NCBI RefSeq assembly: GCF_000243395.2
Contig: NZ_CM001484.1
Location: 2,227,847 to 2,291,846, forward strand
DNA from: Saccharomonospora glauca K62
Lineage (GTDB): Bacteria > Actinomycetota > Actinomycetes > Mycobacteriales > Pseudonocardiaceae
Direction of reading: 5' to 3'
DNA length: 64,000 bases
Shown here: positions 1-64,000 of the stretch, piece after piece
Position numbering within the stretch: the stretch's first letter is position 1
Layout: the number at the start of each line of letters is the position of its first letter
Made by a program: the position numbers and the translations under genes
Notes under the pieces: generated by a model
What the model was told of the DNA's origin: nothing
The model's database searches: none
Seen by the model: only the letters and a program-made list of their open reading frames with translations

Positions 1-100
1 TGATCCCCGGACGCTGACCCCGTGGTGGCGCGGACCCGCACACGCCGGGCCGCGCCACCACGGACCCCGCCACCGTGCTCGCCGCGCCGGGGCCGGGGTG

Positions 101-880
101 TCATTCCCGTACGGGCTCGCCCACGAACACCGGCGCCAAACTCGGCCGCTTCGGCTGCAACCCGTCCCCGGACGACGCGCCCCGCAACCGCCTGCCGATC
201 CACGGCAACGCGTGCTCCCGAACCCACCGCAGGTTCTCCGCCCGCCGCTGCGCCCGACTCAGCATCACCGGCTCACCCAACGGGGCGGGGGAGAGGGAGT
301 GCTCCACCCCCAGCGTGTCCAACACCGCCGCCGCGATCACCACATGCCCAGCGGTGTTGAGATGAATCCGGTCCGCCGACCACAACCGCCGATCCCGCAA
401 CACCCGCATCGCCCACATGTCGACCACCAGCGCGCCGTGCCGCGCCGCGATCAACCGCACATGCTCGTTGTAGACGGCGGTGCGGCCCCGCATCCGCCGA
501 AACACCGGGTCCGCCACACCGTCGACGCCGGTGAACAACACCACCGTGGCCCCCGTGGCCGCCAACCGCTCCACAGCCGCGTCGTAGTCCGCGCACAACG
601 CGTCGATGTCGACCTTCGGCCGCATCAGATCGTTCCCGCCCGCATACAACGTCACCAGGTCGGGCTTCATCTCCACCGCGGGCGCCAACTGCTCGGCCAG
701 CACCTGAGGCAACAACCGCCCCCGGATGGCGAGGTTGGCGTAGGTGAAGTCCGCACGCAGGAAAGCCAACTGCTCGGCCACCCGGTCGGCCCAGCCACGT
801 ACCGCGTTGGGGGAGGAGGGGTCGTCGTCACCGACCCCCTCGGTGAACGAATCACCCAGAGCAACGAAGCGGGAAAACAT
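101..880 (-). CDS. SGNH/GDSL-family lipase/esterase-like hydrolase
   Basis: The 259-residue protein is a complete single-domain SGNH hydrolase. Block I is the GDSFTEGVGD stretch near residues 8-17, which supplies the nucleophilic serine. The oxyanion-hole Gly is in AIRGRLL, the block III Asn is in YAGGNDL, and the catalytic Asp/His pair sits near the C-terminus in SADRIHLN. There is no signal peptide or membrane segment, so it is probably cytoplasmic. The ATG at 880 is chosen because homologues start immediately before the SGNH fold; the reading frame continues upstream but runs antisense through the promoter and the next gene. It is divergent from the YCII/sigma pair, sharing a 150-bp intergenic region. 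The substrate (acyl ester, carbohydrate ester or lipid) cannot be told from sequence. Confidence 0.9.
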   Translation of the reverse strand: MFSRFVALGDSFTEGVGDDDPSSPNAVRGWADRVAEQLAFLRADFTYANLAIRGRLLPQVLAEQLAPAVEMKPDLVTLYAGGNDLMRPKVDIDALCADYDAAVERLAATGATVVLFTGVDGVADPVFRRMRGRTAVYNEHVRLIAARHGALVVDMWAMRVLRDRRLWSADRIHLNTAGHVVIAAAVLDTLGVEHSLSPAPLGEPVMLSRAQRRAENLRWVREHALPWIGRRLRGASSGDGLQPKRPSLAPVFVGEPVRE

Positions 881-949
881 GCGGTGAACTCTAGCGACGC
901 ACCGGTTGTGGGCCCGCGCACGCCGACCCCGGAAAAAAATCCGCGCGCC

Positions 950-978
950 TGTCGAAAACCGCACCGCTCGTTCGACGG
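950..978 (+). promoter_or_regulatory. candidate ECF42-type promoter
   Basis: TGTCGA at 950-955 is followed after 17 bases by CGACGG at 973-978, about 50 bp upstream of the YCII gene. I recall ECF42 sigma factors being reported to recognise a TGTCGA -35 element with a CGA-containing -10 element, so this would be an autoregulated promoter for the downstream pair. The motif match is seen; its function is inferred. Confidence 0.4.
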
Positions 979-1030
979 GAATACAGCAGGAGGGACACCG
1001 GGACCCTCCCACAACCGAAAGGACACCCTC

Positions 1031-1465
1031 ATGCGTTACCTGATGTTCGTCAAGGCGGACGAGCGTTCCGAGGCCGGCGAGATGCCCAGCGAGAAGGAAC
1101 TGGCCGACATGACCGCCTACAACGAAAAGCTCGTCAAGGCGGGCGTGCTCCTCGACGGCAACGGCCTGGCCCCCAGCTCCGACGGCGCCCGCGTCGTCTT
1201 CGACGACACCAACACCCCCACCGTCATCGACGGGCCCTTCACCGAGACCAAGGAACTCGTCGCCGGCTACTGGCTGCTCGAAGTCTCCTCCCGCGACGAA
1301 GCCGTCGAATGGGCCCGCCGCGCCCCACTCGGCCCCGGCGGGCAGATCGAGATCCGCCGCGTGTTCACCGACGAGGACTTCGGCGACGCCCTCACCCCCG
1401 AGGTGAAGGAAGCCGAAGCCCGCATGCGGGAAGCCACCCAACACCGACGGGAGCCGTCACACTGA
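1031..1465 (+). CDS. YCII-related (DGPF) protein
   Basis: The 144-residue protein begins MRYLMFVKADE and contains the family hallmark DGPFTETKELVAGYW near residues 62-76. These proteins have a dimeric ferredoxin-like alpha/beta fold; some relatives have hydrolase-like activity but most have no assigned role. A good ribosome-binding site (GAAAGGA) lies 8 bases upstream of the ATG. It sits 47 bp upstream of the sigma-factor gene. Pairing of DGPF proteins with ECF42 sigma factors is a known, widely distributed arrangement, so the two are very likely co-transcribed. Earlier in-frame starts would require translation through the promoter region and are not credible. Confidence 0.93.
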   Translation: MRYLMFVKADERSEAGEMPSEKELADMTAYNEKLVKAGVLLDGNGLAPSSDGARVVFDDTNTPTVIDGPFTETKELVAGYWLLEVSSRDEAVEWARRAPLGPGGQIEIRRVFTDEDFGDALTPEVKEAEARMREATQHRREPSH

Positions 1466-1512
1466 CGTCACCGACTACGACAGCGGCGGCGCACCTGGTT
1501 GGATATCCCACC

Positions 1513-4527
<3,015 letters not shown>

Positions 4528-5343
4528 TCAACGGCCGACGAGCCGCTCCAACTCCGGGTCGGTGAAGAAAGCTCGGTTGGAATAGGCGAACCGCACCGCC
4601 AATGCCAGATTCGCGGCACGGGCAGCGGGCACGGGCGTGTCGTCCGGAGTGCCGAGACAATCGAGAATGAACGGCCTAACACGCGCGACGAACTTGTCGA
4701 GCGTGCTGGCGCTGGTCCCGGCGTGGGCGGCGATCTGCCCCCGGTTGTCCAACCCCAGCGCCAGGGCCCGCCACAGCCGTAGTTGCGTACGAGTGCCGCA
4801 CACGGTGCGCAGACGTAGGTGATCCGGGCGGAAAACGTAGGGGCGAAGAGGCCCCGACGGAGGGTCCTTTCCGTCCAGCAGGTCACAGATCGTGTCGGCC
4901 TGCTCTTCCGGGGGTGACGACTTACTGATCCAGGTGCTCGGCTTGTACGGGCAGAGCTCGAACGCCGCCCGCAACATCAACTCCCTGTTGCCTTCGACAT
5001 CCGCCGTGTACAGCGCTGTTCTGGTCTCCGGTGTGTGTTCCGCCAACAGCCGCAGCGCCGTCAACCCGTGACTTTGCGAGCCACCCGCACGGTGCGCGCC
5101 GAAGTCAAGGTCCACCAGCGCCAAGCTGTAGCTGCACCCCAGCTCCGAGGCGAGCTGGACGGTGGCGGGGATGTCGTCCGGACTGGTCACCTGAGTGACT
5201 TCGAAAGCCAGACGACCCGACATGACAGCGGCATGTCTGTTGAGCATGCCCTCGATGCTGTACTCGATGGTGGCCAAGTCATCGACGATGAGGATGTTTC
5301 GAACCGCGGTGGAATCGTTCGATTCAGGGAAACTCTCAGCCAA
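4528..5343 (-). CDS. two-component response regulator with C-terminal HTH
   Basis: The 271-residue protein has an N-terminal receiver domain with the acidic pair (IVDDLAT), the phospho-acceptor Asp in ALVDLDFG, the switch Thr in LYTADVEG and the conserved Lys in WISKSSP. The C-terminal part (about 185-235) is a helix-turn-helix of LuxR-like type (LALGLDNRGQIAAHAGTSASTL). The likely start is a TTG at 5343, because GGGAGG lies 9 bases upstream and no ATG or GTG fits. It follows the histidine kinase gene by 97 bp on the same strand and is very likely its partner. The target genes are unknown; the nearest candidates are the divergent Pycsar operon and the downstream monooxygenase. Confidence 0.88.
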   Translation of the reverse strand: MAESFPESNDSTAVRNILIVDDLATIEYSIEGMLNRHAAVMSGRLAFEVTQVTSPDDIPATVQLASELGCSYSLALVDLDFGAHRAGGSQSHGLTALRLLAEHTPETRTALYTADVEGNRELMLRAAFELCPYKPSTWISKSSPPEEQADTICDLLDGKDPPSGPLRPYVFRPDHLRLRTVCGTRTQLRLWRALALGLDNRGQIAAHAGTSASTLDKFVARVRPFILDCLGTPDDTPVPAARAANLALAVRFAYSNRAFFTDPELERLVGR

Positions 5344-5440
5344 AGGCAGCTACCTCCCGACTTCGAGGAATAGGAAACTAGTTTCCCAGAAATCGGTGGT
5401 AGCTGTCAGTGATTCGCCAAACTTGGGGCGCGTCGACAAC

Positions 5441-6832
5441 TCACAGCGCCAGCCACGTGGCACGAACCTGCGCCCCGCCGCTGGACGAACGACTGAAGTC
5501 GAGCCCCCCACCACGACGCCGAAGCCTCCTGTCGAGTACTGCCAGACTCGAATCCATCCGGCTCAACGGAGCGGCGGCATCGAAACCCCGACCGTCGTCC
5601 TTCACGACCACGGTGACCCGTCGCCGCGAGCCCTCCCTCGTCGTGCTGACCGAAACCCGTATCTTGAACATCGGCCCGCCCTGCCGATTAGCCTCCCGCA
5701 CCGCGTTTCCGCACAAGTCACCGAGAACGATCTCGAGCAAACTCAGATCGGTCGGCCGCAGCGGAGAACCGCCCTCCGGGGAACGCTCCACCGACACCTC
5801 GATCGCCGACCTATCGTGGGCAAGCGAACCACAGGTCGACTTCACCCCCTCGAGAATGTCGTCGATGTCCACACCACCGTCTTCCCGGAACGGATGCCGC
5901 CGCAACGACTCCACCTGGTGCATCAAGCGGTGCCAACTCGCTCGCACTTCCGCTGATTGCGAATCGAGATCCAGCTGATGAGAAAGAAGACGCAACTGAT
6001 TTTTGATCTTACTGTGCAGGGCGCTCGACACCGCGTCGGAAAGGTCCTTACGCTGGTCACGAAGAGAACTCGGAAGAGCCGCCAACAGCGAGTTGACCAA
6101 ACTGACGTCCACATAAAGCCGCATCATCAAACCAGCGATCACAACCGCTCCGTCGGGCCCCACCGACGCCGTGGGAGCGCACACCCGGTAGAGCACCAAA
6201 CCGGCACCGGCCAACGCCAGCGGCAGCAGGAACCGAAACCACGCGAACCCGGCACGTCGCGCCAGATCCGGCTGATACCACGCCGGGTCGATGACGTACT
6301 GAGAGAACGGGAAGTACAACAACAGCAACGTGAACGCGAGCGACCACTCCACGGAAGCCACCTCACCCGCGGAAGGAGCGGCCCACGCGGTCAACGCCGT
6401 CAGAGCGAGCACGCTCGCCCCCTCAGCGGCCCCCGGAACATCCACCGAGACCCGCCTTTCCCGCGCGGTACGCCGGAGATAGCTGGACATCCAGCCGAGC
6501 ACGGCGCGATCACGCATCCATTCCAGGACCCCGTCGTGGTGATGCACCCACGCAGCCACCGCGGACACCATGGCCGCCACCCCGGCGACGACACTGGCGC
6601 CCACGAGATCCCCCACCCGCCCCGGCGCGTGCGGCGGAACCGTCATGAACACCGTCCACAACAGGGCCACGACGAGCCTGCTCAACGCCATCCGCCGGTA
6701 GAAACCATGGAGCGCGCGCCGCGCCATCACCGCGTGAGGCATGGTGTGCAGATCCGGGTGATGACCCGGAGCCAGCGCTCCCTTACCGAACAACCGGTCC
6801 CGTAGCGACGACATCGCACGCGCCGAAGGCAT
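5441..6832 (-). CDS. membrane-bound sensor histidine kinase
   Basis: The protein has about 463 residues when started at the ATG at 6832. The N-terminal half contains about six hydrophobic segments in two groups, so it is anchored by a multi-pass membrane domain without a periplasmic sensor. A dimerisation/phospho-acceptor helix follows (SSALHSKIKNQLRLLSHQL, about 290-308), with the His in LHS. The C-terminal HATPase domain has an N-box (LGDLCGNAVREAN) and a G-box (DDGRGFD). The frame stays open upstream to 6964, but that stretch is AT-rich, promoter-like and contains inverted repeats, so a downstream start is preferred; ATGs at 6877 or 6883 are alternatives. It pairs with the response regulator that follows. 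Confidence 0.82.
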   Translation of the reverse strand: MPSARAMSSLRDRLFGKGALAPGHHPDLHTMPHAVMARRALHGFYRRMALSRLVVALLWTVFMTVPPHAPGRVGDLVGASVVAGVAAMVSAVAAWVHHHDGVLEWMRDRAVLGWMSSYLRRTARERRVSVDVPGAAEGASVLALTALTAWAAPSAGEVASVEWSLAFTLLLLYFPFSQYVIDPAWYQPDLARRAGFAWFRFLLPLALAGAGLVLYRVCAPTASVGPDGAVVIAGLMMRLYVDVSLVNSLLAALPSSLRDQRKDLSDAVSSALHSKIKNQLRLLSHQLDLDSQSAEVRASWHRLMHQVESLRRHPFREDGGVDIDDILEGVKSTCGSLAHDRSAIEVSVERSPEGGSPLRPTDLSLLEIVLGDLCGNAVREANRQGGPMFKIRVSVSTTREGSRRRVTVVVKDDGRGFDAAAPLSRMDSSLAVLDRRLRRRGGGLDFSRSSSGGAQVRATWLAL

Positions 6833-6889
6833 GGCCACGATTATGGCCCGACCCGGCTCCCACCCAAAGGCAAACATTTTCATGTCGGG

Positions 6890-6938
6890 ATGCAAAACTT
6901 TGCCATCGTTTGGGCAAACCAAAACATTGCCCATGCAA
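6890..6938. promoter_or_regulatory. cluster of TTGCCC inverted half-sites in divergent promoter region
   Basis: The intergenic region between the histidine kinase and the Pycsar cyclase is locally AT-rich. It contains TTTGCC (6899-6904), TGGGCAA (6911-6917) and TTGCCCA (6927-6933), flanked by ATGCAA at 6890-6895 and 6933-6938. Successive half-sites face each other, as in overlapping operators. The pattern suggests a repressor or activator site that could control one or both divergent operons. The binding protein is unknown. Confidence 0.4.
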
Positions 6939-7041
6939 GCATTTTCGAGGAAACTGAAAACCACGGAAAAGCGTCAGATCTCACACACGTCCAGAGGAGT
7001 CGAGGCGCATAGAAACTCGCTTTCGGAATGGGGGTACCGTT

Positions 7042-8187
7042 ATGTCCACCGACCACTTCACGCTCTTCCAGGAGGCCCTGAGGAGCACCGACCGCCCCAC
7101 CAAGGTCATCCTGTTCGCCGATCTCGCCGGATCGACGGAAATGAAAGGCCGCTCGGGAGAGGTCGGTTGGCTTCCCACCATCGGGAAATTCCTGGACATC
7201 ACCACGGAAGCCACCACCAAGCACGGGGGAGAGGTGGTCAAGTACCTCGGTGACGGTACCCTGGCCGCCTTCGACGGGGAAAACGCAGCGGAAGCGATCT
7301 GCTCCGCCATTCACATCCAGGAGGAGCTGCGTGAGGTAAACTCCCAAGGAGTTGTCAACGACTGTCTCGCCACCGTCGGAATCGCTACCGGACGAGTCGT
7401 CGAATACAAAGCCCCCGGAGGGGGAATCGACTACGTCGGCTCCGTGGTCGACCTCGCCGCACGACTCTGTTCCGCCGCCGCACCCCAAGCCATCTGGGTG
7501 GACAGCGCCACCGTCGCGTCCGCGAACATGAACAAGGTCTCCTCCAAGATGGGGCGCGTCCACGACTACTCCCCGGACGACTACCTGTCCGAGGAATGGC
7601 GTGTCGAGCTCAAGGGATTCACCAAACCGGTCAAGTACCGGGAGGTCATCTGGCACGGAAAGCCGTTCGGGGCCACCAACGCGCTCGTCGACGAGATCAG
7701 CGAGCGCACCACGGCGCAGACCAACCACCAAACACCCCCGCGCCCGGACGTCCGCGAAGGAGTGGTCAGGAAATGGGACCCCGAGCAGGGGAGGGGATTC
7801 ATCTCCACGCTCTCGGACGGTGACTACTACCTCGACCGCCGCCACGTCGTCGGCGGCGAAGACCTCATCGAAGGGCGTTCGGTCAGGTTCGTTCCACGGC
7901 CGCCGTTCAAAGACGGCGGACGCCCCGTCGCCAGCTGTGCCATTCAGGAAGGGCAGCACGTCCGCGCGACCTTCCAACGCGTCCTCGCGCACAAGGGATA
8001 CGGATTCGTCGACATCCGGGACGCACTGGGCAACCAGCAGAGCCTCTTCCTCTACCTCGGCGACGACGCGGCCGGCCACCGCCCCGGAGACGTGGTGACG
8101 GTGGAGGCAAGCCGTAATCACAGGGGAATCTCCGCCCGAATCGCCGACGAGCTCCAGACCACGGGCGGTGTGGATGACGCTCGATGA
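7042..8187 (+). CDS. Pycsar-type nucleotidyl cyclase fused to two cold-shock-like domains
   Basis: The 381-residue protein starts with a class III nucleotidyl cyclase domain (about 20-195). The two metal-binding aspartates are present: D27 in LFADLAGST and D71 in KYLGDG. The late active-site motif reads VVDLAARL, with Asp where adenylate cyclases usually have Asn and with the Arg kept. After a Pro/Thr-rich linker come two small beta-rich regions: about 238-300 (RKWDPEQGRGFIS) and about 305-370 (AHKGYGFVDIRD). Both resemble the RNP1 signature of cold-shock domains. The gene overlaps a small membrane protein of the PycTM effector family, which marks the pair as a Pycsar system that senses phage and makes cCMP or cUMP. 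The extra nucleic-acid-binding-like domains are atypical and may sense or act on RNA. Pyrimidine specificity is inferred from context, not shown. Confidence 0.85.
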   Translation: MSTDHFTLFQEALRSTDRPTKVILFADLAGSTEMKGRSGEVGWLPTIGKFLDITTEATTKHGGEVVKYLGDGTLAAFDGENAAEAICSAIHIQEELREVNSQGVVNDCLATVGIATGRVVEYKAPGGGIDYVGSVVDLAARLCSAAAPQAIWVDSATVASANMNKVSSKMGRVHDYSPDDYLSEEWRVELKGFTKPVKYREVIWHGKPFGATNALVDEISERTTAQTNHQTPPRPDVREGVVRKWDPEQGRGFISTLSDGDYYLDRRHVVGGEDLIEGRSVRFVPRPPFKDGGRPVASCAIQEGQHVRATFQRVLAHKGYGFVDIRDALGNQQSLFLYLGDDAAGHRPGDVVTVEASRNHRGISARIADELQTTGGVDDAR

Positions 8188-8680
8188 GTCCCACCTGTCC
8201 CGCGACATCGAATCGGCGCTGTCGGAAGTACGCACCGAGCTGGGACGCACGGACCAGAAAGCGGCGACCCTGCTCGCGCTGTTCTCCGCCATCGCTGCCG
8301 GTCTCGTCGCCGGCTTCGCCGGAAAGTCGGGACTGTCGTCCCTGTGGAACGGCGTGGAATGGCTGGCCTGGACGGGGATCGTCCTGCTGGCAGCCAGCCT
8401 CACCCACCTGCTGATCAGCGTGCGACCGAGCGGGACCTCCCGCTCACGGGGCAGCAGCAGCTACTTCGCGGGCTATGCGCGCTACGCCGACAACCCGGAG
8501 GAACTGCGGGAACACCTGGTCACCATGACCGCCGAGGACGAACGGCGTCGTCAACTCGTCGCCTTGTCCGTCCTCGTCACCCGCAAGTACCGGCTCATCG
8601 CACGGGCAGTCGACCTACTCGGCGGCTCACTGGTACTGATCGGCGCAGCCGTACTGCTCGACATGCTGCATCAGCAGTGA
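8174..8680 (+). CDS. Pycsar membrane effector (PycTM family)
   Basis: The 168-residue protein has a short N-terminal helix with the DQKAATLLALFSA motif (about 27-40), typical of the PycTM (DUF5706) family. Hydrophobic segments lie at about 32-52, 62-86 and 143-163. In characterised Pycsar systems the effector binds cCMP or cUMP made by the adjacent cyclase and then impairs the membrane, stopping phage spread. The start is placed at the ATG at 8174; a GTG at 8168 would add two residues. The gene overlaps the end of the cyclase gene by 14 bp, so the two are translationally coupled. A strong hairpin terminator follows directly. Confidence 0.85.
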   Translation: MTLDESHLSRDIESALSEVRTELGRTDQKAATLLALFSAIAAGLVAGFAGKSGLSSLWNGVEWLAWTGIVLLAASLTHLLISVRPSGTSRSRGSSSYFAGYARYADNPEELREHLVTMTAEDERRRQLVALSVLVTRKYRLIARAVDLLGGSLVLIGAAVLLDMLHQQ

Positions 8681-8681
8681 A

Positions 8682-8719
8682 GCTTGTGCCCGCCGAGTCG
8701 CTCCTCGGCGGGCACAAGC
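8682..8719. terminator. 16-bp perfect hairpin, likely bidirectional terminator
   Basis: A perfect 16-bp inverted repeat (8682-8697 with 8704-8719) has a 6-base loop (tcgctc). It begins one base after the effector stop codon and lies between two convergent genes. There is no clear U tract, as is common in actinobacteria. Confidence 0.8.
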
Positions 8720-8754
8720 CCACCTCCCGAACGGCAGGAAGAGGGAAGCAGCCG

Positions 8755-9537
8755 TCACGTCGACGGCCAGCTCCCGCGCTCGATCAGCACCTCCCGCAGC
8801 AGGTCCGGCCGATCGGTCACGATGCCGTGCACGCCCAGATCGAGCAGCGAACACATCCGCTCCTTGTCGTTGATCGTCCAGGTGTGCACCTCGACACCCA
8901 GCCGATGCGCCGCCGCGATGAACGCCTTGTCGACCACCGTCACCGGGCCCCGCCGCACCGGCACCTGCGCCAACACACCCCGGCTGAACGACCCGAGCCG
9001 CAGAAACGGCAACCACCCGTCCGCCCGCAACAACGCCGCCGACCGCGGCCCCAGCGACGTCACCAGCCGAGGCCCCGCCAACTTGCGCAGCCGCGCCAGC
9101 CGCGCCTCCGAGAACGCCGCCGCCGCCACCCGGTCGAACGCCTTCTGCCGCCGCAACACCCGCACGAACGGCTCCACCGCCGCGTCCGACTTGACGTCGA
9201 CGTTGAAGAACGCGTTCGGCAACTCCTCCAACACGTCCTCCAAACGCGACACCGGCTCCCGGCCACCGATCTTCGCGTGCCGCACCACGGCCCACGGCTG
9301 CTCCAGGATCACCCCGGTGCGGTCGGTGGTGCGGTCGAGAGTCGGATCGTGATGGACCACCACCGTGCCGTCGGCGGTGGCGTGCACGTCCGTCTCGACA
9401 TAGCGATAGCCCTCGTCCACGGCGCGCCGAAACGCCGACAGCGAGTTCTCCATCCCCGCCAACTCGTCCAAATGCCAGCCCCGATGAGCGAAAGCACGCG
9501 GGGGAGGAGCCGCCAGATAAGGGTGCGCGATCGTCAT
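8755..9537 (-). CDS. glycerophosphodiester phosphodiesterase
   Basis: The 260-residue protein is a GDPD-family TIM barrel. The catalytic HRG motif is in FAHRGWH (about 20-26), ENSLSAF and the acidic metal ligands in VETDVHATADG follow, and the general acid His is in VVHHDPTLDRTT. Near the C-terminus VEVHTWTIND and GVHGIVTDRPDLL complete the usual signature. The enzyme hydrolyses glycerophosphodiesters from lipid turnover to glycerol-3-phosphate and an alcohol. No signal peptide is seen, so it is cytoplasmic. The ATG at 9537 is chosen because it precedes the fold directly. It is convergent with the Pycsar operon, with the shared hairpin between them. Confidence 0.93.
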   Translation of the reverse strand: MTIAHPYLAAPPPRAFAHRGWHLDELAGMENSLSAFRRAVDEGYRYVETDVHATADGTVVVHHDPTLDRTTDRTGVILEQPWAVVRHAKIGGREPVSRLEDVLEELPNAFFNVDVKSDAAVEPFVRVLRRQKAFDRVAAAAFSEARLARLRKLAGPRLVTSLGPRSAALLRADGWLPFLRLGSFSRGVLAQVPVRRGPVTVVDKAFIAAAHRLGVEVHTWTINDKERMCSLLDLGVHGIVTDRPDLLREVLIERGSWPST

Positions 9538-9653
9538 GAGCACCAGTCTGCTCCCGCGACCGCACCCCGGCACGCGTCCGTGACGAACAGCCGAGGGGAG
9601 GGCAGAGGTGGCAGCCGTCGGGTTCGCGTGGCCCGAGCCCGGTCGACGAACTA

Positions 9654-10061
9654 ATGTCGCGCGGCATGACCGACATCAGCACCGCCCCCGACACCACACC
9701 CGAAACGTCACGTGACGAAACAGTGGGTGCGGTCCGCAGGACACGGGCACCGGAGCACTGCGGGTGGTGTGGACGTCGCCTCGGCCAATCGGGCGCGGGC
9801 CGCAAGCGCCGATACTGCGGCCACGCCTGCCGCCAGCGCGCTTACGAACGCCGCTCGGCCGTGCAGCGCGGCGGACTACCCGCCGACGCCGTGGTGCTGT
9901 CGGCGAGCGAGCTCGCGGCACTGCAGGACCGGCTGTTCCAACTCCGGTGCGCCGCCGAGGACATCGCCACCGCGGCACGCGAAGGCGCCCACGCCCACGA
10001 ACTGTGCGCGCTGGCGGACGAATTGGCACGCGCGGCACGCGACCTCGAACGGCTGCGCTGA
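9654..10061 (+). CDS. small zinc-ribbon protein of unknown function
   Basis: The 135-residue protein carries two Cys pairs spaced like a zinc knuckle (CGWCGRRL, then YCGHACRQRAYERR, about residues 36-68). A predicted helical coiled-coil tail rich in Ala, Glu and Arg follows (about 80-135). Similar small proteins are common in actinobacteria and usually unannotated; the basic stretch after the last Cys could bind nucleic acid. A second ATG at 9666 is an alternative start and neither has a clear ribosome-binding site. It is divergent from the GDPD gene (116-bp gap) and convergent with the MFS gene. I do not recognise a function. Confidence 0.7.
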   Translation: MSRGMTDISTAPDTTPETSRDETVGAVRRTRAPEHCGWCGRRLGQSGAGRKRRYCGHACRQRAYERRSAVQRGGLPADAVVLSASELAALQDRLFQLRCAAEDIATAAREGAHAHELCALADELARAARDLERLR

Positions 10062-10197
10062 CCGGCGACCGAACCGGTCCGGACCAGCACGAACAGAAAA
10101 GCCGATAAGGAACATTATGTAAAGTTATGGTCGTGGGGGCCGCGCCCGGCACTCCCCGAGCCCCGAACGACGACCCCGCACCGTCACCGACGAGACC

Positions 10198-11421
10198 TCA
10201 CACGCGAGCCTTCTTTCCGGCTTTCCCGCGCGCGGGCCGCCCCGTGGGCCAGCGCCTCACACTGATCACCATCGCGGCCACCCCACAGACCCCGATACCG
10301 ATCGCGGCCAGGAGCGTGCCCGTGACCCCGAACCGGTCGAGCACCAGACCACCGATCGCGGAACCACAGGCCATCCCGACGTAGAGACCACTGGTGTTGA
10401 GGGCCATCGCCTCGGTGCCGACCGGACCGGCGAGCGCGAGGGTGCGGGCGTTCATCGGCGCGTTGTTGCTCCACGCCGCCACACCCCAGACGGCCAGCGA
10501 CCCCATGATCACGACCGGCGGAACGGGCGCCACCGTGGCATGAAGCCCGACCCACACCAGCACGACGACCAACGCGGTGCCGAAGGTGGCGATCATGCCG
10601 CGATCCGGCCCCCACCCGTCGGCGATGTGACCACCCACCGCCGCGCCGAGGGCGCCGGCGACCCCGATCGTCGCGATGAACACGGTCAACAGCTCCGGAC
10701 GCGCCGTCAGGGCCTCGCTGATGGGAGCGACGTAGATGTAGGGCATCAGCCCGGCACACGCCCCGATCGTGGTGGTCACGGCACACGCCAGGATGGCCGG
10801 GGACCGCAACGCCCGCAGCCGGTCACCGATCCCGGCCTCGGACACCGGTTCGAACCTCGGCAGCGTGGCCGCCACCGTGACCAGCGCGCCCACGGTGAAC
10901 ACCCCAACGGCGACGAACGTCGCATGCCATCCCCACCGCGTGCTCAACCAGGTGCCGATGGGCACCCCCACCGCCAGCGACACCGTCAGCCCCGCCGCGA
11001 CCACGCCGATCGCCCGCCCCGCATACCCCGGTTCGGCGCGCTGACCCGCGATCGCGAACGCCGCGGGGCTCAACGTGCCGGCGACGACCGCGGTCACGAT
11101 CCGCAGCACCAGCAGGATCTCGAAGGACGTGGCGAGCGCGGTCGCGAAGTTCAACGCGGCGAAGAGCGTCAGGCCGAGGCCGAGGAGTCGACGCGGCGGG
11201 ACGCGGCTGGTCAGGACGGCCATCACGGGCGCCGAGAAGGCGTAGGCCAGGGAGAACACCGTCACCAGTTGTCCGGTGGTGCCCTCGCTGACGGCCAGAT
11301 CTCGGCTGATCGCGGGAAGGGCGCCGGCGACGACGAAGTCGTCGGTCCCGATGGCGAAGGTGACCATCAGCAGCGAGAACAGCCACGCACGCCGTGGTCG
11401 GGATCGAGTGCTGGATTCCAT
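10198..11421 (-). CDS. MFS drug/metabolite exporter (12-TM type)
   Basis: The 407-residue protein is hydrophobic throughout, with about 12 membrane segments. It has the antiporter-type N-terminal signature (FAIGTDDFVVAGALP), the loop-2 basic motif (SRVPPRRLLGLG) and Gly/Pro-rich segment 5 (VAAGLTVSLAVGVPIG). It belongs to the DHA1-like major facilitator exporters. The start is placed at the ATG at 11421; the frame continues upstream but would enter the end of the MerR gene. That MerR regulator lies 35 bp upstream on the same strand and probably controls its own operon in response to the exported compound. The substrate is unknown. Confidence 0.9.
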   Translation of the reverse strand: MESSTRSRPRRAWLFSLLMVTFAIGTDDFVVAGALPAISRDLAVSEGTTGQLVTVFSLAYAFSAPVMAVLTSRVPPRRLLGLGLTLFAALNFATALATSFEILLVLRIVTAVVAGTLSPAAFAIAGQRAEPGYAGRAIGVVAAGLTVSLAVGVPIGTWLSTRWGWHATFVAVGVFTVGALVTVAATLPRFEPVSEAGIGDRLRALRSPAILACAVTTTIGACAGLMPYIYVAPISEALTARPELLTVFIATIGVAGALGAAVGGHIADGWGPDRGMIATFGTALVVVLVWVGLHATVAPVPPVVIMGSLAVWGVAAWSNNAPMNARTLALAGPVGTEAMALNTSGLYVGMACGSAIGGLVLDRFGVTGTLLAAIGIGVCGVAAMVISVRRWPTGRPARGKAGKKARV

Positions 11422-11456
11422 GCCCCGATCGTCGAACCCTGACGCCAGCGTCAAGG

Positions 11457-11834
11457 TCAAGCGTCGGCCCGGACCTTACGGGTGTTTCCGCGCAGCTCGG
11501 TCACCCGGCGCGCGAGTTGTTCCCGGACCGCCGTCAGGCGGCGTACGCGCTCGTCCACCGCGGCGAGTCGTTGTTCGTACAGTTCGACGGCGGCCGCGCA
11601 GGGTTCGGAGCCGTTCAGGTCGTCCTCCAGACAGTGTCCGACCACGGCGATGCTGGCCCCGTCCAGCCCGGAGTCGAGCAGCATGCGGATGTTGCGGACG
11701 CGCGAGACGGCGGATTCGTCGAAGATGCGGTAGCCGTTCGGTCCCCGACGGGACGTCAGCAGTCCCAGGGACTCGTAGTACCGGATCGCGCGCACGGTCA
11801 CCCCGCACCGGCGCGCCAGTTCCCCGATCCTCAT
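11457..11834 (-). CDS. MerR-family transcriptional regulator
   Basis: The 125-residue protein begins with the MerR winged helix-turn-helix (MRIGELARRCGVTVRAIRYY; GLLTSRRGPNGYRIFDE) and continues into the long dimerisation coiled coil. Two cysteines (HCLEDD and EPCAAA) lie in the effector-binding region, but their spacing is not that of the mercury, copper or zinc sensors, so a drug-type or unknown signal is likelier. It is upstream of and same-strand with the MFS exporter; the pair probably forms a self-regulated efflux operon. The frame stays open upstream, but the ATG at 11834 starts the domain exactly. Confidence 0.92.
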   Translation of the reverse strand: MRIGELARRCGVTVRAIRYYESLGLLTSRRGPNGYRIFDESAVSRVRNIRMLLDSGLDGASIAVVGHCLEDDLNGSEPCAAAVELYEQRLAAVDERVRRLTAVREQLARRVTELRGNTRKVRADA

Positions 11835-11936
11835 GTGGGTCACCTTAGAAGGGTCGGGGTGGATCGATGGGGTCGTTTCGTGGCGTTCTCGTGCTCGGGG
11901 AGTCCCCTCTCGCTCGCCGGAACCGAAACGTGAATT

Positions 11937-11966
11937 TATGTCGTGTATTGTGCATTCCACGACATA
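11937..11966. promoter_or_regulatory. 9-bp inverted repeat upstream of the recombinase gene
   Basis: TATGTCGTG (11937-11945) and CACGACATA (11958-11966) form a perfect inverted repeat with a 12-bp spacer. It lies in a short AT-richer stretch 15 bp before the recombinase start codon. It could be an operator of the recombinase promoter or, less likely, a recombination core site. The symmetry is seen; the role is inference. Confidence 0.4.
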
Positions 11967-11980
11967 GTTATGATCTTGAC

Positions 11981-13045
11981 GTGGCGAAACCGGAACGGCT
12001 GTCCGACGTCACGGTCCGTGACGCGACATTGGAGTACCTGGAGATCCTCGAACGGCGCGTGATCCGCTCGCAACTCAGCGCCGCGACGTTGACGTCCTAT
12101 CGTCGCGACCTCACCGAGTTCACCACTCTCCTGGGCCCGGACACCCAGCTGGACTCCATCGAGGCCGACGACCTGGAGATCGCGCTGACCAAGCTGGCCA
12201 AGGCACCCGACCGGCGTTACCGCGTGGGATTGAAGATCGCCGAGGACGGCTCCACTCCCCCGGGCCGGGGCCCGTACTCGCTGGCGCGGTGGTTCGCGGC
12301 CGTGCGGGGGTTGTTCCGGTGGGCCGCCGACAAGGGCTACGTGCGGGTGGACCCGACGTTGAAGGTCACCCCTCCCCGTACGCCGAACCGGGTGGCGGGG
12401 TCGCGGGTCGGGCTCCGGCTCGACGAGGCGCTGGTGTTGCGCGGGGCGCCCGTGGTACGGGCGTCCGAGCGGTTGCGAGCCGACCAGCGGTTGAGTCTGC
12501 GGGACGCGGCCATTCTGCGGTTGCTGGTCGAGTCGGGGCCTCGGGTGTCGGAGCTGTGCGGTGCGAATCGAAGTGACATTCGGTTGCACGAGGAGACGCG
12601 CACGCCGGTGCTGCACGTACGGGGCAAGGGACGCAAGGACCGGGATCTGCCGCTGTCGAAACCCACGGTGGAGTTGATCGAGCGGTATCTGGCCGAGGAG
12701 CGCCCCGCTCCCCCGCGGCCGAAGTCGGCGCACGATCCGGCGGAGCGTCGTCGTATCGCCGACGCGGAGGGGGCGTTGTTCGTGTCGATTCGGGGCTGGC
12801 GGCTGTCGCCGAGGGACGTGCAGCGCATGGTGCAGCGGTACTCGCGGGAGTTTCTGGGGCGGCGGGCGACGCCGCACTCGTTGCGGCACACGGCGTTGAC
12901 GATCCTGGCGCGCGCGGGGGTGGACATCGCGACGGTGGCGCAGATCGCCGGGCATGCGAGTTTGTCGACGACGTCGGTGTACATGGACGACTCGATGAGC
13001 GCGGCGGCGGAGGCGATCGAGGAGTCTCCCCTGGCTCAGCCGTGA
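11981..13045 (+). CDS. tyrosine recombinase / phage-type integrase (XerC/D-like)
   Basis: The protein is 354 residues from the GTG at 11981. An N-terminal SAM-like core-binding domain (about 8-115) precedes the catalytic domain. All catalytic residues are visible: Arg in SGPRVSELCG, Lys in RGKGRKDRDLPL, His-x-x-Arg in PHSLRHTALT, His in GHASLSTT and the nucleophilic Tyr in SVYMDD. It is therefore likely active. No excisionase, attachment repeats or mobile-element genes were found around it, so it may be a resident chromosomal recombinase rather than part of an integrated element. Earlier in-frame codons would run through the inverted repeat, so the GTG is preferred. Confidence 0.88.
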   Translation: MAKPERLSDVTVRDATLEYLEILERRVIRSQLSAATLTSYRRDLTEFTTLLGPDTQLDSIEADDLEIALTKLAKAPDRRYRVGLKIAEDGSTPPGRGPYSLARWFAAVRGLFRWAADKGYVRVDPTLKVTPPRTPNRVAGSRVGLRLDEALVLRGAPVVRASERLRADQRLSLRDAAILRLLVESGPRVSELCGANRSDIRLHEETRTPVLHVRGKGRKDRDLPLSKPTVELIERYLAEERPAPPRPKSAHDPAERRRIADAEGALFVSIRGWRLSPRDVQRMVQRYSREFLGRRATPHSLRHTALTILARAGVDIATVAQIAGHASLSTTSVYMDDSMSAAAEAIEESPLAQP

Positions 13046-13105
13046 CCGCGAGTGGCTTTCGGATTGTGGCGCGCCGTTCGGGTGGTGGGGGCGTACGCTG
13101 CGGCG

Positions 13106-13871
13106 GTGGCCGACGGACACGTGGTGGAGCGGTTGCGTGCGGCGGGGTGTGTGTTCGCCGAGGAGGAGGCGCGGCTGTTGGTGGCCGCGGCGGCGGACGA
13201 GGCGGAGTTGGAGCGGTTGGTGCGGCGGCGGGTCGTGGGGGTGCCGCTGGAGCATCTGCTGGGGTGGGTGGAGTTCGGTGGGGTGCGGGTGGTGGTCGAG
13301 CCCGGGGTGTTCGTGCCGAGGAGGCGGACGGAGTTTCTCGCGGCCTCGGCGGTGGCGGTGGCGCGGGCGGGGTCGGTGGTGGTCGACCTGTGTTGTGGTG
13401 CGGGGGCGATCGCGGCGGTGGTGGCGGCGTCGGTGCCGGGGGTGAGGGTGTTCGCCGCGGATGTGGATCCGGTGGCGGTGCGGTGTGCGCGACGGACGTT
13501 GGCGGGGACCGGTGCGGTGGTGTGTGAGGGGGATTTCGACGCGGCGTTGCCGGTGTGTCTGGTGGGGCGGGTGGATGTGTTGGTGGCGAACGTGCCGTAT
13601 GTGCCGAGTGCGGAGATCGAGTTGATGCCGCCCGAGGCGCGGGTGTACGAGCCTCGGGCGGCGTTGGACGGTGGGGTGGACGGGTTGGCGGTCGTGCGGC
13701 GGTTGCTCGGGGTGGCGTCTCGGTGGTTGGGGGTGCGGGGGGCGGGTGCTGTTCGAGGTCGGGGCGGCGCAGGTGGGGGCCGCAGTGTCGGAGGTGGAGG
13801 CGGCGGGGTTGGTCGCGGAGGTGCGTTCGTGTGAGGAGCGGGAGGCGACGGTGGTCGTGGGTTCCCGGTGA
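13106..13871 (+). pseudogene. HemK-like protein glutamine methyltransferase, frameshifted near the 3' end
   Basis: The first part encodes an N-terminal helical region and a SAM-dependent methyltransferase core: VDLCCGAGAIAAVV for SAM binding, and NVPYVP in place of the catalytic NPPY, near residue 170. The reading frame is lost in the G-rich run at about 13732-13742. One frame over, the expected family C-terminus resumes (GRVLFEVGAAQV) and ends at 13871. Removing a single G would restore one continuous protein of about 254 residues. Either the gene is a recent pseudogene or the base is a sequencing error in a homopolymer-like run. The GTG at 13106 is chosen by comparison with the usual N-terminus. 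The protein would act on glutamine residues of release-factor-like targets, by family. Confidence 0.75.
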
Positions 13872-13876
13872 CGTCG

Positions 13877-14025
13877 TGTCCGCAGGCTATGCACGTGTGT
13901 CCGCAGCTGGCGTACGGGTGTCCGCAGCGTGCGATGCGAACATTCGTACGCCAGCTGCGGACACGGGTACGGGAAGTGCGGACACGCGTGCACAACCTGC
14001 GGACACGGTCGTTTAGCTGCGGGGA
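13877..14025. repeat. palindromic array of 9-bp cores at 21-bp spacing
   Basis: The core TGTCCGCAG occurs at 13877, 13898 and 13919. Its reverse complement, in full or near-full form, starts at 13934, 13955, 13976 and 13997, with a degenerate copy at about 14017. Spacing within each half is exactly 21 bp, and the inner units also match as a long inverted repeat (GCAGCTGGCGTACG against CGTACGCCAGCTGC). The array fills the gap between the methyltransferase remnant and the fmdB-like gene. It could form a large cruciform or RNA hairpin, or bind a protein on one DNA face every two turns. Confidence 0.85.
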
Positions 14026-14074
14026 GGTCGGGAAGTCACCCGGAACCACGACGTCATGGATCGGGGTGGGTGGC

Positions 14075-14356
14075 ATGGTGACCTACTCGTATCGGTGTCG
14101 GGAGTGCGGGGACTTCGACGTGCGGGCTCCGATGGGTCGGGCCACAGCTCGGTGTTCGTGTCCTCGGTGTGGGGCGTCGGCCGCGCGCCGGTTCACCGTT
14201 CCGTTGGTGCGTCGTGGTGATCCCGCCGTGTGGCGGGCGGTGGAGAGCGCTGAGCGGAGTGCGGAGCGGCCCGAGGTGGTGTCGGGTCCTCCTCCGGGGC
14301 CGGGGGCGGTGCGGGTGAGTCGGGACCCGCGTCATGCGCGGTTGCCTCGGCCGTGA
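14075..14356 (+). CDS. FmdB-family zinc-ribbon protein
   Basis: The 93-residue protein starts MVTYSYRCRECGDFDVRAPMG and has two Cys pairs (CREC and CPRC), giving the FmdB zinc ribbon. The rest is low-complexity Pro/Arg-rich. Members often sit next to amidase/formamidase genes and are proposed regulators or accessory proteins, without firm biochemical proof. Here the formamidase gene begins 27 bp downstream on the same strand, which supports co-transcription. Confidence 0.88.
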   Translation: MVTYSYRCRECGDFDVRAPMGRATARCSCPRCGASAARRFTVPLVRRGDPAVWRAVESAERSAERPEVVSGPPPGPGAVRVSRDPRHARLPRP

Positions 14357-14383
14357 ACTCGTCGTGTCGTGAGGGAGTCTCCC

Positions 14384-15625
14384 ATGCCTGAAGTGAAGTT
14401 CCGTGTCGATCAGTCGCGTCGTTTCGCCGAGCAGGAGGTGCGGGGGCACAACCGGTGGCATCCGGACATTCCGGCGGCCGTGTCGGTGCGGCCGGGTGAG
14501 GAGTTTCGGGTGGAGTGCCGGGAGTGGTTCGACGGCACGATCCACAATGACGACTCGGCGAACGACGTGCGGGATTGTGACCTTTCGATGGTGCACCAGT
14601 TGTCGGGTCCGATCGCGGTGGAGGGTGCCGAGCCCGGTGACTTGCTGCTGGTGGACATCCTCGACATCGGGCCGGTGCCGCAGGAGCGGGGCCCGGTGGC
14701 GGGTCAGGGTTGGGGGTACACGGGGATTTTCGCGCGGCAGAACGGGGGTGGGTTTTTGACGGACCACTTCCCCGACGCGTACAAGGCGGTGTGGGATTTC
14801 CACGGTCAGACGGCGACGTCGCGGCATCTGCCGGGGGTGTCGTTCGTGGGGATCGCGCATCCGGGGTTGATGGGGACGGCGCCGTCGGCGGAGATGTTGG
14901 CGCGCTGGAACCGACGTGAGGGGGATCTGATCGCGACGAACCCGTCGGCGGTGCCGCCGTTGGCGTTGCCTCCGGAGCCGCACAACGCGTTGCTGGGGTC
15001 GTTGTCGGGTGAGGAGTTCGATCGGGTGGCGGCGGAGGCGGCGCGGACTGCTCCGCCTCGGGAGAACGGCGGGAACCAGGACATCAAGAATTTGTCGCGG
15101 GGGTCGCGGATCTTCTATCCGGTGTTCGTGCCGGGGGCGAAGTTGTCGCTGGGTGATCTGCATTTCAGTCAGGGCGACGGCGAGATCACGTTCTGCGGGG
15201 CGATCGAGATGGGCGGCTACATCGATCTGCACGTGGATGTGATCAAGGGTGGGATGGAGACGTACGGGTTGGAGACCCCGGTGTTCATCCCCGGTCGGGT
15301 GGAGCCGCGGTACTCGGAGTATCTGGCGTTTTCGGGGTTGTCGGTGACGGAGTCCGGTGAGCAGCGGTATCTGGACTCGCAGTTGGCGTACAAGCGGGCG
15401 TGTCTGCATGCGATCGACTACCTGACCACGTTCGGGTACACGCGGGAGCAGGCGTACCTGATCCTGGGTGCGGCGCCGATCGAGGGCAGGTTGTCGGGGG
15501 TGGTGGACATCCCGAACTCGTGTGCGACGGTGTACCTCCCGGTGGAGATCTTCGACTTCGATCCGCGGCCGTCGTCGCAGGCGCCGAGGAAGGTGGATCG
15601 GGGTCAGTGCGCGGTGAGTAGCTGA
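14384..15625 (+). CDS. fmdA: acetamidase/formamidase
   Basis: The 413-residue protein matches FmdA-type formamidases over its full length: the N-terminal beta-rich region (NRWHPDIP, TIHNDDSANDV), the conserved core (VSFVGIAHPGLMG), GGNQDIKNL, and HFSQGDGEITFCGAIEM. It hydrolyses formamide (or acetamide) to ammonia and the acid in the cytoplasm, supplying nitrogen. A clear ribosome-binding site (GAGGGAG) lies before the ATG at 14384. It is preceded by fmdB and is convergent with the GH28 gene. A short inverted repeat spanning its stop codon (gggtcag at 15601 with ctgaccc at 15622) may end transcription. Confidence 0.93.
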   Translation: MPEVKFRVDQSRRFAEQEVRGHNRWHPDIPAAVSVRPGEEFRVECREWFDGTIHNDDSANDVRDCDLSMVHQLSGPIAVEGAEPGDLLLVDILDIGPVPQERGPVAGQGWGYTGIFARQNGGGFLTDHFPDAYKAVWDFHGQTATSRHLPGVSFVGIAHPGLMGTAPSAEMLARWNRREGDLIATNPSAVPPLALPPEPHNALLGSLSGEEFDRVAAEAARTAPPRENGGNQDIKNLSRGSRIFYPVFVPGAKLSLGDLHFSQGDGEITFCGAIEMGGYIDLHVDVIKGGMETYGLETPVFIPGRVEPRYSEYLAFSGLSVTESGEQRYLDSQLAYKRACLHAIDYLTTFGYTREQAYLILGAAPIEGRLSGVVDIPNSCATVYLPVEIFDFDPRPSSQAPRKVDRGQCAVSS

Positions 15626-15662
15626 CCCTCCCCTCCCCCCCCGGTGGGTGAGCCGACGACTA

Positions 15663-17138
15663 CTACTGGTGTAGTGCGGGTGGGGTTCGGTGATGGCTCC
15701 TCGGGCCGTGGTCGATGGTCCCGTCGTAGGAGACTCCGTTGATCGTGACGTTGTCGAAGGTCAACCCGCGGACGTGTTCCAGCAGCATGGGGGTGGTGGC
15801 CTCGGAGAACGTCGAGTCGCGGATGGTGATGTCGGTGATCGGTGAGCGTTCGTAGCCGCGCAGGTAGAGGGCGAATTCGCCGCCGACACTGTGGACGTTG
15901 TCGATGTGGATGCCGCGCACGGTGGGGGTGAAGTCCCCGACGTCGCCTTCTTCGTAGTGGAAGTTGATGCGGATGACGGCGTCGGCCACGGCCGGGACGT
16001 CGTTGTCGCGGAAGTAGACGCCTTCGACGGTGCCGCCGCGGACGGAGTTGGTCTTGATGCGGAGGGCCCGGTCGAGGTGGGGGCTGTTCATGACGTTGCG
16101 TTCGGCGAAGACGTTGCGGACGTCGCCCGACATCTCGCTGCCGATGACCACGCCGCCGTGACCGGCGAACATGCGGTTGTCGTGGATGACGATGTTCTCG
16201 CTGGGCACGCCGATGCGGCGGCCGTCGGCGTTGCGGCCCGACTTGACGGCGATGCAGTCGTCGCCGTTGTTGAAGCGGGAGTTGCGGATGACGACGTTGC
16301 GGCTGGACTCGGGGTTGACCCCGTCGCTGTTGGGGCCGTCGGGGCTGTCGAGGGTGACCCCGTCGACGAGGACGTTCTCCGACAGCACGGGGTGAATCAT
16401 CCACATCGGTGAGTTGGTGAGGGTGACGCCGGAGACCAGGATGGTGGAGCTGCGGTAGAACTGGACGAAGTTGGGTCGCAGTTTGCTGTCGGCGAAGCGT
16501 CGCTGTGCCACGGGTACGCCTTGTTCGGCCATGGCGTGCAGGGCGTTGCGGTGTTCGGTCTCGACGACACCGCCGTGGCCGTCGGGTTCGGTCTTCCACG
16601 GCCACCAGTGCTCGGGGTCGGCTTGGCCGTCGAGCACGCCCTCCCCGGTGATGGCGACGTCGTGGACGCCGTAGGCGTAGACGAACGGCGAGTAGTTGTA
16701 GAGCTCGATGCCTTCCCAGCGGGTGTGGACCATGGGCAGGTAGTCGGCCGGGTCTTGGCTGAAGCGCAGGGTGGCGCCGCGGCTGACGTGCAGTTCGATG
16801 TTGCTGCGCAGGTGGATGGCGCCGGTGCGGTACTCCCCCGGTGGGACGACGACCTTACCGCCGCCCTTGCGTGCGGCGGCGGTGATCGCGGCGGCGATGG
16901 CATCGGTGCTGTCGCGGCGCCCGGTGGGGTCGGCGCCGTGGGCGGTGATGGTGACTCGGCGCGGCGGGATGCGGGGTGGTGTGATGGCTTCGCGGATCTC
17001 GTCGGCCAGCTCCCATCCCGGCTCAGTGGCGGCCGGGGCGGAGACGGTGGCGGCGTGCGCGGGCTCGGGTGGGACGACGGTGACGAGGGCCGCCACGGTG
17101 ACGGCGGCGGCGAGGAGGCGGACAAGCGGAACGGCCAT
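15663..17138 (-). CDS. secreted glycoside hydrolase family 28 (polygalacturonase-like)
   Basis: The 491-residue protein starts with a Sec signal peptide (basic start, hydrophobic core LLAAAVTVAALVTVV, Ala-x-Ala cleavage near residue 27), so it is exported. The right-handed beta-helix domain has the GH28 catalytic set: NSDGVN (about 268-273), the Asp pair in GDDCIA (about 292), GHGG (about 326) and RIKT (about 360). Members cleave galacturonan or rhamnogalacturonan. No carbohydrate-binding module is seen. The ATG at 17138 gives the signal peptide directly. A LacI-type palindrome lies 84 bp upstream, consistent with control by a sugar-responsive repressor encoded elsewhere. Confidence 0.92.
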   Translation of the reverse strand: MAVPLVRLLAAAVTVAALVTVVPPEPAHAATVSAPAATEPGWELADEIREAITPPRIPPRRVTITAHGADPTGRRDSTDAIAAAITAAARKGGGKVVVPPGEYRTGAIHLRSNIELHVSRGATLRFSQDPADYLPMVHTRWEGIELYNYSPFVYAYGVHDVAITGEGVLDGQADPEHWWPWKTEPDGHGGVVETEHRNALHAMAEQGVPVAQRRFADSKLRPNFVQFYRSSTILVSGVTLTNSPMWMIHPVLSENVLVDGVTLDSPDGPNSDGVNPESSRNVVIRNSRFNNGDDCIAVKSGRNADGRRIGVPSENIVIHDNRMFAGHGGVVIGSEMSGDVRNVFAERNVMNSPHLDRALRIKTNSVRGGTVEGVYFRDNDVPAVADAVIRINFHYEEGDVGDFTPTVRGIHIDNVHSVGGEFALYLRGYERSPITDITIRDSTFSEATTPMLLEHVRGLTFDNVTINGVSYDGTIDHGPRSHHRTPPALHQ

Positions 17139-17941
17139 GGGGTTTCCTCGCTGGGTACTCGACGTCGAGCACGGCCGGCGGAGCTGGAGGGCACGCTCGC
17201 CGAGGTGGTCCACACCTGCGTGAAACCGGTTTCCGACCGAACCACATCGCCGGTGAGGCTGTCAACGGCCGAAGGAGGCGGAAACCGCGGTTCGAGGGCC
17301 GAGAACACGCGGAGGCCGGATTCCCGGGGTGTGACACCTCTCGAGGACCGGTGCCCGTGGAGGTCGTCACGGCGGAGGTTCGCCCGTGATCCGCAAGCCC
17401 TCGTCACCAGCGCCGGGAAGGCGGATCGGGCATGCGGTGAACGGCCGGCATTTCCCTCCCCTGCCGTCGTGGGCGGGGCCCACCACGGGAGCGGGTTGCC
17501 TTTGAGCTACGACTCCCGACCCGCAGGTGGTGATCTTCTCCGGGGCCGCTTCGCCCGCCCAGACGACGTCACAGAGGCCGGCGGCGGAGTCCCGATATGC
17601 CCGTGTGCCGGTGCCGGTCTGCGTCGCGGTCCCTTCGGGGGCGGAAGTGGTGACGTGGGTACGGAAACGGAAGAGCCGCGCATGCGGGGCACTACTGATG
17701 TCGTGGACGAGGCTGCGGATACCGTCGCGATCGCGCCGTACACGGCGACGACGAGAAGGTCTCCCCCGCATTTTTGGGCGTTTTTCCGTCTCATTTGGTG
17801 CGCTTTGACGATTGCACCAGAATAAGCACACTATCGCTGGTGGGCGGTGATATCCAGTGTTCAAGTCGCACATTTCTCGTGCGGTGTTTCATTCGCTAGT
17901 TTGGCGATCGACGACATTCGTGGAGGAATGAGCGATCAGAG
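17139..17941. other. 803-bp stretch without a credible gene
   Basis: The stretch lies between the divergent GH28 and pepN genes. It contains the LacI-type palindrome near the GH28 side, a region with open frames but no recognisable protein, and a more AT-rich tail (about 17760-17930) that probably carries the pepN promoter. No riboswitch, tRNA or insertion sequence was recognised. Confidence 0.5.
17222..17233. promoter_or_regulatory. LacI-family operator palindrome (GAAACCGGTTTC)
   Basis: A perfect 12-bp palindrome centred on the CG step that is typical of LacI/GalR-family operators lies 84 bp upstream of the GH28 start codon. The form fits a catabolite or pectin-responsive repressor. No LacI gene is in the window, so the regulator must be encoded elsewhere. 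Confidence 0.55.
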
Positions 17942-20521
17942 GTGCCAGTGCCCGCCCCCAACTTGACTCGTGAACAAGCTCGGCAGCGTGCTGATTTGCT
18001 GGAGGTGTCGTCGTATGACATTGAGCTGGATTTGACGGATGGCCGTGGTGGGCCGGGTGAGGGGACGTTTTCGTCTCGGACGACGATCCGGTTCGCTGCG
18101 CGGCGGCCGGGGGAGTCGAGTTGGGTGGATGTGGTGGCCGCGGGGGTGCGAAAGGCCACGCTCAACGGCCGGCCCCTGGATGTGTCCGACTATGTCGAGG
18201 ACAAGGGTATTGCGTTGCCGGATCTGGCGGCGGAGAACGAGGTGGTGGTGCATGCCGACTGCCGGTACATGAACACCGGGGAGGGGTTGCATCGGTTCGT
18301 CGATCCCGTCGACGGCGGCGTGTACCTCTACAGCCAGTTTGAGACGGCGGATGCCAAGCGGATGTTCGCCTGTTTCGACCAGCCCGACCTCAAGGCCACC
18401 TACCGGCTGGTGGTGACCGCTCCCCGGGATTGGACGGTGGTCTCCAACGCCCCGGTCGCGTCGCGGGAGGACACCCCGCAAGGGGCGGTGCGCACCACCT
18501 TCGCCACCTCGCAGCGGATGTCGACGTATCTGGTGGCGTTGATCGCCGGGCCGTATGCCGAGTGGCGGGACACCTACGTCGATGAGCACGGCACGATCCC
18601 GCTGGGCATCTACTGTCGGGCCTCGCTGGCGGAGTTCATGGACGCCGACCGGCTGTTTACCGAGACCAAGCAGGGGTTTGCGTTCTACCACGACAAATTC
18701 GGGGTGCCGTATCCGTTCACCAAATACGACCAGTTGTTCGTGCCGGAGTTCAACGCCGGGGCGATGGAAAACGCCGGGGCGGTCACCTTCTTGGAAGACT
18801 ACGTCTTCCGCAGCCGGGTGACCCGCTACTCCTACGAACGGCGCGCCGAGACCCTGCTGCACGAGATGGCGCACATGTGGTTCGGGGACCTGGTCACCAT
18901 GCGCTGGTGGGACGATCTGTGGCTCAACGAGTCCTTCGCCACCTTCGCCAGTGTGCTGGCCCAGGCCGAGGCCACCGAATACACCGGGGCCTGGACCAGC
19001 TTCGCCAACATCGAAAAGTCCTGGGCCTACCGGCAGGACCAGCTGCCCTCCACCCACCCCATCGCCGCCGACATCGTGGATCTGCACGCGGTGGAGGTCA
19101 ACTTCGACGGCATCACCTACGCCAAAGGCGCCAGCGTGCTCAAGCAACTGGTCGCCTACGTTGGCCTGGACAACTTCCTGGCCGGGCTGCGGGTCTACTT
19201 CACCAAACACGCCTGGGGCAACGCCACCCTGGCCGACCTGCTGGCCGCTCTGGAGCAGGCCTCCGGACGCGATCTGTCGGGGTGGAGCGCGCAATGGCTG
19301 GAAACCACCGGGTTGAACACCCTGCGCCCCCGCTTCGAACTCGACGAAAACGGCCGGTATCGCTCCTTTGCCATCGACCAGGGCGGAGCCAAACCCGGCG
19401 CGGGTGAGCTGCGCACCCACCGGGTCGCGGTGGGGGTCTACAACGACAACGGCCACGGCAAACTCGTGCGCACCCACCGCGTCGAACTCGACATCACCGG
19501 CGCCACCACCGACGTCCCCGACCTGGTCGGCACCGACGCCGGGGACCTGGTCCTGGTCAACGACGACGACCTCACCTACTGCGCCCTACGCCTGGACCCG
19601 CACTCCCTGACCACCCTGACCACCCGCATCGCCGACATCACCGACCCCCTCCCCCGCACCCTGTGCTGGTCCGCCGCCTGGGAAATGACCCGCAACGCCG
19701 AATTCAAAGCACGGGACTACCTGACCCTCGTGGCCTCGGGACTTCCTCACGAAGACGAGCCGGGCGCCGTGGAAGCCCTCCTCGACCAGGCACACACCAC
19801 GTTGTGTTCCTACGCCGACCCCGCCTGGGCCGCCGAACACGGCTGGCCGACCTTCACGAGGCTGTTGCTGAAGTTGGCGAAGGAAGCACAACCGGGCTCG
19901 GATCGGCAACTCACCTTCGTCAACGCCCTCACCAAGGCTGTGCTGGACCAGTCCCTGCTCGACGTGCTGGCGGGATGGTTCGACGGTTCGGCGCCCCTGA
20001 CCGGGCTCGTGGTCGACACCGATTTGCGGTGGCGGCTGCTGCACGCCCTCGTCGCCCACGGCAAAGCCGGTGACGCCGAGATCGACGCCGAGCTGCGGCG
20101 CGACGACACCGCCACCGGCCGCCGCCACGCCGAACGAGCCCGGGCTCTGCGCCCGACGCCGGAGTCCAAGGCCACCGCCTGGGAACGCGCGATCCACGAC
20201 GATGACCTCCCCAACGCCACCAGCGACGCCATCATCGCGGGCTTTTCCCACCCCGCGCAGACCGCGTTGCTCACCGACTACGCCGACCGCTATCTCGCGG
20301 AGATCGACGCGCTGTGGGCGCGACGCTCCAGCGAACGCGCGTTGCCTGCGGTGGCGCAGTTGTTCCCGTCGTGGCGGATCGACCGGGACACCCTGGCGGC
20401 CGTGGACGCGTGGCTGGCCGCGGAGCACCCGGACGCCTTGCGTCGGCTTCTCGTGGAGTTACGGGCGGAGCGGCTGGTGCGCCCCTTGGCGGCACGCGAG
20501 TTCGACCGGAGCGCCGCGTGA
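17942..20521 (+). CDS. pepN: aminopeptidase N (M1 zinc metallopeptidase)
   Basis: The 859-residue protein is a full-length M1 aminopeptidase. It has the substrate-binding GAMEN motif (about 273-277) and the zinc motif HEMAH (about 307-311) followed 18 residues later by the third ligand in LWLNESFA. A C-terminal helical domain (ERAP1-like) fills the last 300 residues. It removes N-terminal residues from peptides in the cytoplasm. A GTG at 17942 or 17948 is the start. The last codon is only 27 bp from the acyl-CoA dehydrogenase gene on the same strand, so read-through into the biosynthetic genes is possible. It is most likely housekeeping. Confidence 0.95.
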   Translation: MPVPAPNLTREQARQRADLLEVSSYDIELDLTDGRGGPGEGTFSSRTTIRFAARRPGESSWVDVVAAGVRKATLNGRPLDVSDYVEDKGIALPDLAAENEVVVHADCRYMNTGEGLHRFVDPVDGGVYLYSQFETADAKRMFACFDQPDLKATYRLVVTAPRDWTVVSNAPVASREDTPQGAVRTTFATSQRMSTYLVALIAGPYAEWRDTYVDEHGTIPLGIYCRASLAEFMDADRLFTETKQGFAFYHDKFGVPYPFTKYDQLFVPEFNAGAMENAGAVTFLEDYVFRSRVTRYSYERRAETLLHEMAHMWFGDLVTMRWWDDLWLNESFATFASVLAQAEATEYTGAWTSFANIEKSWAYRQDQLPSTHPIAADIVDLHAVEVNFDGITYAKGASVLKQLVAYVGLDNFLAGLRVYFTKHAWGNATLADLLAALEQASGRDLSGWSAQWLETTGLNTLRPRFELDENGRYRSFAIDQGGAKPGAGELRTHRVAVGVYNDNGHGKLVRTHRVELDITGATTDVPDLVGTDAGDLVLVNDDDLTYCALRLDPHSLTTLTTRIADITDPLPRTLCWSAAWEMTRNAEFKARDYLTLVASGLPHEDEPGAVEALLDQAHTTLCSYADPAWAAEHGWPTFTRLLLKLAKEAQPGSDRQLTFVNALTKAVLDQSLLDVLAGWFDGSAPLTGLVVDTDLRWRLLHALVAHGKAGDAEIDAELRRDDTATGRRHAERARALRPTPESKATAWERAIHDDDLPNATSDAIIAGFSHPAQTALLTDYADRYLAEIDALWARRSSERALPAVAQLFPSWRIDRDTLAAVDAWLAAEHPDALRRLLVELRAERLVRPLAAREFDRSAA

Positions 20522-20548
20522 GGCGGCGTGCGAAGGAAAGGGAACACG

Positions 20549-21706
20549 GTGGATTTCAGCTTCACTGCTGAGCAAACACAGCTACGGCGGTCGATCATCG
20601 AGTTCGCCGAACGAGAGCTCGGTGACGCCGCCGAGAGCGATCGGGCGGCGCGGCTGAACCGGGACGCGTGGAAGAAGTGCGCGGAGTTCGGGATCACGGG
20701 CTGGCCGGTGCCGAAGGCCTACGGTGGTGCGGGCCTGGACCCGGTGACGATCGCCGTGGGCTTGGAGGCGCTCGGCTACGGGTGCCGGGACAACGGCCTG
20801 GTGTTCGCGCTGAACAATCACCTGTGGGCCTGCACGGTCTACCTCGTCGAGCACGGGACCGAGGAGCAGAAGGCCCGGTTTCTGCCCGGATTGGCGGACG
20901 GTTCGCTGATCGGTGCCCATGCGTTGACCGAGCCGGAGTCGGGTTCGGACGTGCTGGGGATGAAGACCACGGCCGAACGCCACGGCGACACCTACGTCTT
21001 GCGTGGCACCAAGACGTTCATCTCCAACGCCCCGGTGGCGGACGTGTTCTTGACGTTCGCGCGCACCGGAAGTGAGGACAGTCCCGCCGCGGGTGCGCTG
21101 TCGGCGTTCGTGGTGACCGCCGACCTGCCGGGGTTTCGCGTCAGCCGGAGCTGGGAAAAGGCCGGGCTCCGCTCGACGGAGATGGGTCAGGTGGAGTTCG
21201 ACGAATGCCGGGTGCCCGCGGCGAATCTGCTGGGTGCCGAGGGCAACGGGTTCAATTTGTTCACCAGCTCCATCGACTGGGAACGCAGTGTGTTGTTCGC
21301 CAGCCAGATCGGGGTGATGGAACGGGTGCTCGACGACTGTGTCGAGCACGTGCGTCGGCGGAGACAGTTCGGTAAGCCGCTGGGGGCCCAGCAAGCCGTG
21401 CGGCACCGCATCGCCGACATGAAGGTGCGGCTCGAACTCGCCCGGCTCGCGATGTACAAGGCGGCGTGGCGCAAGCGAGAAGGACATCTGGCTCCGCTGG
21501 ACGCGGCGATCGCGAAGCTCGCGATCAGCGAGAGCCACCTGCGTTCCATGCTCGACGCGGTACAGCTGCACGGTGCGCGCGGGTACCTGACGGAGTTCGG
21601 GGTGGAACGCGAACTGCGGGACGCGCTCGCGGGGACGATCTACGGGGGTACCTCGGAGATTCAGCGTGACATCGTCGCCGGTCTGCTCGGCGTGCCGAGT
21701 TCGTGA
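20549..21706 (+). CDS. acyl-CoA dehydrogenase-like enzyme of extender-unit pathway
   Basis: The 385-residue protein has the N-terminal helical, middle beta and C-terminal helical domains of the acyl-CoA dehydrogenase fold (AHALTEPESGSDV; FITFARTG-like region; RRQFGKPLGAQQAV; GGTSEIQRDI). The Glu that acts as base in the YEGT position of medium-chain enzymes is Gly here; Glu245 in SIDWERSVLF sits where isovaleryl-CoA dehydrogenases keep their base. It resembles the FkbI/ZmaI type that oxidises ACP-bound C3 units. It is the first of four tightly spaced genes (aaRS-like ligase, hydroxyacyl dehydrogenase, ACP). The GTG at 20549 is preceded by GAAGGAAAGGG. Its proposed job is oxidation of a seryl- or semialdehyde-ACP intermediate toward aminomalonyl-ACP. 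Confidence 0.9.
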   Translation: MDFSFTAEQTQLRRSIIEFAERELGDAAESDRAARLNRDAWKKCAEFGITGWPVPKAYGGAGLDPVTIAVGLEALGYGCRDNGLVFALNNHLWACTVYLVEHGTEEQKARFLPGLADGSLIGAHALTEPESGSDVLGMKTTAERHGDTYVLRGTKTFISNAPVADVFLTFARTGSEDSPAAGALSAFVVTADLPGFRVSRSWEKAGLRSTEMGQVEFDECRVPAANLLGAEGNGFNLFTSSIDWERSVLFASQIGVMERVLDDCVEHVRRRRQFGKPLGAQQAVRHRIADMKVRLELARLAMYKAAWRKREGHLAPLDAAIAKLAISESHLRSMLDAVQLHGARGYLTEFGVERELRDALAGTIYGGTSEIQRDIVAGLLGVPSS

Positions 21707-21733
21707 TGTCGACAGCGAGGAGACACGAACGTC

Positions 21734-22948
21734 ATGCCTGATTACCGGATTCCGCTGACCGAGCCGGTGGCCGCCGAGCAGGTGGGTGAACTGGCGCAGC
21801 GGATCTACTTCTTGTCGGAGTCGATCGTCGATTTCGCCCTCCCCGGTGTCGGGGACGTCACGGAGGTGGTGGTGACGACCGAGGGCGACGTCGACCCGGC
21901 CGTGCTCGCCGACAAGCTGAACCGGATGGTCGACGAGGAGGTGCGGCCGCAGCTGTCGGGTCCGCCCCGCGTGGTGTGGCGGTCACCGAACTCGGACGAG
22001 GCCCGGAACGTCGCCGACGAGTTGCTGGCCTCCGGTGAGCTGGTGCCCATGGGGCCGGGTCAATTCGCGCTCGGTCCGGTGGTGACGGCGTTGCTGGACT
22101 ACGTCGACCGGCGGCTATTGCGGGCGGTGACCGAGGAGTTCGGGGCCCGCGCCTACCGATATCCCACGTTGATCGAGACGGAGACCCTGCGCCGGTGCGG
22201 GTATTTCACGTCGTTTCCGCACTTTTTGATGCTGGTGACGCGGTTGCACGCCGATTCGGACAACTACCGCGAGTTCGTCACCGCCGCGCGAGCCGAGTCG
22301 GAGGGGCTTCCCCCGCTGCTGGACTACTGCGACGACACCTCGCTGTGCCTGCCACCGACGATGTGTTACCACACCTATCGGCAGTTCCAAGGACAGCGGT
22401 TGAGTGAGCCCGGCCTGGTGGTCACGGCCAGGGGGAAGTCGTTCCGGCACGAGTCCCGCTACTGGCGTTCTTTGGAGCGGTTGTGGGACTTCACCATCCG
22501 CGAGGTCGTGTTCCTCGGTGATCGCGATCGGGTGCTCGCGCAGCGGCAGCGGATGTTGGAGTTGACCACGGAGTTGGCGGTCGAGCTGGGGCTCGGCGGG
22601 CACTGCGAGGTGGGCAATGATCCGTTCTTCGGCAGTGTCGAGTCGCCGCAGCGGGCGTGGTCCCAGCGGTTGCTGGAACTGAAGTACGAGTTGCGGCTGC
22701 CCATCGGTGAGGGCCGGACCCTCGCGGCCGCGTCGTTCAACTTCCACGAGGACTTCTTCGGTTCGTCCTTCGACATCCGGCGGCCCGCCGGGGACGGCGA
22801 CGAAGACGCCACGGTCATCACGGCGTGCGCGGGCGTGGGCCTGGAGCGTTTTGCGTACGCGTTCCTGTGTCGGCACGGCGTCGACCCGGCTGCTTGGCCG
22901 GAGCCGGTGCGTCTGGCCGTGGCGGGTTCGCCCGCGGTCACCGGGTGA
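21734..22948 (+). CDS. class II aaRS-like amino acid:[carrier protein] ligase
   Basis: The 404-residue protein has a class II aminoacyl-tRNA synthetase catalytic core: motif 2 (FRHESRYWRSLERLWDF, about 239-255) and motif 3 (ACAGVGLERFAYAF, about 366-379). Cysteines in TMCYHTY and ITACAG and the Glu of motif 2 fit the zinc-binding set of atypical seryl-tRNA-synthetase homologues (Bll0957 type). These lack the tRNA-binding arm and charge a carrier-protein phosphopantetheine instead. The N-terminal 130 residues are a small extra domain. The gene lies between the dehydrogenase pair and next to a free ACP, its probable acceptor. Serine is the expected substrate if the pathway leads to aminomalonyl-ACP; glycine or alanine, used by known relatives, cannot be excluded. 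Confidence 0.85.
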   Translation: MPDYRIPLTEPVAAEQVGELAQRIYFLSESIVDFALPGVGDVTEVVVTTEGDVDPAVLADKLNRMVDEEVRPQLSGPPRVVWRSPNSDEARNVADELLASGELVPMGPGQFALGPVVTALLDYVDRRLLRAVTEEFGARAYRYPTLIETETLRRCGYFTSFPHFLMLVTRLHADSDNYREFVTAARAESEGLPPLLDYCDDTSLCLPPTMCYHTYRQFQGQRLSEPGLVVTARGKSFRHESRYWRSLERLWDFTIREVVFLGDRDRVLAQRQRMLELTTELAVELGLGGHCEVGNDPFFGSVESPQRAWSQRLLELKYELRLPIGEGRTLAAASFNFHEDFFGSSFDIRRPAGDGDEDATVITACAGVGLERFAYAFLCRHGVDPAAWPEPVRLAVAGSPAVTG

Positions 22949-22992
22949 ACACCGGCTACGAGTACACGCGAGAAACCGAGGGTGAGGCAGGG

Positions 22993-23856
22993 ATGATGCA
23001 GAACATCGGGGTGGTCGGCGCGGGCACCATGGGCACGGGGGTGGCGCACCTGTTCGCCGCGCGGGGCTACCCGGTCGTCATGGTGGACTCGTCGGAGGCG
23101 GCGTTGGCGCGCTCCCGCGAGCTGATCGAGCGGAACGTGACGCTCTATCCGTTGGTGGACGGTGAGCAACCTCGGCTGGACGCCCGCGAGGTGACGCGGC
23201 GGATTGTCTTCTCCACGAATTTGCGCGAGTTGAAAGACAGCGACTTCGTCGTGGAGAACGTGACCGAGAAGCGAGAGATCAAGGAGGCGCTGTACCCGCA
23301 GTTGGACTCCGTCTGTCCCCCGCACTGCGTGTTCGGGGTGAACACGTCGGCGATCTCGATCACTCGGCTCGCCGCGCGGACGGCGAGGGCGGATCGGGTG
23401 ATCGGTACGCACTTCATGAACCCGGCTCCGCTCAAGCCGTTGGTGGAGGTGATCCGCGGGACGCACACCTCCCCCGAGACCGTGGATCGCACCCGCGCGC
23501 TGTTGGATGGTGTGGGGCGGGACAGCATCGTGGTCAACGACGCGGCGGGGTTCGTGACGAACCGAGTGATGATGTTGACCGTCAACGAGGCGATGTTCCT
23601 GCTGCACGAGGGGGTCGCCGATTCAGCGGCCGACGTCGATCGGCTGTTCCGGGACTGTTTCGGTCACCGCATGGGCCCGTTGGAGACCGCCGATCTGATC
23701 GGGTTGGACACGGTGCTGCTGTCTTTGGAGGTGATCTACGACAGTCTGCGGGACAGCAAGTATCGGCCGTGTCCGTTGCTGGCGCGGATGGTCGACGCGG
23801 GGTGGCACGGGGTCAAAAGTGGCCGCGGTTTCTACGAGTACCCGGACGCCGTCTGA
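22993..23856 (+). CDS. 3-hydroxyacyl-CoA dehydrogenase-like (FkbK/ZmaG type)
   Basis: The 287-residue protein opens with the NAD-binding GAGTMGTG motif (residues 8-15) and carries the catalytic His140 in GTHFMNPAP and the Asn in FVTNRVMML, as in 3-hydroxybutyryl-CoA dehydrogenases. The C-terminal helical domain includes RMGPLETADLIGLD. In methoxymalonyl- and aminomalonyl-ACP pathways the homologous enzyme oxidises the primary alcohol of the ACP-bound C3 unit to the aldehyde. It is placed between the ligase and ACP genes with short gaps (44 and 22 bp). The start could be either of the two adjacent ATGs at 22993 and 22996. Confidence 0.9.
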   Translation: MMQNIGVVGAGTMGTGVAHLFAARGYPVVMVDSSEAALARSRELIERNVTLYPLVDGEQPRLDAREVTRRIVFSTNLRELKDSDFVVENVTEKREIKEALYPQLDSVCPPHCVFGVNTSAISITRLAARTARADRVIGTHFMNPAPLKPLVEVIRGTHTSPETVDRTRALLDGVGRDSIVVNDAAGFVTNRVMMLTVNEAMFLLHEGVADSAADVDRLFRDCFGHRMGPLETADLIGLDTVLLSLEVIYDSLRDSKYRPCPLLARMVDAGWHGVKSGRGFYEYPDAV

Positions 23857-23878
23857 CGAACGAGAAGGGTTGGGACAC

Positions 23879-24124
23879 ATGGAAGATCGGCTGCAGATCG
23901 TACGCGACTACATCCACGGGCACCTGGGCAACGTGACCGTGGCCGACGACGAGGACTTGTTCAAGGGCGGGTATTTGAACTCGCTGTTCGCCGTGCAGAT
24001 CGTGGTGTGGTTGGAGAAGCGGTTCGGCATCGCGGTGCGCGGCTCCGATCTCACGCTCGACAACTTCCGCTCCATCAAGGACATCGCGGCGTTCGTCGAC
24101 GACTACTTCACGCTCATCGGTTGA
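23879..24124 (+). CDS. free-standing acyl carrier protein
   Basis: The 81-residue protein is acidic and helical, with the phosphopantetheine-attachment Ser35 in GGYLNSLFAVQ. Length and motif match discrete ACPs that carry unusual PKS extender units (FkbJ/ZmaH-like). It ends the four-gene extender operon and is the likely partner of the aaRS-like ligase and both dehydrogenases. A strong palindromic terminator follows 12 bp after the stop. Confidence 0.92.
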   Translation: MEDRLQIVRDYIHGHLGNVTVADDEDLFKGGYLNSLFAVQIVVWLEKRFGIAVRGSDLTLDNFRSIKDIAAFVDDYFTLIG

Positions 24125-24136
24125 CCTCGTGGCACA

Positions 24137-24176
24137 GACAGGGGCCCGTTCCCGGTACCGGGAACGGGCCCCTGTC
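24137..24176. terminator. 40-bp perfect palindrome, bidirectional terminator
   Basis: The two 20-base halves are exact inverted copies centred on GGTACC (24154-24159). The palindrome sits between the convergent ACP gene and the small unknown gene at 24194. Such a long, GC-rich stem with almost no loop would end transcription from both sides. Confidence 0.85.
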
Positions 24177-24193
24177 GCATGGGGTCGATGGTG

Positions 24194-24559
24194 TCAGTTG
24201 CCGTGCTCGGTGTAGAGGTTGGCGGCGGACAGCTTGTCGATCTTGGCGTGGAGGTCGTCGAGGGCAGTCTTCAGTTCCGTCAGCTCGTTGAGGTGAGCGC
24301 GGTTGTCGCCCTTGCGTACCGGGGGCTTGATCGCGCCCCAGATGTCGTTCTCGGCGTATTCCACCTCCTTGAGCACCCGGTCGATGACGCCCTCGGTGCT
24401 TCGCACGATGCTGGACAGGTACAGGAAGATCGTGTTCTTGTCGCGTTCGACGAGGGTTCTGGTGCTGTCGAGGATGTCGTTGATGTAGTTCTTGATGAAG
24501 TTGCCCTCGTCGGGTGTCGTCGTGGTCTTGGTCTTGGCCTTCGGTTCGGTCTGCGCCAT
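24194..24559 (-). CDS. small helical protein of unknown function
   Basis: The 121-residue protein has a Lys/Thr-rich N-terminus followed by two long amphipathic stretches (about 20-70 and 85-118) that look helical or coiled-coil. There is no Cys, signal peptide or membrane segment and no family I recognise. A strong ribosome-binding site (GAGGAAAGGAAG) precedes the ATG, and it lies 42 bp downstream of the P450 gene, so it is the last gene of the five-gene operon. A structural or partner protein is possible. Confidence 0.75.
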   Translation of the reverse strand: MAQTEPKAKTKTTTTPDEGNFIKNYINDILDSTRTLVERDKNTIFLYLSSIVRSTEGVIDRVLKEVEYAENDIWGAIKPPVRKGDNRAHLNELTELKTALDDLHAKIDKLSAANLYTEHGN

Positions 24560-24601
24560 GTTCTTCCTTTCCTCGGGGATGGGGCCGCCGGTGCGGCCCG
24601 T

Positions 24602-25813
24602 TCACGACCGGCGGCGCACCACCACCGGAAGTCGTCGAGGTGCCCACATGCCCTGTTCGTAGAACGGCAGTGGGTCACGTCGGTCGATGCGGATGTCGTC
24701 GAAGCGGTCGAACAGCAGGTTGGCCGCCACCGCCGCCTCCATGCGGGACAGCGCGGCTCCGACACAGAAGTGGATGCCGTGGCCGAAGCTGACGTGGCCG
24801 TTGGGGAATCGGTCGATGTCGAACTCGTCGGGGCGAGTGAATTTCCGCTCGTCCCGGTTGGCCGAGGAGAACCACAGCATCACCAGTGATCCCGCCGGGA
24901 TCGGGGTGCCGGCGACCTCCGCGTCCACCCGCGCGACTCGCATGAACCGGGTGCCGGAGGGTCGGTAACGCAGGACCTCCTCCACCGCCTTGCCGATGAG
25001 GGTGCGGTCCTTACGGAGCCGGGCGGCCACCTCGGGGTGCTCGTCCAGGCAGAGCAGCATGTTGGCGATGAGCCCGTTGGTGCTGAAGTGGCCGACGAAC
25101 AGCAGCGCCAGGCAGATGTTGACGACCTCGTCCTCGTCCAGGCGGCTGCCGTCGTCCTCAGCGGCCGCGAGTTTGCTGATCAGGTCGTCTTTCGGGGTGG
25201 TCACCCGGTCGCGGTACTGGTCGAGCAGATAGCCGCGGACCTCGTCGGTGACCCGGCTCATCATGCTGCCGTAGCCTTCCTCGTCGTCGGTCGGGTCGTC
25301 CCCGACCTGCAGCGAGGCGAGTTTGTCGGCGTAGCTGAGGAACAGTTCCCGGTCGCTGACCGGCACGCCGAGCAGTTCGGCGATGAGCATCGCGGGCAGC
25401 GGCCAGACGAACGTCTCCACCAGGTCGAAGGAGTCGCGCCCGTCGAGCGCGTCGAGCAGTTCGGCGCCCATCCGGTAGGTGCGTTGCTCGTACTCCCGCA
25501 CGTTGGTCAGGGTGAACGCCTGCCCCACGAGGTTGCGGAGCCGGCGGTGTTCGGGCGGGTCGGTCCACGCGGGGTTGCCGCGGGTGATGTTCTCCGCGCC
25601 GAGCGCGTCGCGGTTGAGTTCGGACGAGAACGTTTGCGGGTCTGAGGCGACGCGGCGGACGTCGTCGTAGCGGAACACGTGGTAGACGCCGTGCCGGTCG
25701 CGGTAGACGGGTTCGTGTTCGCGCATCCAGCGCAGCCAGTCCAGTTGCGCTTGGCCGCCGTCGGTCAGCGGTGGCGGGTCCGACGGCACGGTGGGGGTCG
25801 GTGTTTCGGTCAT
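24602..25813 (-). CDS. cytochrome P450 with atypical I-helix
   Basis: The 403-residue bacterial P450 has the ExxR pair (EEVLRYR), the PERF-like RF region (FDIDRFPNGHVSFGHG) and the haem ligand Cys350 in GIHFCVGAAL. The I-helix, which normally reads (A/G)Gx(D/E)TT and delivers protons to the bound oxygen, reads VGHFSTN here. The acidic residue is replaced by Phe and the Thr by Ser. Such changes occur in P450s that use the substrate or another route for proton delivery, or catalyse unusual chemistry. It lies in the operon behind the PLP decarboxylase (30-bp gap). Substrate unknown; probably a pathway intermediate or a carrier-bound amino acid. Confidence 0.93.
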   Translation of the reverse strand: MTETPTPTVPSDPPPLTDGGQAQLDWLRWMREHEPVYRDRHGVYHVFRYDDVRRVASDPQTFSSELNRDALGAENITRGNPAWTDPPEHRRLRNLVGQAFTLTNVREYEQRTYRMGAELLDALDGRDSFDLVETFVWPLPAMLIAELLGVPVSDRELFLSYADKLASLQVGDDPTDDEEGYGSMMSRVTDEVRGYLLDQYRDRVTTPKDDLISKLAAAEDDGSRLDEDEVVNICLALLFVGHFSTNGLIANMLLCLDEHPEVAARLRKDRTLIGKAVEEVLRYRPSGTRFMRVARVDAEVAGTPIPAGSLVMLWFSSANRDERKFTRPDEFDIDRFPNGHVSFGHGIHFCVGAALSRMEAAVAANLLFDRFDDIRIDRRDPLPFYEQGMWAPRRLPVVVRRRS

Positions 25814-25843
25814 CGGTTTCGGTCCTCTTCCTTGTCGAGTCGG

Positions 25844-27220
25844 CTAGGCCGCGGCGACGAGCCGCTCCAGGCGTTCGTGTAGTTCGTCCACGTAGAACTC
25901 GGACTCGGGTTTCATCAACACGCTGCGCAGCACGCGTGTGACTTCGGTGTCTCGGCGGACGTCCGGGTGCAGGCCGGCGAACGTGTCGCCCGCCAGCCGC
26001 ATCAGGCTGAGGAACACGGGGTCCGCGCCGTCGTGCATGCCCGCGTCCAGCATGGCCGCGCAGGCGCGGTCGATCCTCGACAGTGTCGCCGGGGTGCATC
26101 GCGGGAAGTAGGTGACGATGTCGAGGTCGGGGGTCTGGTGCAGGCGCAGCCGATCCGATCCGGCCAGCAGCTCGGCCAGCCGCAGCGCCGCGCGTCGGTT
26201 GGCGGCCAGGATCTCGCCGAGGCCGTCTTTGGTGAGGGGGAACAGTTGGAGGGTGAGCCACAGCGCCGCGGCCGCCGCGCCCGCTCTGGAGCATTCGAGG
26301 CTGATCTCTCCCAGGTGCAGGTCCGCGGGGGTGAAGTAGGTGTAGGGCGAGTCGTGGACGTAGTACTGGGCCACGCTCGGGTCGGCGAAGAGTACCGAAC
26401 CGCAGCCGTAGGGTTGCAGGCCTTGTTTGTGGGGGTCGACCACCACCGAGTCGCAGTGGCGGATCGCCTCCCACGGTGCCGGGTCGAGGTCGTGGGTTCC
26501 GGCGAGGATGGTGTAGAAGCCGCCGTAGGCGGCGTCGACGTGGAAGCGGACGTCGTAGCGTTGCCGTAAGGTCATGGCCTCGGCCAGCGGGTCGATGGCG
26601 CCAACGCCGGTGGTGCCGAGGGTGAACACCACGGTGCCGATCTTCCCGGTGCGCAGGAGGGCTTCCAGAGCGTCGAGGTCCATCCGCCCGTAGGGATCGG
26701 TGGGCACGGGATGTCCGGGGACGTCGAGGAGCTTGGTCATCCGTTCGTGCGTGTAGTGGCTGGCGGTGCTGTAGGCGATGCCGCGGTCGGGGTGCAGGCA
26801 GCGGGCGACGTAGAGGGCTTCGAGGTTGGCCATCGTGCCGCCGGAGGTGAGATGGCCGATGTGGGTGTCGAACCCGAACATCGCGGCGAGTTGGTCGATC
26901 ACCTCGCGTTCCATGCGGTCGGTGACCGGTCCCCCGTCGCTGGAGTGGTTGTTGGGGTTGATCAGCATCGCGCTCAGGTAGGCGACCACGGCCGCTTCGT
27001 GGGGCGGCTTGAGCATCTGACCGATGTAGCGTGGGTGAAAGAAGGGGTAGTTGCCGTGCAGCAACTTCTCGTAGTTCTCGAAGACGGTGGCGAAGCGGTC
27101 GTCGCTGACGTCCAGGGAGGGGTGCCGGGTGTACGGGGGGAAGGTGGAGGTCCATTGCGCGTGGCCCTCCGCCGCTCGGCTCAGCCAGTAGAGAAGATCC
27201 ACCGTGGTCAGCCTTTCCAC
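25844..27220 (-). CDS. PLP-dependent group II amino acid decarboxylase
   Basis: The 458-residue protein has the fold-type I decarboxylase core: HLTSGGTMANLEAL for phosphate binding, the Asp contact in FHVDAAYGG, and the PLP Lys265 in VDPHKQGLQ. Relatives decarboxylate tyrosine, DOPA, tryptophan, aspartate, glutamate or diaminobutyrate. In some biosynthetic clusters such enzymes work on carrier-bound amino acids (beta-alanyl starters). The GTG at 27220 is 4 bp from the upstream P450 stop; an in-frame GTG at 27202 with GGAAAGG before it is an equal alternative. The neighbouring gamma-glutamyl ligase suggests that the amine product may be capped. The amino acid substrate cannot be fixed from sequence. 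Confidence 0.9.
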   Translation of the reverse strand: MERLTTVDLLYWLSRAAEGHAQWTSTFPPYTRHPSLDVSDDRFATVFENYEKLLHGNYPFFHPRYIGQMLKPPHEAAVVAYLSAMLINPNNHSSDGGPVTDRMEREVIDQLAAMFGFDTHIGHLTSGGTMANLEALYVARCLHPDRGIAYSTASHYTHERMTKLLDVPGHPVPTDPYGRMDLDALEALLRTGKIGTVVFTLGTTGVGAIDPLAEAMTLRQRYDVRFHVDAAYGGFYTILAGTHDLDPAPWEAIRHCDSVVVDPHKQGLQPYGCGSVLFADPSVAQYYVHDSPYTYFTPADLHLGEISLECSRAGAAAAALWLTLQLFPLTKDGLGEILAANRRAALRLAELLAGSDRLRLHQTPDLDIVTYFPRCTPATLSRIDRACAAMLDAGMHDGADPVFLSLMRLAGDTFAGLHPDVRRDTEVTRVLRSVLMKPESEFYVDELHERLERLVAAA

Positions 27221-27224
27221 ACCT

Positions 27225-28475
27225 TCACTTGGTGACGGTCACCGGCAGGGTCTTGATCCCGTTGACGAAGTTGGAGCGCAGTCGTGTCACCGGCCCGGTG
27301 ACGCGGATTTGTTCCACCCTGGCCAGGAGTTCCTCGAACAGGATTCGCAGTTCCATGCGTGCGAGCGCGGAACCGAGGCAGAAGTGCGGGCCGCCCAGGC
27401 CGAAGGTCAGGTGGTCGTTGGGGGTTCGGCCGACGTCGAACTCGTAGGGGCGGTCGAACACGGTCTCGTCGCGGTTGCCCGAGGCGAACCACATCACCAC
27501 CTTGTCTCCGGCGCGGATCGGTTGGCCGGCGAGTTCGGTGTCGCGGGTGGCGGTGCGGCGGAAGTGGTACACCGGCGAGGCCCAGCGCAGGAATTCCTCG
27601 ACCGCGGTCTCGATCAGGTCGGGGTTCTCCTTCAGGCGCCACCACTGCTCGGGGTTTTCCGAGAGGGCGAGCACGGCCGAGGAGATGGCGTGTCGGGTGG
27701 TCTCGTTGCCCGCGACGACGAGGAGGAGGAAGTAGTTGTCGAAGTCGGTCGGGGTCAGTGGGACGCCGTCGCGGGGCACGGTGTTGACGAGTTTGCTGAC
27801 CAGGTCGGTTCCGGTGCCGCCGCGGCGTTGGGCGGCCAGTTCGCGGCCGTAGCGGAAGATCTCCAACGCGGCCGGGCTGCGGAAGGGGATGTGCTTGTAG
27901 CGCTCGCTGTCGGGGCTGTCCATCAGCACGTCGGCGCAGTCGGGGTCGTGGTTGCCGATGATGCGGTTGCCCCAGGCAATGAGTTTGCCGGTGTCCTCGG
28001 CCGGGACGTCGAGCATCAGGCGGGCGAGCACCATGATCGGAAGTTCGGCGGCGACCTCGGCGACGAAGTCGAAGGACTCGGAGCGCAGCGCGTTGTCCAG
28101 CGTGGTGGCGGTGAGCCCGCGGAGGAACACCGCGTACTGCGCCACCGTGCGGGGGGTGAAGTCGCGTTGCACGAGCAGTCGCAGGGACCGGTGCCGGTGG
28201 CCGTCGGTCTCCATCATCGACCGGCGTAGGTCGCGGATCTGCGGGTCGTGGATCTCTTCGAGGTTGGTGAAGTACTCGGAGGTGAAGGTGGCGGGGTCCC
28301 GGTTGACCGCCACGATGTCGGACCAGCGGGTGACGGCCCAGAATCCGCTGTTGGGTTCCGGCTCGGGGTGCCAGTGGACCGGGCTGTGCTTGCGCAGCAC
28401 GTCGAACATCCGCCAGGGAGCCTGCGGGTCCAGGAACCGGTCCAGGTCGCACAGATTCACGTCGTCCAGGCGCAT
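27225..28475 (-). CDS. cytochrome P450 with canonical motifs
   Basis: The 416-residue P450 has a normal I-helix (VVAGNETTRHAI), ExxR (EEFLRWA) and haem Cys366 in GLGGPHFCLGSAL. The C-terminal stretch (RLRSNFVNGIKTLP) is like that of CYP124/125/142-type enzymes, but substrate range cannot be inferred from that alone. It is second in the operon led by the glutamine-synthetase-like gene (31-bp gap) with GAGGAAA before its ATG. Unlike the other P450 of the operon it should be a standard hydroxylase; no ferredoxin gene is adjacent. Confidence 0.94.
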   Translation of the reverse strand: MRLDDVNLCDLDRFLDPQAPWRMFDVLRKHSPVHWHPEPEPNSGFWAVTRWSDIVAVNRDPATFTSEYFTNLEEIHDPQIRDLRRSMMETDGHRHRSLRLLVQRDFTPRTVAQYAVFLRGLTATTLDNALRSESFDFVAEVAAELPIMVLARLMLDVPAEDTGKLIAWGNRIIGNHDPDCADVLMDSPDSERYKHIPFRSPAALEIFRYGRELAAQRRGGTGTDLVSKLVNTVPRDGVPLTPTDFDNYFLLLVVAGNETTRHAISSAVLALSENPEQWWRLKENPDLIETAVEEFLRWASPVYHFRRTATRDTELAGQPIRAGDKVVMWFASGNRDETVFDRPYEFDVGRTPNDHLTFGLGGPHFCLGSALARMELRILFEELLARVEQIRVTGPVTRLRSNFVNGIKTLPVTVTK

Positions 28476-28506
28476 CGGGTTTCCTCGTCGGTCGGTGGTC
28501 GGCGGG

Positions 28507-29799
28507 TCACAGGTGCGGGAGGTACTCGTGGAGCTCCCAGTCGGTCACCCAGCGCCGGAACCGTTCCGTCTCGTCGCGTTTGATCCGGTCGAACGCGGCA
28601 ACCAGATCCTTACCGAGGGCGTCGACGAACGCGGTGTCGGCTGCCAGCGCGTCGAGGGCGGCGTCCAAGGTTCGTGGCAGTGCCGGTCGGGATCGGCCGT
28701 CGTAGCCGTAGCCGCTCGTCGGGTCGGGGGGCTCCACACGGTCCTCGATGCCCAGGGCCACCGCGGCCAGGACCGCGGCGATCACCAGGTGGGGCACCGC
28801 GGCGGCGTCGCCGAGTCGGATCTCCAACCGGGTGGCGGCGCCGCGTTCGGGAGGAATGCGCACCATGGTCGACCGGTTGTCCAGACCCCAGTCGGCCAGG
28901 GCGGGAGCCAAGGTGTCGGGGCCCAGTCGACGATAGGCGTTCACGGTGGGGGCCAGCAGGGCACATAGCGCGGGTGCGTGGCGGAGCAGGCCCCCGACGG
29001 CGTGGCGTGCCAGCGGTGACAACCCGGCCGGTTGGGTGGGCGCGTCGAAAAGGTTGTTTCCGTCCGCGTCCCGCAAGGACAGGTGGAGGTGGAATCCCGA
29101 GCCGCCTTCGTCATTGAAAGGTTTGCCCACGAAAGTGGCGGTAAGGCCACGGCGCGCGACGATCTCGCGGACCGCGTGTTTGAAACGGAAGGCCCGGTCG
29201 GCGGCGTCGAGCGCGTCGGAGTGGGCGAGATTGACCTCGAACTGGCCCGCGGCGAACTCGTGGTTGACGGCGGTGACGTTCAGCTCCGCCCGGCTCAGGG
29301 TGGTCAGCAGTTCCGTGGCCAGGCCGTCAGGGTCGCCGCGGTGGCCGACGCGGTAGACGTTGCCGGGAGAGGTGTCGTAGGGGCGCCACCGGCCGTCGGA
29401 GTTGGTCAGGACGAAGAACTCCAGTTCGGGGCCGACCACGGGGTGGTAGTCGTGGTGCTCCAGGCGTCGCAGTACCTGCTTCAGCGCGGCGCGCGGACAC
29501 TCCCCGATCGGCAGTCCGGTCACCGGGTCGAGCATGTCGCCGAGGCAGGAGCGGTAGCCGGGAAGCCACGGCAGCGGCGCCAACGTCGAGCGGTCGGGGT
29601 GGAAGGCCACGTCCGGCAGGCCATCGGCCAGTGAGTGCTCCCCGTCGAGGGTGCCGCCTCGGGTGGTGGTGTAGTAGACGGCGCGGCAGAAATGCACGCC
29701 TCCGGTCAGCGAGTCGAACACCTCCGTGGGCAGGTCACGGCCCCGCTCCGTGCCGATCAGGTCGGGATATTGGATCCGCACCGTTCCGGCATTGTCCAC
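28507..29799 (-). CDS. glutamine-synthetase-like gamma-glutamyl-amine ligase
   Basis: The 430-residue protein belongs to the short GS-like family (PuuA/GlnA3-like). The Glu-rich metal site (GPELEFFVL), the HEFAAGQFEVNL motif and the conserved GSGFHLHLSL and RIPPERG regions are present. These enzymes join the gamma-carboxyl of glutamate to an amine instead of ammonia. The start is a GTG at 29799 with GAGGGTG before it. It leads an operon with two P450s and a PLP decarboxylase and is divergent from the hpaE-like gene. With the gamma-glutamylcyclotransferase-like gene at 33295 it could form a cap-and-remove pair for an amine. Confidence 0.88.
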   Translation of the reverse strand: MDNAGTVRIQYPDLIGTERGRDLPTEVFDSLTGGVHFCRAVYYTTTRGGTLDGEHSLADGLPDVAFHPDRSTLAPLPWLPGYRSCLGDMLDPVTGLPIGECPRAALKQVLRRLEHHDYHPVVGPELEFFVLTNSDGRWRPYDTSPGNVYRVGHRGDPDGLATELLTTLSRAELNVTAVNHEFAAGQFEVNLAHSDALDAADRAFRFKHAVREIVARRGLTATFVGKPFNDEGGSGFHLHLSLRDADGNNLFDAPTQPAGLSPLARHAVGGLLRHAPALCALLAPTVNAYRRLGPDTLAPALADWGLDNRSTMVRIPPERGAATRLEIRLGDAAAVPHLVIAAVLAAVALGIEDRVEPPDPTSGYGYDGRSRPALPRTLDAALDALAADTAFVDALGKDLVAAFDRIKRDETERFRRWVTDWELHEYLPHL

Positions 29800-30031
29800 A
29801 ATGCACCCTCGCCTTCCGTGGAGTGGGAGACCGCGCAGGAACTAGTCGCAAGTTGTGTGGCGAGCCGTTTTCAGCGTAGCGACACATTCGGTCCGGTCAC
29901 ACGAAAACGTTGTCTCGTTTGGTTTTACGAGTGTCTCAATTGGTCTGTGTTCACGAATGACGTCGTTGCCCGGAATCGTTCTCGGCGGTTAGCGTCGACG
30001 CGCCTGGCCATACTCGGTTCGAGGGGGCTTG
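29800..30031. promoter_or_regulatory. divergent promoter region
   Basis: This 232-bp region between the GS-like and hpaE-like genes is less GC-rich than its surroundings and must drive both operons. A possible -35/-10 pair for the + strand is TTGCCC (29968-29973) and TTAGCG about 17 bp on, but the match is loose. No repressor palindrome stands out. Confidence 0.35.
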
Positions 30032-31492
30032 ATGCCAGTCACGACAATTGCCGGGAACCCGGTCGAGACCGGGCACTGGATAGGCGGGAAACGGATCGAC
30101 TCGTCGCGGCGCTTCCGCTCGGTGTCACCGGTGGATCAACAGCCGCTGGGTGAGTTCGCGCGCGGCGGGACTCGGGAGGCCGACGCCGCGGTGCGCGCGG
30201 CGTCGGAGGCGTTCCCGACGTGGAGCCGCACCCCCGCCGAGACCCGCGCGGAGCTCCTGCACCGGATCGCCGACGAGGTCGAACGCCGGATTCCGGAGCT
30301 GGCGACGGTGGAGACGGCCGACAACGGGGCGTTGTTGCGTTCGCACGTGCGGAGCGTGATGCCACGGGTGGCGCACAACTTCCGGTTCTTCGCCGACTGG
30401 CTTACCGGGGAGCTGTCGCATCCGGAGTTCGACACGCGCGGGCACCGCAACGCGGTGTCGTGGGACCCGTCGGGGGTGTGCGTGCTGATCACCCCCTGGA
30501 ACGCCCCGCTGATGCTGGAGTCCTGGAAGGTCGCCCCGGCGTTGGCGGCGGGCAACACGGTGGTGCTCAAACCCGCGGAGTGGTCCCCCGCCACCGCGTC
30601 GGTGCTCGCCGACATCACCGCGGTGGCCGGACTGCCCGACGGGGTGTTCAACGTCGTGCAGGGGCTGGGGCCCGAGGTCGGTGCGCCGCTGTGCGCACAC
30701 CCCGACGTGGCGCGGATCAGCTTCACCGGCTCGGAGGCGACCGCGCGCCGGATCGCCGCCGCCGCGGCGGAGAATCTCACGCCGCTGTCGATGGAGCTGG
30801 GAGGTAAGTCGCCGCTGCTGGTGTTCGACGACGCCGACCTGGAGTTGGCCGTGGCGTTGGCGGTCGAGCAGTACGACAACGCCGGGCAGGTGTGCCTGGC
30901 GGCAACCCGGATCCTGGTCCACTCCCCCGTAGCCGAGGAGTTCACCGCGCGCCTGCGGACCGCGATTGGGGAGATCAAGCAGGGAGATCCACGCAAGGAC
31001 GACACCGACGTCGGCCCGAACATTCATCCCGACCACGTGGCGCGGATCGACGGTTTCGTCCGCAGAGCCGTCGCGTCGGGCGCGCGGGTCCTGGAAGGAG
31101 GAGGCCCCAACACCGAGTTGGGGGGCACCTACTACCGGCCCACCTTGCTCGACCAGGTGCGCCCCGGCGCGGAGATCCTGCGGGAGGAGGTGTTCGGGCC
31201 GGTGCTGACGTTGGAGGTGTTCGACACCGAGCGGGAAGCCGTCGCCCGAGCCGACGACACCCGCTTCGGGCTGGCGGCGACGGTGGTCACCTCCGATCCC
31301 GAGCGCGCGCGTCGCGTGTCGGCCGAGCTGACCGCGGGCACGGTGTGGGTGAACTGCTTCTTCGTGCGGGATCTGCGTGCTCCCTTCGGCGGGGCACGGC
31401 ACTCGGGCATCGGCCGGGAGGGCGGCACCTGGAGTTTCGACTTCTTCTGCGACGTGAAGAACACGGTGACCGGTCCGAAGGGATGGCGGTGA
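30032..31492 (+). CDS. aldehyde dehydrogenase, HpaE-like
   Basis: The 486-residue protein has the ALDH fold with the NAD site (ITPWNAPLMLESWKV; FTGSEATARRIA), the general-base Glu in MELGGKSPLLVF and the nucleophilic Cys in NAGQVCLAATR. It is closest in type to 5-carboxymethyl-2-hydroxymuconate semialdehyde dehydrogenase. The next two genes (HpaD- and HpaG-like) continue the same homoprotocatechuate meta-cleavage route, with no gap to the next start. Inside a biosynthetic cluster it could instead oxidise an aldehyde made from an amine. The ATG at 30032 is favoured over the TTG just before it. Confidence 0.9.
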   Translation: MPVTTIAGNPVETGHWIGGKRIDSSRRFRSVSPVDQQPLGEFARGGTREADAAVRAASEAFPTWSRTPAETRAELLHRIADEVERRIPELATVETADNGALLRSHVRSVMPRVAHNFRFFADWLTGELSHPEFDTRGHRNAVSWDPSGVCVLITPWNAPLMLESWKVAPALAAGNTVVLKPAEWSPATASVLADITAVAGLPDGVFNVVQGLGPEVGAPLCAHPDVARISFTGSEATARRIAAAAAENLTPLSMELGGKSPLLVFDDADLELAVALAVEQYDNAGQVCLAATRILVHSPVAEEFTARLRTAIGEIKQGDPRKDDTDVGPNIHPDHVARIDGFVRRAVASGARVLEGGGPNTELGGTYYRPTLLDQVRPGAEILREEVFGPVLTLEVFDTEREAVARADDTRFGLAATVVTSDPERARRVSAELTAGTVWVNCFFVRDLRAPFGGARHSGIGREGGTWSFDFFCDVKNTVTGPKGWR

Positions 31493-32380
31493 ATGGGTGA
31501 GGTGGTCGGCGGCGGACTGCTGTCGCACGTACCGACGATCGTGCTGCCGGAGGCGGTGCGGCGTGAGCTGAACAACGGTGAGGAATCCACGCTGGTCACG
31601 GGGCTGCGACGGCTGCGGGAGGAGGTGTTCACTCCCGACACCTACGACACCGTGGTCGTCTTCGACTCCCACTGGGCGACCACCGTGGAATTCGTGGTCA
31701 CCTCGCATACCCTGCGAGCCGGCGTCTTCACCTCCGCCGAACTGCCCCGAGGGATGCGCCGGGTGCCCTACGACTTTCCCGGTGATCCCGAGTTGGCGCA
31801 CGCGCTGGCGGCACGGGCCGGGGACTACGACACGTGGATTACGCCCGTGGACGACCCGTACCTGCCGATGTCCTACGCCACGTTGAACCTGTGGTCCTAT
31901 CTCGGGGTCGAGGGACGGCGGTGGGTCAGCATCGGGGTGTGCCAGACCGGGGACACGGAGGACCACCTGCGGTTGGGGCGGGCGCTGGCCGACGCGATCC
32001 GGGATGTCGACCGGCGGGTCCTGCTGATCGCCTCCGGGGCGTTGAGCCACCGGTTCTGGCCGTTGCGGCAGCTTCGTGACCACGAGGCGGCCGACCCGAG
32101 ACACATCATCACCCCGGAGGCGGCCGCGGCCGACCGGCAGTGCATCGGACGGCTGGAGGCCGGTGACCACGCCGCGGTGCTCGCCACGCTGCCGGAGTTT
32201 CTCCGCTACAAGCCGGAAGCCGGGTTCGCGCACTACCTCATGCTGGTGGGCTGCCTCGGTGGGAAGGACTGCGTCGCCCGCGCGCGGCGCTACAGCGACT
32301 ACGAGAACTCGGCCGGGACGGGTCAGATCCACCTCTGGTTCGACCGCCCGGCGCGGGGATGGACGGGAGGCGACGCATGA
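31493..32380 (+). CDS. LigB-type extradiol catechol dioxygenase, HpaD-like
   Basis: The 295-residue protein is a type III (LigB) extradiol dioxygenase. The iron-ligand His residues in GGLLSHVP and DSHWATT, and the conserved GALSHRFWPL stretch with its active-site His, are present. The family includes 3,4-dihydroxyphenylacetate 2,3-dioxygenase, which opens the ring next to the two hydroxyls. It starts immediately after the ALDH stop codon and overlaps the FAH-type gene by 4 bp (ATGA). A tyrosine- or DOPA-derived catechol is a likely substrate, by family. Confidence 0.9.
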   Translation: MGEVVGGGLLSHVPTIVLPEAVRRELNNGEESTLVTGLRRLREEVFTPDTYDTVVVFDSHWATTVEFVVTSHTLRAGVFTSAELPRGMRRVPYDFPGDPELAHALAARAGDYDTWITPVDDPYLPMSYATLNLWSYLGVEGRRWVSIGVCQTGDTEDHLRLGRALADAIRDVDRRVLLIASGALSHRFWPLRQLRDHEAADPRHIITPEAAAADRQCIGRLEAGDHAAVLATLPEFLRYKPEAGFAHYLMLVGCLGGKDCVARARRYSDYENSAGTGQIHLWFDRPARGWTGGDA

Positions 32381-33228
32381 CCAGGGAGATTCGCAGGATC
32401 CTGCTCGACGGCGCGACCGTGGAGGTGCACCGCAAAGGGGACATGCTGTTCGCCCCGGACGGGCGGCACGTCCCGGTGGAGGAGGCGGTGCACCTGCCGC
32501 CCTGCACCCCGACCAAGATCATTGCCGTGCACCTCAACCACCGCAGCCGGTTCGAGGAGTTCTGCGCGACGCCGGGGCCCGCCCCGACGTACTTCCACAA
32601 GCCGATCTCGACGCTCAACGCGCACCAGGGGCATGTGGTGCGGCCCGCCGGGTGCCGGTGGCTGAACTACGAGGGAGAGATCGCCGTGGTGATCGGCCGC
32701 ACTGCCCGCAACATCGGCGTGGCCGAGGCCGGCGAGTACATCCGCGGCTACACCCTCGCCAACGACCTGGGGCTGCACGACTTCCGGGACACCGACGAGG
32801 GGTCGATGCTGCGGGTGAAGGGCGCGGACACGTTGTGCCCGCTCGGGCCCGCCCTCGTGGAGGGCTGGGACTGGCGTGGGCGGACGCTGCGTACGCGGGT
32901 CAACGGCGAGGTGGTCCAGGAGGCCAACACCGACGAGATGACGTGGGACCCGCACTATCTCGTGGCCGACATCGCGCGTCTGATCACTCTCGTACCCGGC
33001 GACGTGCTGTTGACGGGCACCCCGGCGAACTCCCGTCCGATCCGGCCGGGGGACACGGTGGAGGTGGAGGCCGACGGGCTCGGCGTGCTCCGCAACACCG
33101 TGGTGGAGGGCCCGGTGCCGGTGACCGGGCCGGTGGGGGCCCAGCCCACCGAGTCCGAACAGGTGCTCTCCACCGCGTTGGGTGGTGACTGGGAGTTCCG
33201 AGGCATCCGCGCTCCCCTGCCGAGCTGA
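32377..33228 (+). CDS. FAH-family isomerase/decarboxylase, HpaG-like
   Basis: The 283-residue protein has the fumarylacetoacetate hydrolase C-terminal domain with its metal-binding Glu cluster: NYEGEIAVVIGR, GYTLANDLGLHDFR, KGADTLCPLGPALV. The terminal LLTGTPANSRPIRPGD is diagnostic. HpaG proteins decarboxylate and isomerise the tricarboxylic product of HpaE in the homoprotocatechuate pathway. The ATG at 32377 overlaps the stop codon of the dioxygenase gene. No HpaH, HpaI or HpaF homologue follows, so the route stops after this step here. Confidence 0.9.
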   Translation: MTREIRRILLDGATVEVHRKGDMLFAPDGRHVPVEEAVHLPPCTPTKIIAVHLNHRSRFEEFCATPGPAPTYFHKPISTLNAHQGHVVRPAGCRWLNYEGEIAVVIGRTARNIGVAEAGEYIRGYTLANDLGLHDFRDTDEGSMLRVKGADTLCPLGPALVEGWDWRGRTLRTRVNGEVVQEANTDEMTWDPHYLVADIARLITLVPGDVLLTGTPANSRPIRPGDTVEVEADGLGVLRNTVVEGPVPVTGPVGAQPTESEQVLSTALGGDWEFRGIRAPLPS

Positions 33229-33233
33229 ACACT

Positions 33234-33274
33234 CGATGGCCCCGGAGCGCGAATCGCATGCTCCGGGGCCATCG
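33234..33274. terminator. 15-bp hairpin between convergent genes, bidirectional terminator
   Basis: CGATGGCCCCGGAGC (33234-33248) is repeated inverted at 33260-33274 with an 11-base loop. It starts 5 bases after the HpaG-like stop and ends 20 bases before the stop of the convergent cyclotransferase-like gene. Confidence 0.8.
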
Positions 33275-33294
33275 GACACGAGGAAACGGGTTTC

Positions 33295-33720
33295 TCAGTT
33301 CGCCTGCACGGCCACCCAGTCACCGCCCAGGATGGGCACGTTCTCGTCGTAACGGCCTCGCGCGGCGGGGCCGCTGAGATACAGCCATGCGGGCACGTCG
33401 GCCCACGATTCGTTCGCGGCGAGATAGCTCACCGAGCGTTTGGTGCGGACGTAGAGGCTGTCCTCCGGGCGGTCGGGGTGGTACTTCTCCAGGCGGTCGA
33501 GGTCGGCGAGCGCCTCCTCGTAATGCCGGTCGGCGAGAATCATCAGCTCCCCGACGATCCGCTGCCCGGCCCGTTCCACGGCGAACGGGATGCGGTCGCC
33601 GAACAACGCCAGATCGTCGGCCATGGCCGGGTAGCTCTCGGCCACCCGGTCGGCGATCAACCCGTGGTTGCGCTGCCCGCTGCGTAGGGTGCCGTAGACG
33701 AAAACCGGTAGGCGTTCCAC
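33295..33720 (-). CDS. gamma-glutamylcyclotransferase-like protein (AIG2/BtrG family)
   Basis: The 141-residue protein has the YGTLR substrate-binding motif at the start (residues 9-13) and the acidic catalytic region (LADLDRLEKYHPD) of the AIG2/GGCT fold. Members cleave gamma-glutamyl amines with formation of pyroglutamate; BtrG does this to unmask an amine in butirosin synthesis. A strong ribosome-binding site (AAGGAGGG) precedes the GTG at 33720. The gene is 34 bp downstream of the KAS III gene. With the GS-like ligase in the cluster it makes a plausible deprotection step. Confidence 0.85.
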   Translation of the reverse strand: MERLPVFVYGTLRSGQRNHGLIADRVAESYPAMADDLALFGDRIPFAVERAGQRIVGELMILADRHYEEALADLDRLEKYHPDRPEDSLYVRTKRSVSYLAANESWADVPAWLYLSGPAARGRYDENVPILGGDWVAVQAN

Positions 33721-33754
33721 GGTGGCGCCCTCCTTCCCTTGGCTGCGAATGCCT

Positions 33755-34726
33755 TTAATACCAGCGGAGCACCGCCGCGCCGGCGGTCATTCCCGACCCG
33801 ATCGCGGCCATGACCACCAAATCGCCTCGCTCGGCTCGCAGCTCGCTGAGGACCAGCGGGATCGACGCGGCGCCGGTGTTTCCGCTCAGCACGCCGGGCA
33901 CCGGGCACTTCGCCGGGTCGATCCCCATGGCGTTGATGCAGTCGGCGAGCATCTGCGGGTTGGCCTGGTGGAACACGAAGTGGTCGATGTCGTCCAAGGA
34001 GACACCGGCTTGTTCGACGACCTCGTGGATGAGCTTGGGCACGACCTCCTCGAAGTACTCCCGCACCTTGCGCCCGTGCATCACCATGTACCGTTCGCGG
34101 GCGTTGACGGTGGTGGCGTCCAGCGGGCGGCGGCTTCCGCCCGCTGGCTGGCCCACGTAGTCGGCGTGGCAGCCGTCGGTGATCAGCGTGTGCGTGAGCA
34201 GCCCGTAGCCGTCGGGAACCCGGCCCACCCTGGTGGCGGCGGCCCCGTCGCCGAACACGGTGACGGTCTTGCGGTCGGACTGGTAGAGCACCTTCGAGAT
34301 CGTGTCGGCGCCGATCACCAGCACCTCCTCCAGCGCCGGATTGGCGCTGAGCAGGGAGTGCGCGGTCACGAACGAGAAGAGGTAGCCCGAGCAGGCGGCA
34401 CTGAGATCGAAGGCGAACGCCCTGCCCAACCCCATCCGGCCCTGCACGATGGCGGCGGTGGAGGGGAAGTTGTGGTCGGGCGTGCTCGTGCCGAGGATAA
34501 CCGCGCCGACGCTGGCGCGCTTCTCCGGGCAGGAAGCGTACAACTTCTCGACCGCGAGGCAGGCCATGTCCGAAGTGGACACCTCCGGCGCGGCGTAGTG
34601 CCGCTCCTTGATGCCGGTCCGTTCGAGGATCCAGTCGGGATCCCGGTCGACCCAGGCACCCACCTGGTCGTTGTCGATCACTCTGGGAGGCAGGTAACCG
34701 GCGGCGCCGAGAATTCCTGTGGACAT
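33755..34726 (-). CDS. ketoacyl-ACP synthase III (FabH-like)
   Basis: The 323-residue protein is a complete KAS III with the Cys-His-Asn triad: Cys112 in SAACSGY, His253 in VFHQANP and Asn283 in LSGNTGAA. Such enzymes condense an acyl-CoA with malonyl-ACP to start a chain; some cluster-borne members acylate other substrates. It has its own ribosome-binding site (GAAGGAG) and follows a 155-bp, lower-GC gap that may carry a promoter. In this cluster it could build the starter acyl group for the NRPS, or modify an intermediate. Confidence 0.92.
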   Translation of the reverse strand: MSTGILGAAGYLPPRVIDNDQVGAWVDRDPDWILERTGIKERHYAAPEVSTSDMACLAVEKLYASCPEKRASVGAVILGTSTPDHNFPSTAAIVQGRMGLGRAFAFDLSAACSGYLFSFVTAHSLLSANPALEEVLVIGADTISKVLYQSDRKTVTVFGDGAAATRVGRVPDGYGLLTHTLITDGCHADYVGQPAGGSRRPLDATTVNARERYMVMHGRKVREYFEEVVPKLIHEVVEQAGVSLDDIDHFVFHQANPQMLADCINAMGIDPAKCPVPGVLSGNTGAASIPLVLSELRAERGDLVVMAAIGSGMTAGAAVLRWY

Positions 34727-34881
34727 GAGAGAACTCCTTCGCAGAGCAAGACGGTTTCACTACGATCGGGAGAACGACACCGAAATTCGAATTAGCGGGC
34801 AAGAAAATCGGTTTCCCTGCGACGGTAACACGGGGTATTCACCGTGGTCCACCGACGGCAATTAGCTGTTTTTGGTGTGGT

Positions 34882-35709
34882 TCAGATGGTGACTCCTCCC
34901 CCGCAGGTGAGGATTTCCCCGGTGACGTAGTCGGAATCGGGGCAGCAGAACAGGTAGATCGACCCGGCTGCCTCGGTCACCGTGCCGAAACGGCCCAGGG
35001 GGACGGTTTGGACTATGTGGTCGAGAACCGCGTCGTTCACGCCGATCGGGATTTCCCGGTCGCCGACCGGAATGGTGTGTCCCTCGGTGACCGAACTGAT
35101 GAGTCGGGTGTCGATGATTCCGAACGCGACCGCGTTGACGTTCACGCGGTACCGGCCCCATTCCTTCGCGAGCGTTTTCGTCAATCCGAAGATGCCCGCC
35201 TTCGCCGAGGCGTATCCCACCTGGCCCACGTTGCCGTAGATCGCGGCGATCGACGACACGTTCACGACTTTCCGGTGCACGTACCGGCCCCGTTTCTCGT
35301 CGTTTTTGGCCTGGTCGCGCAGGATCGGCTGGGCCGCGCGCAGGATCCGGAACGGGGCCTTGAGGTGGGTGTCGAGCATGGTGTCCCACTGCTCGTCGGT
35401 GGTCTTCTGGATGACGTTGTCCCACGGGAATCCCGCGTTGTTCACCACGATGTCCAGGCTGCCGAACTCCCGCACCGCGGTGGCGACGAATTCCTCGGCG
35501 AACCCGTCGGCGGTGACGTCACCGACGTAGCCCACCGCCGCTCCTCCCGCCGAGGTGATCGTCGCGACCGTGTCGTCCACCGCCTTCTTGTCCATGCCGT
35601 TGACCACTACTCCGGCGCCCTCGGCCGCGAGTCGTTCGGCCACCGCCCGGCCGATGCCTCGGCTGGAGCCCGAGACGATCGCGCCCCTTCCCGCTAGCGT
35701 TGCACTCAC
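34882..35709 (-). CDS. short-chain dehydrogenase/reductase (FabG-like)
   Basis: The 275-residue protein has the NAD(P)-binding GSSRGIGR (about 15-22), NNAG, and the catalytic Ser in VSSIAAIYG with the Tyr-x-x-x-Lys of GYASAKAG. A charged insertion (about 135-147, NDEKRGRYVHRK) precedes the catalytic Ser. It reduces a beta-keto group or oxidises an alcohol on a carrier-bound or free intermediate. Its GTG start overlaps the exporter's stop codon by 4 bp, so it is translated together with the exporter and the NRPS upstream of it. Confidence 0.92.
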   Translation of the reverse strand: MSATLAGRGAIVSGSSRGIGRAVAERLAAEGAGVVVNGMDKKAVDDTVATITSAGGAAVGYVGDVTADGFAEEFVATAVREFGSLDIVVNNAGFPWDNVIQKTTDEQWDTMLDTHLKAPFRILRAAQPILRDQAKNDEKRGRYVHRKVVNVSSIAAIYGNVGQVGYASAKAGIFGLTKTLAKEWGRYRVNVNAVAFGIIDTRLISSVTEGHTIPVGDREIPIGVNDAVLDHIVQTVPLGRFGTVTEAAGSIYLFCCPDSDYVTGEILTCGGGVTI

Positions 35710-37199
35710 TGCTGCTGCCCTCCGGTCGTCGTTGTCGCTCCGGCCGCCGTGGCCGGGGCCGTCCGAGGTAGGAACCACGCCACCAACCCGCACGCCGCCA
35801 CCAGCACCGCGCCGGTCAACTGCGCCGCCCCGATGGCGTCGACGAAGGCCGCTCTCGCGCCCTCGGCCTGCTCGGGGGACCGCGCTCGGCTCAACGCCTC
35901 GGGAAGCGACCCGGCGGCGAGGCCTGCGGGCGACCGCCAGGTGAACAGCGCCGCGCTCACCGCACCGAGCACCGCCACACCGAGGGAGGCGCCCGTTTCG
36001 TGGACCATCCCCGAGACCCCGGACGCCGCACCGGTCTGCTCCGGGGGCACGGAACTCACCAACGCGTTCGTCACCAGGGGCCCGGCGATGCCGAGCCCGC
36101 AGCCCGCGGCCACGAGTCCCGGCGCCAGGGCCGCGTATCCCGCCGACGGCGGCACCAACGCGATGACCGCCAGCCCGGACGCCGCGAGGCACATGCCGGT
36201 GGTGATGCCGCGCGCCGCCCCCAGCCGGGCGCCGACGCGGGCACTGACGACGCTGCCGCACACCAGCAGCCCGAGCGCCATGGGCATCGTGCGCAGCCCG
36301 GCCTCCAGCGGGGTGTAGCCGTGGTTCAGTTGCAGGTGCTGGGTGAGCAGGAAGATCGACCCGGCCAGCCCGAACGCGGCCAACAGGCTCGTGATCACCG
36401 ACAACCGGAACGCCGGGACCCGGAACAACGCCATGTCCAACATGGGCTCATGGGTGCGTTTCTCCTGCCGGACGAACGCGGCCAGCAGGAGCGCGCCCAC
36501 CCCCAGGGCCCCCAGGACCGCCGGGGAGGCCCAGCCTCGGCCGGGGCCGGCGATGATGGCCCACCCGATGCTCACCATCGCGCCCGCCGACAGCAGCGCC
36601 CCGACCACGTCCGGCCGCCGCCCGCGCGGACCCCGGAACTCCGGCACCAGGGAGCGGGCGAACACCAGGCACACCACGGCGATCGGGATGTTGATCGCGA
36701 AGACCGCGGGCCAGGAGAACCGCGCCAGCAGCGCACCCCCGATGACGGGACCGAGCGCCTGTCCGCCCGCGGCGACGGCCGTCCAGATCCCGATCGCCTT
36801 GGGCCGCTGCTGTTCGGGAAAGACACGGGTCAGCACGGCTAGCGTGGCCGGGATGATGCAGGCGCCCCCGATCCCCATGCCCGCGCGGGCCGCGATCAAC
36901 TGCACGGGCTCGGTCGCGGTCGTCGCGACCGCGGACCCCACCCCGAACAAGGCCAGCCCGGCCAGCCAGGTGGTGCGGTATCCGACGAGGTCCGCCACCC
37001 CGCCCGCGACCACCGAGAGACAACCCACGGCGACCGTGTACGCGTTGACCATCCACTGGATCTGCGCGGTGGTGGCGCCGAGCTGCTCGATGATCGACGG
37101 GATCGCGATGTTGACCACGGTGTTGTCGAGCACGGTCAGAAAGAGGGTCAGGCACAAAACGGCCAGCACCCACCAGCGTCGGGAGGCGGAGAGCGTCAT
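35706..37199 (-). CDS. MFS exporter (DHA2-like, about 14 TM)
   Basis: The 497-residue membrane protein has about 14 hydrophobic segments, the N-terminal signature LDNTVVNIAIPSI and the segment-5 motif GPVIGGAL of drug:proton antiporters of the EmrB/QacA type. The hydrophilic C-terminus is Thr/Gln-rich. Its ATG overlaps the stop of the NRPS gene by 4 bp and its stop overlaps the SDR start. It probably exports the cluster product and gives self-resistance. Confidence 0.94.
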   Translation of the reverse strand: MTLSASRRWWVLAVLCLTLFLTVLDNTVVNIAIPSIIEQLGATTAQIQWMVNAYTVAVGCLSVVAGGVADLVGYRTTWLAGLALFGVGSAVATTATEPVQLIAARAGMGIGGACIIPATLAVLTRVFPEQQRPKAIGIWTAVAAGGQALGPVIGGALLARFSWPAVFAINIPIAVVCLVFARSLVPEFRGPRGRRPDVVGALLSAGAMVSIGWAIIAGPGRGWASPAVLGALGVGALLLAAFVRQEKRTHEPMLDMALFRVPAFRLSVITSLLAAFGLAGSIFLLTQHLQLNHGYTPLEAGLRTMPMALGLLVCGSVVSARVGARLGAARGITTGMCLAASGLAVIALVPPSAGYAALAPGLVAAGCGLGIAGPLVTNALVSSVPPEQTGAASGVSGMVHETGASLGVAVLGAVSAALFTWRSPAGLAAGSLPEALSRARSPEQAEGARAAFVDAIGAAQLTGAVLVAACGLVAWFLPRTAPATAAGATTTTGGQQQ

Positions 37200-40100
37200 G
37201 TGCGGCTCCTCCGTCGCGCGAGCCGAGCTCGACCCGCCGCCGCCCGTGCGCCCAGCTCGGCGGAGGAGGGTCCCGTGTCGACGGTGTCGCTCTCCCCGTT
37301 CGGGTTCGCCGCCTCCGCGACGGCCTTGGCCTGCGCGGTCACCGTGGTGTGCTGGAACAGTTGCACCACCGAGAGGCGGACGCCGGTGGCCGCGGCAAGT
37401 TTGCTCTGCAACTTCAGCAGCACCACCGAATGGCCACCGAGGTCGAAGAAGTTGTCACGGGTGCCGACCCGGTCGAGACCGAGGACCTCGCCCCAGACCT
37501 CGCTGACCACGCGCTCCCAGCGGTCGCGTGGCGCCACGTACCCGGACTCGCCGCCGGGGCGGGTGCGGTCGGGGACGGGCAGTGCGCGGCGGTCCAGTTT
37601 GCCGCTCGGCGTCTTGGGCAGCTCCGCTAGTTCGGTGAGCACCGCGGGCACCATGTACTCCGGGAGCCGCTCGGCCAGGGCCGCCCTCACCGCGGCCAGG
37701 TCCGTTCCCGGCGAGCGGGGCACCACGTAGCCGACGAGCCAGGTTCCCCCGGAGTCGGTGTGCACCGTAACCGCGGCCTCGGCGACCTCGGGGTGTTCGC
37801 TCAGCGCCGCCTGGATCTCGCCGAGCTCGACCCGGAAACCACGGATCTTGACCTGGTCGTCGATGCGGTCGAGGTATTCCAGGAAACCGTCGGGAGTCCA
37901 GCGGACGAGGTCCCCGCTGCGGTACATGCGGCTGCCCGGTGGTCCGAACGGGTCGGGCACGAATCGGTCGCCGGTCAGCGCGGGTTTGCCGGCGTAGCCG
38001 CGGGCGACCTGCGGGCCGGCGATGTAGAGCTCTCCCGGCACTCCCGGAGGCGTCAGGCGCAGCCCGCGGTCGAGCACGTACATGCGCATGTTGCCCAGCC
38101 CGCGCCCGATGGGCACCCGGTGCGGCCAGGTGTGCGGGTCGGGCTCGAGGAGGTGCGCCGTGGCGGCGTGGGTCTCGGTCGGGCCGTAGAAGTTGTAAGC
38201 GCGTCGGTCGGGATGCGCGAGGAAGAACTGGCGGATGCGGTCGGTCACCATGAACGCCTCGCCGCCCTGCAGGACGTCGGTGAGTGACTCCAGCGCACTG
38301 CCCCGCGCTCCGGCGGCCTCGATCAGCGCCTCGATCGCCAGCCGTGGCGCGAACAGTTCATTCACCCGATGCCGGTCGATCCAGCGGACCAGCTCGTCCG
38401 GGTCCCGCCGTACGTGCTCGCCGGGGATGACCAGCGTCTTGCCCATCAGCAACGTCACCAAGGTCTCTTGGACCGAGAAGTCGAAGCTGATCGCGGTGAA
38501 CTGCGCGGTGCGCCACCCCGGACCGCCGCGCAGGGTGTTGCGGTGCCAGTCGAGCACGTTGACGATGCCGGAGGTGGGCATCACGACGCCCTTGGGCTTG
38601 CCCGTCGATCCCGAGGTGTAGATGACGTAGGCGGGGTTGCCGGGCAGTGCCGGACGTACGCGGTCGGCGTCGGTCGGGTCGTGGTCTACCCCGCCGGGCA
38701 GCGACGCGAGGGTGTCGAGGCCCTCGACGACCAACCGGGGTGCGCCCTCCGGGACGAGGTGGGTGAGCTCGGGGGTGGTGAGCACCAGCCGCGGCGCGCT
38801 GTCGTCGATCATGTAGCGGATCCGGTCGGCGGGATACTCCGGGTCGATGGGCAGGTAGGCCGCGCCCGACTTGAGGACGCCGAGGATGCCCGCCACCAGC
38901 TCGAACGACCGAGGCAGTACCAGCGCGACGACGTCCTCGGTGCCGATGTCCCGGCCGATCAGGTGGTGGGCCAACCGGTTGGCGGTGCGGTTCAGCTCGG
39001 CGTAGGTCAGCATCGCCTCGTCGCGGACGAGGGCGGGGTGGTCGCCGAGCCCGGCGGCCCGCTCCTCGAACAACTCGGCCACGGTCGCCGTGGTCACCTC
39101 GCGGTCGACGTCGTTGAACTCGACCAGCAACCGGTGACGTTCGTCGTCGAGGAGGATGTCGGGATCACCGATGCGCTGCTCGGGGTCGTCGGCCATCGCG
39201 CGCAGCATCGTGAACCATCGGCGCAGCAGGAGGTCGATGTCCTCGGGGTCGAACAGGTCGGTGCTGTACTCGACGTCCCCGCTGAGGCCTCCGACGTCGC
39301 CGTGGTTCTCGGCCAGGCTGAACACCAGGTCGAACCGCGAGGTGCCGGTGGGGATCGTGAGGGTCTCGCTGTCCAGGCCGGGCAGGGAAAGCTCGGCCGT
39401 GCCCGCGTTCTGCAGCACGAGCATGATCTGGAACAGCGGGTGGTGCGCGGTCGACCGTACCGGGTTCAGTTCCTCGACCAGCTGCTCGAACGGCACGAGC
39501 TGGTGCTCGTAGGCCTCCAGGTCGGTCTCCTTGACCCGCGCCAGTAGCTCGGAGAAAGACGGGTCGCCCTCGGTGTCGACACGCAGGACCAGCGTGTTGA
39601 CGAAGAACCCGACGAGGTCGTTGAGCGACTCGTCGGTGCGGCCCGCGATCGGGCTTCCCAACGGGATGTCGGTCCCGGCCCCCAGGCGGGTCAGCAACGC
39701 GGCCAGACCGGCGTGCAGCACCATGAAGAGCGTGCACCGATGCCGCTGGGCGAGGGCGACCAACGCGCGGTGCAGGTCCGGGTCCACGGTGAACTCGACG
39801 GTGTGTCCCCGGTAGGTGGCGCGGTCCGGGCGAGGTCGCGCCATGGGCAGTGACACTTGCTCGGGGCTGCCGGCGAGCCGTTTCCTCCAGTAGTCGATCT
39901 CGGCGATCGCGGCGTCGGAGCCCAACAGATCGTTCTGCCACAACGTGTAGTCGGCGTACTGGACGGGCAGCGGCGACCAGTCCGGGGCCCGCCCGGCCCG
40001 CCGGGCGTCGTAGGCCTCGGCGAGGTCACGGCACAGTGGTGCGAGCGACCATCCGTCGCCGGCGATGTGGTGCAGTGTCAGGAGCAGGACGTGTTCGCGG

Positions 40101-43100
40101 TCGTCGACATGGAACACCGCGGCCCGCAACGGGGGTTCCGTGGCCAGGTCGAAGGCCTCCGTCGCCTCCCGCGCCAACGCGTCGTCCAGCTGATCCCGTG
40201 TGACCGTGGTGGTTCGCAGTCGGATCGAGACGGCCTCGGGAGGCAACACCCGCTGTTCGGGTTCCCCGTCGACGTCGGGGAAGACCGTGCGCAGGCTCTC
40301 ATGCCGGGCCGTCAGATCGGTGAGGGCACGTTCCAGTGCCGTGGCGTCGAGATTGCCGCGCAGACGGAACGCGAGCGGCATGTGGTAGGTGGCGCTGGGA
40401 CCCGCCGCGTGGTGCAGAAACCACAGTCGACGTTGCGCCGACGACAACGGGATGCGCTCCGGACGGCGGCGCGTGGTCAGCGCGCGGCCGGTGTCACGGT
40501 ACTCGGCGAGCCGGGAGCTCAACGCGGCGACGGTGGGGGCCTCGAACACCACGCGGAGGGGGACGTCCGCCCCCAGGACCCGGCGAATTCTGCTGGTGAG
40601 TTTCGTCGCCAGCAGCGAATGCCCGCCCAGAGCGAAGAAGTCGTCGTGCAACCCGACCGAGGGCAGGCCGAGCACGTCGGCGAACACCCCGCACAGGATT
40701 TCCTGCGAAGGGGTCAGCGGCTCCGGTTCGTGGTGGGTCCCCGACAAGGTCGGGGCGGGCAGGGCCGCGACGTCGAGCTTCCCGTTGGCCGTGACCGGAA
40801 CGGTGTCCACCAGCGTGAAGGTCGCGGGCACGAACTGTTCGGGAAGTCGAGTGCGCAGGAAGGTGCGCAGCCGCGCGGGGTCCACCTCGGCCCCGGACTC
40901 GGGCACCACGTAGGCGTCCAGCCGAAGCTCGCCCCGACCGTCGTCGGCGGCGAGGACCACCGCCTGCCGGACCCCCGGATGCTGCCGGGTCACGGCTTCC
41001 ACCTCACCGGGTTCCACGCGCAGGCCCCGGATCTTGACCTGCCGGTCGGTGCGCCCCACGTAGGCGAGGCTGCCGTCGGCGCGCCAGTGACACCGGTCGC
41101 CGGTGCGGTACATGCGGGCTCCGGCCACGGTGCCGAACGGGTCGGGGATGAAGCGTTCGGCCGTCAGCCCGGGGCGTCCCGCGTAGCCGCGGGCGACCTG
41201 GACGCCACCGATCCATAGCTCACCGTCCACACCGGGTGGCAGCAGTCGGCCCCAGCGATCGGTGACGTAGAGCTGGGTGTTGGGCACCGGGAAGCCGATC
41301 GGGACCTCCGGGCCGCGTTCCCGGTCGCACGGCCACCAGGTCACGTCGACGGTCGCCTCGGTCGGCCCGTAGAGGTTGTGCAGGCGCGCGGCGGGAAGGA
41401 TCTCGGCGAGGCGGTCGCGCAAGGCCGCGGGCAACACCTCGCCGCTGCACACGACGGCGCGGATGGAGGTGCAGTTCGCGGCGGACGGTTCCTCGACGAA
41501 CGCGCCGAGCATCGAGGGCACGAAGTGCAGCACCGACACGCCTTCCGTGGTGATCAGCTCCGCCAGGTAGCGCGGGTCGCGGTGTCCTCCCGGCGCCGCG
41601 AGCACCAGTCGGGCTCCCACGATCAGTGGCCAGAACAGCTCCCAGACCGACACGTCGAACCCGATCGGCGTCTTCTGCAGCACCACGTCGGAGTCGGTGA
41701 GCCGGAACGTCCGCTGCATCCAGTCGAGGCGGTTCAGCACCCCACGTTCCTCCACCACGACGCCCTTGGGCCGTCCGGTGGAGCCGGAGGTGAACATCAC
41801 GTACAGCGCCGGGTCCCGGCGGGGTCTGGGGGACTCGCCGCCGTCGGGCAGGTCGTCGACCGCCAACCAGCCCTCGCCCGGAAGTTCGTCCCGGAGTCCG
41901 GTGAGCGTCACCCCTTCCCGCGCGTCCGCGTCGGCGAGCATCGCCGCGATGCGCTCGGTCGGGAGCTCGGGGTCGACGGGAAGGTAGGCGTACCCGGCCT
42001 TCACGACGCCCCAGAGAGCCACCATCAACTCCACCGAGCGCGGCAGCGCCACCGCCACCGCCGAGCCCGTCACCCGTCCGGTCAACACCCGCGCCACGTG
42101 CTCGGCACGACGGTCCAGTTCGGCGTAGGTGAGGCGTTGCGTGCCGCACACCACGGCCACGGCGTCGGGGGTGCGACGCACGACCTCGGCGAACCGCGCG
42201 GCGAGCGAGTTCGCACCGGGGTCGGTGTGCTCGCCCGTGCCCCAGCGCAGGACCCGGTCCGCCTCGGCGGGACCGAGGACGGGCACGGTCGACACCTTCC
42301 GGTCCGGGGCGGCCGTGACGACGTCGAGCAGGCGCGCGAAATGGTCGGCGAACGCGCGCACCGTGTCCTCGTCATAGAGGTCCGTGTCGTACTCGAGTAC
42401 GCCGTCCAGCTCGCCTTCGCGCTCGGTCAGATACAGCGTGAGATCGAGTTTGGCCGTGTCGTTGGGCACGAACGACACCTCGGTATCGGCGCCGGGCAGG
42501 GACAGCTCCGTCATGCCGTCCCGGACGACGAGCATCGTGCGGAAGAACGGGTTCGCGCCGCGAGCCCGGTCGGGCCGCAGCCGTTCCACCAACTTCTCGA
42601 ACGGCACGTCCTGGTGGCGGTAGGCGTCGAAGCAGGCGTCGCGGACCCGGCCGAGCACCGTGAGGAAGTCCGGATCGCCCGCCAGGGACACGCGGATGGG
42701 CAGGGTGTTGAGGAAGTACCCCGCGACCCGTTCGAAGTCGGGGTCGCTGCGGGCCGCCATGGGGGTGCCGGTCACGACGTCCTCGGTGGCGGTGCGCGCG
42801 CCCAGCGTGGTCTGGAAAGCGGCCAACAGCACCATGAACGGCGTGCACCGCTGTGACCGGGCCAGGTCGCGCACCCTGGTGGTTGCTTCCGACGGCACGG
42901 TGAACCCGAGCTGGGCTCCCCGGTAGGTGGGGGCCCCGGCGCGTGGGCGGTCCGGTCGCAGTCCGGTGTCGACCGGGGCGTCGGCGAGGACTTGCTCCCA
43001 GTGCTTGAACTGGGCCGTGATGGTGTCCACGCCGTCCTCGCCCGGTTCGACGGCGCGGCGCTGCCGGGCCACGAAGTCGTCGTAGGTGGTCCCCGCCGGT

Positions 43101-43579
43101 TCCGGCAGTGTCTCACCGCGATAGGCGCGAGCCCAGTCGTCGAACAACAACGACAGTGACCAGGCGTCGCAGACTAGGTGGTGCAGGACCACGCCGACGA
43201 GGTGTTCGCGCTCGGCCAGCCGCCAGACGGTGACGCGCACCAGGGGCTCGCCCGCCAGGTCGAACCGGTGGCGTGCCTCCGCCCGAAGCTCGGCCTCCGC
43301 CTCGTTCGGCCGCCCCCGGCGATCGACGACCCGGACGGCGGCGACCTCGGGCACGTCGAGCCGTCCCGAGCGCGGAGTGCCGTGGTCATCCACCACGATC
43401 GTGCGCAGCACTTCGTGCCGCTCCACCACCGTGGCCCAGGCCCGGACGAGTGCCGGAACGTCGAGCTCGCCGCGCACGCGCACCGACACCGGCACGTTCT
43501 GCGCGCACCCGCTCGCGTCGAGCTGGTGCGTGAACCACAAGCGTTCCTGACCGAAGGACAGCTGCCCGCTGGCGTTCAT
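37196..43579 (-). CDS. NRPS: C-A(Ser)-PCP-C-A(pipecolate-like)-PCP
   Basis: This 2127-residue synthetase has two full modules. C1 (about 5-440) has HHLVCDAWS near 133. A1 (about 460-965) has Asp642 in GFDVSVWEL, and the pocket residues read D-V-W-H-V-S-L-V-D, the serine code. PCP1 carries Ser near 988 (GGHSLLATKL). C2 (about 1060-1500) has HHIAGDGWS. A2 (about 1525-2010) has Asp1700 in FDFSVQE, and its pocket reads D-F-Q-L-L-G-F-A-A, close to the pipecolate code I recall from FkbP/RapP. PCP2 is near 2050. There is no thioesterase. It begins with C, so it accepts an upstream chain. It overlaps the exporter gene and follows the MbtH gene by 28 bp. Substrate calls are inferences from pocket residues. 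Confidence 0.93.
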   Translation of the reverse strand: MNASGQLSFGQERLWFTHQLDASGCAQNVPVSVRVRGELDVPALVRAWATVVERHEVLRTIVVDDHGTPRSGRLDVPEVAAVRVVDRRGRPNEAEAELRAEARHRFDLAGEPLVRVTVWRLAEREHLVGVVLHHLVCDAWSLSLLFDDWARAYRGETLPEPAGTTYDDFVARQRRAVEPGEDGVDTITAQFKHWEQVLADAPVDTGLRPDRPRAGAPTYRGAQLGFTVPSEATTRVRDLARSQRCTPFMVLLAAFQTTLGARTATEDVVTGTPMAARSDPDFERVAGYFLNTLPIRVSLAGDPDFLTVLGRVRDACFDAYRHQDVPFEKLVERLRPDRARGANPFFRTMLVVRDGMTELSLPGADTEVSFVPNDTAKLDLTLYLTEREGELDGVLEYDTDLYDEDTVRAFADHFARLLDVVTAAPDRKVSTVPVLGPAEADRVLRWGTGEHTDPGANSLAARFAEVVRRTPDAVAVVCGTQRLTYAELDRRAEHVARVLTGRVTGSAVAVALPRSVELMVALWGVVKAGYAYLPVDPELPTERIAAMLADADAREGVTLTGLRDELPGEGWLAVDDLPDGGESPRPRRDPALYVMFTSGSTGRPKGVVVEERGVLNRLDWMQRTFRLTDSDVVLQKTPIGFDVSVWELFWPLIVGARLVLAAPGGHRDPRYLAELITTEGVSVLHFVPSMLGAFVEEPSAANCTSIRAVVCSGEVLPAALRDRLAEILPAARLHNLYGPTEATVDVTWWPCDRERGPEVPIGFPVPNTQLYVTDRWGRLLPPGVDGELWIGGVQVARGYAGRPGLTAERFIPDPFGTVAGARMYRTGDRCHWRADGSLAYVGRTDRQVKIRGLRVEPGEVEAVTRQHPGVRQAVVLAADDGRGELRLDAYVVPESGAEVDPARLRTFLRTRLPEQFVPATFTLVDTVPVTANGKLDVAALPAPTLSGTHHEPEPLTPSQEILCGVFADVLGLPSVGLHDDFFALGGHSLLATKLTSRIRRVLGADVPLRVVFEAPTVAALSSRLAEYRDTGRALTTRRRPERIPLSSAQRRLWFLHHAAGPSATYHMPLAFRLRGNLDATALERALTDLTARHESLRTVFPDVDGEPEQRVLPPEAVSIRLRTTTVTRDQLDDALAREATEAFDLATEPPLRAAVFHVDDREHVLLLTLHHIAGDGWSLAPLCRDLAEAYDARRAGRAPDWSPLPVQYADYTLWQNDLLGSDAAIAEIDYWRKRLAGSPEQVSLPMARPRPDRATYRGHTVEFTVDPDLHRALVALAQRHRCTLFMVLHAGLAALLTRLGAGTDIPLGSPIAGRTDESLNDLVGFFVNTLVLRVDTEGDPSFSELLARVKETDLEAYEHQLVPFEQLVEELNPVRSTAHHPLFQIMLVLQNAGTAELSLPGLDSETLTIPTGTSRFDLVFSLAENHGDVGGLSGDVEYSTDLFDPEDIDLLLRRWFTMLRAMADDPEQRIGDPDILLDDERHRLLVEFNDVDREVTTATVAELFEERAAGLGDHPALVRDEAMLTYAELNRTANRLAHHLIGRDIGTEDVVALVLPRSFELVAGILGVLKSGAAYLPIDPEYPADRIRYMIDDSAPRLVLTTPELTHLVPEGAPRLVVEGLDTLASLPGGVDHDPTDADRVRPALPGNPAYVIYTSGSTGKPKGVVMPTSGIVNVLDWHRNTLRGGPGWRTAQFTAISFDFSVQETLVTLLMGKTLVIPGEHVRRDPDELVRWIDRHRVNELFAPRLAIEALIEAAGARGSALESLTDVLQGGEAFMVTDRIRQFFLAHPDRRAYNFYGPTETHAATAHLLEPDPHTWPHRVPIGRGLGNMRMYVLDRGLRLTPPGVPGELYIAGPQVARGYAGKPALTGDRFVPDPFGPPGSRMYRSGDLVRWTPDGFLEYLDRIDDQVKIRGFRVELGEIQAALSEHPEVAEAAVTVHTDSGGTWLVGYVVPRSPGTDLAAVRAALAERLPEYMVPAVLTELAELPKTPSGKLDRRALPVPDRTRPGGESGYVAPRDRWERVVSEVWGEVLGLDRVGTRDNFFDLGGHSVVLLKLQSKLAAATGVRLSVVQLFQHTTVTAQAKAVAEAANPNGESDTVDTGPSSAELGARAAAGRARLARRRSRT

Positions 43580-43607
43580 GGCGCTCCTCTACTGGTCGGC
43601 TTTCGGG

Positions 43608-43823
43608 TCAGGCGGCTCCGTCCATCTGCCGCCGCACACTCAGCGGACGCATGTCCGTCCACACCTTCTCGATGTGGGCCAGGCAGTCGGCCTTGACGCC
43701 GGTGAACCCGACCTCGCGCCACCCCGCGGGCACGGTGCGCTCCGCAGGCCAGATCGAGTACTGCTCCTCGTCGTTGACGACCACGGTGTAGACGGTGGTG
43801 GTGTCGTCGTCCTCGAATGCCAT
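43608..43823 (-). CDS. MbtH-like protein
   Basis: The 71-residue protein has the MbtH signature: [19 protein letters not shown] and [19 protein letters not shown]. These small proteins bind NRPS adenylation domains and are needed for their folding or activity. It lies between the formyltransferase-like gene and the NRPS (33 and 28 bp gaps), with a good ribosome-binding site (AAGGAG). Confidence 0.96.
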
Positions 43824-43856
43824 GTCGTTCTCCTTCGTTCGGTGGGTGGTCGATGC

Positions 43857-45455
43857 TCAGCGCAGAGCGCCGAGCGGGGTGGAGGGTCGGTCGGCGACCG
43901 CCTCGACGAAAGCGAGCACGGAGCGCGCCGTGTTGGCGAACGCGCGCACGGTCTCGCGGGGCGGGCCGAGGTGGTCGGTGGCCGCGATGTGGAAGGCGGG
44001 GGTGGCGAGGTCGAGCGTCACGGTGACCGCCGTTCCCGGCGCCGGGTCGAGTCGGGTTCCCCCGGTGGTGGCCGCCAACGCGACCGGCATCGGGCGGTCG
44101 CGAAGGTCGTGCAGCGGATACCGTGCGGGCACGTCCCGCAGGTACGTGCCCGCGTCGGACATCTCGGCCAGGGTGCTTGCCACCCGGTTCACCGCCGCCG
44201 GGAAACCCAGCTCCGGGGCCGGAGCCACCGGGAGCGGCACGTCGCGGGTGACGAGCACCTCCAGGCCCGCCACCGCCTCCCGGCGGTGGTCGTCGCTGAA
44301 ACGCACGGTGCCGAAGCGGTCGCCGAGGCACGTCGTCCACGCGGTGACCAACGCGGCCGCCGGGTCGAGGCCCCGCTCTCGTAATCCGGTGAGGACCGAA
44401 GGGCGGATCAACGTCGTGCGCCGGGTGACCGGCGACGGCAGCCACAGGGGACGAATCGGGGCCTCGGCCGGACCGGTGCAGGCGGTGAGCGTGTCCAGCC
44501 ACCGACTCTCGCGCGGCGCCCAGCGTTCGAACCACGAAAGGAACGCCGAACCCGGCGGTTCGGGGAGACGCTCGGACACACCCATCGCGGTGAACGCCTC
44601 GCCGGGGGCCACCGAGTCGCCGTCCACCGTCTGCAGCCCGGTCACCTCGACGGCGCCGTCGGCGGTGCTCATCCGAACCACCTCGTCGTGGACGGAGAGC
44701 ACCGTTCCCGGCGCGGCGTCTCCCGCACCGGGAAGCGCGCGAAGCCCGGTCACGAGAAACGCCTCGGTGCCCAGCACCAGCCGAGGTCTGCCGAAGCGGT
44801 TGTCGAACCGACCGAACTCCCCGGCCCGGCACCAGCGATCGAGTTCCGCCGCGGTCTGGTTCCCGGTGACGAGGCCACCACCGGGGAACAACCGACGTGC
44901 CGAGAAGTAGCTGCGCGCGGCGGGATCCTGCGGGACCGGGGTCAGCGTGCCGTCCCGCAGCCCGTCGAGCAGCTCTTCGAAGGCCGACAGGGCGTGTTCG
45001 TGGCAGCGCACGTCGAGGGCCAACGTGGTGTCGTCGGGCTCGATCGGGAACCGGCGCTGCACGAGGACGCGCCCGGCGTCGACCTCGGCGACCATCTCGT
45101 GCCAGGTCACGCCGTGCTCGGTCTCTCCGTGCAGCAACGCCCAGGTCGTCTGGTGCACCCCGGCGTACTTCGGCAGCGGCGAGCTGTGCAGGTTGATGGC
45201 CATCCGGCGCGGTCTGGCCAGATCGTCGGGGCGCAGCACCACGTCGTTGGTGACGCTGAACAGGTAGTCGGGTCGCTCGTCGTCCAGTTCGGACAGCCGC
45301 TCGACCACCGTGATGCCGCGCTCGCTCGCCCACTCCCGCGCGGGCGGGTATCGGGTCACCATGCCGGTGACCCGGTGACCCCGTGCGACCAGCACCTCGG
45401 CGCACTCCACGAGTAACGCGCCCCAGCCGATCAGCTGGCAGGTGAACGCGGTCAT
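43857..45455 (-). CDS. formyltransferase-like protein with condensation-domain-like C-terminus
   Basis: The 532-residue protein starts with a methionyl-tRNA-formyltransferase-like domain (about 1-200): the [12 protein letters not shown] motif (about 90-101) and the [11 protein letters not shown] stretch. A formyltransferase C-terminal-like domain follows (about 200-300). The remaining 230 residues resemble the C-terminal half of an NRPS condensation domain ([32 protein letters not shown]). Formyl transfer from 10-formyl-tetrahydrofolate to an amine is the family activity. The ATG at 45455 overlaps the upstream NRPS-PKS stop by 4 bp. Whether it formylates the chain, a hydroxylamine or a side-chain amine is unknown. 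Confidence 0.85.
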
Positions 45456-48400
45456 CGCTCGTTCCGCCCCAGCGCGGTCGTGAGGACCTTCGCCAGCGTG
45501 GCCACGTGCGGTTCCCGCAGCATGGTCTCGTGTCCACCGGGGACCACGTGTCGCGTCAGGTTCGAAGCGTAGGCCCGCCAGCCGTAGCAGTCGGTGCCCT
45601 CGGCCGGGCTCTCTTCCGCCTGCAAGAACACGACCGGCCCCGAGTACGGCCGTGGCCGGTGGGTCTGCCACGCCGACAGGTTGTGGTGCGCGGCGACGAA
45701 GAGGCGGTGCAGCCGGTCCGCGTCGGCACCCGGCTGGACGAGCCCTCGTTCGCTCGCCCACTCCGCGTACCGTCGCATCCGCTCGGCGACCGTGCCTGCG
45801 CCCGGATCGGGCAGCTCTGATTCGTCGAGGTCGCGGGCGTCGAGCAGCGCGAGCACGATCTCCGCCTCCGTCGTCCGCACCGGGGCGTCCGGGTTCGGCG
45901 GCTCCACGTCCATGATCACCACGTCGGCGACCCGCTCCCCCGCGTCGGCGAGCTGCCGGGCCATCTCGAAGGCGATCGCGCCGCCGAGGGACCAGCCACC
46001 GAGGTGGTACGGGCCCTCGGGTTGTTCGGACCGGATGTCGGCGACGTAACGGGCGGCGAGTTCCGTCACCGTCGCGGTACCGTCCACACCCGACAGTGAG
46101 GGCGACTGGAGGCCGTAGAGCGACCAGGTCGGGGCCAGGTGCTCGGCCAGCGCGTGGTAGCAGAGCACGGTGCCGCCGAGCGGGTGCACCAGGAAGAGCT
46201 TCCGCGCTCCCGGCCCCGTGCGTACCGGTACCACGCAGGAGGGCGAGGGCTCCTCGGCCGCGCCCAGCTTGCCCGCGAGCAGTTCCACTGTGGTGGCCTT
46301 GAGCACGGTGGCCAGCGAGACGGTGGCGTCGGGGAACTCCGCCTGCAAGGCGCTGACCAGCCGCACCGCCAGCAGCGAATGCCCACCGAGTTCGAAGAAG
46401 TTGTCGCGGACGCCGACCCGGTCGATGCCCAGCAGTCCCTGCCACAGGGCGCAGATGCGGCGTTCGACGTCGTTTCGCGGCGCCAGGTACTCGGTCGCCA
46501 GGTCCGGGCGCGGATACACCGTCTCCGGCACCTCCGGGCCCGGTTTCTCCCCGTCCCGCTCGGATGCCGTCTCGGCGATCCGGGCGCTCAGGTCCGCGGT
46601 GGAGATCACGAGGTGGGCCGGTGGGTCGCCGGTGAGGACCCGGCGCACGACCTCGGCGGCCTCGGCGTCGTCCAGCCCGAGGCGGCCCGTGTCGCGCCAG
46701 GCGTCCCACGTCAGCGCGAGCCACGGGGTGTCGCCCCGCGTGGACCGGCGGAGGGCGAACAACTCGGCGTAGCGGGCGGCGGCCGCGTAGGCGGCGAGAC
46801 CCGCGCCGCCGAGCACCGAGGACAGCGACGAGGAGACCAGCACGAAGTCGCGCTTGCGATCCGACAGGACCCGGTCGAGCACGGCGAGCCCGTGGACCTT
46901 GGCGGCGAGGTGCGGGCGGACGTGGTCGGGGGTAACGTCGGCGATCGGCACCAATCGGTCGTCTGACACCACGCCGGCCACGTGGAAGACCCCGTCGAAG
47001 TGCCCGAGTCGTTCCTCCAGACGGGCGACGGCCTCGCGGAAGGCCTCCTCGTCGGCGACGTCCGCCGAGGCCGTGACCACCTCGCAGCCGGCTTCCCGTA
47101 GTTCACGGATCACCCGGATCTCGTCGGCGACGCGGTCACCGGCCTCCGCCTCGGCGAGGTAGCGAGACCACTTCTCGGCCGGAGGCAGCGCGGACCGCCG
47201 GACGACACCGATCCGGCACCCCGCCAGTTGCCGCGCGATCGCGGAGCCGAGCCGGCCCAGCCCGCCGACGACGAGGTAGCAGCCGTCGGACCGCAGCAAC
47301 GAGGTCCCGGTCTCGGGCAGCGCCACCCCGGCGTAGCCGGGGAGCCAGCGGTCCAGTCCCCGGTACGCCACGCACGTCTCCTCGCCCGCCAGAAGTTCGG
47401 CGACGAGATGATCGCGGAGCCGCTCGCGGCGCTCACCGGGCTCGACCGGCCCCACGTCGAGGTAGCGGAATCGCAGCTCCGCCAGTTCCTGCTCCGCCAC
47501 GCGCAGCAGCGACGACAGCATGCCGCGTTCGGGACGAAGCGCGGGTTCGTCGGCCACGGCGAGACCCGACACGGCCACGACGGACACGCTCACCTCGGTG
47601 ATCCGGTTCCGGGCCAGTGCCCTGAGGAGGAAGAGCACGGCGTGGAAGTCCCGGAAGGGGTCGCGGCCGGAGTCGTCGGCGTCGCCGTCCAGCGTGCCCG
47701 TGCCGTACACGATGTGTGCGGGCAGGGCCCCGGCGTCGCGGAGCGCGGTGACGAGGCGCTCCCAGTCCTCCGGGTTCTCCGGAGCGACCAGGTAGCCGTC
47801 GGCGCCGAGGTCGGTGAAGGACCCGCCCCAGCGCACCTCGGTGACGCGGTCGCCGCGGGCACCGACGAGCTCGCCCGCGATCGTGTCCGGGCCCACGAGC
47901 AACCAGGACGTCGGAGTGTCCGGGACGGACGGGCGGGGCGCACGGGTCCAGGTGGTGGTGGAGAACCAGTCCGCCGGGTCGGTCAGGCGGTCTCCCGAGG
48001 CCACCGGAGCGGGCGCGGCGTCCGCGGGTGGTTCGAGCCAGTAGCGGCTGCGCTCGAACGGATAGGTCGGCAGCAGCAGGCGACGACGACGCTGTCCGGT
48101 GAACAACTCCCGCCAGCGCAGAACGGCGCCGGACAGCCACAGGCGAGCGAGCGCGGCGACGAAGTCGTACTCGGCGTCGGCCTCCCCGGTAGGGGCCTCG
48201 GGCAGGACCTCGACGAGTTCCCCGGCGGGGGTTTCCCAGCCGGATATCCCGGTGGTCGCGCCGACCACCACCAGCACCTGCGCGGGGTCGTCCGCCAGCG
48301 GGCCGAGCACGTCACCGAGGTCGCCGGTCTCCCAGATACGGTCGGTCCAGAAGGACGGGTCGGCCACGTCGTCGTCGGTGACGAACCCGCCCGTGGCCGC

Positions 48401-51400
48401 CGAACTCCACGGCATGTCCGGCAGTGGGCGAGGCTCCCCGGCGCTCTCCCCGAGCAGCAACGCCACCGCCTGCGGCAGGTCGAGCACCCCCGTCAGGCAG
48501 GCGGCCACCAGTTCCCCGGCCCCGGAGGCGACGATCTCGTCGGGCCGCAACCCGAGTTCGGTCAACGCTCGGGCCAGCGCGTAGAGCGTCACGAACCGCG
48601 CCGGGCGGTCGAGCGTCGGGTCGAGAGGCTCGTCGGCGGGCGCCAGCAGAACCGCCTCGCGCACATCGCTGCCCAGGCTCGCGGCGATCAGGTCGCAGCA
48701 CTCGTCGACCGCCGTCCGCACGAGCGGCAGCCGCCAGTACAGCTTCGCGAGCCTGCCGGGGGTCACCTCGGACGTGCCCGGCAGCACCAGCGTCCACGAG
48801 CTGTGCTCGTCGCCGTTCGCGCGAAGCCGCAGGAACTGCTCGTCGTCCTCGCGAGCGCGCCGCACCGCCTCGGCGGTCGTCCTCGCCAGCACCACGCGCC
48901 GCTGCTCCAACGCCGTGCGGCCGAGCTGCAACGTGTACGCCACGTCGGCGAGGTCGGTGTCCGGGGCGTTTTCGAGGTGGTCGGCCAGTTGCGCGACGGC
49001 GGTCTCCAGCGCGGAACGGCTGCGGGCCGAGAACGGCAGGAGCTGCCAACCCCGACCGGGCGTTGAGGGTGGACGGTCGGGAGCCTCCTCCAGGATGACG
49101 TGGGCATTGGTCCCGCCGATGCCCAGCGCGGTGACACCCGCCCGACGAGGTCGCTCACCGAGCCACGGCCGCACCTCGCTACTGACGGAGAACGGACCGC
49201 CCTCCAGGTCGGTGTTCGGGTTGGGGCGCTCGAAGTGCAGTGAAGGAGGCACGATCCCGTGCTCCACCGCCAGCGCGGCCTTCATCAGTCCGGCGACGCC
49301 CGCGGCCGTCCCCAGGTGCCCGAAGTTCGACTTCGCCGACCCGAGGGCACACGAGCCGGGCGGTAGCGGGCCCTTCTCGGTGAAGGCCTGCGTCAGCGCG
49401 GTCACCTCGATCGGGTCGCCGAGCACGGTGCCCGTGCCGTGCGCCTCGATCATCCCGATGCTGCTCGGCTCGACCTCCGCCGCGGCCAGTGCTCGGCGGA
49501 TCACCTCCACCTGGCCGGACACGCCGGGGGCGGTGTAGCCGACCTTGGCCGACCCGTCGTTGTTGATCGCCGAGCCCCGGATCACCGCGTGGATCGGGTC
49601 GCCGTCGGCCAGCGCGTCGGACAGTCGCTTGAGCACCACCACGCCGACACCGCTACCGGGAATCGTGCCCTGCGAGGACGCGTCGAACGGTCGACAGTGT
49701 CCGTCCGGGCTGAAGATGCCGCCCTCGACCCACTTGTAGCCGACGTTCGGGATGAGGATCGACGCGCCACCCGCCAACGCCATGTCGCACTCGCCGGTCG
49801 CCAGCGCGCGGGCGGCGACGTGGGTGGCCACCAGCGATGTCGAGCACGCGGTCTGGATGGTCATGGCGGGGCCGCGCAGGTTCAGCTTGTACGCCACCCG
49901 CGTGGCCATGTGGTCCTTGTCCCACGAGATCAGCAGATGGGCGCCGTTGGAGTTGGGCACCGTCTCCTGGTTGACGAAGGTGTTGTGCCAGGCGTAGTCG
50001 CTGTGCCCCACCCCGGCGTAGACGCCGATCGCGCCGTCGTACTGCTCGGGGTCGTGCCCGGCGCGTTGCAGTGCCTCGGCGGAGCACTCCAAAAACAGGC
50101 GCTGCTGGGGGTCGATCAGTTCCGCCTCGCTGGGGCTGTAGCCGAAGTAGCCCGCGTCGAAGTACTCGATGTCCTCCAGCACCCCGCCACGGGGGACGAA
50201 GTCCTCGGCGAAGGCGTCGTCGCCGAAGCCCGCGGCACGGATCTCGTCGGGGGTGGCGGTGGAGATGGTCTCCAGACCGTCGATCAGGATCTTCCAGTAC
50301 TCCTCGGGCGTGCTGGCACCGGGGAAACGGCAGGCCATGCCGATCACCGCGATGTCGACACGGTCGTCGTCCTGCCGCGCTTCGCGGTCACTGCGCACCG
50401 GTCTTCCCTCCTTGGTTCCGTCGCGTCCGTGCGCGACCGGCTTCTCGGGTTCGGTCAGCTCGCGCAGGTAGGCGGCGAGCGCGGCCACGGTGGTGTGGCG
50501 GAACAGCTCCGCGAGCGGCACGGTCACCCCGAGCTGCTCGGTCAGAGCGGTGTGCGTTCGGATGAGGAGCAGCGAATGCCCACCGAGGTCGAAGAAGTTG
50601 TCGTGCAGGCCGACGTCCTGCCGCTCCAGCACGTCGCGCCAGATGCCGAGCACGAGCCGCTCCATGCGGTTGCGAGGCGCGATGCGCTGTCCCGACGCCT
50701 CGGTGTCCGGCCGTGGTGGTTCGGGCAGGCGGGAGCGGTCAACCTTGCCGCTGACCGTGCGCGGGAGCTCGGGAAGGGCGACGATGTCGTTCGGCACCAG
50801 GTACGCGGGAAGCTTGCTCCGCAGGAACTCCTTGATCGCGGCGATGTCCACTGTCGACTCATCGCCGACGACGTACCCGCTCAGGCTGCGTTTGCCCGAC
50901 CGAGAGGTGGTCACCGTCGCGGCTGCCTCCCGCACGCCCGGCGCCTCGCCCAGGGCGGCCTCCACCTCACCCGGCTCGATCCGGAAACCGCGGATCTTGA
51001 CCTGGTGGTCGACGCGCCCACGGAACTCCAGGGTCCCGTCGCTTCTCCAGCGCACCACGTCCCCGGTCCGGTACATCCGCTCACCGGGCCGGTCGGAGAA
51101 CGGGTCGGGCACGAACCGTTCCGCCGTGAGCGCGGGGTTGCCGAGGTAGCCCAGCCCCACCCCCGCTCCGGCGATGTACAGCTCCCCGAAGACCCCGGTG
51201 GGCGCGAGCTCGCCGGAGGGGTCGAGCACGTAGACCCGCGCGTGCCCCAGCGGGCGACCGAGGCTGACGTCGGGTTCCTCGGCCGCGCTCAGCTCGGCGC
51301 TGGTGGCTACCACCGTTGTCTCCGTCGGGCCGTAGACGTTGACGACCCGGCGGGCACCGGCGTCGAACATCGCGCGTGCCGTCGCCGACGGCAGCTCCTC

Positions 51401-53569
51401 ACCACCGGCGATGTAGGTGCGCAACCCGTCGGGCAGCGTGCCCGCCCGCAGCAGCTCACCCACCACGGAGGGCACGGCGAAGAAGTAGCGGGCCCACCGC
51501 GCCGCCTCGGGTGGGAGCGTGGGCACGTGCAGGGCGTTGTCCACCAGGATGACCCGGCCGCCGAAGGCCAGGGGCACCCACAGGTCCAGCACCGAGGCGT
51601 CGAAGCAGACCGAGGAGGCCGCCACCGCACCCGACAGTTCGTCGTCGTCGAGCAGATGTCGGCCCCAGGCCAGCAGGTGACGCACGGCGTCGTGCGGGAT
51701 CACCGTGCCCTTGGGGCGACCGGTCGAGCCGCTGGTGTAGATGACGTAGGCCGTGTGCCGGCCGGAAATCGTCCGGTCGTCGGGGGCGTTCTCGACGTCG
51801 GTGGAGTCGGTGCCGTCCACGGTGAACACCGGACCGGTGAAGTCGGCGAACCACGTCGGGTCCCCGGCGATCAGGGCGGCGGCGGAGGAGTCGGCGAGCA
51901 CGAACGCCCGCCGCTCGGGTGGGTAGTCGGGTTCGATCGGCACGTAAGCGCCCCCGGCGCGCAGCACCGCGAGCATCGCGATCACCAGATCGGGTTCGCG
52001 TGGCAGGCAGACCCCGACCCGGACGTCCGGACCGACCCCCGCCGCCCGCAACCGAGCGGCCAGACGAGCGGATTCGCGCTCCAGCTCGCGGTAGGTGACG
52101 CTGCGCGTCGGATGCCAGACCGCGACCGCGTCCGGCTTCTCCGCCGCCGCCCGGCACACCAGCTCCGGGAGCGTGGCGTCGGGCACCTCGACCTCCGGCC
52201 AGCCGTGTCGGCCGAGTTCGAGCAGATCCGCGCGCTCGGCGTCGTCGATCAGTGGGAGGGCGGACACCCGCGTCGCGGGAGCGGCCGTGACACCGGTGAG
52301 CAGGGTCGTGAAGCGGCGGCCGAGTCGGTGGACGGTCTCGGCGTCGAACAGGGCGGTCGCGTACTCGAACGAGCACCGGAGCCCGTCGTCGGCCTCGGCC
52401 ACGTACAACGACAGGTCGAACTTCGCCGTGTTGGTGTTCTTTCCCTGGTACTCCAGGGAGAGGTCACCGACCCCCACCTCCGCGCTCGGGGGCCCCTGGA
52501 ACACGAGGATGTTCTGGAACAACGGGTCGTGGCTGGTGTCCCGCTCGGGCGCGATCTCCTCGACCATCGTCTCGAACGGCACGTCCTGGTGGGCCATCGC
52601 GTCCACGCAGGTCCGACGCACCGCGGCCAGCAGGTCGGTGAACGTGGGATCACCTGAGAGGTCGGTCCGCAGCGGCAGGGTGTTGACGAAGAAACCGATG
52701 AGGTCTTCAAGCTCGGGCCTGCCGCGGCCGGTGATCGGAGACCCGACGACCACGTCGTTCTGTCCGGACAACCGCGACAGCAGCACCGAGAAGGCGGCCA
52801 GCACGACCATGAACATCGTGCAGTTGTGGTCCCTGGCCAGTGCCCGCAGGCGATCGGTCACCTCGGCGGGCACCGTGAAGTCGTGCCATGCGCCCCGGTA
52901 GTCGCGGCGTGCCGGACGCGGCCGGTCCAGCGGCAGCTCCGACAGCCTCGGCACGTCCCGGAGCTGGGAGCGCCAGTAGTCGAGCTGCCGGGTGAAGTCG
53001 GCCGTGTCGGGTAGCGCGCGTTGCCACACCGCGAAGTCGGGATACTGCACGGCGAGCTCGGGCAGGTTGGGTCGCTCGCCTCGGGTGAAGGCCGCGTAGC
53101 ACTCGCCCAGTTCCCGGAAGAAGATGTCCTGCGACCAAGCGTCGCAGACGATGTGGTGCATCGTGACCAGCAGGTGGTGGTCGCGCTCGCCGAGGCGGAT
53201 CAGGTGACACCGCAGCAGTGGTGGCGCAGCGAGGTCGAACGGGCGGGCCACGAACTCGGCCTCCAACTCCGCCAGCGCGCCCTCGGGGTCCGCGTGCTCC
53301 TGCAGGTCCGTGACCGGCATCGGAACCTCGACCCGCCCGTGGATGAGCTGCACCGGCTCCCCGTCGTGGACGGAGAACCCGGTGCGCAGCGCCTCGTGCC
53401 GGTCGACCACCGCGGCCACGGCTCGCCGCAGTGCCGAGACGTCCAGCGCGCCGCGCAACCGCAACGCCATCGGGATGACGTAGAACGGGTTGTCCTGGTC
53501 GAGCTGCTGCACCAGCCACAGCCGTCGCTGCGCGAAGGAGGTGGGAAACCGGTGGATGTCGTCGCTCAT
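45452..53569 (-). CDS. hybrid NRPS-PKS: C-A-PCP-KS-AT(degenerate)-KR-ACP-TE
   Basis: The 2705-residue enzyme has C (HHIVCDAWS), A (Asp657 in FDASVLDLW; pocket D-A-L-F-I-G-V-V-V, no confident amino acid), PCP (Ser near 1000), KS (about 1070-1495; Cys1242 in TACSTS, His1377 in EAHGTGT, His in KSNFGH), an AT remnant, KR (GGLGRLG near 2105), ACP (Ser2398) and TE (Ser2527 in GGWSLGG; His in GGHETML). In the AT remnant the GHSxGE motif reads ASGAGE at 1681-1686, so the acyl-carrying Ser is Gly, and the domain is short. The KR keeps Ser and Tyr but has Ala where the Asn is usual (AYAAAARY). The module needs an extender from another AT. The ATG at 53569 overlaps the PKS stop. The TE makes this the probable release point. 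Confidence 0.93.
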
Positions 53570-56500
53570 GAGGTCATCGCTTTCGTCCGCTCGGCCGATC
53601 CGGAATCCTGGCGGTAACCACCCCGGTCGACACGGGTGATCGACGGTGTGGTCGGCGCGTTCTCCAACTCCGCGACGGCGGAGGCCAGGCCCGCCACCGT
53701 CGGTTCGGTCAACAAGGTGTGGAGGGGCACCTGCACCCGCAGCTCGCGCAGCACACGGGCGATCACCCTGGTGCCGAGCAGCGAGTGCCCGCCCAACTCG
53801 AAAAAGTTGTCGTGCACGCCGACCCGGTCGATACCGAGCAGGTCCTGCCAGATCTCGGCGAGTCGGCGTTCGGTGTCGTTGCGGGGCGCGACGTAGGTGG
53901 TCTGCAACTCGGGTCTGGCGTGGGCCGCGCTGGAACGCGGCGCGGGTTGCGAGGTCTCGCGGGTACCGGACCACTGGTCGAAGCGGGCACGCAGATCGCC
54001 CGTCGAGTTCACCAACTGCGCGGGCGGGTCCCCCGAGAGCACCCGCTCCAGCACTTCCCTCGCGTCGTTCTCGTCGATGAGGTATTCGCGAAGCGTCGTC
54101 GCGGTCTCGGGAGCGGCTCGGTCGTCGACGGTCCAGCCCTCCCACGCCAATGCCGTCCAGGGCGTGCCGCCCTCAGCCGAGCGAGCCGCGGCGAACAGTT
54201 CGGTGTAGAGGTTCGCGGCGGCATAGGCGGGAAAGCCGATGCCCCCGAGCACGGATGCGATCGACGAGCACAGCAGCACGAAGTCGAGCTCCCGCCCGGC
54301 GAACACGTCGGCCAGGACACGCACGCCGTCGGCCTTCGCGGCGAGATGTGGCCGCGCGCGCTCCGGGGTGGCCTCGGCCAGCGGCATCACACCGTCCGCG
54401 GTCACCACACCCGCCACATGGAAGACGCCGTCGAACGGTCCCAGCTCGTTTTCCAGCCGCGCCACCGCCGCGGCGAACCGTTCGGGGTCCGACACGTCGG
54501 CGGAAGCCGCCGCCACCGTGGCACCCGCGGCTTCGAGCCGACGGATCGTGGTGATCTCGGCGGCGACCGGGTCGTCGGGTTTCGCGCGGCGTAGGTAGTC
54601 GTCCCAGTCGGCCCGGTCCGGGACCACCGAACGGCGGATGACCCCGATACGGGCCTTCCGGGTGGCCAGCAGGTCGCCGATCACGGCACCGATGCGGCCG
54701 AGACCCCCCGAGATCAGGTAGCACCCGCCGTCCCGCAAGCGCGTCGCGCCGGTCCGGTCCAGCCGGGCGGGAACGAAGCCCCGGACCCACCGGGTGTCAC
54801 CGCGGTAGGCCACGCAGTCGTCGGTGCCGTACCGCAGTTCCGTCACCAACCGGGTCAGCAGCCGCTGCTCATGCCGGGGCGAGGTGGCCGGTGTGATGTC
54901 GACGAACCGGCAGCGGGCCTGCGGCATCTCCTGATCGATCACCCGGCACAACGCGGCCAGCATGCCGCGTTCGGGGAACACCTCGGACTCGCCCGCCACC
55001 GGGAGGCCGGACACCGACACGACCCCCACCTCGACGTCGTCGACGAGGCCGCAGTCGCGCCAGGCGCGCATGAGCAGCATGAGCCCGTACAACGCGGTGA
55101 AATCGCGTTCCGGGCCGTCGGCTCCGAAGACCACACGGGCGGGAACCGATCCGGACTCCGACACCGTACGCAGTACCTTCGTCCAGTCGGACACCTCGTG
55201 CGGTGACACCGTGAACCGGTCCCCGCCGAGGTCGGCGAACGACGCGTCCCAGCTCACCCGTATCATGCGGGCCGCGGAGTGGGCGACGAGCCGTTCCACC
55301 ACCGACCCCGTCGCTCCCACGACCAACCACGTCTCGTCCGGGTCGTCGTCGGTGGGAGCCGTGGGAGGCAGGCTCCGGGTCCAGTCCGGTAGGTAGAACC
55401 ACTCCGACGGATCGGAGCGACGGGAGGTGTCGGGCGGCGCCTCGGCCGGGGTGGTCGTGGTGGGAGCGGCGAGCCAGAAGCTGTCGCGCTCGAACGGGTA
55501 GCCGGGCAGCCCCGTGCGACGCCAGTCCGTCTCCCGGTACCGCACCTCCCAGTTGACGTCGACACCGGCGAGCCAGACCCGCGACAGCGCCTCCAGCAGG
55601 GTCACCTCGTCGTCCTCGGTGTCGCGTGCCGACCGCGTGGAGGCCACCACGAGCCCGTCGTCCGCGCGGTCCGGATGTTGCGCCAGCAGGCTGCCCAGCG
55701 CACGACCGGGACCGAGCTCGATCACGACCGGAGAGGTCAGTTGCCACACGGCGGCCGCCTGGTCGGCGAACCGCACCGTGGCCACGCTGTGCCGCGCCCA
55801 GTACTCCGGGTCGGTCGCCTCCTCCGCCGTGATCCAGTCCCCGGTGACGTTGGACAGGTACGGGATTCGAGGAGCGTGCAGGGCAACGCCGTCGAGGTCC
55901 GCGCGCAGCTTCTCCCCGAGGGGCCGCATCATCCACGAGTGGAACGCGTGCTCCGCAGGAACCCGGCGGCTGGCGATTCCCTCGTCCCGCAGCCGGGCCG
56001 CCAGCGCGTCGACGTCCTCGGCCGGACCGGCGACCACGCACAGCGACTGAGTGTCTACAGCGGACAGCGAGATCCGGTCACCGAGCCACGGCGTCAACTG
56101 CTCCTCGGAGCTCATCACCGCGAGCATCGACCCGTTCGGCAGCCCTTCGATGTGGCGGGCGCGGCGGGCCACCAGCCAGGTCGCGTCCACCAGCGAGAGC
56201 ACCCCCGCCACCGCAGCGGCCACGTACTCGCCCACGCTGTAGCCGAGCATGGCATCGGGGCGGACTCCGTGGTGCTGCCACAACTGGGCCAACGCGTACT
56301 GCACGGCGAACAACAGAGGCTGAGCCACGACGGTGTCGTCGAGCGGGCCCGGTCCGCGTTCCCGCACGAGCCGCGCAAAGGGGTCGGCGGGTTGCTCCTC
56401 GGCCGCCTCCGCCTCGCTGTCGAACAACCGCTCGCGGAGGTCGAAACCCAGGTGGCGGGCGAACAACGCGCAGCAACGGTCGAACTCGTCGCGGAAGACC

Positions 56501-58164
56501 GGCTCGCTGCGGTACAGCCCGGAACACCATCCCACGTACTGGTCGCCGACTCCTGAGAACAGGAAGACCACCGAGCGGCTTCCGGCCGGACCGGCCGAGC
56601 TGTACACCTTCGGAGAGCGATCGGCGAGGGCGTCGGCGGCCTCGGCGGTGTCGTGCACCACCACCGCGCGTCGGTACTGGTGGGTGCGCCGGCCCAGCGC
56701 AAGCGTGCCGCTCACGTCCTGGAGGGCGACCTCGGGATGTCCGGCCAGGTGCTCGGCGAGCTGGTCGGTGGCCCGGTCCAGCGCGGCCGGGGTGCGGGCC
56801 GACAGCAGGATCGGTCGAGGGCCCGGCGCGAGTGTCCGCGGCCGGGGTTCGGGAGCCTGCTCGACAACGATGTGCGCGTTGGTGCCGCCGATGCCGAAGG
56901 AGCTCATCCCGGCCCGGCGGGGCACCCCGGCCACGGGCCAGTCGCTGAGGGTGGTGTTGACGTAGAAGGGGGACGACTCGAAGTCGATATTCGGGTTCGG
57001 CGTGCGGAAGTGCAGTGTCGGCGGCACCTTGCCGTATTTGACCATCAGGACCGACTTGATGAAGCTGGCCACTCCCGCGGCCGAGTCGAGGTGCCCGACG
57101 TTCGACTTGAGGGACCCGATCGCGCATCGGCGTTCCGGGTCCGCGCCGAGCACGCGGAACGCGTCGGTGAGCGAGGAGATCTCGATGGGGTCGCCCAACG
57201 GCGTGGCCGCGCCGTGTGTCTCGACGTGGCCGATGGTGTTGACGTCGACTCCCGAGGCCAGCACCGCGTCGGTGATCACCTGGGTCTGCCCACGGGTTCC
57301 GGGCGCGGTGTAGCCGACCTTGGCCGAGCCGTCGTTGTTCATCGCCGAACCGCGTACGACGGCATGGATCAGGTCGCCGTCCGCCAGGGCATCCTCCAGG
57401 CGACGCAGGACCACCACCCCGACGCCGCTGCCCGGAACGGTGCCCTTGGCGTCGGCGTCGAACGACCGGCAGTGGCCGTCCGGGGAGAGGACGCCGCCCT
57501 CCTCGTACAGGTAGCCCCGAACCTCCGGCAGGATCAGCGACACGCCACCTGCCAACGCGAGGTCCGACTCCCCGGTGAGCAGTCCCTGGCACGCCAGGTG
57601 GATCGCCACCATCGACGTCGAACACGCGCACTGCACGGTCACCGCGGGGCCCCGCAGATCGAGCTTGTACGCCGCCCTGGTGGCCAGGTAGTCCTTGTCG
57701 ACGGACAGGATCATCTGCATCTGGCTGATGTCGGCCAGCGCCCGCTCGTTCGGGTAGACGTTGTTCCACATGTACGAGCTGAGCCCGACACCGGCGTAGA
57801 TGCCCGCCACACCGTCGAAGCGGGAAAGGTCGTATCCCGCGTCGTCGAGGGCGTGGGCCGCGCATTCCAGGAACAGCCGCTGCTGCGGGTCGATCAACTC
57901 CGCCTCGCGCGGGCTGTATCCGAAGTAGGCCGCGTCGAACTTGTCGAGGTCGTTCAGCACCCCGCCGCGCGGGACGAATCCGGGATGGTCGAGCAGCCGC
58001 GGGTCCACCCCGGCCGCCAGCAACTCGTCCCGGTCGAACGTGGAGATCGACTCCACGCCCCCGGTGAGGTTGGCCCAGAACTGCTCGGGGTCGTCCGCTC
58101 CGGGGAATCGGCAGCTCATGCCGACGACCGCGATCGCGTCAATCGACTCACTCACGACACTCAC
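53566..58164 (-). CDS. type I PKS module: KS-AT-KR-ACP
   Basis: The 1532-residue protein has KS (about 8-430; Cys181 in CACSTS, His317, KSNVGH), AT (about 525-830; Ser643 in [13 protein letters not shown] at about 739-743), KR (GGLGRIG near 1155; Ser and Tyr/Asn in AYAAANLY) and ACP (Ser1461 in [10 protein letters not shown]). The motif after the KS His reads HGAATP instead of HGTGT, although the His is kept. The HAFH AT motif is common in malonyl-selecting ATs, but aminomalonyl-ACP, made by the genes at 20.5-24 kb, is also possible. It overlaps the next gene by 4 bp and lies 31 bp behind the upstream NRPS. The GTG at 58164 or 58155 may start it. Confidence 0.93.
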
Positions 58165-58195
58165 CCGACCATCTCGTTGACGTTTTCCGACTCGG

Positions 58196-61100
58196 TCACC
58201 GCGACCGCTCCCCCTTCGGAACGCCGGCGGCCCTTGCCTCGAGGCGTTTCTGCTTCAGTTCCGCGGCGGTACGACGCCGGTTCCTCCCGGTCCGGGTCCT
58301 CGGGCCGGTGTCGGTCTCGCCGCTCAACAGGGAAGCCAGCGCGCGCACCGTCGGATGACCGAACAAATCGACGATCCTCAGTGGACGATTCAGTTCGCGC
58401 TGCAGCTTGGCGTGGACGCGCAGCAGAAGGAGCGAGTGACCGCCGAGGTCGAAGAAGTTGTCGGTGACTCCGGGGGTCTCCACTCCGAGCACGTCCGCCC
58501 ACACCCCGGCGATGGTTGCCTCCAGTTCGGTGGCGGGAGCCACCCTGCCGGTGGAGTTCCGGGAGGTCGGCGCCTCCGGGGCGGGCAGTGCGGCCACGTC
58601 GAGTTTGCCGTTCGCCGTCACCGGCAGCTCCCGCAACACCGTCCAGGTCGACGGAATCATGTAGCCGGGGAGCCGCATCCGCGCGTGTGCCCGCACGTCG
58701 TCCACGGAGAGGGTCTCGGCCTCCGGGGCGGGCACGAGGTAGGCGTCGAGCATCACGTCACCGTCACCCCGGCCGCCGTCGCGGGCTCGCACGACCGCGG
58801 CGCGCACCGCAGGGTGCTCGTTCAGCACGGCTTGGATCTCGCCCAGTTCCGCTCGTTGGCCCCGGATCTTGAGCTGCCCATCGTCGCGCCCCAGGTAGTC
58901 GAGCGCCCCGTCGGCGCGCCAGCGGCAGAGGTCCCCGGTGCGGTACATCCGGGCGCCCGGCGTCGCGCCGTAGGGATCGGGCACGAATTGTTCGGCGGTC
59001 AGTTCGGGCCGTCCCATGTAGCCGCGGGCCACCTGCACACCGCCGATGCACAACTCACCGGCGACCCCCGGCGGCACCAACCGGCCCGCCGCGTCCACCA
59101 CGTGCAGCGTGGTATTGGGCACGGGGCGGCCGATGGGCACGGACGATCCCGAGTCCTCCGCGCAGGCCCACCACGTCACGTCGATGGTGGCCTCGGTGGG
59201 CCCGTAGAGGTTGTGCAGCCGCGCTCCGGGCAGCACCGTCGAAAACCGGTCCCGCAACGCGGCGGGCAGCACTTCCCCGCTGCAGACGACGTCGCGTACC
59301 CCGGTGCAGGCGGCGGCATCCGGGTGGTCGACGAACACGCTGAGCATCGAGGGCACGAAGTGCAGCACGCTCACCCCCGCCGCGCGGATGATCTTCGCTA
59401 CCTGTCCGGGGTCGCGATGGGCGCCGGGTGGCAGCACCTCCAACCGGGCTCCGGTGACCAGCGGCCAGAAGAACTCCCACATGGACACGTCGAACCCGGC
59501 GGGGGTCTTCTGGGCCACCACATCGTCCTCGGACAACGCGAACGCGTCCTGCATCCAGCGGAGGCGGTTCACCACCCCCCGGTGTTCGACGACCACGCCC
59601 TTCGGCCTGCCGGTCGAACCCGAGGTGAACAACACGTACATCGGCGTCGAGCCCGACACCGGAGCACGGCGTTCGTGTTCCGCCAGGTCGTCGTCCGGCA
59701 GCGCGTCGAGCTCGGCCGTCGTGGCCGGGTCGTCGAGCACGATCCAGGACAGCTCGGGGAGCACCGTGCGGGTCCCGGTGACGGTGAGGCCCAGGCGGGC
59801 GTCCGCGTCGGCGATCATCCCGGCGATTCGGTCGGTGGGAAGTTCCGGATCCACGGGCAGGAAGGCCGCGCCGGACTTGAGCACGCCCAGCAGGGCGATC
59901 ACGAGTTCGAACGACCGGGGTATCGCGACGGCCACGACGTCCTCGGGGCCGGCGCCGAGTTCGACCAGCTTCCGCGCCACGCGGTTGGCCTTGCCGGCGA
60001 GTTCCCGGTATCGCAGCGAGCGGTCGCCTTCGGAGAGCGCCACGGCGTCGGGACGATCGGCCACGGCGCGCTCGACCCACTCCAGCACCGTCTCCCGGCC
60101 GGGGTCGCTCGCCTCGCCGGTGCCCACCCGCCGCAACCATTCCGCGGCCTTGCCGTGCACCGACGGCACCGCGGCCAGTGGGCCGCCGCGAACGGCGGCC
60201 ACGACGAAGCGGGCGAAGCCCTCCGCGAAGTACTCGCCCCACTCCAGAACGGGCGCGCACTGGAAGAGCAGCTCCACGCGGTCCGGGTGTTCGCGCAGGG
60301 TCAGGTGCGCCTCGTCGAACGGCACGTCCTCGTAGGTGGCGTAGCCGGTCTCGGCGACCTTCTCGATCCATTCGGTGGGCAGGAAGTTGAAGACGAACCG
60401 GAGGTTGTCCGAAGGCAGGATCCGCCGCTGCTGGAACACGGACACGGCTTCGTGACCCCGCGCCCGCCGGCGCCGCTCACGGAAGCGGGCGGCGTAGTCG
60501 GCCGCGGACTCCTCCGGCCTCGGCCGGGGCACGTGGACCGGGACGACGTGCAGGTAGCAGCCGAGCGACTCGCTCTGCCTCTCCGGACGTCCCCCGGCCA
60601 GGGTGTAGACGAGGTAGTCCTCCTCGCCGTCGGCGTGTCGCCCGACGAAGGCGGAGAACAGCGTGAGCAGAAGGCCCGGCAGCCGCAGGCCGTGTTCCTC
60701 GCACCACGCGCGCACCTCTGCGAGCTCGGCGCCGTCGAGCGCCGCCACCGACCGCAGTACCGCCCGGCCGTCGCCTTCGGGGACGGGAGGCAGCGGCAGC
60801 GCGGCGGACTCGGCCGCCACCTTCCGCCAGTAGTCGAGGGTCTCCTCCCGATCGAAACGCGCGGCGATCTCCGGGACACGGTCCACGAAGGACACCGTGT
60901 CGGTCGGTGCGGCGCATTCGCCCCCGGAGCGGTAGGCCTCCACCATGCGGCGGAACAACTCGGGCACGGACGCGCCGTCGATCACGGCGTGATGGGCGCC
61001 GACGACCGCCTGGAGATGCCCGTGTTCGTCGCGGACGAGCAGGTGCCGGACGAGAGGTTCCCCTTCCGGCGCGTACGGTCGCTGCGCGAACTGCGGAATC

Positions 61101-64000
61101 GCGTTGAGCAGCCCGAACGGCTGGTTCTCCTGCTCCCGCACATCGATCAGCGGGCAGTCGACGTCCGCCGAGGCGAGCACGGCCAGGTGCGGTTCACCGT
61201 CGAGGAGTACCGGCGCGCTGCGCAGCAACTCCTCTTGCTCGGTGATCGACCGCACGACCGAGCGCCAGCGCTCCGCGTCACCGTCGGGGCCGAGGTCGAG
61301 CGAGAATGCCGGGAGGAACGCCCCGACGTCGGGCCGGGCGGCGTGTTCCAGGTAGAGGTCGCGCTGCACGGGGGTCATCGCGCTGACCCGCTCCACCCCA
61401 CCCGGCGGCAGACCGAACCGCTCCGCGATGTGGTCGGTGAGGCCGGTGGGCTTGCCGTACGGGGCGTGCGGGTCGGCGGCGAAGCGCTCCAGCGCGGTGA
61501 GGTACCGCGCGGCGACGTCGTCGATCCAGTCACTTCCGAAGCGGTGCCCGTCGTACTGCACGCGGATGAGCAGTTCCGGGCTCTGCGGGTCCGCCACGAA
61601 GTAGACGGCGAAGGGAAACTCGGTCTCCTCGAACAACGTCGAGTCGAGCACGTGCACGTCCTCGTTGTCGGCCAACGACTCGTAGGCCAGGTAGCGGACG
61701 TAGTTCACCCCGGTCTCGACCGTCAGTCCGGCCCCGGCGAGGCGATGCACCTCGGCGTAGGGGAAGTGCCGGTAGGGCATCAGCTCGCACTCCGCGTCGA
61801 ACACCGCGCGCGCCAGCTCGGTCCAGCTGCCGTCCGTGAGAGGGGTTCGCAGCAGGACTCCGTTGACAAACAGACCACACTCCTCGGCCACGCCCGGCTG
61901 AGGTGGTCGTCCGTTGCCCGCAAGGGCGGTATAGACGTCGCAGTGTCCCGTCAGTTGCCCCAGGACGTAGAGGTGCACGGCGAGGCAGGCGTACTTGACG
62001 GTGAGCCCCTCGGCCCGCATGGCCTCCCGCAAGCGCTCGGCCACCGCGCCGTCCAACACGTACTGGCGCGCCTGGCCGCGCGGACCCCGCACGGTACCCG
62101 CCTTGTCGGGCAACCGTAGCGACGGGAGCGCGCTCGTGCGGCGATGCCAGAAGTCGCGCTGTTCTGGGTCCTTGATCGCCTTGCGTTCCAGGGCGACGAA
62201 CTCACGGTAGGTGCCGCTGTCCTCCTCACCGAGCAGCGAGGGCTCGCCACGGGTGAGCCGCCGGTAGTCGGTGAGCCAGTGTCCGAACAGCGTGGAGATG
62301 CTCCAGCCGTCGAGGATCGAGTGGTGGAAGCTCACGACGAGGTGGAACCGGTCCTCGGCACGCCGGAAGACCTGGATGCGGGCCAGTGGCGCGCGGGTCC
62401 AGTCGAAGCCTCGGGTCTTCTCCTCCTCCAGCCACGCGTCGATCCGCTCCTGCTGCTCCGCGTCGGGAAGCTCACGCAGGTCACGGAAGTCGAGGGGCAG
62501 CTCGGCCTCGGCCCACACCAGTTGCATCGGCTCGCTGTAGGTCGCGAGATCGAACGAGGTGCGCAGCGCCGGATGGCGCCGTACCACGGCGGCCAGCGCG
62601 GTGCGCAAGGCGTCCTCGTCGTAGGGCGCGCGCACGTGGTAGCCGATCAGATCGTGGTAGACGGGCGTGTTCGGGTCGACCGTGCTGTGGTAGAGCGTTC
62701 CGGCCTGCGCCGCGGCCATCGGATACGCGTCCACCAGTCCCTCGGGCAGCAGCTTCCTGTCCTCGGTGGACACCAACGAGAAAGGTGCGGTGGGTTCCTC
62801 CGGGGGCCGACCGCCCCGTTCGAGCGCCGCCGCCAACTCCGCGACCGTCTGGCACCGGAAGAGATCCTGCAGTTCGAGGGAGAAGCCCTTCTCCCGCAGC
62901 AGGCCGAGCACCCGCAGGCTGCGCAACGAGTCCCCGCCGAGAGCGAAGAAGTTGTCGTCGGGGTCGACCTCACCGGTTCCGAGAACCTTCGCCCAGATCC
63001 CGCTCACGATCTCCTCGGCCGGAGTTCGGGCCGCCCGGCCTCCGGTGCGCGGGGTCTCCGACACCGAGGGCAGTGCCTTGCGGTCGAACTTGCCGTTCGG
63101 CGTCCGGGGCAGCGCGGGCAGGCAGCGGAGATACGCGGGCACCATGTACTCCGGCAGGATCGCGCGCATGGCCGCGCGGATCGCCTCGGCTCCGGGGTCC
63201 TCGCCCGACGGCACGTAGAAGCCGGCGAGCTGGAGGTCACCTCGTTCCCGCGTGGTGGTGACCGCCGCTTCGAGCACACCGGGATGGCTCCGCATCGCGG
63301 ACTCCACCTCGCCCAGCTCGATGCGGAAGCCCCGCACCTTCACCTGGTGGTCGGCGCGGCCGAGAAATTCCAGTGTGCCGTCGGGGCGCCAGCGGGCGAG
63401 GTCGCGGGTGCGGAACAGCCGGGTTCCGGGGGCACCGTCGGGGTCCGGCACGAATCGTTCCGCGGTCAGGGCGGGACGGTCGTGGTATCCGCGCGCCAGT
63501 CCCGGTCCGGCCACGCACAACTCGCCGGGGACGCCCACCGGTACGAGCTGGAGCCGCTCGTCTCGGATCGAGACACGGACTCCGGGAACGGGGCCTCCGA
63601 TGGTGGCGGTGCCGTCGACCGGCCCTCCCGGAAGGTCGGCGAACGTGGAGTAGACGCTGGCCTCCGTAAGTCCGTAGAGGTTCAGCACTCGCCGGACACC
63701 GGGAAGCTGGTGCAGGTCGGTGACCACGGCGTTGGGCAGTGCCTCCCCGGCCATGCTCACGACCTGCGCCCCCGCCGGGATGCCGCCCGTCCGGGCCAGC
63801 TCCGCCGCGGCCGAGGGCACCGTGTTGACGATGCGCACCGTGTCGGCCACCGACTTGGGCAGGTGCGGCAGTTGCAGGACGTTCTCGACCAGGACGACAC
63901 AGCCGCCGTAGCACAGGGGCAGGAAGATCTCCCAGACCGAGGAGTCGAAGCAGACCGACGACGACGCCAGCATGCCCGCCAACTGGTCGTCGTCGAACAA
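58196..64000 (-). CDS. NRPS, 5'-truncated by window edge: A-PCP-C-C-A(Ser)-PCP
   Basis: This fragment encodes 1934 residues; the start lies beyond the right edge. The first A domain is cut within its core (FDSSVWEIF at the edge; pocket D-S-W-N-S-A-L-V-Y, no confident match). PCP1 follows (Ser near fragment residue 358, GGDSLRSL). Next come two condensation-type domains in tandem: one with HHSILDGWS (near 560) and one with HHAVIDGAS (near 1003). The second A domain has FDVSMWEF (Asp at 1504) and the code D-V-W-H-V-S-L-I-D, serine. PCP2 (Ser near 1856, GGHSLLLL) and a basic tail end it. The chain should pass to the PKS encoded next. The second C-type domain may modify the serine, for example by dehydration, or be a second catalyst. 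Confidence 0.92.
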   Translation of the reverse strand: MFDDDQLAGMLASSSVCFDSSVWEIFLPLCYGGCVVLVENVLQLPHLPKSVADTVRIVNTVPSAAAELARTGGIPAGAQVVSMAGEALPNAVVTDLHQLPGVRRVLNLYGLTEASVYSTFADLPGGPVDGTATIGGPVPGVRVSIRDERLQLVPVGVPGELCVAGPGLARGYHDRPALTAERFVPDPDGAPGTRLFRTRDLARWRPDGTLEFLGRADHQVKVRGFRIELGEVESAMRSHPGVLEAAVTTTRERGDLQLAGFYVPSGEDPGAEAIRAAMRAILPEYMVPAYLRCLPALPRTPNGKFDRKALPSVSETPRTGGRAARTPAEEIVSGIWAKVLGTGEVDPDDNFFALGGDSLRSLRVLGLLREKGFSLELQDLFRCQTVAELAAALERGGRPPEEPTAPFSLVSTEDRKLLPEGLVDAYPMAAAQAGTLYHSTVDPNTPVYHDLIGYHVRAPYDEDALRTALAAVVRRHPALRTSFDLATYSEPMQLVWAEAELPLDFRDLRELPDAEQQERIDAWLEEEKTRGFDWTRAPLARIQVFRRAEDRFHLVVSFHHSILDGWSISTLFGHWLTDYRRLTRGEPSLLGEEDSGTYREFVALERKAIKDPEQRDFWHRRTSALPSLRLPDKAGTVRGPRGQARQYVLDGAVAERLREAMRAEGLTVKYACLAVHLYVLGQLTGHCDVYTALAGNGRPPQPGVAEECGLFVNGVLLRTPLTDGSWTELARAVFDAECELMPYRHFPYAEVHRLAGAGLTVETGVNYVRYLAYESLADNEDVHVLDSTLFEETEFPFAVYFVADPQSPELLIRVQYDGHRFGSDWIDDVAARYLTALERFAADPHAPYGKPTGLTDHIAERFGLPPGGVERVSAMTPVQRDLYLEHAARPDVGAFLPAFSLDLGPDGDAERWRSVVRSITEQEELLRSAPVLLDGEPHLAVLASADVDCPLIDVREQENQPFGLLNAIPQFAQRPYAPEGEPLVRHLLVRDEHGHLQAVVGAHHAVIDGASVPELFRRMVEAYRSGGECAAPTDTVSFVDRVPEIAARFDREETLDYWRKVAAESAALPLPPVPEGDGRAVLRSVAALDGAELAEVRAWCEEHGLRLPGLLLTLFSAFVGRHADGEEDYLVYTLAGGRPERQSESLGCYLHVVPVHVPRPRPEESAADYAARFRERRRRARGHEAVSVFQQRRILPSDNLRFVFNFLPTEWIEKVAETGYATYEDVPFDEAHLTLREHPDRVELLFQCAPVLEWGEYFAEGFARFVVAAVRGGPLAAVPSVHGKAAEWLRRVGTGEASDPGRETVLEWVERAVADRPDAVALSEGDRSLRYRELAGKANRVARKLVELGAGPEDVVAVAIPRSFELVIALLGVLKSGAAFLPVDPELPTDRIAGMIADADARLGLTVTGTRTVLPELSWIVLDDPATTAELDALPDDDLAEHERRAPVSGSTPMYVLFTSGSTGRPKGVVVEHRGVVNRLRWMQDAFALSEDDVVAQKTPAGFDVSMWEFFWPLVTGARLEVLPPGAHRDPGQVAKIIRAAGVSVLHFVPSMLSVFVDHPDAAACTGVRDVVCSGEVLPAALRDRFSTVLPGARLHNLYGPTEATIDVTWWACAEDSGSSVPIGRPVPNTTLHVVDAAGRLVPPGVAGELCIGGVQVARGYMGRPELTAEQFVPDPYGATPGARMYRTGDLCRWRADGALDYLGRDDGQLKIRGQRAELGEIQAVLNEHPAVRAAVVRARDGGRGDGDVMLDAYLVPAPEAETLSVDDVRAHARMRLPGYMIPSTWTVLRELPVTANGKLDVAALPAPEAPTSRNSTGRVAPATELEATIAGVWADVLGVETPGVTDNFFDLGGHSLLLLRVHAKLQRELNRPLRIVDLFGHPTVRALASLLSGETDTGPRTRTGRNRRRTAAELKQKRLEARAAGVPKGERSR

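Follow-up and report, generated by a model that had tools for sequence, protein, structure and literature searches.

Introduction

Cassettes for aminomalonyl-ACP and amino acid:[carrier protein] ligases are both already known. In the zwittermicin route, a HAD-family and an ACAD-family dehydrogenase act on an ACP-bound C3 acid (PMC6395733). Both ZmaA-AT and ZmaF, the acyltransferase (AT) for aminomalonyl-ACP, have the motif GYSxG (PMC4207774). According to a review, it remains unknown what biological role the known amino acid:[carrier protein] ligases have (PMC9437257). An aaRS-like loader in an aminomalonyl-ACP cassette is a variant of these systems, and its combination with aminomalonyl was not found in the full-text literature searched, outside which most subscription journals lie. 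The four genes described here probably supply polyketide synthesis with an extender unit linked to an ACP, most likely aminomalonyl-ACP, and a PKS module gene of the same region (gene B) is its proposed user.

Operon structure and gene content

The window analysed comprises 64,000 nt of Saccharomonospora glauca K62 (NZ_CM001484.1, positions 2,227,847 to 2,291,846, forward strand). A tight operon on the plus strand (20549-24124) contains, in this order, genes for an ACAD, a class II aaRS-like ligase, a HAD and a free ACP, with intergenic gaps of 27, 44 and 22 bp. The Pfam and NCBIfam matches and the short gaps confirmed the four-gene cassette that had been proposed by a sequence-only reading of this DNA. 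The ACAD (20549..21706, +) was assigned to the acyl-CoA/ACP dehydrogenase family by Pfam PF00441/02770/02771. The second gene (21734..22948, +) was assigned as a class II aaRS-like amino acid:[carrier protein] ligase, a proposed seryl-ACP ligase, by its matches to NF005479 and to Bll0957 in the PDB. The HAD (22993..23856, +) carries the Pfam domains 3HCDH_N and 3HCDH (PF02737/PF00725) of the 3-hydroxyacyl-CoA dehydrogenase family, and the ACP (23879..24124, +; PF00550, 1.8e-7) has its serine in the motif GGYLNSL. Free ACP, HAD and ACAD thus stand in one operon, as in the zwittermicin-type aminomalonyl-ACP system; a stand-alone seryl adenylation enzyme, the zwittermicin-type loader, was not found in the operon, which has the aaRS-like ligase instead. 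A close ortholog set (74-84% identical) with the same neighbours is present in Amycolatopsis dendrobii (L044).

The upstream gene (17942..20521, +) encodes an M1 aminopeptidase N outside the extender pathway. It ends 27 bp before the ACAD gene and may share the operon. A paralog with 90% identity is encoded elsewhere in the genome, and an M1 gene occupies the same slot in A. dendrobii. The enzyme is a possible self-resistance copy.

The window plus 40 kb downstream was searched by tblastn with FkbH and the O-methyltransferase half of the methoxymalonyl cassette, and only carrier-protein matches were obtained. Within this range, the earlier statements that an O-methyltransferase and an FkbH-type loader are absent both hold. 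A methoxymalonyl-ACP route of the FkbGHIJK type was ruled out, as neither FkbH nor an FkbM-type O-methyltransferase was found in the window plus 40 kb.

Proposed pathway

With ATP, the ligase would activate an amino acid, most likely L-serine, in an active site of the class II aaRS type that depends on zinc; the acceptor would be the phosphopantetheine on the free ACP, not a tRNA. The HAD would oxidize the seryl CH2OH to the aldehyde with NAD, and the ACAD, with FAD, would convert the aldehyde, as hydrate or enol, to the carboxylate. The GYSVG AT of gene B would move aminomalonyl from the free ACP onto its own module, where decarboxylative condensation followed by KR reduction would build an alpha-amino, beta-hydroxy unit into the chain. 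What was established here is the gene content, the homologies, the conservation of catalytic residues, the loss of the tRNA arm in the ligase model, the co-occurrence of the genes, and the signature and clade of the AT. The order of the oxidations and the pairing of ACP and AT are inferred.

Acyl-CoA dehydrogenase

The best PDB match of the ACAD was the prolyl-ACP dehydrogenase AnaB (4irn, 1e-118). The catalytic glutamate lies at the AnaB/PltE position in 31/31 rows of the window type, and all 27 FkbI-type rows have glycine there. Judged from its sequence, the enzyme falls on the prolyl-carrier-protein dehydrogenase side of the family (AnaB/PigA/RedW) and is not of the FkbI type. It belongs to neither the PigA nor the RedW family as defined by NCBIfam, scoring 409.8 bits at cut-offs of 500 and 650. 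Its earlier assignment to the methoxymalonyl/aminomalonyl oxidation set did not hold on the methoxymalonyl side, the enzyme being AnaB/PigA-like with a different position of the catalytic glutamate. The chemistry of prolyl-carrier-protein dehydrogenases is C-C/C-N desaturation, which counts against an aldehyde oxidation.

Comparative analysis of ligase loci

The comparison set consisted of 70 further loci with relatives of the ligase, from several phyla, and neighbours were recorded within about 6.5 kb. HAD genes were found at 49, ACP genes at 52 and ACAD genes at 53 of these loci, and all three together at 40. A HAD gene was located within 1.5 kb of the ligase relative in 39/70 cases as against 0/23 for distant amino acid:[carrier protein] ligases (Fisher 3e-7, with the relatedness of the loci ignored). 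HADs of about 52-67% identity stand beside related ligases. A chance adjacency of the ligase with ACAD, HAD and ACP was ruled out by the recurrence of this gene set at dozens of loci. No HAD was found near 21 of the 70 relatives, including a Paenibacillus/Brevibacillus group, which counts against the aminomalonyl reading. At L050, the genes that follow the ligase read as 2-oxoacid dehydrogenase genes. The Kitasatospora locus L069 carries the cassette together with FkbH, another ACP and a second FkbI-type ACAD; one HAD was detected there, and the whole resembles the twin extender set of zwittermicin (PMC6395733).

The dehydrogenases could also make a modified aminoacyl unit, such as an alpha,beta-dehydro or 3-oxo amino acid, as an NRPS building block or starter and not a PKS extender. 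This is improbable, though the closeness of the ACAD to AnaB, PigA and RedW, makers of pyrroline- or pyrrole-carboxyl units, points that way, as do several ligase relatives found at loci rich in NRPS genes, where the retrieved sequence contains no KS. Against it, many relatives adjoin a KS and a dedicated AT with the signature for ACP-linked extenders, about half of the ACAD-bearing relatives use an FkbI-type enzyme for apparently the same step, and the HAD would have no obvious role in a desaturation. The aaRS-derived branch in Actinomycetota, Bacillota, Chloroflexota and Acidobacteriota may well consist of seryl-ACP ligases for aminomalonyl-ACP, with two distinct ACAD lineages recruited separately for the last oxidation; this wider proposal is less probable than the extender assignment for the window.

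Gene B and its acyltransferase

Gene B (53566..58164, -), the proposed user of the extender, has the Pfam architecture KS-AT-KR-ACP, and its ortholog in A. dendrobii is 76% identical. From its motif and clade, the AT domain (55543..56832, -; GYSVG) is a proposed aminomalonyl-ACP acyltransferase. It carries the signature for ACP-linked extenders and groups with cassette-linked ATs, in a clade of 17 GYSxG ATs with a tree support of 98/93. It is 46% identical to the cassette-adjoining AT in L031, and its PDB neighbours include ZmaA-AT (4qbu). A GYSxG AT is present in 13 loci with the window-type ACAD and also in L031, L035, L036, L038 and L043 (L035 and L036 overlap L052 and L070); in most of these loci it adjoins the cassette. 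At FkbI-type loci, the motif was found in none of the 30 ATs in which it could be read. A plasmid search with the AT of ZmaA yielded no zwittermicin locus among the matches listed.

Several features count against the use of an ACP-linked extender by gene B. The AT keeps HAFH, which is usual in malonyl-CoA ATs, its RXR equivalent, ASR, is polar and not hydrophobic like the triplet that has been proposed for ATs dependent on ACP, and its RXR and YASH motifs differ from those of ZmaF. The pairing is further weakened by the location of the cassette and the PKS genes, which lie on opposite strands with about 30 kb between them.

Ligase family, structure and substrate

The ligase matched the NCBIfam profiles for amino acid--[ACP] ligases (NF005479, 1e-47) and type-2 SerRS (NF002120, 1e-32); its PDB matches were Bll0957 (5e-33) and archaeal SerRS. 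The Pfam family tRNA-synt_2b was hit with 24.5 bits, below the curated cut-off of 29.3. The branch that contains the ligase is a sister to the Gly/Ala:[carrier-protein] ligases and type-2 SerRS. With 162.5 bits at an equivalog cut-off of 357 bits it lies outside NF005479 itself and, by profile comparison, is placed as its sister clade. The class II core, the Arg/Glu of motif 2, the Arg of motif 3 and the C-E-C zinc site of the wider family are all present; C211, E257, R238, E240 and R372 are invariant in the alignment, and C365 is conserved in 40/41 rows. An adjacent carrier-protein gene is given by the ACP of the operon, and transfer of the amino acid to holo-ACP rather than tRNA is the predicted activity. 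Homology, the retained catalytic residues and the position in the operon support the sequence-only reading, which had placed an aaRS-like carrier-protein ligase where the usual loader would be.

The structure prediction suggested with that reading was carried out. The AF2 model (pLDDT 90.7) aligned with the glycine:[carrier protein] ligase 4h2s (VIA Z 32.5, rmsd 2.1 over 292 residues) and with type-2 SerRS (VIA Z 31.9), at 20-25% identity in the structural alignment with the latter. In the model, an 80-residue alpha/beta N-terminal domain is present and the helical tRNA-binding arm is missing, which suggests that the arm has been lost. A possible descent of this domain from the N-terminal domain of SerRS was examined by fold comparison, in which no match reached significance (Foldseek E 0.035 and VIA Z 6.8 at best). 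The genome also encodes a normal bacterial SerRS, so the ligase should be dispensable for translation.

Residues 234 and 367 are glycine in this clade and in SerRS and alanine in the glycine-specific Bll0957, which is only suggestive of serine; as 4/7 distant ligases also have glycine at 367, the seryl pocket signature is weak. The nearest characterised ligases load glycine or alanine, which counts against serine. Serine as substrate and aminomalonyl-ACP as product are the most likely choices from pathway logic, not from the sequence.

Somewhat less probable still than an NRPS unit is an ACP-linked extender from another acid, either glycerate (giving hydroxymalonyl-ACP) or another beta-hydroxy amino acid. 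The oxidation logic and AT class are shared with hydroxymalonyl/methoxymalonyl routes, and in comparator L115 FkbH takes the place of the ligase within the same layout; L069, however, has FkbH in addition to the cassette, and the zinc site of the ligase is invariant. In M. barkeri SerRS this site is reportedly where the substrate's amino group is bound, which makes a substrate lacking such a group unlikely. That the ligase is a resistance or regulatory SerRS paralog beside unrelated ACAD, HAD and ACP genes by chance is very improbable despite the type-2 SerRS match, as it is closer to carrier-protein ligases, its model shows the alpha/beta domain but lacks a tRNA arm, and the gene adjacency recurs across phyla; a function as tRNA synthetase was ruled out by model and gene context.

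Comparison with known systems

Loading of serine for aminomalonyl-ACP would give one branch of carrier-protein ligases a concrete role: an amino acid would be loaded directly for polyketide extension, with no NRPS A domain involved. If true, this would be a defined biological role for the branch. The set of ligase, HAD, ACP and ACAD with a GYSxG AT would be a sequence marker for assembly lines that place a free amine in polyketide chains, and the ligase a small stand-alone loader that could be used to engineer nitrogen into polyketides.

The nearest relatives of the ACAD, the L-prolyl-ACP/PCP dehydrogenases AnaB, PltE and PigA/RedW, share the position of the catalytic glutamate and act on aminoacyl-carrier-protein substrates, but the window operon has no proline adenylation partner. 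Type-2 (methanogenic) SerRS shares the catalytic core, the zinc site and the glycines matching positions 234 and 367, and differs by its tRNA-binding helical arm. Bll0957 of Bradyrhizobium and the NF005479 ligases share the class II core, zinc ligands, motifs 2 and 3, an adjacent carrier protein and the lack of a tRNA arm, whereas the window ligase, at about 30% identity, has the extra alpha/beta N-terminal domain, a HAD partner and a PKS context. The FkbH-type methoxymalonyl/hydroxymalonyl-ACP cassette (L115, S. albidoflavus) likewise has HAD, ACP and ACAD side by side and a GYSxG AT; the window differs in lacking FkbH and the O-methyltransferase and in an ACAD of another clade with its catalytic glutamate elsewhere. 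The zwittermicin A aminomalonyl-ACP subcluster (zmaG-zmaJ, with the AT zmaF) shares the free ACP, the HAD-family and ACAD-family dehydrogenases, an amino acid loader and a GYSxG AT. Its loader is the adenylation enzyme ZmaJ, while here it is the aaRS-like ligase, and the counterpart of zmaF is a cis domain of gene B.

Cassette anatomy and ligase family

The four-gene cassette with an aaRS-like loader that the sequence-only reading had described was recovered by coordinates and by Pfam and NCBIfam matches. Genes of the acyl-CoA dehydrogenase family (ACAD; 20549-21706, +), the 3-hydroxyacyl-CoA dehydrogenase family (HAD; 22993-23856, +) and a free ACP (23879-24124, +) were clearly assigned with both databases, and the ligase (21734-22948, +) was assigned by NF005479, type-2 SerRS and PDB matches. 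The intergenic gaps in the order ACAD-ligase-HAD-ACP are 27, 44 and 22 bp. Beside the ACP gene, a 121-aa protein (24194-24559, -) gave no match in Pfam and NCBIfam searches; a 76% identical counterpart occupies the same place in Amycolatopsis dendrobii.

The ligase scored under the Pfam tRNA-synt_2b cut-off and matched the NCBIfam amino acid--[ACP] ligase NF005479 (1e-47) and type-2 SerRS (1e-32). PDB matches were the Gly-specific Bradyrhizobium ligase Bll0957 (3mey, 5e-33) and archaeal SerRS. The S. glauca K62 genome encodes a separate bacterial SerRS (452.9 bits; cut-off 301.65), and the ligase is thus dispensable for translation. Among 41 sequences with 31-73% identity to the window ligase, C211, E257, R238, E240 and R372 were invariant and C365 was present in 40; these residues comprise the ligands of the zinc ion, an Arg and a Glu of motif 2, and the Arg of motif 3.

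An AlphaFold model (pLDDT 90.7) contained no helical tRNA arm, bearing out the expected loss of this element. Residues 91-398 superpose on the glycine:[carrier protein] ligase with a VIA Z of 32.5 and an rmsd of 2.1 across 292 residues; for residues 70-404 and type-2 SerRS the values are VIA Z 31.9 and rmsd 2.4 across 315. At the N-terminus, the first 80 residues make up a small alpha/beta domain, for which structure comparison returned no significant fold match. The clade and two type-2 SerRS have Gly at both 234 and 367, where Bll0957 has Ala. This would fit a larger pocket, but weakly, since 4 of 7 other distant ligases also carry Gly at 367.

Co-occurrence and ACAD lineage

Ligase relatives were collected by a scan of genome contigs, resulting in 70 loci. 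Within about 6.5 kb of the ligase, HAD was found at 49, ACP at 52, ACAD at 53 and all three at 40 loci. At a 1.5 kb flank, HAD was present at 39/70 ligase loci versus 0/23 more distant aa:CP ligases (Fisher 3e-7, a value that ignores relatedness and serves as a guide only). Among the exceptions is a Paenibacillus/Brevibacillus group that has an FkbI-type ACAD, with HAD and ACP undetected. In one Paenibacillus locus (L050, 8800-14400) the genes after the ligase read, at DNA level, as 2-oxoacid dehydrogenase E1/E2, and a different use of the ligase is putatively assigned to such loci.

The window ACAD is nearest to AnaB, PigA and RedW. In the ACAD tree, window-type (with AnaB and PltE) and FkbI-type sequences form two separate groups. 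The catalytic Glu at the AnaB/PltE position is present in all 31 window-type rows, whereas all 27 FkbI-type rows have Gly there and an invariant Glu within an EGT/S motif, the other known ACAD position. One ligase clade therefore works with either lineage. The genes had been read as the oxidation set of methoxymalonyl routes; this holds for the kind of enzyme but not for the lineage, as the window ACAD falls on the AnaB/PltE side in both tree and Glu position.

Proposed route and acyltransferases

Alongside the observed anatomy, residues and co-occurrence, we infer a substrate, an order of steps and a product. The ligase would load serine onto the free ACP, HAD would oxidise seryl-ACP to an aldehyde, ACAD would convert the ACP-bound aldehyde to aminomalonyl-ACP, and the AT of gene B, a PKS module gene (53566-58164, -), would transfer the aminomalonyl group. 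Serine is preferred because glycine has no carbon for HAD and alanine no hydroxyl; threonine or glycerate would be less probable substrates.

Gene B has the domain order KS-AT-KR-ACP. Its AT (55543-56832) carries GYSVG and lies inside the clade of cassette-linked ATs (support 98/93). For the ACYLTRANSFERASE link, an AT gene lies immediately after the ligase in the compared loci L031, L043, L045-L047, L051, L053, L055, L056 and L061. Near window-type cassettes, GYSxG ATs were found at L031, L038, L043 and a further 13 scanned loci whose ACAD is window-type; at FkbI-type loci, none of 30 ATs with a readable motif has it. GYSxG also takes the place of GHSxG in the hydroxymalonyl-ACP AT of ZmaA and in the aminomalonyl-ACP AT ZmaF (PMC4207774). 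As a caveat, the gene B AT carries HAFH and ASR instead of ZmaF-like motifs.

The other ATs of the window's cluster, in the numbering of locus L041, are a cis-AT with GHSIG (3457-4698) and a discrete AT with SHSLG (11877-13175); a type II thioesterase (11083-11823) lies near the latter. The neighbouring gene C (45452-54145, -) reads C-A-PCP-KS-AT remnant-KR-ACP-TE. Its AT remnant is inactive, as neither the active-site Ser (ASGAG) nor the His region is preserved, and the module is thus probably served by a trans-acting AT.

Neighbourhood and distribution

An M1 aminopeptidase N gene (17942-20521, +) ends 27 bp upstream of ACAD and has a 90% identical paralog in the same genome (G000:C1:1304056-1306623). 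A. dendrobii carries an M1 gene at the corresponding position, with about 71% identity both to that organism's other copy and to the window copy. The gene looks like a duplicated-target self-resistance gene, and the product may accordingly inhibit aminopeptidases.

Between 24602 and 33228 lie genes for a pair of P450s, a PLP decarboxylase, a ligase resembling glutamine synthetase, and a trio similar to HpaE/HpaD/HpaG, namely an aldehyde dehydrogenase, a LigB dioxygenase and an FAH hydrolase. Each has a counterpart in the A. dendrobii locus (L044, 76-83%), and the set may be a route, for tailoring or precursor supply, that starts from an aromatic amine. Of 12 genomes in the genus, 2 gave a strong ACAD match (E 1e-80 or better), and the second of these shows just 47% identity. 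This patchiness, together with the ortholog in A. dendrobii, another genus, makes horizontal transfer likely.

Comparison with known extender systems

All parts of the cassette are of familiar types; the papers searched contained no example of an aaRS-derived loader combined with this HAD/ACAD/ACP oxidation set, and a review describes the biological role of aa:CP ligases as unknown (PMC9437257). In line with the sequence-only reading, no match to an O-methyltransferase or FkbH turned up in the window plus 40 kb. In contrast, the methoxymalonyl-type locus of S. albidoflavus (L115) has an AT fused with an FkbM-family methyltransferase in one protein, followed in a row by HAD, ACP, ACAD and an FkbH-like protein. 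In Kitasatospora GAS204B (L069), genes for an FkbI-type ACAD, FkbH and an additional ACP come straight after an aaRS-like cassette, and one HAD was detected at the locus. This gene set matches the logic of zwittermicin, where a twin extender set shares its HAD (PMC6395733).

Follow-up and report, generated by a model that had tools for sequence, protein, structure and literature searches.

A glutamine synthetase-like ligase, a ring-cleavage trio and a cyclotransferase in an NRPS-PKS cluster of Saccharomonospora glauca: a candidate gamma-glutamyl capping route to a building block

Why should a region devoted to nonribosomal peptide and polyketide assembly carry both a ligase resembling glutamine synthetase (GS) and a cyclotransferase of the GGACT/AIG2 type, which might put a gamma-glutamyl group on an amine and take it off again? 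The question is raised by a stretch of 64,000 nucleotides of S. glauca K62, analysed here in full and referred to as the window, in which an earlier note had singled out the span 28507-33720 as a possible protect/deprotect cycle. That span begins and ends exactly on the two genes, both of which are real, and domain searches bear out the large NRPS-PKS region in which they were placed (Table 1). In two other genomes both genes are kept at 74-80% identity, with order and strand unchanged, so that their pairing is not due to chance. Three plus-strand genes lying between them, for an aldehyde dehydrogenase (ALDH), a LigB-type dioxygenase and a FAH-family protein, had gone unmentioned.

Table 1. 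Features of the cluster in the window, with strand and supporting scores
Feature	Coordinates	Strand	Details
Acyl-CoA dehydrogenase, aaRS-like ligase, 3-hydroxyacyl-CoA dehydrogenase, ACP	20528..24124	+	kept in both sister clusters
Second cytochrome P450 (P450a)	24602..25813	-	p450 107.5 bits
PLP decarboxylase, proposed aromatic amine source	25844..27220	-	Pyridoxal_deC 81.6 bits
Cytochrome P450 (P450b), proposed ring hydroxylase	27225..28475	-	p450 80.4 bits; 31 bp from GS gene
GS-like gamma-glutamyl-amine ligase, proposed capping enzyme	28507..29799	-	430 aa; Gln-synt_C 320.7 bits, E 1.4e-95
Aldehyde dehydrogenase, HpaE-like	30029..31492	+	best NCBIfam match HpaE 508.8 bits, below cut-off 638
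LigB-type extradiol ring-cleavage dioxygenase, HpaD-like	31493..32380	+	LigB 86.6 bits
FAH-family protein, proposed HpaG-like isomerase/decarboxylase	32359..33228	+	FAA_hydrolase 189.7 bits
GGACT/AIG2-like cyclotransferase, proposed uncapping enzyme	33295..33720	-	141 aa; Pfam GGACT (PF06094) 71.5 bits, E 1.2e-19
Ketoacyl-ACP synthase III	33755..34726	-	Pfam ACP_syn_III and ACP_syn_III_C
SDR reductase, FabG-like	34882..35712	-	
MFS exporter	35706..37199	-	
NRPS IV	37196..43579	-	C-A-T-C-A-T
Presumed MbtH-like protein	43608..43823	-	copies in two sister clusters 80% identical
Formyltransferase-domain protein	43857..45455	-	Formyl_trans_N 68.4 bits
NRPS-PKS III	45452..53569	-	C-A-T-KS-(AT without GHSxG Ser)-KR-T-TE
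PKS II	53566..58164	-	KS-AT-KR-T
PKS-NRPS I	58196..64000	-	KS-AT-T-C-A-T-C-like-A-T; extends beyond window to about 69856

The ligase, the cyclotransferase and their surroundings

The GS-like protein stays under every NCBIfam glutamine synthetase cut-off (285.6 against 469.6 bits for TIGR03105, 269 against 429 for TIGR00653), and the PuuA model NF045547 is missed as well (257.7 against 650 bits). The Glu of the ammonia site, presumably the flap E327 of Salmonella numbering, is replaced by Leu in each of the nine family members compared and is retained in L002, a GlnA-like protein of the same genome on which this comparison rests, the second one (L001) falling outside the motif filter. The motifs PELEF, HEF..GQxE, GSGxHxH, NRS and RxExR are kept; these I take to be the glutamate-, metal- and ATP-binding residues that serve gamma-glutamyl-phosphate chemistry. 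With the ammonia-site Glu lost, the other catalytic residues kept and the GS cut-offs failed, the protein fits a gamma-glutamyl-amine ligase of the GS fold, and the residue changes at the ammonia site disfavour a GS making glutamine for the cluster.

The score of the cyclotransferase exceeds the curated gathering cut-off of 22.8 bits. Its Y9-G10-T11-L12 (the YGTL loop) and E78, presumably the catalytic Glu, are invariant in the four proteins aligned (4/4), and a fold prediction from four sequences reached a pLDDT of 47, too poor a model to build on. Members of this family act on gamma-glutamyl amines. Among the best 80 of 481 GS loci the gene is present at one, a sister cluster. Judged by intergenic gaps, it is the final gene of the NRPS operon, separate from the capping operon, and on account of this placement it may act on something else.

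The catalytic residues of LigB, FAH, ALDH, the PLP decarboxylase and P450b are intact in alignment. In the LigB protein, His12, His60, His186 and Glu242 are invariant (37/37); taking H12, H60 and E242 as metal ligands and H186 as the acid-base His, its residues are those of a LigB-superfamily extradiol dioxygenase. It matches PDB 8iq8 (E 2e-22), and its best HpaD_Fe score, 127.4 bits, is under the cut-off of 316. The FAH protein gives 195.1 bits with the HpaG-C domain model (cut-off 276, missed), and its top NCBIfam score is with the general FAH-family model NF009399 (218 against a cut-off of 444).

The gene order of the cluster is shared with two Amycolatopsis genomes, A. dendrobii (G375) and G411, at 64-87% identity. 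The plus-strand operon that opens Table 1 looks like one for aminomalonyl-ACP supply, which I assume to be of the ZmaGHIJ type, including its ACP. With specificity codes read by eye, two of five adenylation domains appear Ser-like, one appears pipecolate-like and the other two give no clear code, too weak a reading to name the product.

A related operon outside NRPS-PKS clusters

Homologues of the GS-like ligase, the adjacent P450 and the ALDH-LigB-FAH trio form an operon that is widespread in actinobacteria and lies outside NRPS-PKS clusters, where genes of the ADC family as well as PuuC-like and PuuD-like genes accompany it. The 80 best of 481 GS relatives were retained with their flanks, complete at 62 loci and shorter at 18, where absences are accordingly weak; matches spanning at least half of the query were counted, at identity thresholds chosen by the analyst. 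Within these flanks the trio occurs at 36 loci, ADC at 53, a PuuD-like C26 peptidase at 22, a second ALDH (ALDH2) at 15 and the PLP decarboxylase at 22, the last mostly in Lentzea. P450b is found at 48 loci, including the Amycolatopsis cluster L021, and stands directly downstream of GS in 32 of 48, counting only loci with full-flank coordinates. P450a, at an identity of at least 45%, appears at one of the 80, an Amycolatopsis cluster, and is seen in the cluster only. The trio keeps the order ALDH-LigB-FAH on one strand wherever it occurs (36/36); leaving L021 aside, it is accompanied by ADC at 35 of 35 loci and by C26 or ALDH2 at 25 of 35. Two of two ordinary GlnA neighbourhoods (20 kb), taken as controls, hold none of the other operon genes.

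A case of interest is the Glycomyces locus L077, with best NCBIfam matches to PuuC, PuuD, SSADH, HpaE, MppR and, here above the cut-off, a GABA transaminase; such a set is what release of the amine as GABA would call for. The proteins of the cluster and of L077 fall short of most NCBIfam equivalog cut-offs. It is probably the PuuD-like peptidase that takes the cap off outside the cluster.

In the window and the 40 kb fetched at its right side, 35 kb of it past the window end, and likewise in the two sister clusters, queries for ADC, C26 and other lower-pathway and accessory genes found no match, the sole lower-pathway hit being that of the second-ALDH query on the cluster's own ALDH. Elsewhere the genome (G000) holds other weak C26-family genes and one distant ADC.

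The upper-pathway proteins themselves differ between the two settings. LigB residue 187 is Arg in the clusters and Thr in most catabolic homologues; the cluster GS differs from catabolic homologues at 19 of 192 conserved columns, and the PLP decarboxylase at 67 of 366, the 17 comparators being mostly from Lentzea. On these grounds the amine may not be the same in clusters and catabolic operons.

A proposed capped ring-opening route and its rivals

At the level of sequence, the gene identities, the intact catalytic residues, the conserved linkage and the absence of the lower half are established. That the genes at 24602-33720 make an NRPS-PKS building block, by opening an aromatic ring whose side-chain amine is capped with gamma-glutamate, is a proposal on which my confidence is evenly divided. 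The PLP decarboxylase would yield an aromatic amine of the tyramine/dopamine type, most likely tyramine, on which the GS-like ligase would put gamma-glutamate; the P450 would then convert the capped amine to a catechol, LigB would cut the ring adjacent to the diol, ALDH would oxidise the aldehyde so formed, and the FAH protein would decarboxylate, giving a 7-(gamma-glutamylamino)-2-oxoheptenoate-type acid. The purpose of the cap would be to prevent condensation between the amine and the aldehyde formed on ring cleavage, and in this the scheme departs from the earlier note. In the operon outside the cluster, the ADC protein would hydrate and split the chain into pyruvate and gamma-glutamyl-4-aminobutanal, the latter being oxidised by the PuuC-like enzyme before the PuuD-like peptidase frees GABA. 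In the cluster, the assembly line would receive the capped ring-opened acid, and the cyclotransferase would take the cap off as 5-oxoproline, the freed amine staying as such or closing a ring. Since the three clusters lack the ADC, PuuC-like and PuuD-like genes and have the cyclotransferase instead, it is probable that the capped, ring-opened product is channelled into assembly and loses its cap at that stage. The HpaD/HpaE-like trio and the GABA-producing lower half make a pathway of the aniline type less likely.

The protect/deprotect idea is thus partly supported: the fit to an amine ligase and the cluster-confined cyclotransferase speak for it; the conserved partners of the ligase, on the other side, are a P450 and a meta-cleavage trio rather than a cyclotransferase, and the purpose of the cap would be a different one.

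The butirosin-type alternative would have a cluster ATP-grasp ligase add a gamma-glutamyl or other aminoacyl group for the cyclotransferase to remove, confining the GS-like enzyme to precursor supply with an unrelated cap. Such a ligase exists (L004:12840-14084, adjoining a free-standing adenylation protein), is kept in three of three clusters at 70-72% identity and is related to BacD and other L-amino acid ligases; the place of the cyclotransferase in the NRPS operon rather than with GS points the same way. Yet BacD-like ligases typically form alpha-peptide bonds, and the C26 deglutamylase is absent exactly where the cyclotransferase is present, so that I regard this alternative as unlikely. 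It is improbable, to a further degree, that the cassette of PLP decarboxylase, GS, P450b, ALDH, LigB and FAH is a passenger catabolic island with no part in the product, even though the homologous operons outside such clusters look catabolic and the trio runs on the strand opposite to the NRPS genes: it occupies the same place, in the same order, in three genomes, with an identity equal to that of the NRPS genes, and, as ADC, C26, the PuuC-like ALDH, the permease and MarR are all absent, it would fail as a catabolic route.

The cyclotransferase might also serve repair or self-protection, freeing by-products or the finished product of gamma-glutamyl groups, with no designed cycle of protection. 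GGACT-type genes are indeed common (9 of 14 control genomes), G000 carries a second one elsewhere, and a 47% relative in G482, considered as a possible second cluster and discarded, lies in mobile-element-like surroundings, in which visual inspection picked out no BGC gene. The tight linkage of the gene to the cluster in all three copies (3/3) goes against repair, which I hold to be the least probable of these alternatives.

Returning to the capped ring-opening route, one may venture further, if only tentatively and with doubt prevailing: actinobacteria may possess an undescribed route from amines of the tyramine/dopamine type to GABA, in which the ring is cleaved under a gamma-glutamyl cap and the logic of the Puu pathway meets that of meta-cleavage. 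The cluster would have taken its upper half, the cyclotransferase replacing the peptidase, the capped ring-opened amine serving as a new building block and late uncapping leading to cyclisation or to a free omega-amine. Among the titles and abstract starts surveyed, with subscription literature largely out of reach, no paper was recognised as describing the pathway or the cluster. If true, the scheme would offer a chemical reason for capping an amine ahead of ring cleavage, show how a catabolic operon that lost its lower half is tied to secondary metabolism, and predict building blocks of a new type; its catabolic version is a gene-to-pathway prediction testable in many actinobacteria.

Likeness to known systems

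The Puu pathway turns putrescine into GABA via gamma-glutamyl intermediates (PuuA, PuuC, PuuD). As there, a GS-family ligase would cap an amine, and in the catabolic homologues PuuC and PuuD are the best matches for the aldehyde dehydrogenase and the C26 peptidase that act later. Here, however, the proposed amine is an aromatic one whose ring would be opened after the cap goes on and before it comes off; the curated PuuA, PuuC and PuuD cut-offs are missed, and PuuC/PuuD-like genes are missing from the cluster. Along similar lines, LigB and ALDH have their best matches in HpaD and HpaE of the homoprotocatechuate meta-cleavage pathway and FAH scores high on HpaG domain models, but the HpaD, HpaE and HpaG cut-offs are missed, an amine ligase and a P450 are linked to the trio, and in the operon ADC occupies the place of hydratase and aldolase.

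In butirosin synthesis, BtrJ, an ATP-grasp ligase, caps with gamma-glutamate and the cyclotransferase BtrG uncaps. That system likewise has an AIG2-like cyclotransferase inside a biosynthetic cluster; here a GS-family ligase is proposed to cap the free amine before ring opening. The cluster does, even so, carry an ATP-grasp gene of its own. In Streptomyces coelicolor, the GS-like enzymes GlnA2, GlnA3 and GlnA4 attach gamma-glutamate to polyamines or ethanolamine on the way to their breakdown, and the parts of their accounts drawn on here do not mention aromatic ring-cleavage partners.

Capping by a GS-like enzyme had been thought a different solution. It has a precedent in biosynthesis: FzmN and KinL, of fosfazinomycin and kinamycin, are described as GS homologues that attach acetylhydrazine to glutamate, giving a gamma-glutamyl intermediate within a biosynthetic cluster (PMC6133997). 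In the portion of that paper drawn on, the genes conserved alongside them code for an amidase, an N-acetyltransferase and other proteins, and neither a cyclotransferase nor ring cleavage is named (PMC6133997). A further parallel is the 4-alkylproline pathway of lincomycin and the pyrrolobenzodiazepines, in which, according to the part of the source consulted, a tyrosine-derived catechol is opened by extradiol cleavage on the way to a building block for peptide-type natural products (PMC5519988). No homologue of the LmbA-type gamma-glutamyltransferase, which cleaves a C-C bond in that pathway, was noticed among the genes of the cluster. In 4-alkylproline synthesis DOPA, its amine free, cyclises after the cleavage, closing the pyrroline immediately (PMC5519988), which counts in favour of the capped route; here the substrate would be decarboxylated and capped.

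Ligase, cyclotransferase and the genes between them

The genes for a GS-like putative gamma-glutamyl-amine ligase and an AIG2/GGACT cyclotransferase, reported in an earlier note, were recovered at exactly the coordinates it gave, and both are well supported by Pfam. Between them lie ALDH, LigB dioxygenase and FAH genes that the note had passed over, with a gap of 0 bp between ALDH and LigB and an overlap of 22 bp between LigB and FAH. The ligase gene forms a single packed minus-strand run with P450b, the PLP decarboxylase and P450a (gaps of 31, 4 and 30 bp); the cyclotransferase gene is the end of another run, which comprises KASIII, SDR, MFS, NRPS IV, MbtH, formyltransferase, NRPS-PKS III, PKS II and PKS-NRPS I. 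The window spans positions 2227847-2291846 of the S. glauca genome (4.56 Mb) and has a GC content of about 69%.

Features of the cluster (L004, a stretch to the right of the window)
Feature	Position	Strand	Remarks
ACP, acyl-CoA dehydrogenase, 3-hydroxyacyl-CoA dehydrogenase, aaRS-like set	20528-24124		
121 aa protein	24194-24559	-	no NCBIfam match; kept in both sister clusters at 76-82%
P450a	24602-25813	-	
PLP decarboxylase	25844-27220	-	
P450b	27225-28475	-	
GS-like ligase	28507-29799	-	Pfam
ALDH	30029-31492	+	
LigB dioxygenase	31493-32380	+	
FAH	32359-33228	+	
AIG2/GGACT cyclotransferase	33295-33720	-	Pfam
ATP-grasp ligase	L004:12840-14084		next to a free-standing adenylation protein
Free-standing AT	L004:16577-17875		
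NRPS IV			C-A-T-C-A-T
PKS-NRPS I			KS-AT-T-C-A-T-C-like-A-T
PKS II			KS-AT-KR-T
NRPS-PKS III			C-A-T-KS-AT(inactive)-KR-T-TE

Relative to a GlnA-like protein of the same genome, the GS-like enzyme keeps the residues that we take to serve glutamate, metal and ATP. At the presumed ammonia site, all family members in the comparison (9 of 9) have Leu (DTLAP) in place of the flap Glu (GGEAP), and a longer loop replaces the one that carries the other residue. The enzyme falls below every GS and PuuA cut-off tested; its PDB matches include a glutamate-methylamine ligase (9qur) and many GSs.

A related operon outside the cluster

An equally close GS occurs in 8 of 298 genomes of the order, own included, the other seven at 55-56%. 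Among 481 relatives confirmed in the genome collection, the best 80 loci carry within the fetched flanks MarR (59), ADC (53), P450b (48), the ALDH-LigB-FAH trio (36, always in this order on a single strand), APC permease (24), C26 (22), PLP decarboxylase (22), a second ALDH (15), GATase (15) and the cyclotransferase (1, a sister cluster). Two ordinary GlnA neighbourhoods of S. glauca, taken as control, contain none of these other genes.

Loci L022-L100 include examples of a widespread actinobacterial operon (e.g. L031:341-13507, L077:1197-17468, L083:149-12632) encoding the GS-like ligase, P450 (with redox partners in some), ALDH, LigB, FAH, ADC, a PuuC-like ALDH and a PuuD-like peptidase, a predicted route from capped aromatic amine to GABA. 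The genes of the Glycomyces locus (L077) best match the NCBIfam models HpaE, PuuC, PuuD, SSADH and 4-aminobutyrate transaminase, the last of these above cut-off, and its ADC best matches MppR. A catechol whose side chain is CH2CH2NH-R would be turned by HpaD/E/G-type steps into a C7 2-oxo acid, and hydration and retro-aldol cleavage of this acid would yield pyruvate and R-NH-(CH2)3-CHO; with R gamma-glutamyl, the latter is the exact PuuC substrate, and PuuD then frees GABA. We infer that Hpa-like and Puu-like genes are found together because a dopamine-like amine would be capped by the GS-like enzyme, then undergo Hpa-type cleavage and Puu-type release of GABA.

Apparent ferredoxin and reductase genes, judged by eye, adjoin the P450 in some Streptomyces operons (L083). 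Two P450b-like genes flank the GS-like gene at L056, L082 and L099, perhaps for two successive hydroxylations. Lentzea loci (L027-L030, L032-L033, L035-L037 and others) combine GS-like, PLP decarboxylase and MarR genes, and the trio was not found within their 10 kb flanks; this gene content suggests an amine made and capped for some different end.

A proposed cap in the biosynthetic cluster

According to PMC5519988, LmbB1 cleaves free-amine DOPA to a semialdehyde that closes to a pyrroline. A capped amine would be unable to cyclise, and the ring-cleavage aldehyde would therefore remain open for ALDH. The protecting role proposed in the earlier note is partly supported, with a purpose that differs from the butirosin rationale: the cap would block cyclisation with that aldehyde.

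Tblastn at 1e-4 over the window, L004 and L005 (about 35 kb past its right end) and fetched stretches of G375 (A. dendrobii), G411 and G482 gave no match for ADC, C26, GabT, MarR, APC, GATase or reductase; the second-ALDH query matched nothing but the ALDH of the clusters themselves. Most simply read, the cluster retained the upper half of the route for a precursor, with the cyclotransferase taking off the cap in place of the peptidase. The genome also has a single distant ADC, four weak members of the C26 family and another GGACT gene, so that help from outside the cluster is possible.

The cyclotransferase gene sits in the NRPS operon, and its substrate may therefore be an assembly-line product; the ATP-grasp ligase may be its true partner. 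Cluster and catabolic copies differ at many positions of the PLP decarboxylase and the GS as well as at LigB Arg187, so the amine may be other than tyramine. Under the retained-upper-half reading, loading of the ring-opened product by an adenylation domain of the assembly line is putative. LigB residue 187 lies beside the acid-base His; the clusters share Arg at this position with HpaD 8iq8, and most catabolic copies have Thr.

The AT of NRPS-PKS III lacks the active-site Ser. The free-standing AT and the 20528-24124 set, which we take to be of aminomalonyl-ACP type, suggest aminomalonyl-ACP extension; the set is a likely aminomalonyl-ACP operon that, together with the free AT, matches this module. 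One adenylation code resembles that for pipecolate; this would suit a cyclised product without proving one.

Conservation and precedents

Capping by a GS homologue in biosynthesis has a precedent in FzmN/KinL (PMC6133997), and GS-like catabolic ligases are known from Streptomyces. As far as searches show, gamma-glutamyl capping joined to catechol ring cleavage is new, as is an NRPS-PKS cluster capturing the upper half of such a route.

Across 390 genomes of the family, own included (E 1e-15), the cyclotransferase has matches in four: its own, G375 (where the match has the same contig position as L021 of A. dendrobii), G411 (inferred to be Amycolatopsis from the genus label common to G375) and, at 47%, G482; none of the 11 other genomes listed under Saccharomonospora has one. 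In G375 and G411 gene order and strand are unchanged at 64-87% identity, with cyclotransferase, GS, P450b, PLP decarboxylase, trio, ATP-grasp and free AT all kept. The G482 relative (L117:14138-14605) adjoins a class-II amidotransferase-like gene, in a region that by eye is mobile-element-like.
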